Shown: positions 1-36,835 of the stretch, one piece after another
How positions within the stretch are numbered: the stretch's first letter is position 1
Layout: each line of letters starts with the position of its first letter
Origin: a virus
Length of the DNA: 36,835 nt
IMG/VR virus record: IMGVR_UViG_3300032315_001259
Coordinates: 1 to 36,835 of that record
Reading direction: 5' to 3' (one strand)
The notes under the pieces: generated by a model
What the model saw: the letters and a program-made list of their open reading frames with translations, nothing else
The model's database searches: none
What the model was told of the DNA's origin: nothing
Program-made: the position numbers and the translations under genes

Positions 1-326
1 TTATGACATCCAGTAGTGTTGCCTCGTCCTGCATTTTGACCAATGAAGGTATTATTACTTCCAGTGGTGTTGTTAAGTCCTGCACATCGACCGAAGAAGT
101 TATTATAACTTCCAGTGGTGTTGCAAAGTCCTGCAGAAGCACCAATGAAGTTATTATGACATCCAGTGATGTTGTTAAGTCCTGCCTGATCACCTATAAA
201 AACATTATCCGTCCCCGTTGTCGTAGTATTTCCTGCACCACCAGCAAAGAAGTTCCGTGTTGTTGTATTGCCAAAAAATCTACGGTCATTATCAATAACT
301 GTATTTCCAGATATTTGAACGGCCAT
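1..326 (-). CDS. Repeat tail-fibre/adhesin-like protein, 3' end cut by window edge
   Basis: The ATG is at 324-326 and the frame stays open to base 1, giving the first 108 residues. The start MAVQISGNTVIDNDRRFFGN resembles the usual opening of marine T4-like phage fibre proteins. It leads into a tandem repeat of about 18 residues of the form NTTGxxNxFIGxxAG, seen about five times. This repeat type is known from trimeric autotransporter (YadA-like) heads and from fibres, and the same repeats occur inside the 2556-aa fibre at 12140-19810. A GGAG ribosome-binding site lies nine bases before the ATG. The protein is probably a trimeric fibre or fibre tip. The full length and any C-terminal domain cannot be seen. 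Confidence 0.85.
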   Translation of the reverse strand, partial: MAVQISGNTVIDNDRRFFGNTTTRNFFAGGAGNTTTTGTDNVFIGDQAGLNNITGCHNNFIGASAGLCNTTGSYNNFFGRCAGLNNTTGSNNTFIGQNAGRGNTTGCH

Positions 327-395
327 TTATATTATCTCCACATCTTTAGAGAAAGTTTTACCTGTACCATCATCGTGTCTCCACTCGGTATCTTA

Positions 396-2768
396 TTATG
401 TATATTTAGCAATCTTAAGGTCTTCTACTTCTTTCTTGAGTTCTTTGATTGCTTCTATCAAAACTCCAACTAAACCATTATAATTTACTGATTTATTTTC
501 TGCAGTTTTAACAAGACTTGGAAATACTTTTTCAACTTCTTGTGCAATCACACCAATAGATGGTTTTTTATTTTCTTTCCAATCAAACTCAATACCATTA
601 AGTTGCATAATTTTATCAAGTGAGTTTTCAATGGGTTTGATGTTCTCTTTAAGGTTAATATCAGATGTGGAGTTGAAATCAGTAGCAGAAAGAGCACCAG
701 TTGATGGGTTGAATGTAAGTTTTGTAGAAGAAACATTAATACTGCTACTAGTTCCAGAAGTTACATCTTCAAATACAAGATATCTTGTTGCATTTGTGCT
801 AGTATCATCACTTACTGTTATAGTACTACCACCAGAAAAAGTCGTCCAACTTATTCCAGTTCCAACAGATTGCAATATTTGTCCTGTTGACCCCGCACCA
901 TTATTAAAATCATAAAGTCCACCAGTAATTCTTACATTACCTTGAACGTGTAGTTTTTGTGATGGATTTGTGGTTCCAATGCCGATATTTCCCGAACTAG
1001 CGGATGTACTAACAATAGTAACTAGATCACTAGTTTCTCCAAGAACGTCATCTTGTCCACGTATTCCTAGTTTTAACGTGGAGGTGTTTATATATCCCGG
1101 ATAAGTATAAAACCTAAATGATCCAGTAGGATATACACCACTGATACCATCTGCATTTAATGTTGCAACTTTTTGAATGGATTGAAAACTGTAATCTTGT
1201 TTTCCAAATCTAATATCTCCAACGATATCTAACTTTGAACCAGGATTAGTAACACCAACTCCAAGATTGCCAGAAACATAAGCACCACCAGTTACTTGAA
1301 GTGGTTGTGATGCTGTTCCAGTAGAAGTTCCAGTACCAATTAATACTGGACCATTAGTAAATGTAGAAATACCAGTAACTTGAAGTTGTGTGATAGAACC
1401 TATGCCACCTATAACTGATGTAGAAATACCAGAATTGGTTGCATAAGTTGCTATACCTGCTGATGATGCATAACCACTTAAAGTTCCACTAAATGTCGTA
1501 GCAGTTATAACTCCAGAAACATTGGCATTACCTTGAACGGTAAGTGTTGTTGTTGGATTTGTGGTTCCAATACCTAAATTGCCAGAAACATAAGCGCCAC
1601 CAGTAACTTGAAGTGGTTGTGATGCAGTTCCTGTTGATGTTGCTGCTCCAACTAAAACATTACCACCATTGGGTTGTATTGTAAGATTTCTTTTTGTAGT
1701 AGTTAAAAAATCAGTTGCTTCTAATATAACATTATTGCCAGAAGAACTATCATAAGCAAGAAGATATCCATCACCAGATACTCCACCAACTCTTAAACCA
1801 CTACCACCAAAAACATCAATCTTATAAGTTGGGTTTGCTCTACCTACACCCAAATTAGCACTTACATAAGCACCACCAGATACTTGAAGTGGTTGAGATG
1901 CAGTTCCTGTTGAGGATGCTGTTCCTACAAGAAAGTTTCCTTCAGCAGTAATACGGACCCTCTCGCCACTAGTTCCAGAATTGCTAGTTAAAAATCTTAA
2001 GTAACTATTTGTACTTGAAGAACGAGAAGAAACTGTAAATTCTGATAAATTGCTATCATAAGCAAGAACACCAGCATTATCATTTGGTTCTGTATAAGTT
2101 CCATTATTACGAACTCTAATTGAGCCACCACTTACATCCAATGAACCACTTGGAGTTGCAGTACCAATACCTAAACCAGAAGAAACATAAGCACCTCCAG
2201 AAACTTGGAGTTTTTGATTTGCAGTTCCTGTGGAGGTTGCAGTTCCTACCAATACTGGACCTGGATTGAAGATTGTAGTGTTACTTAAAGTTGTAATTCC
2301 AGATACACTTAATCCATTAAGATTTGTTGTTCCTGATACTTTAGCATTTCCAACAACATCTAGTGTAACAGTTGGAGAAGTACTTAAAATACCTACACGA
2401 TTATTAGTAGTATCAAGATACAATAAACCAGAATTATAATTAAATGGTGATGAGAGTTTTGTTCCCGTAACTGTACCATCAGCAGGAACTCCAACACCAA
2501 AAGCAGTTCCTAATACAATACAGAAAAATGTACTTCCAGTAGTAGGTGCAGAAGCAAAGGTAATCGTTGCTTGGTCTATTGTATATGATGTGTCTGGTTC
2601 TTGAATAACATTCGCAACAGAAACTAAAATTGAAAAGACGGAACCAGGATAGAATGGTTGCCCTGCTGTTGTAAGATTAAAAGTTTTTGTGCTACTATTA
2701 AATTGAGATGAAATATCATCTAATTTTTGGTAGTTTCCACTAGTAAGTTGTCTTCCAATTAAAGCCAT
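396..2768 (-). CDS. Tail fibre with C-terminal peptidase S74 chaperone domain (790 aa)
   Basis: Residues 1-115 form a virion-attachment-like N-terminus (MALIGRQLTSGNYQKLDDIS). Four copies of a ~40-residue module built on TSTGTASQPLQVTGGAYVSG and GIGTTNP start near residues 172, 280, 372 and 476, about 100 residues apart. The last 89 residues are an S74 intramolecular chaperone domain. Its motif SDINLKENI carries the expected Ser702/Lys707 pair, and in this family the chain cuts itself just before that Ser after trimerisation. GVIAQEVEKVFP and a leucine-rich helix (LIEAIKELKKEVEDLK) follow. The mature fibre would therefore be about 701 residues. The gene ends in two consecutive TAA codons, after which the same frame stays protein-like (see findings). 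It is probably a host-recognition fibre on the virion. Confidence 0.93.
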   Translation of the reverse strand: MALIGRQLTSGNYQKLDDISSQFNSSTKTFNLTTAGQPFYPGSVFSILVSVANVIQEPDTSYTIDQATITFASAPTTGSTFFCIVLGTAFGVGVPADGTVTGTKLSSPFNYNSGLLYLDTTNNRVGILSTSPTVTLDVVGNAKVSGTTNLNGLSVSGITTLSNTTIFNPGPVLVGTATSTGTANQKLQVSGGAYVSSGLGIGTATPSGSLDVSGGSIRVRNNGTYTEPNDNAGVLAYDSNLSEFTVSSRSSSTNSYLRFLTSNSGTSGERVRITAEGNFLVGTASSTGTASQPLQVSGGAYVSANLGVGRANPTYKIDVFGGSGLRVGGVSGDGYLLAYDSSSGNNVILEATDFLTTTKRNLTIQPNGGNVLVGAATSTGTASQPLQVTGGAYVSGNLGIGTTNPTTTLTVQGNANVSGVITATTFSGTLSGYASSAGIATYATNSGISTSVIGGIGSITQLQVTGISTFTNGPVLIGTGTSTGTASQPLQVTGGAYVSGNLGVGVTNPGSKLDIVGDIRFGKQDYSFQSIQKVATLNADGISGVYPTGSFRFYTYPGYINTSTLKLGIRGQDDVLGETSDLVTIVSTSASSGNIGIGTTNPSQKLHVQGNVRITGGLYDFNNGAGSTGQILQSVGTGISWTTFSGGSTITVSDDTSTNATRYLVFEDVTSGTSSSINVSSTKLTFNPSTGALSATDFNSTSDINLKENIKPIENSLDKIMQLNGIEFDWKENKKPSIGVIAQEVEKVFPSLVKTAENKSVNYNGLVGVLIEAIKELKKEVEDLKIAKYT

Positions 2769-2782
2769 TATTGTTTTTTAGT

Positions 2783-2790
2783 TATTTATT
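2783..2790 (-). promoter_or_regulatory. Candidate late promoter octamer AATAAATA, short spacing
   Basis: AATAAATA on the minus strand ends 14 bases before the ATG of the 396-2768 fibre. It sits inside an element shared almost base for base with the one before the next fibre (4447-4454): the octamer followed by ACTAAAAAACAATAATG. The octamer fits the NATAAATA late-promoter pattern of T4-like cyanophages. However, the 14-base gap would leave a very short untranslated leader without a Shine-Dalgarno sequence, so the element may instead act in translation. Confidence 0.45.
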
Positions 2791-2827
2791 CTTAATTTAA
2801 AATAATGATTCATTTGAAAATATGGTT

Positions 2828-4432
2828 TTATGTCCACTGACCAACGGATAGATTAGCAGTCCCGATACCAATTGGCCATATTGAAAAATAAGAACCAGAA
2901 ATAGTGCTATATGCACCACCAGGATTTGTGCTAAGTGTATATTGGGGCCCTATGGTTCCACCTGTTGCAATACCAACAGTTCCACTTACAAATGCAACAA
3001 TAACAAATGGAGCCTGAGCAACATTACTATATGTAAATGTATCTGAATATGCAGTAACATTTGCAGTAAATGTAGATGCACTAAAAGATGTTGTTTGATA
3101 AAAAACTCTATTTAAAAGTATATTATTTACTGTGGCAGTACCATTAAGAAATCTAAACACAAAATTATGTGTATTAGTTCCTGTTGGTTTCGAAAATGCT
3201 AAAAGATATTCAAATTGATAAACTGTTGAACTATTAACATTTGCCAAAACACCCAATGCATTTTGTGCAGATGTTCCAGTATTTCCAGTAATAGCAGTAT
3301 TACCAATACGATAACATGATTGTGAGGATAATATTCCTCGTCCAGAAGTTTGATTTGGAGTTGCATAAAAAACCGTGCCATCATATTCAATTGCACCTGC
3401 TTGTGCTGTGGTTAGATTAGTTCCAGCAGTTAGTTTTAATGGAGCACTCCCTGCTGTTCCTACTCCAACTTGTAAATTTGCAGTTGGATTTGTGGTTCCT
3501 ATACCAATATTACCAGAAACATAAGCACTTCCAATACTTACGGTATCACTAGTATTCAGTCCAACATTACCAGTTCTTCCATAAAATCCAGTAACACTAC
3601 TACTGGTTGCACCGGCAAAACCAATGTGTCTTACTTGTATTAAACTTCCTCCGGCAGGTGCTTCAACAAAAATTAAAACATTACCTGTAACACTATAGGC
3701 ACGAATATTGGTTGCATCACTTGGGTACTGAACAACACCATTGATTGTAACTAATACATTTTGATTATTTGCTGGTGTCTTGGATAATACAAAATTAGTT
3801 TGAGAAGCATTGCCAGTAAAACTATCAACAGTGTTATCACTAACATCAAAGGTTGCGAAGTTAGTTGCAACTAAACTTCCCCAGAAGGCATCACTAACTG
3901 CTGGAGCAGTAAAGAAGACGATGGTGCTGTCTGCTTCTATACCAAAACCATTTGTAGGTGTTGTGGTGTCTTGTGGCTGCTGTATAACACCATTGATTGA
4001 AATATTAAGTTGTGCTGCTCTGGTGATGAGACCTTTGGTTCCATTATTGAAAGTTGCCTTGAACTTTGTATTGATACTATCAAAGGCAACATTTAAAGTG
4101 TGAGTAGAACCTACACCAAGTGATGTAAGAGTAATTGATGTACTTGCAAGAGCATTTACATATGAACTTGCTAACTTTAATGTATTTTGGTCTGTTTTGA
4201 TGATATAATAAACAGAACCGGAACTTAAACCACCAATCGTAGTTCCTGTGGTGGAATAAGTGACTCTTTGACCTGTAATGAAACGATGTCCAGTAAAGGT
4301 TAAGGTGGAGTTTGCAGTAGAAACAACCGCAGAAGATGACCCATCAAATGTTTGAGTGTATGATGAGATGGAATCTAATATGCGGAAACTATTATTATCT
4401 CCGGTTACTGGTTGTTGTCCAATATATGACAT
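2828..4432 (-). CDS. Tail fibre / virion structural protein without S74 domain (534 aa)
   Basis: The N-terminus MSYIGQQPVTGDNNSFRILD parallels that of the neighbouring 790-aa fibre (MALIGRQLTSGNYQKLDDIS). Two similar beta-rich segments follow, each around an INGVxQxP motif (near residues 150 and 230: ISINGVIQQP and VTINGVVQYP), a pattern seen in phage fibre shafts. Then come GFYGRTGNVGLNTSD, GIGTTNP and an AGAIEYDGTVFYAT segment. The last ~150 residues show no motif I recognise and may form a receptor-binding knob. There is no S74 dyad, so this fibre probably folds without a cleaved chaperone. It lies between the beta-propeller gene and the S74 fibre and has its own promoter-like leader. Confidence 0.85.
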   Translation of the reverse strand: MSYIGQQPVTGDNNSFRILDSISSYTQTFDGSSSAVVSTANSTLTFTGHRFITGQRVTYSTTGTTIGGLSSGSVYYIIKTDQNTLKLASSYVNALASTSITLTSLGVGSTHTLNVAFDSINTKFKATFNNGTKGLITRAAQLNISINGVIQQPQDTTTPTNGFGIEADSTIVFFTAPAVSDAFWGSLVATNFATFDVSDNTVDSFTGNASQTNFVLSKTPANNQNVLVTINGVVQYPSDATNIRAYSVTGNVLIFVEAPAGGSLIQVRHIGFAGATSSSVTGFYGRTGNVGLNTSDTVSIGSAYVSGNIGIGTTNPTANLQVGVGTAGSAPLKLTAGTNLTTAQAGAIEYDGTVFYATPNQTSGRGILSSQSCYRIGNTAITGNTGTSAQNALGVLANVNSSTVYQFEYLLAFSKPTGTNTHNFVFRFLNGTATVNNILLNRVFYQTTSFSASTFTANVTAYSDTFTYSNVAQAPFVIVAFVSGTVGIATGGTIGPQYTLSTNPGGAYSTISGSYFSIWPIGIGTANLSVGQWT

Positions 4433-4446
4433 TATTGTTTTTTAGT

Positions 4447-4454
4447 TATTTATC
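4447..4454 (-). promoter_or_regulatory. Candidate late promoter octamer GATAAATA, short spacing
   Basis: GATAAATA on the minus strand ends 14 bases before the ATG at 4432. The bases from the octamer through the start codon match the leader of the 396-2768 fibre except at the first position. A duplicated leader before two adjacent fibre genes supports a regulatory role, whether transcriptional (NATAAATA late promoter) or translational. Confidence 0.45.
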
Positions 4455-4461
4455 TTTGAGA

Positions 4462-5349
4462 TTATGCTATATCTAAAATAGTTTCATTTAGATCTAAAAA
4501 ATGCTCATCACAAATTCTTTGTGTTTCTAAATCATACTCTAAAATAAGACAATGCTCTGCAGATTTTTGATATATATTTTTGGAAAGTACTATAATTAAT
4601 CTTTCATCAATCTCTACCATTCCTCTCAAAAAGAATTTACCCCAATTAGTATGAAGATCAAAGAATTGATTTTCTTTACTTTTAAAGGAATGGCGCATCA
4701 TCTTTCCAGTTTGACTAGAAATAGAATATAAATGATCTTTATATATTGCAAGATTGTGATTAAAAATACCAACATCTTTTATTTTATTTTTGAATTGAAA
4801 GTTTGTTAAACCAATTTCTAATATTTCACTATAACCACAACCTCTCTTGTTAAGAAGTAAGAATAAACTATCTTGATATTTTAAAATTGAATTAACATGA
4901 AGGTTGTCTTTCTCATAAACATCTTTTGGGGGATCTATATCATCAACAAATTCAAGATTTTCAAGCATCAAATACTTATTCTGTTTTGTGTTTAAATCGT
5001 AAATTCCAAGACTATCATTCGCAGTATTACAAATAAATAATTTTTCTTCATGTTTAAGTATTTGATGAGTATTCACAAAACACTTCACATTATCAAGCAA
5101 TCCTTTGTATGAATAAGTTTTAGCATCAAAGTGTCCAATTCTTGAATTAGATGCAATAAAAATATCATTAGAATCTCTATAAATTCCAAATGGTCTATAG
5201 GTATCTTTTCCCCTATTTTGAGAAGAAAGATCATTGAGATCTTCTATTCTTTCTTTATCAAAGATAATTTTTTTTTCTTTAATATCATAAACAAGAAATG
5301 AAGAATTTTGTTTTGAGGTTGTGATGATAATATCACTATTCATGTACAT
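4462..5349 (-). CDS. Predicted six-bladed beta-propeller protein, function unknown
   Basis: The 295 residues show about six weak repeats of ~45 residues. Each has an IxxxxDxLFI-type strand pair followed by a small turn and a YDLxTK-type strand: DIIITTSKQNSSFLVYDIK, NDIFIASNSRIGHFDAKT, EKLFICNTANDSLGIYDLNT, DSLFLLLNKRG, DHLYSISSQTG and ERLIIVLSKN. This spacing is typical of propellers, and the LHVNSIL motif near residue 150 recalls bacterial DUF4915/TIGR03032-type propellers. No catalytic motif or signal peptide is visible. The start overlaps the end of the upstream oxygenase gene: ATG at 5349 gives MYMNSD and ATG at 5343 gives an 8-base overlap; I cannot tell which is used. The overlap implies co-translation with the oxygenase, so a shared task is plausible but unproven. 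Confidence 0.8.
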   Translation of the reverse strand: MYMNSDIIITTSKQNSSFLVYDIKEKKIIFDKERIEDLNDLSSQNRGKDTYRPFGIYRDSNDIFIASNSRIGHFDAKTYSYKGLLDNVKCFVNTHQILKHEEKLFICNTANDSLGIYDLNTKQNKYLMLENLEFVDDIDPPKDVYEKDNLHVNSILKYQDSLFLLLNKRGCGYSEILEIGLTNFQFKNKIKDVGIFNHNLAIYKDHLYSISSQTGKMMRHSFKSKENQFFDLHTNWGKFFLRGMVEIDERLIIVLSKNIYQKSAEHCLILEYDLETQRICDEHFLDLNETILDIA

Positions 5350-5959
5350 CTTCGGCAGTCAATATTTTGAAGACACAAGCATATCTATTCTGTAAGCAAG
5401 TTTTTGATATAATTCCTGCAGAATGTGGAATATTTTTATTAAAAACTACAACTCTATTTTGTTTAGGAATAACTGAATGAATGATTTCATTTTCGTATTC
5501 AGTTTCATCATCATTTGGTAGATTTTCTTTTTTTGTAAATTTTGTATAAAAATTTGTTTGCCCACCCCAAGTTACTTTCCATTTACCGGAAAGATATAAA
5601 ATGGCAGTCAACCCCAAAGAATATGCATTATCATCTACATGTATTACATCTTCATCCCCAAATCTAGATACATTTATATAAGCACGTTTAAGTCTATAGT
5701 CTTTTACCGGTAATAATTCCTTTGTTTTTTCCCAAAGGGACTTAAGAGGGTTTTCTTTAATCTCTTTATCTCCCCGATTCTCATCATAAAAAGACCAGTT
5801 ATATTTCAATCCAACAGACTCCGTTCCCTTAAAATTATAATGACTACTATAATTAGAAGTTTTCACTAACATTTGAGATTCATGAATCAGTTCTTCATCA
5901 TAAATCCCATCATGTACTTTTAAGTATTTTTTCATATTAGTTTTTTGGAAATTAATCAT
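5336..5959 (-). CDS. 2-oxoglutarate/Fe(II)-dependent oxygenase (207 aa)
   Basis: A prolyl-4-hydroxylase-type jelly-roll enzyme. The iron ligands are visible as H107-x-D109 (VIHVDDNAYSLG) and distal H179 (NIPHSAG), with R192 (NRYACVF) as the likely 2-oxoglutarate anchor. YLSGKWKVTWGGQTNFY is the expected central strand region. The frame is open up to 6124, but the start at 5959 is preferred: GGAGG lies five bases before this ATG and it overlaps the upstream stop by eight bases. A longer N-terminus would overlap the neighbouring coding region by more than 150 bases. The family hydroxylates proteins, nucleobases or small molecules; the substrate here is unknown. The gene is co-translated with the propeller downstream. 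Confidence 0.9.
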   Translation of the reverse strand: MINFQKTNMKKYLKVHDGIYDEELIHESQMLVKTSNYSSHYNFKGTESVGLKYNWSFYDENRGDKEIKENPLKSLWEKTKELLPVKDYRLKRAYINVSRFGDEDVIHVDDNAYSLGLTAILYLSGKWKVTWGGQTNFYTKFTKKENLPNDDETEYENEIIHSVIPKQNRVVVFNKNIPHSAGIISKTCLQNRYACVFKILTAEDVHE

Positions 5960-6515
5960 CTGTGCCTCCGAATTGAGGATCCATCCTGTGTCTGAATACT
6001 GTGACTCCGTTAATTGCATTAACGCTGACGCCAGCATAAGCAACATTACCGGACAACCCGCCCGAGCCGAGATCAGATCTAAATTGCAAACTATTAGAAC
6101 CAAAAAATGTTGGACGGGATACATTGGTATTATTACCAGTATAAGTGGAAGCTAAGCTTCCACCAATGTATAAGTATAAGTTATTATAGCCGTAACTAAG
6201 ATTTTGTCTACCAGTGTTGATATAAAATGTAACCGGACTATTAGCATCTCCAGGAGTTATGGTAGTTCCAATAAAAGAATCTGTAATGAAAGCTCCTTGA
6301 ATTTCTCTATCCCCCATTATATAGTAAGTATTCCAACCACCAAAAGCAGGAGATCCAGGAAGACTCTTCCCATAAAAATCAGCAAGACTTATAGTACCAC
6401 TTGCGGGAACACCAGCAGCAACTCCATAATACTCATTAATTCCAATAGGAGCGAACCCCCCAAATTCAGTTTGAACATTAGCAAGACTAATTGAACCCGA
6501 AGATTGGAGAGTCAT
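5952..6515 (-). CDS. Short virion/fibre-like protein (187 aa)
   Basis: Residues 1-52 contain SGSISLANVQTEFGG, GINEYYGVAAGVPASGTISL and ADFYGKS. This small N-terminal domain is common in cyanophage structural proteins, and a diverged form starts the glycine-rich adhesin at 23812-24873 (AIKFSDITTEFGTPTG ... GVPTAGAISFSQLKGK). The remaining ~130 residues are rich in Tyr, Asn, Gly and Ser without a recognisable enzyme motif, which suits a beta-structured tip domain. It ends with GGTDD, whose codons overlap the start of the oxygenase gene. The start at 6515 follows the upstream stop by about 13 bases, with no strong ribosome-binding site. It is probably a minor virion protein; the exact position is unknown. 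Confidence 0.8.
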   Translation of the reverse strand: MTLQSSGSISLANVQTEFGGFAPIGINEYYGVAAGVPASGTISLADFYGKSLPGSPAFGGWNTYYIMGDREIQGAFITDSFIGTTITPGDANSPVTFYINTGRQNLSYGYNNLYLYIGGSLASTYTGNNTNVSRPTFFGSNSLQFRSDLGSGGLSGNVAYAGVSVNAINGVTVFRHRMDPQFGGTDD

Positions 6516-6528
6516 AAGATATTAAAAA

Positions 6529-6852
6529 TCAGTTCCAAGGAAAACTTGGAGCATGTACTACAGACCTATTGTGCTCAATTTGATCCCATAGTCTCTTATT
6601 CAGTTTTTCAAGATCAGTGTTCTCATCCAACCAAGCAATAATATTCTGTTCGGTTAGTTGCTCATAGGGAACAAATCCTTCGGCATTTACTGGAACTTCC
6701 AGAGGAATAGTAGAACAAATTGAGGTTGGAGTATTATTTGTGGGGTCTACTGCGGTTCTGGTCCATGTAATACTATAGATTACATTTTCAAGATTTTCAG
6801 TATTCTTTTTGAGGAAATTTTCAATTTTCCAAGAGTATTTAAGGTTTTCCAT
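6529..6852 (-). CDS. Small conserved phage protein, DUF7936-like (107 aa)
   Basis: This protein and its upstream neighbour (6858-7256) are paralogues. Both open with YxWK and LKxxNTxxLxNV, continue with W(T/K)(R/K)T, F-x-x-YE-x-LTE-x-x-(I/V)-x-x-W and end near FPW. Members of this family occur in T4-like cyanophages next to structural genes and have no known function; the DUF7936 name is from memory. I place the start at ATG 6852. A TTG at 6861 would overlap the upstream stop codon and add three residues; neither start has a convincing Shine-Dalgarno sequence. There is no signal peptide or membrane segment. Confidence 0.8.
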   Translation of the reverse strand: MENLKYSWKIENFLKKNTENLENVIYSITWTRTAVDPTNNTPTSICSTIPLEVPVNAEGFVPYEQLTEQNIIAWLDENTDLEKLNKRLWDQIEHNRSVVHAPSFPWN

Positions 6853-6857
6853 AATTA

Positions 6858-7256
6858 TCAAACAGGAGGAGTATTATCGTCAGTAGGAGCAGGAGTAACG
6901 TTACTATTTGAAGTAACTTCTTCTTCTGGTTGCCATGGGAATCCACCAGTTACCTCTGTAATTGGTGATACCTTATCTTGAATTTGCTTTGCAATTTGTG
7001 CATTTACATGACGTTCATAATCACCAACCACAACAGATTGAATCCAACCAAGAACATCTTCTTCGGTCAAATCTTCATAAGAAGTGAAGTTAGTTGGATC
7101 TACAGTACTTAAATCAAACGGAGTTGCTCCTGAAAATTCTCCAGTATTTCCATCCTCATCAGTTCCAGTCTTTTTCCAGTGTGTTTGAACCACAACGTTA
7201 TTAAGTTCACTGGTGTTTTTTCTCTTTAGACTTGTAAGTTTCCAGGTATAATTCAT
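6858..7256 (-). CDS. Small conserved phage protein, DUF7936-like paralogue (132 aa)
   Basis: It starts MNYTWKLTSLKRKNTSELNN and shares its core pattern (NTSELNNVV, HWKKTG, YEDLTEEDVLGWIQ, GGFPW) with the following gene, indicating an old tandem duplication. The last 25 residues are an acidic, Pro/Thr/Asn-rich tail absent from the paralogue. The ATG overlaps the stop of the coiled-coil gene upstream as ATGA, so the three small genes are probably translated together from the late promoter at 7475-7482. The function is unknown. Confidence 0.82.
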   Translation of the reverse strand: MNYTWKLTSLKRKNTSELNNVVVQTHWKKTGTDEDGNTGEFSGATPFDLSTVDPTNFTSYEDLTEEDVLGWIQSVVVGDYERHVNAQIAKQIQDKVSPITEVTGGFPWQPEEEVTSNSNVTPAPTDDNTPPV

Positions 7257-7447
7257 TTTTCTACTTGTTCTACTTTTTCGTTTTCTTCTGGTTTAATTCC
7301 ATTTGCAGAAAGATATTCTACAATTCCTTGAAGTTTTAGGAATTGCTCTCTCTTTACGGTAAGAACGTTATTCAGTTCTTGAATCTCGGTTGAAAGAGTT
7401 TTTTGATTCTCAAAAATCTGTTTGAGATGTGCTTCGTGATCAATCAT
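7253..7447 (-). CDS. Small coiled-coil protein (64 aa)
   Basis: It is almost entirely helical in prediction terms, with heptad-like leucines and isoleucines (HLKQIFENQKTLSTEIQELN) and an acidic C-terminus. It shares the pattern (K/R)EQFxxLQGxxExL with the 61-aa protein at 22097-22282, so the two are paralogues. Both are first in their transcription unit, directly behind an exact TATAAATA octamer. A coiled coil of this size could be an assembly helper or connector, but nothing in the sequence decides this. The stop overlaps the next start (ATGA). Confidence 0.8.
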   Translation of the reverse strand: MIDHEAHLKQIFENQKTLSTEIQELNNVLTVKREQFLKLQGIVEYLSANGIKPEENEKVEQVEK

Positions 7448-7474
7448 TTTCTTACAATAAATTGTATACGTTGG

Positions 7475-7482
7475 TATTTATA
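7475..7482 (-). promoter_or_regulatory. T4-type late promoter, TATAAATA
   Basis: An exact match to the T4 late-promoter octamer lies on the minus strand 27 bases before the ATG at 7447. The TAA stop codon of the 1442-aa fibre lies inside it. The same spacing (25-28 bases) recurs at 22308, 34241, 31644 and, on the plus strand, 23778. It would drive the small-gene operon 7447 to 4462. Confidence 0.75.
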
Positions 7483-10400
7483 CAGGTATTTTTAACTTGA
7501 GTTCTTCAATTTCTCCCTTAAGTTCTTTAATTGCCTCAATTAATAGTGGAACAAGTTTATCATAATGAACAGTTTTATAATTCTCCCCGCTCTTTGAATA
7601 CTCGTTTCCGTCTTTGTCTTGTGCAATATCAAATGGAGCAGGAACTACGACTTGGGGGAGAACTTTTTCTACATCTTGAGCAATTACGCCAACTTGTTCT
7701 TTCTTATCAGTATATCCGTATTGTTCTGCAATTTCATTACTATTAAATGTAACTCCTCTCAATGTAAGAAGTTTTGAAAGAGCACTTGAAATTGTAGTGA
7801 TATTCTCTTTCAATCTTTCATCGGAGTAGTATGCAGTAACGTTATTGGTTGCACGTATTTCACCTGTAGTACCAGAAGCAGCAGTACCTACACCAAAAGT
7901 AACTACTTGCACGTTATTTAAGTTTGAGGTGCTTGCAGGGTCTGTGTAGTATCCGGTGTTATCGGAATCATAATAAATTGGAGTTCTCATATCTGTAGCA
8001 CATCTAATACTTGATGAAATTGCTGCTGCGTATCCTCCATTGATGGCAACAATCATTCCATGATTGTTTAGGTTTGCTGCAATACCACCAGCATTTGGGT
8101 GAGACCAAGCAATACCATAAAGATTATTAATTCCACCAGCAGCAGTTGTTTTATATGCATCTCCCATTGCAAAGACTAACTGGAAATATGAAGCATGGTA
8201 TAATCCTACAATTCCATATCCATAATTATTTGCAACATACGACCAACCATTGTTAACAGTAAATGTGGAGTTAGCAGTAAGACCATTAAGATTAGAAGTA
8301 CTTGCAGGGTCTGTGTAGTATGCGGTGTTGCTGGAGTCGTAGAAGACTGTTCCATCTACACGTCCCCCAGAGTAAACACCAGTAGGGCAATAAATGTTAT
8401 ATGCAGAACTAGTTGAAGAAGTTCCAAAACCCCAACAATTATTAGCATAAGAATAATATTGAGCCCATCTGCCACCAGTTTCATAATAAATTCCGCCATT
8501 TGCACTACCATCAAACATTAGGTGTGGTGTGTTTCCGCCCTCATAGAAGTGAATGCCCTTCCATCCATTCCTAGTACCACGAATTGCAATGGAACCATAT
8601 GTAGATAAGTCATTTCCATGTATATGTGCTCCATTCGTATTGGGCCAATACATTCCATAACTACCATCCATCTGAATCCAAGTTGACGGACGGAAATATG
8701 AAGCTCCAGAAAGCTGTAGATGATACAAATAAGAAGTACTATTAGGATCTAAGTAGTATGCGGTGTTTTGAGAATCATAAAAGATTGGAGAACGCATTGA
8801 TACGTTGGCAAAAAGGTTATTATTTACCATAACATCAGTATGATTTGCCGTACCAACATATCCACCAACTGTCATTAGGAGAGCTTCACCACCATCCCCA
8901 TTTCCATCATTGTTTGCATCTGTTGTTGGAGAATTACCATAAAAACGAATACCACTATAGGCCGCACCAAGACGGATACCTGTGTGATATCCTATAATCA
9001 AGTCTGAATAGTGTGGATGAGACCAACTAGAATTGGCAATATCTTTACCCATAGAGTAATGATTTGCCGCAAAACTATGTCCACCAGCACCAGAAATGAA
9101 AATAGTTTTAAAATCTTGGGCAAGTAAGGTGTTCAAGTTAGTAGTACTTGCGGGGTCTGTGTAGTATCCGGTGTTGTTGGAGTCGTAGAAGATTGGTGCT
9201 CTGAAGTCTGCATAAGCAGTGCATTGACCAGAATTATTAACAACTAAAGCATTGATTGTATCCGCAGAATTATTAAATCTATATCCATGTGAAGGAGAAC
9301 CTAACATGTAAGAACTATCAGAATTTAATCTAATAACTCCGGATGCATTTAATGTACTACTGAAAGAACCAGTGGTTGCAGATACCGTTCCACCTGATTG
9401 ATTGGTTGCAGTGGTTGCGGTAGCAGAGTTACCAGAACAAGAAGTGGAAGACCCACTAATATTCATCGTTTGTCCACTAATAAAAGTAGCAACTTTTGCT
9501 GCAGTAGCAGAACGATAATAATTATCGCCAAACTTACCCATCAAATAAGTAAGTGTTCCTGCGCTTACATCATCACTAGAATTAAAATAACTAGAACTAA
9601 TATACCTTCCAGAAAAATCACCATTACTATCACGAGCAACAATTGCAGAACCAGTATTTGCTGAAGTTGCATTTGAAGTTACTGTGAACGTTGTAGCACC
9701 CGACTGATTAGCAGTGAAAGAAGCAGACCCAGATAGACCTGTACCCGACACTGCCAAAGTTAGAGTTCCGTTTCCAACATACGAAGTATAGTTATCACTT
9801 GCAAGTAAAATCTTCCATGAAGTCCAAGAGTTTCCTGAAGAAACATCATAATTACCAAATCTAACCTGAAGACCAGTTCCGCCAAAACTTGGAGAATAAG
9901 GCACAAATAGTTGTAATGATCCCCCACCGCCACTGTAGGTTTTCATGGTCATTACAGAACCATAACTCTGCCAACCGTCACTTCCTTGTACAAAAGAATT
10001 TGTTATACCAAATCCAAAACTTGTTGGTAATGTGGATGCAGACCAAACATAGTTACCAAGAGCACTTAGTAGGGGTGAAGATGTAGCAGTTGCAGCATTA
10101 CCAGTACAAGAACCAGAACTACCATCAATGTTTATTCCTGTTAAACTTTGAGAAGCAGATGCACGGTTCAGTGCAATAGCAGTGGTTCCTATGTAATGAG
10201 TTGAGTTACCTAATACTCCTGAAGGTATTGTTCCAGAAAGATTACCTGCAGTAAGACCCGTTAAGTTAGCACCAGATACTGCACCAAAAGAACCAGACCA
10301 AGTACCAGAAGTTACAGTGCCTGTAGTAGTTAAACTTGAAGAACCTGCTAATGGTGAAGCACCTATGGTGTTGTAAGAAATCGTTTGAGCAGCAGAACCA

Positions 10401-11806
10401 TTGAATGTTGTGCCTGATGCTGCTCCTGCGCCACCACTATTAAAGGTTGCTGCGTTTGCTACGGAACCCGAAGAACCAGAAACGTTACCGGTAAATGAAG
10501 CAGTAATCGTGCCTGCACTAAAGTTACCTGATGCATCTCTAGCAACTATAGTAGAAACAGTATTTGCTGAAGTTGCATTTGATGCAACAGTAAAGGTTGC
10601 AGCACCAGAACCATTATATGTCGTAGAACCGGATAATCCAGTTCCAGAAACACCCATTGTGAGGGTAGATAAGTTTGAACCAAGAGCAACGCCAGAGATT
10701 GTATAGTTTGCTAGGTTAGCGTTAGTAATACCTGCAGTACCACTTAAATTACTATTGGTAAGTCCACTGATTGTATTTGAACCAGCAGCAATTGTTTTAT
10801 TAGTTAGTGTTTGAGTGTCTGCTGTTCCAACAACAGATCCCGAAGGCATTGATTTACCAAGAACTTGAGATGCGGAAAGAACTGTTGTTCCAGCAATCTC
10901 ATAAACCTTACCAGTAGCAAGATTAAAATCTTCTGAAGAAGTCCATGCAGCAGTAGAACTTACCCAGTTGAATGTCTTATCAGTAGCACCTTTTAGTGTA
11001 ATACCACCACCATCAGCAGTCACATCAGTTGGCGATGCAACAGAACCAAGTTCAATATTTTTATCATCTACTGTTACTGTAGTTGAATTGATTGTTGTGG
11101 TTGTGCCGTTAACAGTTAAATCGCCACTAACAGTTAATGCGGCAGCAGTAATCGTACCTACACTAAAGTTACCTGATGCATCACGTCTTACAATCGCGTT
11201 TGCAGTATTTGCCGTGTCAGAAGAATATCCATTAAGATACTGCACATTCAAGTTTGAAACTTGAGTTGTGGAGGTAACTGCAAATGGTGCAGTTCCTGTT
11301 GCGATGTTTGATATTAACTGGGTTCCTGTGATTGTGCTATTGCCAAAAATTGTACCATTAACATCTAGTTTATATTGAGGATTTGAAGTTCCTATACCTA
11401 AAGAACCACTTACATAACCACCACCAGTAACTTGAAGTCTTTGTGATGCTATACCAGTACTTGTTGCCGAACCTATAAAAACAGGACCATTGATAAATGT
11501 AGAAATTCCACTAACACTTAAAGATTGTGATGTTAGATTGGCAGTACTTGTAACGCCTAAAGTACTATTTCCAGTAGCATTAAAATCAGTAAAAGTAATA
11601 GGGGCATTTGTTAGGGCACTTTCAATAGTTGCTGTCGTTGTGGCATCTATTGAAGAAATATTTTGTAGTTGATGATTGGAACTTATAACACTCGTATTTC
11701 CAATACTCAAAGACCCAACAGTACTTATACCAGATACAATAAAAGATTGTGCCGAAATTACTGTTGAACTTTCAATCTCATTACCGGTAATTTTAGTAAG
11801 TGCCAT
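7478..11806 (-). CDS. Long modular tail fibre with peptidase S74 domain (1442 aa)
   Basis: The N-terminal region (MALTKITGNEIESSTVISAQ) leads into a GIGTSNPQYKLDV module and a TQVSNLNVQYLNGY module. A repeat-rich shaft follows, with DTQTLTNKTIAAGSNTI and RDASGNFSAGTI segments also found in the 2246-aa fibre. The distal half has four copies of a ~25-residue linker, PIFYDSxNTxYYTDPASTSNLN, encoded around 9208, 8798, 8362 and 7990, separating unlike domains of roughly 120-145 residues. The last 115 residues are an S74 chaperone with SDERLKENI (Ser1328, Lys1333), QVGVIAQDVEKVLPQ and a helical end (PLLIEAIKELKGEIEELK). Self-cleavage before Ser1328 would release the chaperone. The start is one base after the stop of the 108-aa gene. 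Confidence 0.93.
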   Translation of the reverse strand: MALTKITGNEIESSTVISAQSFIVSGISTVGSLSIGNTSVISSNHQLQNISSIDATTTATIESALTNAPITFTDFNATGNSTLGVTSTANLTSQSLSVSGISTFINGPVFIGSATSTGIASQRLQVTGGGYVSGSLGIGTSNPQYKLDVNGTIFGNSTITGTQLISNIATGTAPFAVTSTTQVSNLNVQYLNGYSSDTANTANAIVRRDASGNFSVGTITAAALTVSGDLTVNGTTTTINSTTVTVDDKNIELGSVASPTDVTADGGGITLKGATDKTFNWVSSTAAWTSSEDFNLATGKVYEIAGTTVLSASQVLGKSMPSGSVVGTADTQTLTNKTIAAGSNTISGLTNSNLSGTAGITNANLANYTISGVALGSNLSTLTMGVSGTGLSGSTTYNGSGAATFTVASNATSANTVSTIVARDASGNFSAGTITASFTGNVSGSSGSVANAATFNSGGAGAASGTTFNGSAAQTISYNTIGASPLAGSSSLTTTGTVTSGTWSGSFGAVSGANLTGLTAGNLSGTIPSGVLGNSTHYIGTTAIALNRASASQSLTGINIDGSSGSCTGNAATATSSPLLSALGNYVWSASTLPTSFGFGITNSFVQGSDGWQSYGSVMTMKTYSGGGGSLQLFVPYSPSFGGTGLQVRFGNYDVSSGNSWTSWKILLASDNYTSYVGNGTLTLAVSGTGLSGSASFTANQSGATTFTVTSNATSANTGSAIVARDSNGDFSGRYISSSYFNSSDDVSAGTLTYLMGKFGDNYYRSATAAKVATFISGQTMNISGSSTSCSGNSATATTATNQSGGTVSATTGSFSSTLNASGVIRLNSDSSYMLGSPSHGYRFNNSADTINALVVNNSGQCTAYADFRAPIFYDSNNTGYYTDPASTTNLNTLLAQDFKTIFISGAGGHSFAANHYSMGKDIANSSWSHPHYSDLIIGYHTGIRLGAAYSGIRFYGNSPTTDANNDGNGDGGEALLMTVGGYVGTANHTDVMVNNNLFANVSMRSPIFYDSQNTAYYLDPNSTSYLYHLQLSGASYFRPSTWIQMDGSYGMYWPNTNGAHIHGNDLSTYGSIAIRGTRNGWKGIHFYEGGNTPHLMFDGSANGGIYYETGGRWAQYYSYANNCWGFGTSSTSSAYNIYCPTGVYSGGRVDGTVFYDSSNTAYYTDPASTSNLNGLTANSTFTVNNGWSYVANNYGYGIVGLYHASYFQLVFAMGDAYKTTAAGGINNLYGIAWSHPNAGGIAANLNNHGMIVAINGGYAAAISSSIRCATDMRTPIYYDSDNTGYYTDPASTSNLNNVQVVTFGVGTAASGTTGEIRATNNVTAYYSDERLKENITTISSALSKLLTLRGVTFNSNEIAEQYGYTDKKEQVGVIAQDVEKVLPQVVVPAPFDIAQDKDGNEYSKSGENYKTVHYDKLVPLLIEAIKELKGEIEELKLKIPV

Positions 11807-11807
11807 A

Positions 11808-12134
11808 TCAAGTCATCTCTAAAATACTTGCGGATGCATCTAAACTACTATTTGTATCGCTAACTACTGTTAAAGTATCAGTAGTTTCCATTATAATCTT
11901 ATTTCCTTGCATTACTTCCAAGGTAGAACCCTGTGGAATTGGAACATTTTTGATGATATTTACATTATCTGAACCACTTCTTGTAATACCTACTCCCACA
12001 TTAATACTACCGCCAGAAGTATTTGCAAGTGTAAGTCCAATAATAGTGGTGGTAGTTGACGAAGGAACAGTATAAATTCCTACGGTACTAACACCGATAT
12101 TATTTTTAGTCTTTAAGCGGAATGTATTTGCCAT
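11808..12134 (-). CDS. Small virion-associated protein of fibre cassette (108 aa)
   Basis: This is homologous to the 113-aa protein at 19818-20159. Both have GIYTxP near the N-terminus, a stretch of Thr/Val/Ile strands, LANxS/AANIS, VPI/FPI in mid-protein, GxxI(M/L) and a SILE C-terminal motif. It looks like a single small beta-sandwich domain without catalytic motifs. Each copy lies directly upstream of a giant fibre gene: this one is a single base before the 1442-aa fibre and its paralogue precedes the 2556-aa fibre. That suggests a fibre partner, attachment adaptor or folding helper. A GGATGA ribosome-binding site lies six bases before the ATG. Confidence 0.82.
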   Translation of the reverse strand: MANTFRLKTKNNIGVSTVGIYTVPSSTTTTIIGLTLANTSGGSINVGVGITRSGSDNVNIIKNVPIPQGSTLEVMQGNKIIMETTDTLTVVSDTNSSLDASASILEMT

Positions 12135-12139
12135 TTATA

Positions 12140-15100
12140 TCATCCAAATGCTATTGAAAGACGGAGTGCTTCATCAAGTATATTAACCCCTTTAACTCTC
12201 ACTACTGTTGAACTATTTATATCACCCGCAACATCAAGTTTATAAACAGGATTTGTAGTTCCAATACCAAGATTTCCTGTGCTAGGAATAAACACCAAAC
12301 CAGTAGAGGAAATTCCAACTGAACTTACGCCAACATTATTTGCAAGTGTTGGATAAACTGGTGATGATGCTAATGTTTGATTAATAACATTAAATGCATT
12401 TACGCCGGTTAGATTTCTACCATCACCATAATAAGTTACGATACCAGATGGACTGGTTGCACTAATAATACCAGCATTAATTGAAACACTTCCTAATGTA
12501 GAAATTCCAGTAATAGAAACATTACCAACAACTTGTAGTTTTGATGTTGGATTTGTAGTTCCAATACCGACATTATAAGAACTATTGCCAGTAATCCAAG
12601 CAGTACTACCAGCACCAATGACTAGTTGATTAGAACCATTGAGGATTGGTGTATTTTGATCTTTACCAATAATAACGTTTTCGGATCCAGTTTGATTATT
12701 ACTACCAGCACTAGGACCAATAAAGATATTATCACTTCCAGTAGTGTTGAATTGTCCTGCGAAATTACCAATGAAGTTATTACTACTTCCAGAAGTGTTC
12801 ATTCCTCCTGTATATGGACCAAAGAAGTTATTAAAATTTCCATCAATGTTAGCAAATCCAGCATAATAACCAAAGAAGTTATTGTCATATCCAGTGGTAT
12901 TGGATTGTCCTGCACCATTACCCAAAAAATTATTATTAGATCCGGAAGTAATTGAAGACCCAGTAAATTCATTACCAAGTCTTATATTGCTATCAGCAAA
13001 ACTAATTCCAGTAGTTCCGGCAATTGAAATTCTTGTAGTTGGATTTGAAACACCAAGACCCAAATTGCCAGAAATATAAGCACCGCCAGTAATCTGAAGT
13101 CTTTGACTTGCAGTTCCTGTTGAAGTTCCACTTCCAATTAATACTGGACCTCCCACAAAAGTAGAAACACCAGAAATAGTTAAAGTTGTAGCACCAATTC
13201 CACCAACAACTTCTAAATTGAACTTCGGTGTAGAAGTACTAATTCCAAGATAACCAGTATTATAATCATAATAAACTTGATTAGTTCCAGAGAAGATTCC
13301 TGCTCTATTATATTGTAATTGCTTATCAATGCCACTAGGGTTGGTGACAATACCAACACCACCTGCACTTTGCCAAACAATACTTGAACCATTGGAAGTT
13401 AAAACATAACCAGAGTTTCCAACAGCATTTGTGCTATCGTAGATACCACCACGAATTCTTACATTTCCATTTACATCTAAATTTGTAGATGGTGTAGTAG
13501 TTCCAATACCAAGTGAATTTGAACTTGGTATAAACACCAAACCAGTAGAAGAAATACCAACTGAACTTACACCAATATTAGTCGCAAGTGTTGGATAAAC
13601 TGGAGAAGACAATACATTCTGCTGAATAACATTGAAGGCATTTACGCCAATCAACTTTGAACCATCACCATAATAAACAACTGTACCTACACCAACAGCA
13701 GTAATAATACCAGCAGAGATTTGAACTCCAGCAACAGTAGAAACACCAGAGTAGTTTAGATTAGTTCCAAACAAACTAGTGATTGTACCAACACCTACAT
13801 TAATATTTGTAACATTAATAGAACCAGAACCACCAGTTGCATTTACATTACCATAGAATGTTGTTGCAGTTACAACACCAGAAACTGACACATCGCCAGA
13901 AACCTGTAATTTTGATGTAGGATTTGTGGTTCCAATACCAATATTAAAGTTCTCATTGCCAACTAACCAATACTTACTTTCATTAGAATCTGTTCTTACC
14001 CCAATTGCAAGTTGAGTATTTTTTTCTGTATCCGGAGAATCAAATTTATTACTAAAACCATCACCACTTCCAATAATAATTTTATTAGATGCATTAACAG
14101 ATATACCTGTTTCTGCACCCAAATATACGTTTCTGGATCCACTTTCATTAGCAGATCCAGATTGTTCCCCAACAGCAACATTAAAGTCACCAGTAGTATT
14201 ATTAACTCCAGCAGATTGTCCAAAGAAACTGTTCAAATAACCAGTAGTATTATTAAATCCAGCATATCTACCCACAAAAACGTTATTGAAACCAGTAGTG
14301 TTAAAATAACCAGAACTTTCTCCTATAAGTGTATTTCCATCTGAATTGGAAAAATAACCAGCATCTTGTCCAATAAAAGTATTATAATCTCCAGTCGAGA
14401 GTGAACTTCCAGCTCCAACACCTATTAAAATATTTGCATTTTGAGAAGAGGGTAATAATGATTTTCCAGTTTGCGAATCTCCTATCTTTATTTGAGCGGT
14501 AGTTGCACCATACCAAAGATATGTACTAAATCCTAAAGTACCATTAACTTCAAGTTTTGATGTTGGATTTGTGGTTCCAATACCAAGATTTCCTGTACTT
14601 GGAATAAATACAACTTGCGTTGTAGAAATACCAATAGAAGTTACACCAACACTATTTGCAAATGTTGGATATACTACCGAAGAACTTAATGTTTGGTTAA
14701 TAACATTAAAAGCATTTACCCCAGTTAAATTTCTTCCATCTCCATAATAAGTTACAATGCCAGATGGACTAGTTGCACTGATAATTCCAGCATTAATTAG
14801 AATACTTCCTAACGTTGAAATACCAGAGTAGTTAATATTTGTACCAGAAAGTGTGGTTATGATTCCAGTATTATAATAAGCATTGCTACCAGATATTGTG
14901 GTGATATTACCAGATGTATATGTTAGCGCAGCACCAACAAGAGAAGTGACAATACCAATATTGTAGTAAGCATTACTGCCACTTAAAGTAGTAATGTTGC
15001 CAGTTGTAATAGTGGCAGCAGTACCAGTTAACGCACTTATAGATCCATTCGTATAAGTTAGATTAGTACCAGAAAGTGTTGTAGTAATACCAGTATTATA

Positions 15101-18100
15101 ATAAGCATTACTTCCACTTAAAGTAGTGATATTACCAGTTGTAATGGTGGCAGAAGTACCGGTAATAGAAGTTAATGAAGAATTGCTATAAGTTAAATTA
15201 GTACCCGAAAGAGTAGTTACAATACCTGTATTATAATAAGCATTGCTACCAGATATTGTGGTGATATTACCAGTAGTAATTGTAGCAGCAGTGCCAGTAA
15301 TATAAGTTACATTACCATTCGTATAAGTTAGATTAGTGCCACTTAAAGTAGTGACGATTCCAGTATTATAATAAGCATTAGAACCGCTTAAAGTTATGAT
15401 GTTACCAGTCGTTACTGTTGCTGCTGTTCCAGTAAGAGATGTTACACTTCCGTTGGTATAAGTTAGATTAGTACCGGAAAGGGTAGTTACGATACCAGTA
15501 TTGTAGTAGGCATTAGAACCACTTAAAGTAGTAATATTGCCAGTAGTATAAGTTAGTGCTGTACCAGCAAGTGCTGTTGCAATACCTATATTTTGATAAC
15601 CATAAGTAGCAGAAAGTGTGGTTACAATCCCAGTGTTATAAGTTGCTGTTGTGCCACTTAAGGTAGTTACGATACCAGTATTGTAGTAAGCATTACTTCC
15701 ACTTAAAGTAGTGATGTTACCAGTTGTAATGGTAGCAGAAGTACCAGTAATAGAAGTTAATGATGAATTAGTATAAGTTAGATTAGTACCAGAAAGAGTA
15801 GTAACAATACCAGTATTATAGTAAGCATTACTTCCACTTAAAGTAGTGATATTGCCAGTTGTAATGGTAGCAGAAGTACCAGTAAGAGAAGTTAATGATG
15901 AATTAGTATAAGTTAAGTTAGTACCGGAAAGAGTAGTTACAATACCAGTATTGTAGTAAGCATTACTTCCACTTAAAGTAGTGATGTTACCAGTCGTATA
16001 AGTTACAGCAGTACCAGTTAATGCAGTAACAATTCCTGTATTGTAATATAAATTCTCGCCCGAAAGTGTTCCTACATTTCCAAAAGTATAAGTTACAGCA
16101 GTACCCGCAAGAGCAGTAATAATTCCTACATTTTGATAAGCATAAGTGCCAGTTAAAGTATTAATATTACCATTTGTGTATGTAATTCCAGTACCAGAAA
16201 GTGCTGTGATTAATCCTACATTTTGGTAAACATAAGTACCAGTTAAAGTATTAATATTACCGGAAGTATAAGTTACAGCAGTGCCAGCAAGATAATCAAT
16301 ATTACCAACAAGAGAATTGACAGTACTATCAGTAATCTGCACTCCACCAACTGCCAAACGAACACCATTAGGGACTTGCGTAGAACCAATTCCTACACCA
16401 TAATTAAACATAAAGACATCAGTATTAAGTCCACTAAATGTCCCCGATTTTACCCACATTATCTGCTTGTAGGTATCTGGCAGACTATTAATTCCTACAG
16501 TTCTCATAGAAATCAATGGACTTCCAACAGTACTCGCAACTGCTATACCACCGTGATTTGCAGTATTATCATTTGATAAGTCGGTGGGTCCTCCATAATT
16601 ACTAGTCACAACACCAGTAATAATATCTCTATCGGTAATTGATAAAGTATTTACACTAATAGTGGCACTAGTACCACCGATACTTAAGTTTCCAGAAACA
16701 GATAAGTCGCCAAAAATACTAAAATTATTTGAAGTTGCTAGTCTATTTGCAGAAACAGTACCGGAATTTAAATTATCGGCATTTTGATAGAAAGAACCAG
16801 GCTGACTATTCAGGTACTGAGCATTTAAATTTGTGACTAATGTAGAAGAGGCAACAGAAATTGGAGCAGATCCTGTTCCAACAGTAGAAACAAAACTATA
16901 AGCAGTAACTACACCAGAAGAATTAATATTATTGGTAACATTAAGATTTGCAATAGTCGCATCAGTAACAGATAATGTCGTAATGATACCACTATTACTT
17001 TTTAATGTTGAAATAGTACCAACACCAGTATAGTTTAGATTAGTTCCATTTATATCAGTTACAATACCTGCATTTGTATTAAGATTTGTGATATTTCCAG
17101 TAAAACTATTCAGTGTATTAACTGTGCCAACACCAGTATAATTTAAATTAGTCCCTTTAATATCAGTTACAATACCAGTATTATAATAAACAGTATTACC
17201 ACTTAAAGTAGTGATGTTACCGGCAGTATAAGTAATTCCAGTACCAGCAAGAGCAGTAATAATTCCTACATTTTGATAAGCATAAGTGCCAGTTAAAGTA
17301 TTAATATTACCATTTGTGTATGTAATTCCAGTACCAGAAAGAGCAGTTATATTTCCATTTGTATAAGTAAGTGCAGTACCTGTGAGTGCTGTTATGACAC
17401 CAATATTGTAATATCCATAAGTACCACTTAAAGTATTAATATTACCAGCGGTGTAAGTTAATGCTGTACCAGCAAGTGCTGTAATTAATCCTACATTTTG
17501 GTAAGCATAAGTTCCACTTAAAGTAGCGATATTGGCAGATGTAATGGTAGCAGAAGTACCAGTAATAGAAGTTAATGATGAATTGGTATAAGTTAGATTA
17601 GTACCAGAAAGTGTTGTAGTAATACCAGTATTGTAGTAAGCATTACTTCCATTTAAAGTAGTAATGTTACCAGTAGTGATTGTAGCGGCAGTACCAGTAA
17701 TAAAAGTTAATGATGAATTGGTATAAGTTAAGTTAGTACCAGAAAGCGTAGTTACAATACCGGTATTGTAGTAAGAATTGCTACCAGATATTGTGGTGAT
17801 ATTACCAGTTGTATAAGTTAGTGCTGTACCGGCAAGAGCAGTTACAACACCAACGTTATGGTATCCATAAGTACCAGAAAGCGTAGTTACAATTCCGGTA
17901 TTATAATAGAGATTACTGCCAGATAATATGGTGATATTGCCAGTAGTAATGGTGGCAGAAGTGCCGGTAATAGAAGTTAATGATGAATTAGTATAAGTTA
18001 GATTAGTACCGGAAAGTGTAGTGACAATACCAGTATTATAATAAGCATTACTTCCACTTAAAGTAGTGATATTACCAGTCGTATAAGTTAGTGCTGTACC

Positions 18101-19810
18101 AACAAAATAATTTACATTACCATTCGTGTAAGTTAAGTTAGTACCGGAAAGGGTAGTGACAATACCAGTATTATAATAAGCATTACTTCCACTTAAAGTA
18201 GTGATGTTACCAGTTGTAATAGTAGCAGCGGAACCAACAAAATAATTTACATTACCATTCGTGTAAGTTAAGTTAGTACCAGAAAGCGTGGTTACAATTC
18301 CGGTATTATAATAAGCATTAGAACCACTTAAAGTAGTAATATTGCCAGTCGTATATGTAAGCGCAGTACCAGTAAGAGCAGTTACACTTCCATTCGTGTA
18401 AGTTAAGTTAGTACCAGAAAGCGTGGTTACAATTCCGGTATTGTAATAAGCATTGGAACCTGATAGTGTAGTGACATTACCATTCGTGTAAGTTAAGTTA
18501 GTACCAGAAAGCGTGGTTACAATTCCGGTATTATAATAAGCATTGGAACCACTTAAAGTAGTAATATTGCCAGTAGTGATTGTAGCGGCAGTGCCAACAA
18601 TATAGGTTATATTTCCATTCGTATAAGTTAGATTAGTACCAGAAAGTGTTGTAGTAATACCAGTATTATAATAAGCATTGGAACCTGACAATGTAGTGAT
18701 ATTGCCAGTAGTTATTGTTGCTGCTGTTCCAGTAAGATAACTTACATTTCCGTTGGTATAAATTAAATTAGTACCACTTAAAGTAGTTACAATACCGGTA
18801 TTGTAGTAAGAATTGCTACCTGACAATGTAGTGATATTGCCAGTAGTATATGTTAAAGCAGTACCAGCAAGTGCAGTTACAACACCTACATTATGATAAC
18901 CATAAGTACCACTTAAAGTAGTTACAATTCCGGTATTATAATAGAGATTACTGCCAGATAATGTGGTGATATTGCCAGTAGTGATTGTAGCGGCAGTACC
19001 AGTAATAGAAGTTAATGATGAATTGGCATAAGTTAAGTTAGTACCGGATAATGTGGTTACAATTCCAGTATTATAATAAGCATTGCTACCAGATATTGTG
19101 GTGATATTACCAGTTGTATAAGTTAGTGCTGTACCGGCAAGAGCAGTTATAATACCAACGTTATAGTATCCATAAGTACCAGATAATGTAGCAATATTAC
19201 CAGTAGTAATAGTAGCAGCAGCGCCAGTAATATAAGTTACATTTCCGTTGGTATAAGTTAAGTTAGTACCAGAAAGTGTTGTAGTAATACCAGTATTATA
19301 ATAAGCATCACTTCCACTTAATGTAGTAATATTACCAGTAGTGTATGTTAAAGCAGTACCAGCAAGTGCAGTTACAACTCCTACATTATGATAACCATAA
19401 GTACCAGAAAGTGTAGTGACAATACCAGTATTGTAATAGAGATTATTGCCAGATAATGTGGTGATATTGCCAGTAGTATAAGTTAGTGCTGTACCAGCAA
19501 GTGCTGTAACTAATCCTACGTTATAATACTCATAAGTACCAGAAAGTGTGGTGATATTTCCAATACTATAAGTTGCTGCTGTACCTGCAATTGTAGTAAT
19601 TGTTGCAACACCAGCATTAATCTGTCCGTTAAATGTAACAGCAGTAACAACACCAGTAAATCCACCATCACCAACTACATATAAAGATGACCCAGCAAAT
19701 GTTGTTCCAATGCCGACATTTCCAGTAACCTGCAATGAAGTAGTATTTTCACTAAAAGAAGAAATACCAACCTTAAGATTTCTTTGTCTGCCGCTTAAGA
19801 ACTGTGTCAT
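12140..19810 (-). CDS. Giant repetitive tail fibre (2556 aa), no S74 domain
   Basis: After ~65 N-terminal residues (MTQFLSGRQRNLKVGISSFS) the protein is dominated by a 15-residue repeat of consensus G(T/S)xxxYxxGx(I/V)TxL(S/T), in two blocks (about residues 65-950 and 1165-1665), roughly ninety units in all. The blocks are split by a domain containing TQ-type linker LVTNLNAQYLNSQPG and GGIAVASTVGSPLISMRTVG. Beyond residue 1665 three copies of a YYGDG(R/S)(N/K)L(T/I)GVNAFNVI module alternate with two blocks of GxxAGxxNTTGxxN repeats resembling trimeric-autotransporter heads. The chain ends VRVKGVNILDEALRLSIAFG with no S74 dyad. Regular short repeats with conserved Gly and Leu suggest a long beta-solenoid or trimeric beta-helix shaft. 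It is probably the longest fibre of the virion. Confidence 0.92.
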   Translation of the reverse strand: MTQFLSGRQRNLKVGISSFSENTTSLQVTGNVGIGTTFAGSSLYVVGDGGFTGVVTAVTFNGQINAGVATITTIAGTAATYSIGNITTLSGTYEYYNVGLVTALAGTALTYTTGNITTLSGNNLYYNTGIVTTLSGTYGYHNVGVVTALAGTALTYTTGNITTLSGSDAYYNTGITTTLSGTNLTYTNGNVTYITGAAATITTGNIATLSGTYGYYNVGIITALAGTALTYTTGNITTISGSNAYYNTGIVTTLSGTNLTYANSSLTSITGTAATITTGNITTLSGSNLYYNTGIVTTLSGTYGYHNVGVVTALAGTALTYTTGNITTLSGSNSYYNTGIVTTLSGTNLIYTNGNVSYLTGTAATITTGNITTLSGSNAYYNTGITTTLSGTNLTYTNGNITYIVGTAATITTGNITTLSGSNAYYNTGIVTTLSGTNLTYTNGNVTTLSGSNAYYNTGIVTTLSGTNLTYTNGSVTALTGTALTYTTGNITTLSGSNAYYNTGIVTTLSGTNLTYTNGNVNYFVGSAATITTGNITTLSGSNAYYNTGIVTTLSGTNLTYTNGNVNYFVGTALTYTTGNITTLSGSNAYYNTGIVTTLSGTNLTYTNSSLTSITGTSATITTGNITILSGSNLYYNTGIVTTLSGTYGYHNVGVVTALAGTALTYTTGNITTISGSNSYYNTGIVTTLSGTNLTYTNSSLTFITGTAATITTGNITTLNGSNAYYNTGITTTLSGTNLTYTNSSLTSITGTSATITSANIATLSGTYAYQNVGLITALAGTALTYTAGNINTLSGTYGYYNIGVITALTGTALTYTNGNITALSGTGITYTNGNINTLTGTYAYQNVGIITALAGTGITYTAGNITTLSGNTVYYNTGIVTDIKGTNLNYTGVGTVNTLNSFTGNITNLNTNAGIVTDINGTNLNYTGVGTISTLKSNSGIITTLSVTDATIANLNVTNNINSSGVVTAYSFVSTVGTGSAPISVASSTLVTNLNAQYLNSQPGSFYQNADNLNSGTVSANRLATSNNFSIFGDLSVSGNLSIGGTSATISVNTLSITDRDIITGVVTSNYGGPTDLSNDNTANHGGIAVASTVGSPLISMRTVGINSLPDTYKQIMWVKSGTFSGLNTDVFMFNYGVGIGSTQVPNGVRLAVGGVQITDSTVNSLVGNIDYLAGTAVTYTSGNINTLTGTYVYQNVGLITALSGTGITYTNGNINTLTGTYAYQNVGIITALAGTAVTYTFGNVGTLSGENLYYNTGIVTALTGTAVTYTTGNITTLSGSNAYYNTGIVTTLSGTNLTYTNSSLTSLTGTSATITTGNITTLSGSNAYYNTGIVTTLSGTNLTYTNSSLTSITGTSATITTGNITTLSGSNAYYNTGIVTTLSGTTATYNTGIVTTLSATYGYQNIGIATALAGTALTYTTGNITTLSGSNAYYNTGIVTTLSGTNLTYTNGSVTSLTGTAATVTTGNIITLSGSNAYYNTGIVTTLSGTNLTYTNGNVTYITGTAATITTGNITTISGSNAYYNTGIVTTLSGTNLTYSNSSLTSITGTSATITTGNITTLSGSNAYYNTGITTTLSGTNLTYTNGSISALTGTAATITTGNITTLSGSNAYYNIGIVTSLVGAALTYTSGNITTISGSNAYYNTGIITTLSGTNINYSGISTLGSILINAGIISATSPSGIVTYYGDGRNLTGVNAFNVINQTLSSSVVYPTFANSVGVTSIGISTTQVVFIPSTGNLGIGTTNPTSKLEVNGTLGFSTYLWYGATTAQIKIGDSQTGKSLLPSSQNANILIGVGAGSSLSTGDYNTFIGQDAGYFSNSDGNTLIGESSGYFNTTGFNNVFVGRYAGFNNTTGYLNSFFGQSAGVNNTTGDFNVAVGEQSGSANESGSRNVYLGAETGISVNASNKIIIGSGDGFSNKFDSPDTEKNTQLAIGVRTDSNESKYWLVGNENFNIGIGTTNPTSKLQVSGDVSVSGVVTATTFYGNVNATGGSGSINVTNINVGVGTITSLFGTNLNYSGVSTVAGVQISAGIITAVGVGTVVYYGDGSKLIGVNAFNVIQQNVLSSPVYPTLATNIGVSSVGISSTGLVFIPSSNSLGIGTTTPSTNLDVNGNVRIRGGIYDSTNAVGNSGYVLTSNGSSIVWQSAGGVGIVTNPSGIDKQLQYNRAGIFSGTNQVYYDYNTGYLGISTSTPKFNLEVVGGIGATTLTISGVSTFVGGPVLIGSGTSTGTASQRLQITGGAYISGNLGLGVSNPTTRISIAGTTGISFADSNIRLGNEFTGSSITSGSNNNFLGNGAGQSNTTGYDNNFFGYYAGFANIDGNFNNFFGPYTGGMNTSGSSNNFIGNFAGQFNTTGSDNIFIGPSAGSNNQTGSENVIIGKDQNTPILNGSNQLVIGAGSTAWITGNSSYNVGIGTTNPTSKLQVVGNVSITGISTLGSVSINAGIISATSPSGIVTYYGDGRNLTGVNAFNVINQTLASSPVYPTLANNVGVSSVGISSTGLVFIPSTGNLGIGTTNPVYKLDVAGDINSSTVVRVKGVNILDEALRLSIAFG
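12610..12960 (-). repeat. GxxAGxxNTTGxxN head-like repeats, block near C-terminus of giant fibre
   Basis: About six or seven repeats of ~17-18 residues, such as NTTGYDNNFFGYYAG and NTTGSDNIFIGPSAG. The type matches the cut-off gene at 1-326. It probably forms a short trimeric head domain near the fibre end. Confidence 0.8.
14080..14450 (-). repeat. GxxAGxxNTTGxxN head-like repeats, upstream block
   Basis: About seven repeats of ~17-18 residues, such as GDYNTFIGQDAGYF, NTTGFNNVFVGRYAG and NTTGDFNVAVGEQSG. It is a second, diverged block of the repeat class found at 12610-12960, placed between two copies of the VNAFNVI module. Confidence 0.8.
14810..16320 (-). repeat. 45-bp tandem repeat array 2 (15-residue units)
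   Basis: About 33 in-frame 45-bp units (estimated from length) encode variants of GSNAYYNTGIVTTLS, GTNLTYTNGNVTYIT and GTAATITTGNITTLS. Many neighbouring units are nearly identical at DNA level, for example repeated plus-strand CCAGTATTATAATAAGCATT. Confidence 0.9.
16960..19620 (-). repeat. 45-bp tandem repeat array 1 (15-residue units)
   Basis: About 59 in-frame 45-bp units by length, of the same consensus as array 2. Units cycle through three flavours (NAYYNTG, NLTYTNG and AATITTG types). At the distal end (near 16980-17160) the units degrade into GTNLNYTGVGTxxTL spacers. Confidence 0.9.
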
Positions 19811-19817
19811 TTTTTTA

Positions 19818-20159
19818 TTAGTTGAGTGTTTCTAAAATACTACCGATAAACTTAATATTATTTGGATCACTTGCCGATAAAACCAAAGCATCACCAGATT
19901 GTAAAATTAACTTACCGGACAAAAGTGACGTAGTATCATTGCCAGAAATTGGAAAACTTTTTACAATTTCGGTTGTGACTGCAATACCACTAATTGTTCT
20001 TTGATGATAAAATGAAATTGTATAAGTAGAAGAACTAATATTTGCTGCTTGTGCCAATAAAACAACACCAGTATATCCAACGGGAGCGGTATAAATTCCA
20101 ACTGGATTTGTTGGTGCTATTTGCGTAACCGTCTTAAAAACATTTAATGCTAATGCCAT
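19818..20159 (-). CDS. Small virion-associated protein of fibre cassette, paralogue (113 aa)
   Basis: This is homologous to 11808-12134 through GIYTAP, AANIS, SFPISG, GKLILQSGDALVL and the SILETLN end. It is a probable single beta-sandwich domain with no enzyme motif. A strong AGGAGGA lies nine bases before the ATG, inside the last codons of the upstream gene, giving coupled translation. It sits eight bases ahead of the 2556-aa fibre, the same order as its paralogue and the 1442-aa fibre. A structural adaptor or assembly role is inferred from position only. Confidence 0.82.
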   Translation of the reverse strand: MALALNVFKTVTQIAPTNPVGIYTAPVGYTGVVLLAQAANISSSTYTISFYHQRTISGIAVTTEIVKSFPISGNDTTSLLSGKLILQSGDALVLSASDPNNIKFIGSILETLN

Positions 20160-20162
20160 TTC

Positions 20163-22019
20163 TTATTGTCCTCCTAGTGCTAGAATGAATGGTGTCATTG
20201 TTGAAAATAAACTTTTTGAATAAAAAGTTCCAGAAATCGTTCCGGTATTTTGATTAATTGCAACACCATCACCAATTCTAAAATTGCCAGATTGGTCAGT
20301 GCTCGTGAAAACTACTAGACCACCATTACGAGCATCAGTTTCATTATCTTGTATTGGAACTCCACCAGTAGAAGGAAGAGCAGAAGAAATTGTAACTCCA
20401 GAACCAATATATTCAAATGAATGTCCAGATGCTAGTACTCTACTTTGTTTGAAAAATGGAACCGTAGTTCCAACTCCAACAGCATAAGGTACATTATCAT
20501 TCAAAGTAATAGTACAAATTCCGGCAGAAATTGGTGTTGAACTCTTAATGGTGTAATAAGTTTGTAATAATTGAGCAGTTGCTGTAGCTGTATTTATTCC
20601 AACATTTGGAGAGTCAATTACAACGGTTGGAGTTGAAGTATATCCACGACCATTAGATACAATTTCAAATCCAGTTATACTTCCATTACTAATTACTGCA
20701 ACTGCCTGTGCCTGAACGCCCCAGGAAGTACTTGGGGGACTGATAGTGACTGTTGGTGTGGTTGTATAACCAGTTCCACCAGAACCTACTACAACACGAT
20801 TTAAGGTGTAGAAAAGACCATCCAAATAAACTGCCTGCCCATCATATGGACGAACTATATTATTTTTAACTGTCCCACCAGAAACATAAACTTGATCGGG
20901 TGTTGTAGAGACTCCTACATTAATTGAAAATGAAGTAGAACTTGGGATACTTGCAATTTCAAAAATATATCCTTTATCACCGCTTGGATATATTGCAGTT
21001 CCCCCAATACCAGTACAGGTAAATTGAAGACCAGATATTGAAACACCCATTCCAACATTAAAGTTGTGTGGAGATGAAGTTGTGATGGTTGTTACGCCAG
21101 TTGTATTTGTATAAACGGCATTTGATACATTTAACGTAGGAGTAGTTAAATTTAATACAAATGTATCACTATTTGCACTTGCATAAGAAGTTATTATTCC
21201 AGTATATTTGCTTGGTCCTACACCATCACCAACCAATCCGTAATTTCCAAATGATGAATTTGAGTTAGTTAAATCGCAGGCACCACCACTTCCGCAATAT
21301 ACTGCTACGTCATTACAAATTGTAAAGAGTGATACTAATTGGGCATACCCTTCATTCGTAATTGAAATACCAATACCACCTTGATTGTATTGAGTATAGC
21401 TATCAAGAACCATAGATTTTGTAGGTCCGATAGAATGCCTACCATCAATTCTCATTCCAATACTATTGGGAATAAAGTTTGTACAGTTTTGAATATAAGG
21501 TGATTGGTTATTATAAACTGGTATATTTGGATTAAATGAAAAAATTGCACCAGTATTTGCCGCACCCACAAATGACATATTGGAAATATAATTTCCATTT
21601 CCAACGTAAAATAAATCTCCTTGATTTTGTAAAGAAACTGAAACTTCTCTTAAACTATCTCCAACAATACTTATTTGATCTGGAAGTGTAATTGGATTAT
21701 TTTCTACATAAGATCCAGGAGCAACCCTAATAACTGTGCTTGTTGTTGCAACTGCAACTGCTCCTGCGATTGTTGCCTTTGCGTCTCCAAGTCTTCTTCC
21801 TGTGTTTGTGTCGCTTCCGTCTCTTGTGACATATAAAATATTAGTAACAGTGGATCCAGCACCCAATCTTATGATGTCTGTTCCTATACCAGTTCTCTCT
21901 CGTCTGGTATAAAGTTCAGCATCATAAGTATTAAGACCTAATTCTCCTAGTTGTATATCCGTAAGACCCGGAGGTTTTCCAGGCACAGAGGATCTTTTTA
22001 TCCTAATCGGTGTGCTCAT
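20163..22019 (-). CDS. Pectate-lyase-fold (beta-helix) virion protein (618 aa)
   Basis: Residues 1-53 (IRIKRSSVPGKPPGLTDIQLGELGLNTYD in context) are a typical cyanomyovirus structural N-terminus. ILYVTRDGSDTNTG at ~61-74 and IRVAPGSYVENNPITLP at ~97-113 are the hallmark opening of a right-handed parallel beta-helix (DUF1565/pectate-lyase-like). A mid-protein region EGYAQLVSLF ... CDLTNSNSSFGNYGL matches GGFVQCVSIF ... SITNSNSNFGAVAL in the 2246-aa fibre, so the two share a domain. Two GxGYTxxPTVxI repeats and a C-terminal DQSGNFRIGDGVAINQNTGTISG motif follow. It is probably a baseplate-proximal fibre or spike; no polysaccharide-cleaving residues can be assigned. Confidence 0.87.
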   Translation of the reverse strand: MSTPIRIKRSSVPGKPPGLTDIQLGELGLNTYDAELYTRRERTGIGTDIIRLGAGSTVTNILYVTRDGSDTNTGRRLGDAKATIAGAVAVATTSTVIRVAPGSYVENNPITLPDQISIVGDSLREVSVSLQNQGDLFYVGNGNYISNMSFVGAANTGAIFSFNPNIPVYNNQSPYIQNCTNFIPNSIGMRIDGRHSIGPTKSMVLDSYTQYNQGGIGISITNEGYAQLVSLFTICNDVAVYCGSGGACDLTNSNSSFGNYGLVGDGVGPSKYTGIITSYASANSDTFVLNLTTPTLNVSNAVYTNTTGVTTITTSSPHNFNVGMGVSISGLQFTCTGIGGTAIYPSGDKGYIFEIASIPSSTSFSINVGVSTTPDQVYVSGGTVKNNIVRPYDGQAVYLDGLFYTLNRVVVGSGGTGYTTTPTVTISPPSTSWGVQAQAVAVISNGSITGFEIVSNGRGYTSTPTVVIDSPNVGINTATATAQLLQTYYTIKSSTPISAGICTITLNDNVPYAVGVGTTVPFFKQSRVLASGHSFEYIGSGVTISSALPSTGGVPIQDNETDARNGGLVVFTSTDQSGNFRIGDGVAINQNTGTISGTFYSKSLFSTMTPFILALGGQ

Positions 22020-22032
22020 TTATAGATTTCGG

Positions 22033-22040
22033 TATTTACC
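22033..22040 (-). promoter_or_regulatory. Weak candidate late promoter, GGTAAATA
   Basis: GGTAAATA lies 13 bases before the ATG at 22019, downstream of the hairpin at 22043-22068. A terminator there would isolate the long operon 22019 to 7478, so a promoter is expected close by. The match is partial and the spacing resembles the 14-base class at 2783 and 4447 rather than the 25-28-base class. Confidence 0.25.
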
Positions 22041-22042
22041 AA

Positions 22043-22068
22043 AAAAGAGGGATATATATCCCTCTTTT
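22043..22068 (-). terminator. Palindromic intrinsic terminator (likely bidirectional)
   Basis: A perfect 26-base palindrome with arms AAAAGAGGGA and TCCCTCTTTT around TATATA. On the minus strand it ends in six T, a good rho-independent terminator for the 61-aa gene just upstream. It is symmetric and could also stop plus-strand transcripts. Confidence 0.8.
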
Positions 22069-22096
22069 ATTTAGTATTAAATTTTAAAGTAGGTTT

Positions 22097-22282
22097 TTAT
22101 TCTGGTGCTACAACTTCTGTTGGTGCTTCTTCTTGAAGGACAAGATTGAGTGCTTCAATGGCTCCTTGAAGACGAATAAATTGTTCTTTCTTTTGAATAA
22201 ATGATTGTTCGGTCTGAAGAATATCTTGGCGAAGTTCCTCTGCTTGTTTAGTCAAATTTTCAAGCATTTCTTGTGGTTTCAT
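22097..22282 (-). CDS. Small coiled-coil protein, paralogue (61 aa)
   Basis: Helical and charged (MLENLTKQAEELRQDILQTE), sharing (K)xEQFIRLQGAIEAL with EQFLKLQGIVEYL of the 64-aa protein at 7253-7447. The C-terminus is acidic with Pro and Val. It stands alone as a one-gene unit, with an exact TATAAATA promoter 25 bases upstream and the palindromic terminator 29 bases after its stop. An individually controlled late gene of this size may encode an assembly or virion component needed in its own amount. The function is unknown. Confidence 0.8.
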   Translation of the reverse strand: MKPQEMLENLTKQAEELRQDILQTEQSFIQKKEQFIRLQGAIEALNLVLQEEAPTEVVAPE

Positions 22283-22307
22283 ACGTGATATAGAATAACT
22301 ACGGGAT

Positions 22308-22315
22308 TATTTATA
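22308..22315 (-). promoter_or_regulatory. T4-type late promoter, TATAAATA
   Basis: An exact octamer on the minus strand, 25 bases before the ATG at 22282. It lies back to back with a plus-strand candidate at 22326-22333. Confidence 0.75.
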
Positions 22316-22325
22316 GCGTTTGTAA

Positions 22326-22333
22326 TATAGATA
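22326..22333 (+). promoter_or_regulatory. Candidate late promoter, TATAGATA
   Basis: One mismatch to TATAAATA on the plus strand, 28 bases before the ATG at 22362, within the spacing class of the better matches. It forms a divergent pair with 22308-22315. Confidence 0.45.
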
Positions 22334-22361
22334 CATCATACAAAATTATTAACCTCTCATA

Positions 22362-22937
22362 ATGAGTCAAATGGAATTAAATACCAAAAGTTTTTATCAC
22401 ATTCCATCTGGAATACCCAAGGAAGTATGTGAAATTATTAAAAATACTTGTCGTGGAGATGACGAAATTGAAGATTCAGTCGTGTTCCCAAACAAAATAA
22501 TAGATACTAAAATTAGAAAAAGCAAATCCTTATGGTTGCCTACTGATGGTTGGATTGCCGGAATGTTGGCGCATTTCATATATCATTCTAATTTTAATTT
22601 TTTTCATTATGATTTACATCAATGGGCAGATAGAATTCAATATACTGTATATGAAGGAAAGGGAAGTCATTATGGTTGGCATTATGATACGGCACTAAGT
22701 TCTTTTTACGAAAATTCTATGCGAAAATTATCTATAACTATGATGCTTTCAGAAAAAGATGAGTATGAAGGAGGGCAATTTCAATTAATGCTATCTCCAA
22801 AAGATATGAAAACTTTTGATCTGAACCTAGGAGACGTTATTATATTCCCTTCGGAGTTAATGCATCGTGTGAGACCTTTGAAAAGTGGAACCAGAACTAC
22901 ATTAGTTGGATGGTTTGGTGGACCACCTTTAAGATAA
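22362..22937 (+). CDS. 2-oxoglutarate/Fe(II)-dependent oxygenase, prolyl-hydroxylase type (191 aa)
   Basis: Iron ligands H107-x-D109 (HYGWHYDTALS) and H168 (ELMHRV), and the 2-oxoglutarate-binding R178 (GTRTTLVGWFGG), are all present in the right order and spacing. EGGQFQLML and GDVIIFPS are the conserved core strands of the P4Hc/PiuC-like family. Such genes are frequent in cyanomyoviruses, and their substrate is not established. It opens a three-gene plus-strand island followed by an unknown protein and a glycine-rich, partly collagen-like adhesin. The start MSQMEL is the first ATG in the frame, with no strong ribosome-binding site. The island orientation, opposite to all surrounding genes, hints at acquisition as a block. 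Confidence 0.92.
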   Translation: MSQMELNTKSFYHIPSGIPKEVCEIIKNTCRGDDEIEDSVVFPNKIIDTKIRKSKSLWLPTDGWIAGMLAHFIYHSNFNFFHYDLHQWADRIQYTVYEGKGSHYGWHYDTALSSFYENSMRKLSITMMLSEKDEYEGGQFQLMLSPKDMKTFDLNLGDVIIFPSELMHRVRPLKSGTRTTLVGWFGGPPLR

Positions 22938-22945
22938 TATGCGAA

Positions 22946-22974
22946 TTGCAAAATCACAAAACCTATGCTATACT
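22946..22974 (+). promoter_or_regulatory. Sigma70-like promoter, TTGCAA-17-TATACT
   Basis: The -35 box TTGCAA (22946-22951) and -10 box TATACT (22969-22974) have the optimal 17-base spacer. They lie between the oxygenase stop and the ATG at 22997. This implies host-polymerase transcription of the next gene apart from the late programme. Confidence 0.5.
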
Positions 22975-22996
22975 TTACGAAATAGATTTATTTGAA

Positions 22997-23782
22997 ATGA
23001 AAACCAATGTGATTGAATTTTTTACCTACGATAGAAATTCTGAAATGATACCAGAACCATATCCTGCTTATAGAAATATTCCAAAATGGTTTTCTGATAC
23101 TCCCACCATATCCAGGGCGTCAAAGTGCCCATTTAGATACTTGGCGGATAATTTTGTACAAATTGACAAGAAAGTAAATGTCAAAGGATGTCCAGGCATA
23201 ATTGACTATGTTTCGTCTGGATATATTATTCCTAGTTGGAATAATTTTTTAGCAAGAAACGATAATGGAAAATTGTATTTTAATTGGGAACATCAATTGG
23301 GTGAGGATTATACATTACACGAATCTGATACTCAAGCATCTGGATTGACAGAAGAAGAGAAACCATTATATCAAGGATTTCATAAAATTTCAACACCTTG
23401 GTATATTAAAACAAGTCCAGGAGTCTCCTGTTTGGTTACTCACCCAACGTGGCACAGAGAAAAAAGGTTTACCAGTGTAAGTGGAGTTATGCATACAGAT
23501 AAATCTCCAATGCCATTAAAGTGGTTTTTTGAGTGGAATCAAGAACTAAAAAATGATATGACTGCCGATAATATAACCAAAGAACAAATTATTGAAAAAG
23601 GAACACCCCTCATTTTGATTACTCCATTTGTTAGATCAAAGTTTGATCATAAAATAAATTATGTAACTGAAAATGAAATGAATATTAAAATAAAATACAA
23701 AACATCAATTTTTGTTCACGATTGGTTGAATAAATCAGGATATAACGAATTTAGAAAAAATATTGGAAAATTATTCAAATAA
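22997..23782 (+). CDS. Conserved marine-phage protein of unknown function (261 aa)
   Basis: Conserved-looking motifs are PEPYPAYRNIPKWF at ~16-29, CPGIIDYVSSGYIIPSWNNF in the first third, a WYIKTSPGVSCLVTHPTW segment, GVMHTD and a KGTPLILITPFVR segment. Similar P-x-PxW, GY-x-x-P, PWxIxTPPGYS and GTPxxxxxPxxR patterns recur in a family seen in many marine phages. It somewhat resembles DUF6065, but I cannot confirm that. No known catalytic motif, signal peptide or membrane segment is visible. The frame is open from 22910, but the ATG at 22997 avoids overlap with the oxygenase and follows a sigma70-like promoter. Confidence 0.78.
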   Translation: MKTNVIEFFTYDRNSEMIPEPYPAYRNIPKWFSDTPTISRASKCPFRYLADNFVQIDKKVNVKGCPGIIDYVSSGYIIPSWNNFLARNDNGKLYFNWEHQLGEDYTLHESDTQASGLTEEEKPLYQGFHKISTPWYIKTSPGVSCLVTHPTWHREKRFTSVSGVMHTDKSPMPLKWFFEWNQELKNDMTADNITKEQIIEKGTPLILITPFVRSKFDHKINYVTENEMNIKIKYKTSIFVHDWLNKSGYNEFRKNIGKLFK

Positions 23783-23785
23783 ATA
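23778..23785 (+). promoter_or_regulatory. T4-type late promoter, AATAAATA
   Basis: A plus-strand octamer 26 bases before the ATG at 23812, overlapping the TAA stop of the preceding gene. The spacing equals that of the minus-strand late promoters. Confidence 0.6.
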
Positions 23786-23811
23786 GAGATATTGCGTTAA
23801 AAAATATTCAA

Positions 23812-24873
23812 ATGACCACACCAACAGGAGCAATAAAATTTTCAGATATTACTACTGAATTTGGAACTCCTACTGGAAATAATTTAGGAGCATTTAGAGT
23901 TAATCAAACTATCGTAGGTCAAAGTTGGCCTTTAGATACTGGAGTTCCAACTGCTGGTGCAATAAGTTTTTCGCAACTTAAAGGGAAAACTTTAAATGTA
24001 GTTATTGATTCTGGTACTACTGGTGGTGATGAATATGATGTAACTTTGACAAATTATTTTCCATCTAAAGCAACTGCAGTTGGAGGATTTTATACACTTC
24101 CTGGCGCACTATCATCTTTAGGCGGAAAAAAATATTATGTATATTTAAGAAAAGATTATGGTGGATCTGCTTCTGTAACTACAAGTGTAAAGTCTGGTGC
24201 TTGGCCTTCTGGATCCACATTAAACGTTGTTGTTTCCGATAGTGCTACAATCTGGGGTCGTGGTGGTAATGGTGGAGGTGGAGCTAATGGTGGCGCTGGA
24301 ACTTATGGTAGTGGTGGCGGAACTGGATTGAATTCAATCGGATTTTCATATTCTGCAAACTTATCTATCAGTTCTGGATCTAGAATTATTGCTGGTTTTG
24401 GTGGCGGCGGTGGTGGTGGCGGCGGTTTCTCAAACCCAGATACAGGTTCATATGATCCTTCGTGGGGTGGTGGAGGCGGCGGCGGTGGACAAGGAAATCC
24501 AGGAGGAAATGCTGGTTCCGCTGGTATTGTGGGAAATCCTGGTACACCCGGAAATGCTGGTACTGTAGGTTCAAAAACATCCGGCGGAAATGGTGGTGGG
24601 CAAGGTTGCTTCCCCCAAATCAATGGTTCAGGTGGCGGCGGCGGTGGTGGCAGTGGAATTACTTTTGGGTATGGCGGAAAATGTCCAAGTAACCCTTTCT
24701 TTGGCGATTCCGGAGCTGATGGTAGTGTGACCAGTGGTGGAGGTGGTGGCGGAACTGGTGGTGGAGGTGGTGGAACTGGATCGGCAATATTGCAAAATGG
24801 AGCTACCGTTACTGTTAGTAATGGTGGATATTGTTATCCTTCAGCAACTCCAGTTACTGCTGCTTTTACTTAA
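23812..24873 (+). CDS. Glycine-rich adhesin-like virion protein with collagen-like stretch (353 aa)
   Basis: Residues 1-60 are the small structural domain also found at 5952-6515 (AIKFSDITTEFG, GVPTAGAISFSQLKGK). Residues ~65-145 look beta-rich. From ~150 to ~330 the chain is extremely glycine-rich with runs of six to nine Gly and N-G-G/S-G-G patterns. Glycine-rich blocks of this kind recall T-even gp38-type adhesins, where they pack as polyglycine II helices; homology to gp38 itself is not shown. Residues 235-255 form seven uninterrupted Gly-X-Y triplets, including GNP and GTP. The C-terminus is SNGGYCYPSATPVTAAFT. It is probably a receptor-binding tip protein. The stop is one base from the stop of the converging 2246-aa fibre. 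Confidence 0.82.
   Translation: MTTPTGAIKFSDITTEFGTPTGNNLGAFRVNQTIVGQSWPLDTGVPTAGAISFSQLKGKTLNVVIDSGTTGGDEYDVTLTNYFPSKATAVGGFYTLPGALSSLGGKKYYVYLRKDYGGSASVTTSVKSGAWPSGSTLNVVVSDSATIWGRGGNGGGGANGGAGTYGSGGGTGLNSIGFSYSANLSISSGSRIIAGFGGGGGGGGGFSNPDTGSYDPSWGGGGGGGGQGNPGGNAGSAGIVGNPGTPGNAGTVGSKTSGGNGGGQGCFPQINGSGGGGGGGSGITFGYGGKCPSNPFFGDSGADGSVTSGGGGGGTGGGGGGTGSAILQNGATVTVSNGGYCYPSATPVTAAFT
24514..24576 (+). repeat. Collagen-like Gly-X-Y triplets within glycine-rich adhesin
   Basis: Seven consecutive triplets: GSA, GIV, GNP, GTP, GNA, GTV and GSK. Two have proline in the Y position, the usual target of prolyl 4-hydroxylases in collagen. Confidence 0.65.
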
Positions 24874-24874
24874 T

Positions 24875-27800
24875 TTATTTTTTCTTAAGTTCTTCAATTT
24901 CTGCTTTCAATTCCTTGATTGCTTCAATTAGAAGTGGTACAATTTTTTCATATTTGACAGTCTTGTAATTTTCACCACTTCTAGAATACTCATTTCCATC
25001 ATCATCAACATCAATATCAAATGGTGCTGCTTTCACAACTTGAGGAAGTACTTTTTCTACTTCTTGTGCGATAACACCAACTTGTTCTTCTCTTGTATAT
25101 CCAAAAGAAGCAGCAACATCATTTGCATTATATGTAACTCCACGAAGAGAACATACTTTATTAAGAGCATTTGCAATTGGACTGATATTTTCTTTCAGTC
25201 TCAAATCAGAATAGAATGCGGTAATATCATTTGTTGCACGAATTTCGCCAGCAGTACCTGAAGCAGCAGTTCCAACACCAAAGGAATTAACTTGATAATT
25301 ATTTCCAGTTACAAGAGCACTTGCCGTACCAGTTAAAGTTGCAGTAATAGTTCCAGCACTAAAGTTACCTGAAGCATCACGAGCAACTACTGTAGATGCA
25401 GTATTTGCACTTGTAGCATTTATTGTAATAGTTGCAGATGCAGAGTTATTAAATGATCCAGACAAGTAAGTTCCAGTAGAAACACTATACTGAAGAGTTC
25501 CATTTAAGTTGGTAGCACTAATTGTACCAGCACTAAAGTTACCAGAACCATCACGAAGCACAATACTGCTTGCCGTATTTGCGCTTGCAGTTTGATAACC
25601 TTGCAGATAAGAAACATTTAAATTGCTAACTTGTGTAGTGGAAGATACAACAAATGGTGCAGTTCCTGTTGTAATATTTGAAGTAATAGTTCTACTTGTA
25701 ATATCACGAGCAGCAAAATCACCATTTACATCTCTAGAAACAATACTTGCACTATTATCGCCAAGAGTCCAAGTTGATTTTGCATCAACATTAAGTTCTC
25801 TTGCTGTACTTCCATTATAAGTGGAACCACTTGTATAACTTAAATGAGTATTGAGAGTTAAATCTCCAAGATTACTTCCAAGAGCAACACCAGAAATTGT
25901 ACTATTTGCTAGATTTGCATTTGAAATTGCAGCAGAACCAGAAAGATTGGTATTTGTCAGTCCAGTAATCGTATTTGAACCAGCAGCAATTGTTTTATTA
26001 GTTAAGGCATCAGAAGTATTTTTACCAACTAGTGTATCTGTTGCTGCTGGTAATGTGAGAGTTCCACTTGCAGTTGATGATGCTACTAATTTAGTAAATC
26101 CAGAAGTTCCTTTAAAATCAATACCAGAAGTACTAACTGTACTAATTCCAATATTATTTAAATTGGTAATTGTAGCATTTGTATAAGTAACAGCAGTACC
26201 CGCAAGTGCTGTAATAATTCCTACATTTTGATAAGCATAAGTACCACTTAATGTAGTGATATTGCCAGTAGTGTAAGTTACAGCAGTACCAGTAAGTGCT
26301 GTAATTATGCCAACATTTTGATAAGCATAAGTGCCAGTCAACGTTGTGATATTACCAGTAGTGTAGGTTACAGCAGTGCCAGTTAAGGCACTAATCGTGG
26401 AAGAACTGGCATTTAGTCTTCCTGCAAATGTGGAAACTCCAGCATATGTTGAATTGAAAGAACTACCAACGTTAATATTTGCAGTATTAGAGAAAGTAAC
26501 ACCAGTACCAGTAACTTCTAAATTATAAAGTTGCGAAATGCCTTGTATGTGTTTCTGGGTATAAGCAGTTACAATTGCCCCAACTGAATTTGTTCCTGGG
26601 AAAACTGCACCATTATAAATCGTGATTCCTTCAAACGCAACACTACTAAATGTTTGTGGAGTAATAAATGTAACAGATTCAGTTACATAAAGATTTTTAA
26701 ATCTTGCAGTTCCATTCACTTCCAATTCATTTGTGAATGGGAATGTTGCATTTGTTTGTCCAATTCCAAGTCTATCTAAACGAAGAACATCCAAGTCCTT
26801 CTCCATACTAATCATTCCAAATCTCTTCCAGTCACTATCGGCATAAACGTGACCTACATATCCACCAGATACTGGGCTGGAAATTAGAGAAATATCACCA
26901 GAACGAGCACCAGAAATTACTGCAGAAGTTGGAGTAGAAATTCCAACGGTAATTAATTTTGATTGTGAAGCAGTTCCTTTAATGAATAAGTTTTTAGTTT
27001 CAATTCCGTTATCTGATGTATTTGTAATTTTTTGTGTGAAATTTACAGGACCATAGAATTGTGATGTTTGATTATTATTTTCACCACCTTCAACTGTAAT
27101 TCTTTCTTTTACGACAATATCATCATAATATCCACTCAATCTCTGGGTCAAATCTGTATTTGCATCATCTCCAGTATAAGTGAATATTGGAGCATCAAAG
27201 AGTTCTTCTTCTCCAGTAATAGAAGTGAGTTTCTTTGAACCAGAATAAAACTCACCCAAATCGTTCATACCAGAATAAACAATTGTTCCGCCATCTTGTT
27301 CTTTTGCTTGGGAAACAATTATTTCATCAGTTGTTAGAACTTTAGTTTGCTTTTGAGGAAGACCAGTTGAATAGTTACCGGGACCATATCCAACATATTC
27401 AAAAGTATGACCAGAACCACGAATATACGATGGGCGATGGAATTGAATTGGAATGATACGAATTTTCTTAACAAGAGTTCCACTATCTGCTGCTGCTGAA
27501 ATTGTACCAAATTGTCCACGAATGACTGACGTGCAAGCATCATTTAAGATACGAAGAACTTCTGAATTAATTTGGATGAAATCGCCCTTTTTGAATCCAT
27601 TTGGACTTGAGAGATTAATTGTAGTTGCCGAAGAAGATAAAGAACTTCCAAGTGTTACAGAAATACCACCGTAAATGTAAGATGCACGACCACCAAGATT
27701 GCTTTCGCCATCACCAATTGGAAGAGCATTTACTCCAATACCTTGCTTTAAGACTGTACCACCACTCACATAAGGTTGTGTTGCAGTCACAATACCAACA

Positions 27801-30800
27801 TTAAATGTAAACGTAGTAAGACCAACTACACTTTTGACTACAAATGAACTATCATAGATTGCCTGTCCTGTACCAACGATTGTAAATTTATTACCAACAA
27901 GCAATCCGTGAGATGTAGATGTAGTAACTGTTGCAATTCCAGTCCTAATATCAGTAAAGTTTAAAGTTGAAATTGTTGAACCTTCTGCCGTAATTGCGGC
28001 ATAAGGCAATGTGCCGTCAGTTCTAGACGTATAAACACCAACATTATTTGCATTATAAACTGTAAATTGTTTTGGTCCAGAAATTGCTGTAATTTTAAAT
28101 AGGCCATTATAACCTTCACTTGCAAATCCAACGATTTGAATTGAATCGCCAATATTATTATTGATAGAAGTCACTTGTACAGTTGCAAGTGTTGTTCCAC
28201 CTGCAATACTCATTGTATTTCCTACACCATAAGCACTACCACCATCTACAATACTTACATCTATTGGAACGCCAGCAGTCAATGAAACTTTAACTGTTGC
28301 ATTAGTTCCTGCTCCAGTTCCGCCCACCAAAGCAGCAGAATAGAGTGTCGTTGAACCATATCCAGAACCAGCAGCAGTCAACGAAAGTGCAGAAATTGCA
28401 TTTAAATTGTGCTCTCTATCAGTATAGAAAGTGACAGCAGTCCCAGTCACAGCAGCATAAGTAATACCAAAACCAATTGTATTTTCTCTTATAAATGAGT
28501 CAAGAGTTTCTTTTGTGACTGAATTTCTCTTATCATCTGTTGTGACTTTTCCAAGTGGTTGAATATCTGCATAAGATGTTGATGCTTTTGGATCTGAATT
28601 ATAATTATCCCTATCTAATTGTGGATAAAGATTGCGAACATCTTGATTGTATTTTTTATAACTAATACCATATCCAACATTTTTAAGTGTTGGTGATTCA
28701 CCCGAAGACATTACTGTAAGATGATAGATACCATCTTGTCCTGTAGTTGAAGAACCAGGAATAAACTTTTTAATTTCATCAATTCTATAGATGAAATAAG
28801 TATCGTAATATCTCTCTCTAGTTACAGTTGGAAGTGCTTCTACTTGTTGTGAAGTAGTTCTTTGATTTGTGACATTTGCAAAAGATCCAGGATCAGTAGC
28901 AATACCAGAAACAGTAAAGGTTTTGCTGCTTGGAACTGTTGCAATTGTGAAGGAACCATTAAATACAGAAGATGCAGAACCTGCTAAATTATTTGAACTT
29001 AATACATTTTGAATTTTAATTCCATCACCAGAACTTAAATTATGTGGAAGTTCAGTTGTAATAGTAATTACATTTGAAGAATACGATGCACCAGTAATGA
29101 TTTTTGGATTTTTAAGTTGTGTAGAATCCGAAAGGTTACCAGATAAAACTCCAGGACTATCAATTGTTGTTGTACTACTTTCCTGAATAGTATAACCAGC
29201 AATTGGTGGTCGCGCATTTGTTGCTTCTTTTGGAATTACATAACGAAGTTTATAAATTCTTTCATTTAATGAACGATTATCTAACTTTCTTTTCACAAAA
29301 GTAGAACCAGATTCTAATCCCAATCCAGTTGTACCCAATCCTACAATTGCATTGTAGATATTATTATCTTGTGTGGAATTGGAACAAGTAATATACCAAT
29401 TTGAATTCGTAGAGTCAAATTGAATTGGATGTCCAAGATCTCCTGGTTGCTTGTCGGTTACTGAACTGACAATAGTAAGAATACCACCAAGATTATTAGT
29501 TCCATTAATAGTTCTTGGAGTTGCAGCAATTGCATCACTATATGTTGGTGAAAGTTTAACTTGATTTGAAGAACCAGTTGTGGAAATATAATAAACTTTA
29601 TTCAATTCAATATTATTTGGAGATTCTGCAGTATCACTAAATACTCTTACTTTTTCTCCATTATAGAAGTTATGAGCACCTGTAAGTGTAAAGATATCAC
29701 TACTAATGCTATTGATGCCGGAATTTCTTCCAACAGTAGATACTTTCTGCGCGGAATATACTGAACCACCAGGGGACTGCATCAAGACTGGTGCAGTATA
29801 AGTTGTTTGTGCTGTTCCAATAGTTACTGTTAGATTTAACAGTTCGTTTTGTTTTGCTCCAATACGATAACTATCAACTTGATGCGGTGGAGCAATATCT
29901 AAACTGTTATATCCATAAAGATATAGATTTGAGATTGTTGCTGCTGAAATTGTTTTTGTAATATCTAATGATAACCAAGTAACTTCATTTTCATTTGTAA
30001 TAACTTCTCTTGGCGGAATAATGTGAGTAATGTATCCAGTATTGTCACGATCAAATGCTTCTTTGCGGAAACCAACAGATTCAAGAGCTACAGCACCAAA
30101 GTTACTATTAGAGTTGGTGATGGACATATCACCACCACTTTCAGCTAAAAATTGTCTAGCATAACCAATCGCAAAGATAGATACGCACTGAACAAAACCA
30201 CCATTTGATACTTTTACGTGGTTATTTTCATATGATGGTTTGTAGATGGAACCAGAATATGTGTGAAGTGGGGAATTTGATGATTGACTATTATCTTTAA
30301 ATGATTTGCTGGTTGAATCATAATCAATAAAAGCATTATCATCTTTTTGTAGTGACACACCAGTAAATTGAGCCACAACCATTGATTTAAAACCAGTGGA
30401 TTTGCTTCCATCAGCGTGTATTCCACTCATACCATAAACTGATCTTATAGAACAATTAAAGATATAAGGAGAAGCAGAAGAAACGCTATCTGCTTCTATA
30501 ACAACTTGTGCATCTTGAAGATAAGTAACAGGATCTGGAACTAGATTTGTTGGAGATCCTAATGATGTATAGGTGAATGTGGTGAGTCCTACGATACCAC
30601 TTACAACAAATGAACCATTATAAATGCTGGTATCAATACCAACACCCTTCATTAAAATTGGAGTATCAACAAAAAGACCGTGAGTTGCGTTGGTGGTTAC
30701 AGTAATAGATGAAGATGGGGTTACACCATCACCAGAACGAATACTTGTGATTCCAAGATTGTTTGCGTTTAGATTTCCAACAATACGATATTCATCTACA

Positions 30801-31615
30801 CTTGGTTCAAAATCAAGACCAACTGGATAATCTATAATTGGTCTTCCGGAACTATTACCATAAACTAAAGTAAGTTTGTGGTAATACATCTGCAGATCAG
30901 TTAATCCACTATCTACGTTGCTGATCTTTACATTATTCACACCATCAGCATATGCAAATGCAGTTAGTTTGTGGTGAGAATAATTTGGGAAATTTGTAGT
31001 ATTGTTATAATTTTTATAAGAGAATTTTGTAGTATCTGCATCTAAAAATGTAAAGATACTGAAATAGCAAGTACCAGTTACATTAAAAATAGAAGAAGTG
31101 TTAATATAATCGTCTAGTGGGTCTGGAACATATAATGGACGAATTTTAGTTTTTCTTAAATCATAACCAATAATGGATACACCACGAGGAATGATTATAC
31201 CACCATCTACCGAGTTTAATTTATATAAATCGTTATTTGCGTCAAGTACATCTGTATTAAATGCCGATCCAAGTTCATTGATTGTAACACCACTTGCCCA
31301 AGAAACACCAGAACCAGATCCAGTTCTCTGCTTTAGTGCTCCGGTAGTATCAATTGCAAATCCTGGACGATTATCAATATAATGAGTTCCAGGATATACA
31401 AGTACGGTTGTTCTATCAATTCTATCGTTATTTCTTCCTGACTGATATGAAAATCTTGCTGCCTCTATTAGTGCTCTTTGAATAGATTTAAATGGGCGGG
31501 CTAAACTATTGCCCTTATTTTCATAACTATCAGTTGCATCAAAATCTGATGGATTAACATAAAGAATGTTACCTTCAGCATTCTTTAGGAAATTTTCTAA
31601 CCTGGAGAGTGGCAT
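24875..31615 (-). CDS. Very long beta-helical tail fibre with peptidase S74 domain (2246 aa)
   Basis: The N-terminus MPLSRLENFLKNAEGNILYV leads into a pectate-lyase-like beta-helix: ARPFKSIQRALIEAARFSYQ at ~39-58, then VLVYPGTHYIDNRPG. The domain with CVSIFAIGYARQFLAE and SITNSNSNFGAVAL is shared with the 618-aa protein. The middle has a YYDTYFIYRIDEIKKFIPG region, GxGYG-type repeats and GGTIVYSGMNDLGEFYSGS. Near residues 1740-1820 are five units of the same 15-residue repeat that fills the 2556-aa fibre. TNKTIAAGSNTI and TQVSNLNVSYLQGY modules follow. The end is an S74 chaperone with SDLRLKENI (Ser2136, Lys2141), QVGVIAQEVEKVLPQ and a helical tail. It is a long host-range fibre that converges on the plus-strand island. 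Confidence 0.93.
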   Translation of the reverse strand: MPLSRLENFLKNAEGNILYVNPSDFDATDSYENKGNSLARPFKSIQRALIEAARFSYQSGRNNDRIDRTTVLVYPGTHYIDNRPGFAIDTTGALKQRTGSGSGVSWASGVTINELGSAFNTDVLDANNDLYKLNSVDGGIIIPRGVSIIGYDLRKTKIRPLYVPDPLDDYINTSSIFNVTGTCYFSIFTFLDADTTKFSYKNYNNTTNFPNYSHHKLTAFAYADGVNNVKISNVDSGLTDLQMYYHKLTLVYGNSSGRPIIDYPVGLDFEPSVDEYRIVGNLNANNLGITSIRSGDGVTPSSSITVTTNATHGLFVDTPILMKGVGIDTSIYNGSFVVSGIVGLTTFTYTSLGSPTNLVPDPVTYLQDAQVVIEADSVSSASPYIFNCSIRSVYGMSGIHADGSKSTGFKSMVVAQFTGVSLQKDDNAFIDYDSTSKSFKDNSQSSNSPLHTYSGSIYKPSYENNHVKVSNGGFVQCVSIFAIGYARQFLAESGGDMSITNSNSNFGAVALESVGFRKEAFDRDNTGYITHIIPPREVITNENEVTWLSLDITKTISAATISNLYLYGYNSLDIAPPHQVDSYRIGAKQNELLNLTVTIGTAQTTYTAPVLMQSPGGSVYSAQKVSTVGRNSGINSISSDIFTLTGAHNFYNGEKVRVFSDTAESPNNIELNKVYYISTTGSSNQVKLSPTYSDAIAATPRTINGTNNLGGILTIVSSVTDKQPGDLGHPIQFDSTNSNWYITCSNSTQDNNIYNAIVGLGTTGLGLESGSTFVKRKLDNRSLNERIYKLRYVIPKEATNARPPIAGYTIQESSTTTIDSPGVLSGNLSDSTQLKNPKIITGASYSSNVITITTELPHNLSSGDGIKIQNVLSSNNLAGSASSVFNGSFTIATVPSSKTFTVSGIATDPGSFANVTNQRTTSQQVEALPTVTRERYYDTYFIYRIDEIKKFIPGSSTTGQDGIYHLTVMSSGESPTLKNVGYGISYKKYNQDVRNLYPQLDRDNYNSDPKASTSYADIQPLGKVTTDDKRNSVTKETLDSFIRENTIGFGITYAAVTGTAVTFYTDREHNLNAISALSLTAAGSGYGSTTLYSAALVGGTGAGTNATVKVSLTAGVPIDVSIVDGGSAYGVGNTMSIAGGTTLATVQVTSINNNIGDSIQIVGFASEGYNGLFKITAISGPKQFTVYNANNVGVYTSRTDGTLPYAAITAEGSTISTLNFTDIRTGIATVTTSTSHGLLVGNKFTIVGTGQAIYDSSFVVKSVVGLTTFTFNVGIVTATQPYVSGGTVLKQGIGVNALPIGDGESNLGGRASYIYGGISVTLGSSLSSSATTINLSSPNGFKKGDFIQINSEVLRILNDACTSVIRGQFGTISAAADSGTLVKKIRIIPIQFHRPSYIRGSGHTFEYVGYGPGNYSTGLPQKQTKVLTTDEIIVSQAKEQDGGTIVYSGMNDLGEFYSGSKKLTSITGEEELFDAPIFTYTGDDANTDLTQRLSGYYDDIVVKERITVEGGENNNQTSQFYGPVNFTQKITNTSDNGIETKNLFIKGTASQSKLITVGISTPTSAVISGARSGDISLISSPVSGGYVGHVYADSDWKRFGMISMEKDLDVLRLDRLGIGQTNATFPFTNELEVNGTARFKNLYVTESVTFITPQTFSSVAFEGITIYNGAVFPGTNSVGAIVTAYTQKHIQGISQLYNLEVTGTGVTFSNTANINVGSSFNSTYAGVSTFAGRLNASSSTISALTGTAVTYTTGNITTLTGTYAYQNVGIITALTGTAVTYTTGNITTLSGTYAYQNVGIITALAGTAVTYTNATITNLNNIGISTVSTSGIDFKGTSGFTKLVASSTASGTLTLPAATDTLVGKNTSDALTNKTIAAGSNTITGLTNTNLSGSAAISNANLANSTISGVALGSNLGDLTLNTHLSYTSGSTYNGSTARELNVDAKSTWTLGDNSASIVSRDVNGDFAARDITSRTITSNITTGTAPFVVSSTTQVSNLNVSYLQGYQTASANTASSIVLRDGSGNFSAGTISATNLNGTLQYSVSTGTYLSGSFNNSASATITINATSANTASTVVARDASGNFSAGTITATLTGTASALVTGNNYQVNSFGVGTAASGTAGEIRATNDITAFYSDLRLKENISPIANALNKVCSLRGVTYNANDVAASFGYTREEQVGVIAQEVEKVLPQVVKAAPFDIDVDDDGNEYSRSGENYKTVKYEKIVPLLIEAIKELKAEIEELKKK
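26160..26400 (-). repeat. Five 15-residue repeat units shared with the giant fibre
   Basis: Units such as GTAVTYTTGNITTLT and GTYAYQNVGIITALT match the 45-bp arrays at 14810-16320 and 16960-19620. This small outpost of the repeat is in a different gene about 6 kb away. Confidence 0.85.
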
Positions 31616-31643
31616 TTTATAAGCACAGATATTTCTTCTGTCT

Positions 31644-31651
31644 TATTTAGA
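31644..31651 (-). promoter_or_regulatory. Candidate late promoter, TCTAAATA
   Basis: TCTAAATA, containing the cyanophage-type core CTAAATA, lies 28 bases before the ATG at 31615. It is identical to the octamer at 34241-34248, with near-identical spacing. Confidence 0.6.
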
Positions 31652-31669
31652 CACTTAATAAATCATCAC

Positions 31670-31843
31670 TCAATCGGTATAAACTAATTCTCCACGAAGT
31701 TCAGCAAGTTTTGCAGTTGCAAGTGCTTCTACACAAGCCCAATAAGTTTCTCCTGTAAGTGGAAAGTTTTCATCCACAAAATGGGAGCACATATCTTCTT
31801 GTAACTCACGAAGTTCTTGTAGGGTTTTGCGGTCAATTTGCAT
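31670..31843 (-). CDS. Small conserved phage protein (57 aa)
   Basis: It starts MQIDRKTLQELRELQEDMCS and continues with HFVDENFPLTGETYWACVEALATAKLAELRG in context. It is a short helical, acidic protein of a type often seen in cyanophage genomes, with no known function and no binding motif. The ATG at 31843 is chosen; a GTG at 31852 would add MPI and sits closer to an AGAGGA sequence, so it is a real alternative. It has its own strong sigma70-like promoter, unlike the late-type units around it, and may therefore be expressed earlier. Confidence 0.7.
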   Translation of the reverse strand: MQIDRKTLQELRELQEDMCSHFVDENFPLTGETYWACVEALATAKLAELRGELVYTD

Positions 31844-31869
31844 TATAGGCACACACAGTGGTCCTCTTC

Positions 31870-31898
31870 ATTCTAGCACATATTTTGAGTCTTGTCAA
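31870..31898 (-). promoter_or_regulatory. Strong sigma70-like promoter, TTGACA-17-TAGAAT
   Basis: On the minus strand the -35 TTGACA (31893-31898) is a perfect consensus. The -10 TAGAAT (31870-31875) has an extended TG one base upstream, and the spacer is 17. The stop codon of the upstream oxygenase gene lies within the -35 box. It would serve the 57-aa gene. Confidence 0.7.
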
Positions 31899-32446
31899 GG
31901 GGTCTGGTCCATTATAAAATCTTCATATGGGAGATGGGCACCGAACATCCAAAGTATTCTGGGAGTTTCTCCTTTCACTTCAGTTACATAATGAGTTTGC
32001 TCCGAAGCATAATAACAATGTAAATCTCCAACATTAATATCAACTAACTCATCATCCACATATAATTCTGCACCTTCTTCTGTTGCTTGAGCCATTATAT
32101 TACAACGATATGTTGTCCAACCATTTTCTGCTTTTGGATCACGATGACTATAGACATCACCACCTTTATAAGTTACAGAGACAACTACACCTTCACTACC
32201 GTGACCCATAATTAATGGTCTATGGGATATTCTCATAAATTCACGAATTCTATTTGAAATATCAATTACAAGTTCGGGATATTTTTTATCCTTCATATGC
32301 ATTCTACTGGTTAATCTTTTTTTATATTGATGATTTCCTCGTGAAACTCCCAAATTAATCCACCCCTCTTCAACACCATTTAAGGCAATTTCAGATAATT
32401 GCTCACATTCCTCTAATGTGATAAAATTTTTAAATATTTTAATCAC
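31895..32446 (-). CDS. 2-oxoglutarate/Fe(II)-dependent oxygenase (183 aa)
   Basis: Iron ligands H101-x-D103 (YSHRDPKAENGW) and H152 (EQTHYVTEV), with R163 (TPRILWMFG) as the 2-oxoglutarate anchor, make a complete active site. Core strands GAELYVDDE and INVGDLHCYY agree with the fold. The predicted start is GTG at 32446, overlapping the sulfotransferase stop as GTGA; the next in-frame Met lies inside the fold and would be too late. It is the third and most diverged oxygenase in this window and the last gene of the 34214-31895 operon. The substrate is unknown; pairing with a sulfotransferase suggests small-molecule or surface modification, which is inference. Confidence 0.88.
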   Translation of the reverse strand: MIKIFKNFITLEECEQLSEIALNGVEEGWINLGVSRGNHQYKKRLTSRMHMKDKKYPELVIDISNRIREFMRISHRPLIMGHGSEGVVVSVTYKGGDVYSHRDPKAENGWTTYRCNIMAQATEEGAELYVDDELVDINVGDLHCYYASEQTHYVTEVKGETPRILWMFGAHLPYEDFIMDQTP

Positions 32447-33051
32447 AATTCAGTAGAATATTCAAATTTTTCAAATTCATCCTTACAATAATTTTTTATA
32501 ATCTCAACCATTTCTGGTGTATATACAGTTTTATAATTTGGTCCAGGAATAGCATTAATTTGATATTCACTCCAACTAACATTACATTCTTCTAAAAATT
32601 CTTTTACTAATTCCATATTTTCAAATTTAAATAATTTAATATTACTCTCATCTTCCCCATTTACATAATTAACTTGTGACTGCATAAAATAATATTTTTT
32701 ATAATCACCATTTCCAAATTTTTTTACAAACTCTTCAAAAGTTTCTGGAACTTCTGGAAAATCTGGATTATTTGCTTGTCCGTGTTGTCTTGACCATTTC
32801 CATAAACTATGAACTCTATTATATGGATTTCTAACAACTACAAAAAATCCAACTTGATCGGAATTTGCTGCAGGTAATGCCCGTTTAACAAATTCAATTG
32901 TTGGAGCATTTTTAACAGGAATTGAGAAATCATTTACATCAGTAAATGGATCGTGTATTTTTGAAATTTTATTATTAACTTTAAGCAAATTTTTAATGAA
33001 CATTCCCGCCGTTTTTGGAATGTGAATGTAGATATATAATTTCTTTTCCAT
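32443..33051 (-). CDS. PAPS-dependent sulfotransferase (202 aa)
   Basis: IHIPKTAG at residues 9-16 is the 5'-phosphosulfate-binding loop, and VVVRNPYNRVHSLW at 71-84 carries the 3'-phosphate-binding Arg74 and Ser82 expected for the Sulfotransfer_2/carbohydrate sulfotransferase family. The C-terminal TPEMVEIIKNYCKDEFEKFEY matches the family's closing helix. At 202 residues it is shorter than the usual 230-280, with a reduced acceptor-binding region, but both cofactor motifs are intact. No signal peptide or membrane segment is visible, so it should act in the host cytoplasm on a soluble, lipid-linked or virion substrate using 3'-phosphoadenylyl sulfate. It is co-translated with the oxygenase downstream. 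Confidence 0.88.
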   Translation of the reverse strand: MEKKLYIYIHIPKTAGMFIKNLLKVNNKISKIHDPFTDVNDFSIPVKNAPTIEFVKRALPAANSDQVGFFVVVRNPYNRVHSLWKWSRQHGQANNPDFPEVPETFEEFVKKFGNGDYKKYYFMQSQVNYVNGEDESNIKLFKFENMELVKEFLEECNVSWSEYQINAIPGPNYKTVYTPEMVEIIKNYCKDEFEKFEYSTEL

Positions 33052-33052
33052 A

Positions 33053-33394
33053 TTAAGTAGAAATACCAGAATTTATTTTATCTAAGAGTTTTTGATTTTC
33101 AAGTTGAATATCTGCTAAATTTAATTTATCTTGCTGTACTTTTTTTTCCTGTTCGGCAATTAATTGATCTTGGTTTATTTTTTCTGCATTCCACAAATCA
33201 ATTAATGGTTGGATATAATTAATATCCTCAAAAAATTCATTATTTCTCTCCTGACGATTGATAAATTCAATTTCACCATAAGTATCGTACCATTGAATTG
33301 CATCAACTTCTTGATCAAAAGATGAATTGACAATAGTTAAAAATATTCCATTAATCCCTATAATTTTATCAGTTTTAATATATGTAAATCTCAT
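33053..33394 (-). CDS. Small phage protein with coiled-coil C-terminus (113 aa)
   Basis: The N-terminal half (MRFTYIKTDKIIGING, DAIQWYDTYGEIEFIN) is a small beta domain seen repeatedly in phages near fibre genes. The second half is a helix rich in Glu, Lys and Gln (AEQEKKVQQDKLNLADIQLE) suggesting a coiled coil. A tail-fibre assembly or structural helper is possible, but there is no firm assignment. The start overlaps the preceding stop as ATGA, and two bases separate its stop from the sulfotransferase start codon region. Confidence 0.75.
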   Translation of the reverse strand: MRFTYIKTDKIIGINGIFLTIVNSSFDQEVDAIQWYDTYGEIEFINRQERNNEFFEDINYIQPLIDLWNAEKINQDQLIAEQEKKVQQDKLNLADIQLENQKLLDKINSGIST

Positions 33395-33711
33395 TTTGCA
33401 TCTCCAGAATCTAAAACGTTTATTGTTGATGAAATAATTCCTTGTTGTAATGATTGAATATAAAGTTGCTGATTTTTTTGATTGGCATCCACAACTTCAT
33501 TTCTAAAACTTTCTACAGCAGAAGCAGTTGATCTTTGTTGTTGAGAATTTTCTATGGTAAGCATTGGCAACCAAGTAATTGCACATCCCCATTCATCTAC
33601 TGGTTCTCCTGTATTTGGATTCATACCTCTTATTTGGGTAAACCAAGAACATTGGAGACTAATGCAATCTTTTTGTATTAAAGGGCAAAATTTGCCTTGT
33701 TCAAGTTTCAT
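33391..33711 (-). CDS. Four-cysteine phage protein, putative metal site (106 aa)
   Basis: KFCPLIQKDCISLQCSWF gives Cys9, Cys16 and Cys21, and DEWGCAITW adds Cys43. This C-x6-C-x4-C-x21-C set would suit a zinc or iron-sulfur site. The segments NPNTGEPVDEWGCAI and ENSQQQRSTASAVESFRNE are strongly reminiscent of a phage family that sits beside fibre genes in many T4-like and other phages, with no known role. The C-terminal half is Gln/Asn-rich and helical. The ATG overlaps the fibre-tip stop codon (TAATG), so translation is coupled. Confidence 0.8.
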   Translation of the reverse strand: MKLEQGKFCPLIQKDCISLQCSWFTQIRGMNPNTGEPVDEWGCAITWLPMLTIENSQQQRSTASAVESFRNEVVDANQKNQQLYIQSLQQGIISSTINVLDSGDAK

Positions 33712-34214
33712 TAAGTTTTAGCGCAAAGTATAATGTTTATATATTGTACCGCGAAATCCATTGCCGTCGCAGTAAATCCGTGATTGTGAGCACCACCAGA
33801 ACCTTCATTAATACCTCCAGTATTTGCACCAACTCCAGAAGGACCCGGTACATTTGGAAATGTTTTATAATTATTGGCGCCGAAGGCGACAAGATTTGTA
33901 GTATATGATGATGGAGCAGTATAAGCGTGAGTGTGATTTCCCAATTGAGATGCCGAAAGTGTAGTATTATCAACAGTACCAGTAGGAGTTTTGGAAGTAA
34001 ATACAGTTGTAAAGGCAGTAGAACCACCAGAACCACCACCAGTTCCTGATACGACTCTCAATGCTTTATCGTTATGCGTTACTACTTGTGACCATCCTGT
34101 GGGTGCAGATGCTTGATAGAACAATAAAGTTGTTCCAGAAGCGAAGACCGTACCAGAAACATTAGATCCAGATACAGGCAACCATTGACCAGAACTTCTA
34201 ACATAAGTTGGCAT
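33711..34214 (-). CDS. Fibre tip / short-tail-fibre-like receptor-binding protein with two HxH motifs (167 aa)
   Basis: The sequence pattern LLFYQASAPTGWSQV, then KALRVVSGTGGGSGG, HTH at residues 94-96, GGAHNHGF with HNH at 143-145 and a terminal MDFAVQYINIILCAKT is the classic collar/tip domain found at the ends of many phage fibres. In T4 short and long tail fibres HxH pairs bind metal ions along the trimer axis; the same is likely here. It is a small stand-alone tip and may attach to a separate fibre, perhaps the S74 fibre encoded directly upstream (34267-36835). A TCTAAATA promoter lies 26 bases before the ATG. Confidence 0.85.
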   Translation of the reverse strand: MPTYVRSSGQWLPVSGSNVSGTVFASGTTLLFYQASAPTGWSQVVTHNDKALRVVSGTGGGSGGSTAFTTVFTSKTPTGTVDNTTLSASQLGNHTHAYTAPSSYTTNLVAFGANNYKTFPNVPGPSGVGANTGGINEGSGGAHNHGFTATAMDFAVQYINIILCAKT

Positions 34215-34240
34215 AACAAATTAAATTTTGATATTTTAGA

Positions 34241-34248
34241 TATTTAGA
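34241..34248 (-). promoter_or_regulatory. Candidate late promoter, TCTAAATA
   Basis: TCTAAATA lies 26 bases before the ATG at 34214 and is identical to 31644-31651. It would drive the five-gene operon ending at 31895. Confidence 0.6.
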
Positions 34249-34266
34249 TCAATATTTAATTAATTT

Positions 34267-36835
34267 TTATTTTGATTTTTTCATCTCATTTATTTCCTCT
34301 TTAAGATCTTTAATTGCTTCAATCAAAAGAGGAATAATTTGATCATATTTAACTGCAAGATATCCATTATCTCTTGTGATTACTGCTTGAGGAAGAACTT
34401 TTTGTATTTCTTGTGCAATAACTCCAGCTTCACTTCCCGTTTTTCCGGATTTTTTATCCCAGTCAAAGATATTTCCACTAATTGCAAGTACTTTATTTAA
34501 TGAATTTGAAATTGGAGTGATATTATTTTTTAATCTTTGATCTGAAGTATAATATGCTGTAATATCTCCATATACGGAAAGATTTGTTCCATCAAATATT
34601 AAATTATTAGAACCAGTCGTAAGGTTAGATGCATTTTTATATAAAACTTGATTTGCTGATCCTATAGCATCTATTGATCCAGTTGCAGTAGCTCCGCTGG
34701 TATCATACCAAACATCACCATCACAAGGACTTGCAGGTGCTGTAGATTGGACATATTTTGTCCCATAAGCATTACTAGTAGAAGCAATATTGATAGTATT
34801 TCCAGTTGCTGTTGTAATTGGATTCGTACAACTATATGATGTTTGATTTACAGTTAAACTTACAAGACTGGTTACAGTATCTGCAATTCTAGCGGAATCA
34901 ACACGAACGCCATAAGTATTTGCGCCATTCCAACCCATCAATGTTGGGTATGTTGAAGACCAAGCAACTTGAGAATTAGTATTGTTTACTGCGCCACCAT
35001 CAGGTGAAGTGCTAGCAGAAGCATCAAAGATTGTATGACTATTGCCATAGTTTTTCCAAGAAAGTTGCCCAACAACAGCAGAAATAGTTCCATTTGTGGA
35101 CCAATTAGTTCTTCCTGTACTTAAGTTAGTTGCAGTGGCAGCATTACCAGAACAAGAAGCAGAAGAACCAGTAACGTTTCCTCCTGATGTTATGTTAGTT
35201 CCTGCAACTGAACCCGATACACTAATTGAACCAGTAACAGTAATAGTAGTACCAGAAGCGGGAATTGAAATGCCAGCACTTCCAGTTGCCTGTAAATTTA
35301 GAGTTCCATAAGCACTAGTGTCTCGGTTATAACAAATCACATATCCTTGACCAGCACTCATTCCCATTTCAACTGCAAGACCAGTATAAGAACTTCCAGT
35401 AGGAGTTCCATACCAACCAGTTGCACGAACTTGCTCTAGGGTTCTTAAGTAATTACTGAAAGTTCCAGTGGTAGCAGCAACTGACCCTCCAGATAAGTTC
35501 GTTGTAGTGGTTGCATTGGTTGAAGATCCAGCACTATCAGCATAACCCGCATATATTTTACTCCAAGAACCCCAAGTACCACCTTCTCTAAATCTTACTG
35601 AAGGGTATGGATTTCCACCTATGGATGCTCTTGGAATTGCAAATTCCATTGCATATAATGAATATGCATAGTCATTGCCAAGACCTATTGAAAGATTATA
35701 ATATTGTATCGCACTGGGAATTCCAGGACCGTTTGTAGTACCTTGAATATAGTTAAATCCAAAATTAGTACTGGCATTAAAATCTGTTCTAGTGCTGTGG
35801 TTGTTCCCCATATTATTGAAGAACTGAGTCGCAGTAATACCATTCAGATAATTTGAATTTAAATTACTAACTTGAGTAGTAGAAGCAACAGTAAGTGGTG
35901 CTGTTCCTGTTGCTACTGTGGATGCTATTGTTCTAAACGAAGAATTGCCAGAAGAATCTACAGACCCAACAGTAGCACCGGCACCATTACCAAAGTTTAC
36001 TCCACTAGTTCCTTTATAATAATTAATGTAAGTTGCAAAAGCACCATTTTTTGCATCAAGATGTAAGTTTCCGTTTGTTGTAACTACAGAAGCATTTGTC
36101 GTATCTGCATTTCCGTTTCCGCCAACTCTTAAATATTGCGCCCAAGTTGAATTTGGACCATAAAGAGCAGAACCATCTCCAGCAATTGTAATTGAATTGG
36201 CAGTTATTGATGAAGTTGCAAATGTATTTGTGAGTTTATTAAAAGTAAGATTTGCATTTCCAGCAAAAACATTACTATCATTAAATTGTATTTGTGTATT
36301 AGAACCCGCAGCAGCAACAGAAGAAGCATTAATTCCTGTAATGCTTGTATTAGTAACAGAGGTAATTCTACCTTTACTATCAACAGCAAATACTGGTACT
36401 TGAGAACCAGACCCATAAGTATTCGCAGAAACACCAGTAGATGCTAATGTGCCTGTTGCAGTAACATTAGAAGATCCATCAAATGATGGACTTGTATAAG
36501 TTAAATCACCAGTAATCGCAATAGTTCTTCCTGTGGTTAATTTATCTGCTTGAGCAACAGTAGCAGCAGTAAAATTAACCCCAACACTGGATGCTGAAGT
36601 AATTCTGCCTTTAGCATCAACTACAATCTGTGGAATTGTTGTTGTAGAACCATAAGTATTCGCAGAAACACCAGTATTCGCTAAAGTACTAGTTGCAGTT
36701 ATATTTGCAGTACCATCAAATGATGGACTTGTATAAGTTAAATCCCCAGTAATCGCGATAGTTCTTCCTGTGGTTAATTTATCTGCCGATGCTACTGTTT
36801 GAGAACTAAAATTAACACTAACACTGGATGCTGAA
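34267..36835 (-). CDS. Tail fibre with peptidase S74 domain, 5' end beyond window (855+ aa visible)
   Basis: The frame contains no stop from the TAA at 34267 to the right edge, so the ATG at 35811 is internal, not the start. The first visible part has two copies of a 79-residue repeat (DKLTTGRTIAITGDLTY ... VDxKGRITS), followed by STWAQYLRVGGNGNADTTN, TVASTTQVSNLNSNYLNG and a distal region with HSTRTDFN. FQGTT-like spacer sequences and SDGDVWYDTSG-like sequence (PASPCDGDVWYDTSG) precede the S74 domain. The chaperone begins at SDQRLKNNI, with Ser-Lys spacing as in the other S74 proteins, followed by GVIAQEIQKVLPQ and a helical end (IPLLIEAIKDLKEEINEM). About 92 residues would be cut off during maturation. 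Confidence 0.9.
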   Translation of the reverse strand, partial: SASSVSVNFSSQTVASADKLTTGRTIAITGDLTYTSPSFDGTANITATSTLANTGVSANTYGSTTTIPQIVVDAKGRITSASSVGVNFTAATVAQADKLTTGRTIAITGDLTYTSPSFDGSSNVTATGTLASTGVSANTYGSGSQVPVFAVDSKGRITSVTNTSITGINASSVAAAGSNTQIQFNDSNVFAGNANLTFNKLTNTFATSSITANSITIAGDGSALYGPNSTWAQYLRVGGNGNADTTNASVVTTNGNLHLDAKNGAFATYINYYKGTSGVNFGNGAGATVGSVDSSGNSSFRTIASTVATGTAPLTVASTTQVSNLNSNYLNGITATQFFNNMGNNHSTRTDFNASTNFGFNYIQGTTNGPGIPSAIQYYNLSIGLGNDYAYSLYAMEFAIPRASIGGNPYPSVRFREGGTWGSWSKIYAGYADSAGSSTNATTTTNLSGGSVAATTGTFSNYLRTLEQVRATGWYGTPTGSSYTGLAVEMGMSAGQGYVICYNRDTSAYGTLNLQATGSAGISIPASGTTITVTGSISVSGSVAGTNITSGGNVTGSSASCSGNAATATNLSTGRTNWSTNGTISAVVGQLSWKNYGNSHTIFDASASTSPDGGAVNNTNSQVAWSSTYPTLMGWNGANTYGVRVDSARIADTVTSLVSLTVNQTSYSCTNPITTATGNTINIASTSNAYGTKYVQSTAPASPCDGDVWYDTSGATATGSIDAIGSANQVLYKNASNLTTGSNNLIFDGTNLSVYGDITAYYTSDQRLKNNITPISNSLNKVLAISGNIFDWDKKSGKTGSEAGVIAQEIQKVLPQAVITRDNGYLAVKYDQIIPLLIEAIKDLKEEINEMKKSK
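36362..36835 (-). repeat. Two 237-bp tandem repeats in S74 fibre
   Basis: Units 36362-36598 and 36599-36835 align base for base with a 237-base offset and encode a 79-residue repeat. The second runs to the window edge, so more copies may follow. Confidence 0.88.

Follow-up and report, generated by a model that had tools for sequence, protein, structure and literature searches.

A strict 15-residue repeat array as the probable rod of a giant cyanophage tail-fibre protein

The window analysed here, a 36.8-kb virus record (36,835 nucleotides), contains a 2556-aa open reading frame whose translation repeats every 15 residues over long stretches. The locus raises the question of what such an array builds and whether its length can change. 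Our preferred answer, to which we assign a probability of about two in three, is that the ORF encodes a structural protein of the long tail fibre and that its arrays form a likely trimeric, length-setting rod.

Gene neighbourhood and the 15-residue array

The giant ORF lies between a 113-aa protein and a 618-aa fibre protein upstream and a 108-aa protein and a 1442-aa S74 fibre downstream (Table 1). S-SKS1, P-SSM2 and S-SCSM1 show the same arrangement (fibre, ~113-aa protein, giant fibre), and it is kept in S-SRM01, but with two small genes inserted. In this gene order the ORF resembles the long tail fibres of these Kyanoviridae (PSSM2_295 in P-SSM2, gp28 in S-SCSM1), in which the syntenic genes are annotated as tail fibre or baseplate proteins. 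Relatives of the 113-aa protein occur in 85 phage records, one of them annotated as a virion protein, and without exception these records are Synechococcus or Prochlorococcus phages or unnamed marine viruses. Judged by synteny, the gene belongs with those for the long tail fibres of T4-like cyanophages (Kyanoviridae), and the host is a cyanobacterium of the ocean or of a lake. The neighbouring fibres carry C-terminal S74 chaperones; a Peptidase_S74 domain is absent from the C-terminus of the 2556-aa ORF, in which no Pfam family was found. Host-recognition regions are hypervariable in cyanomyophages and pelagimyophages, where collagen repeats and YadA domains have been noted (PMC7029224).

Several other ORFs of the window were recorded alongside. 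A 2OG-Fe(II) oxygenase (22362-22937, +; PF13640, phrog_61) sits on the opposite strand amid the fibre genes. Also on the opposite strand is a glycine-rich protein with long glycine runs (23812-24873, +), possibly a fibre tip protein. By eye, the ORFs at 5336-6124 and 31895-33051 (−) resemble oxygenases and a sulfotransferase, and the segment 31895-32446 had no match in Pfam or PHROGs. YadA-like 17-residue repeats make up an ORF cut at the contig end (1-326, −), and a 237-bp tandem repeat of 1.8 copies (36409-36835) lies within an 855-aa fibre ORF of S74 type that continues past the contig end.

The array was delimited with a 15-position profile, which finds 86 strict units in two blocks of 54 and 32 and one stray match at aa 933. 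Unit length is always 15 residues, and neither block contains a phase slip or a gap. Shuffled proteins yielded a mean of 0.02 profile matches and a maximum of 1, and lag-45 identity in the blocks is 0.61-0.67 as compared to a shuffled maximum of 0.18-0.21. These shuffles rule out chance or low complexity as the source of the array. Autocorrelation maxima fall at 45, 90, 30, 75, 15 and 60 residues. The consensus of the unit is G-T/S-x-x-x-Y-x-x-G-x-I/V-T-x-L/I-S/T, with conservation strongest at Gly1 and Leu/Ile14 (85/87 each), followed by Gly9 (79/87) and Tyr6 (64/87). The original prediction of an in-frame array in two blocks, with conserved Gly, Tyr and Leu, is borne out; its figure of roughly ninety units becomes exactly 86, and these occupy 1290 of the 2556 residues, only half of the protein. 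The remaining residues belong to a conserved node, to two arrays of YadA-like repeats and to further fibre sequence. The second YadA-like array is the segment of the ORF that matches many cyanophage structural proteins, and the 26-residue unit type of the transition next to block 1 makes up whole arrays in relatives (for example, L147).

Table 1. Features of the giant fibre ORF and its surroundings, in window coordinates
Feature	Residues	Coordinates	Strand	Remarks
Small protein, 108 aa		11808..12134	−	PHROG 1276, as for the 113-aa protein
Giant fibre ORF	2556 aa	12140..19810	−	Single open frame
YadA-like ~17-residue array no. 2	approx. aa 2296-2435	12506..12925	−	Boundaries approximate
YadA-like ~17-residue array no. 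1	approx. aa 1785-1900	14111..14458	−	Boundaries approximate; no Pfam match
Block 2, 32 in-phase 15-residue units	aa 1176-1655	14846..16285	−	15-position profile
95-bp exact direct repeat, copy 2		16107..16201		Start of block 2
Conserved node, ~150 aa, between blocks	aa 1016-1172	16295..16765	−	44-59% identity to 60 relatives
Transition of 26-residue-type units (GTNLNYTGVGT...)	aa 886-946	16973..17155	−	By eye
Block 1, 54 in-phase 15-residue units	aa 76-885	17156..19585	−	15-position profile
95-bp exact direct repeat, copy 1		17247..17341		End of block 1
Two units missing from sister contig L009/L015	aa 436-465	18416..18505	−	Junction homology 53 bp
113-aa protein		19818..20159	−	Adjoins this fibre gene in relatives too
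Upstream fibre protein, 618 aa		20163..22019	−	phrog_17885 tail fiber, E 9e-193
~5 further 15-residue units		26177..26401	−	In 2246-aa S74 fibre ORF (24875-31615)

Divergence of the units and variation in their number

The units fall into four flavours: A, GSNAYYNTGIVTTLS (28 units); B, GTNLTYTNGxVTxIT (17); C, GTAxTYTTGNITTLS (33); and D, GTYGYYNVGVVTALA (8). Their order is strict. Each of the 17 B units is preceded by A, and only one of 84 adjacent pairs joins two units of the same flavour, where 24.6 would be expected. An ordered cycle of flavours had been foreseen, but with three rather than the four found. This non-random order suggests that the array grew by the copying of blocks two or three units long rather than of single units.

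At the DNA level, 83 of the 86 units are distinct. Mean identity is 52% between adjacent units and 69% between units three apart, and units with identical protein show ~79-83% mean DNA identity (three largest groups). The sequence GSNAYYNTGIVTTLS occurs in twelve copies, every one different in DNA, at a mean identity of 81%. Over 590 similar unit pairs, a choice that itself lowers pN, pS is 0.52 versus a pN of 0.11. As far as the codons tell, the array is old and is kept by selection at the protein level. These values contradict the earlier view that many units scarcely differ in DNA from their neighbours. Because the units have diverged, slippage between near-identical neighbours is unsupported as a route to length change in this array, although variation by whole units, the other part of that proposal, does occur in the fibre family. 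Exact repeats of 45-95 bp are numerous in the array. The two copies of the longest, 95 bp, flank the node 1140 bp apart, and recombination between them would delete the node (1140 bp) with the frame preserved.

Whole-unit variation was seen by comparing related contigs. Contigs with zero mismatches over 14-20 kb differ by 102, 69, 162 or 33 bp in their fibre arrays. Junction homology is 111-162 bp in four of these comparisons, and units may there have been collapsed in short-read assembly. L030 and L035 differ by 69 bp, equal to one 23-residue unit, and their junction homology is 7 bp; exact-repeat collapse therefore cannot explain this difference. A 2412-aa allele was found in three metagenomes and a 2446-aa allele in three different ones. 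Outside the fibre arrays, L127 and L128 are separated from L129 by a 65-bp indel near position 2686, these contigs being otherwise identical.

For the phage in the window, the sister contig L009/L015 is free of mismatches over 11,680 bp, after which two units are missing: the unit at aa 421-435 and the start of the next run directly into the end of the unit at aa 466-480, and 34 bases of contig follow the junction. Read from the DNA, the loss is suggestive, rather than proof, of length variation in this phage. Exact-DNA searches recovered no further strains of it, and the literature returned nothing on fibre repeat-number variation under those exact terms. That a contig of the same phage stops inside the array with two units missing, together with the many 45-95 bp exact repeats, leaves some room for the array length being partly an assembly artefact, with the true array longer, shorter or mixed in the population; the distinctness of nearly all units, a longest exact repeat that 150-bp reads can span, and a frame open all through make this quite improbable.

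The node and the arrays beside it

The node is present in 78 viral loci, and an alignment of 61 sequences contains 15 invariant columns. Six phage records, S-SRM01, S-SKS1, DSL-LC02 and DSL-LC03 among them, share it at 51-55%. The fibres of S-SRM01 and S-SKS1 are like the present one in the node but unlike it in the array: the six isolate fibre ORFs examined contain no 15-residue array and at most three scattered profile matches. Arrays of other lengths are found in S-SKS1 (34 residues) and DSL-LC03 (47 residues). The 34-residue copies of S-SKS1 (L169, 5076-10259) have a local identity of 0.99 and are apparently far younger than the present array.

Across 112 node-bearing fibres, repeats of at least five classes adjoin the node: collagen-like, YadA-like, 9-residue, 21-23-residue and Gly-Thr-Tyr, the last being the class of the present array. 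The kinds of array by the node include Gly-X-X, YadA-like 17-residue, the nonapeptide GIATYATSA, and 20-, 25/26-, 21-23- and 41/51-residue repeats. Collagen-like arrays lie beside the node in L098, L141 and L166, a YadA-like array in L029, and 9-, 20- and 26-residue arrays in L124, L044 and L147, respectively. At least 16 class changes are placed on the node tree (array-bearing rows; five classes), a count that is approximate because the labels come from regular expressions and contig ends truncate some of the ORFs. The class labels are still clustered on this tree; with all classes counted, none of 200 shuffles gave as low a value.

The Gly-Thr-Tyr motif occurs in relatives at periods of 20, 25, 26, 30 and 41, and a long strict 15-residue array was found in no relative of the searched set but the sister contig. 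Only the 15-residue blocks show strong hydrophobic power at period 5; it is moderate in the 30-residue array and absent from the 20-, 26- and 41/51-residue arrays. A strict 5-residue quantum across all related arrays, which had been considered, was therefore dropped. No family in Pfam or PHROGs matches the full ORF or the array, and a sequence search of the PDB gave a single chance-like match (E 0.02), in agreement with the original statement that the repeat is not a named domain. Searched with the repeat consensus, 50,697 phage records gave nothing at E 0.01, a result that low-complexity filtering may partly explain, and 84,980 genomes of bacteria and archaea gave a single weak match.

Architecture and role of the rod

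A single chain of 15 units was modelled with AlphaFold2 from an input alignment of 20 shifted copies. The best of five models is an all-strand beta-solenoid with a pLDDT of 76.9 and a pTM of 0.65, and pLDDT falls to 63.5 across the five. Foldseek comparison of the array model with PDB and BFVD gave no match at E<=0.001; the best PDB matches, all weak, are leucine-rich repeats and parallel beta-helices. This sole structure model of the array, those weak matches and the slip-free 15-residue period suggest an alternative in which each chain forms its own beta-solenoid, one unit per coil, with the shaft being one rod or a bundle of three. A solenoid would rise ~4.8 Å per unit, giving ~41 nm for 86 units, as compared to ~13 Å per unit and ~110 nm for an adenovirus-type triple beta-spiral. 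However, AlphaFold2 is known to over-predict beta-solenoids for repeats: such solenoids resulted for more than 40% of perfect repeats of random sequence, and confident ones are reported among them (PMC11795689). The model therefore lends little weight to a monomeric solenoid. The pLDDT spread, the lack of a library match at the threshold above, and the occurrence of the motif in relatives at periods of 25, 26, 30 and 41, which a fixed coil would not easily tolerate, also speak against it. We regard the solenoid as unlikely and favour a trimeric rod, because trimeric rods fill the array's place in homologues and related motifs tolerate other spacings.

The node was modelled at a pLDDT of 84.5, with confident blocks (means 87-91) that lack intrachain strand pairing; the unpaired yet confident part is the N-terminal third. 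In this predicted structure, the lack of pairing within the chain fits pairing with other chains, as in a trimer. Foldseek found no significant match to the node model.

In known proteins, stretches of collagen-like or YadA-like sequence form trimers, and the argument drawn from them is one of analogy, resting on shared position and not on homology of the repeats. The adenovirus shaft, a triple beta-spiral, is a trimeric rod with a 15-residue unit, a conserved turn residue and alternating hydrophobics (cited in PMC4576200), and in adenovirus type 2 it has ~22 units versus 86 in the present array. The present unit pattern fits it loosely, and the PDB sequence search did not match it. The triple-stranded beta-helix of T4 gp5 is likewise a trimeric beta rod of short motifs (VxGxxxxx; PMC4576200), but its motif has 8 residues rather than 15. 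In the EPclP fibres of EHEC prophages, the collagen-like stretches form true trimers, and their lengths vary in steps of whole units (PMC3368898). EPclP proteins share with the present one a short-repeat rod between non-repeat domains, whereas the present repeats are not Gly-X-Y and are predicted to be beta, not triple helix. Collagen-like coverage of the ORF, scored as Gly at every third residue, is 0, which rules out membership among collagen-like fibres. Compared by repeat type only, S-TIM4 ORF108, a 2235-aa YadA-domain cyanophage structural protein mutated in adaptation to other hosts (PMC6224464), is similar as a giant fibre-like protein with YadA-like repeats.

The fibre shaft first proposed for this gene is well supported by the gene order, the node, the S74-bearing fibre neighbours and the trimeric rods at the same place in homologues, and the 15-residue array is very probably the rod of the fibre. 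The presence of rods in the array's place in homologues argues for a spacer role. The regular Thr/Ser-rich strand pattern and the solenoid model could also describe a surface of repeated Thr-rich strands that binds a receptor or mineral and is not a rod, yet the replacement of the array by collagen-like or YadA-like rods makes this very improbable.

We infer that the array acts as a length-setting spacer in a trimeric rod. Three chains would most likely associate; each unit would add a fixed increment of length, its short beta strands set about a Gly turn (x-x-L-x-Y / N-G or T-G / V-T-x-L). Between the blocks, the node may serve as a junction or clamp the trimer, and the YadA-like arrays farther along the chain would form distal segments. 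The number of units and the type of array would then set the reach and stiffness of the distal part, and evolution would change both number and type, by whole-array swaps and by gain or loss of unit blocks.

More tentatively, at well short of even odds, the gene may be cassette-like, combining the node with interchangeable, architecturally unrelated rods of adjustable unit number, such that reach and stiffness are free to evolve apart from the receptor-binding tip; the present array would be a new type of trimeric beta-rod. Our analysis adds to structural work on fibrous proteins a regular 15-residue repeat that is absent from the searched Pfam, PHROGs and PDB sets. If the cassette proposal is true, cyanophage fibres would be modular, with a fixed junction domain and exchangeable rods (at least five classes) of adjustable length, and the role of fibre length, a long-standing question, would be directly testable with near-isogenic natural variants.
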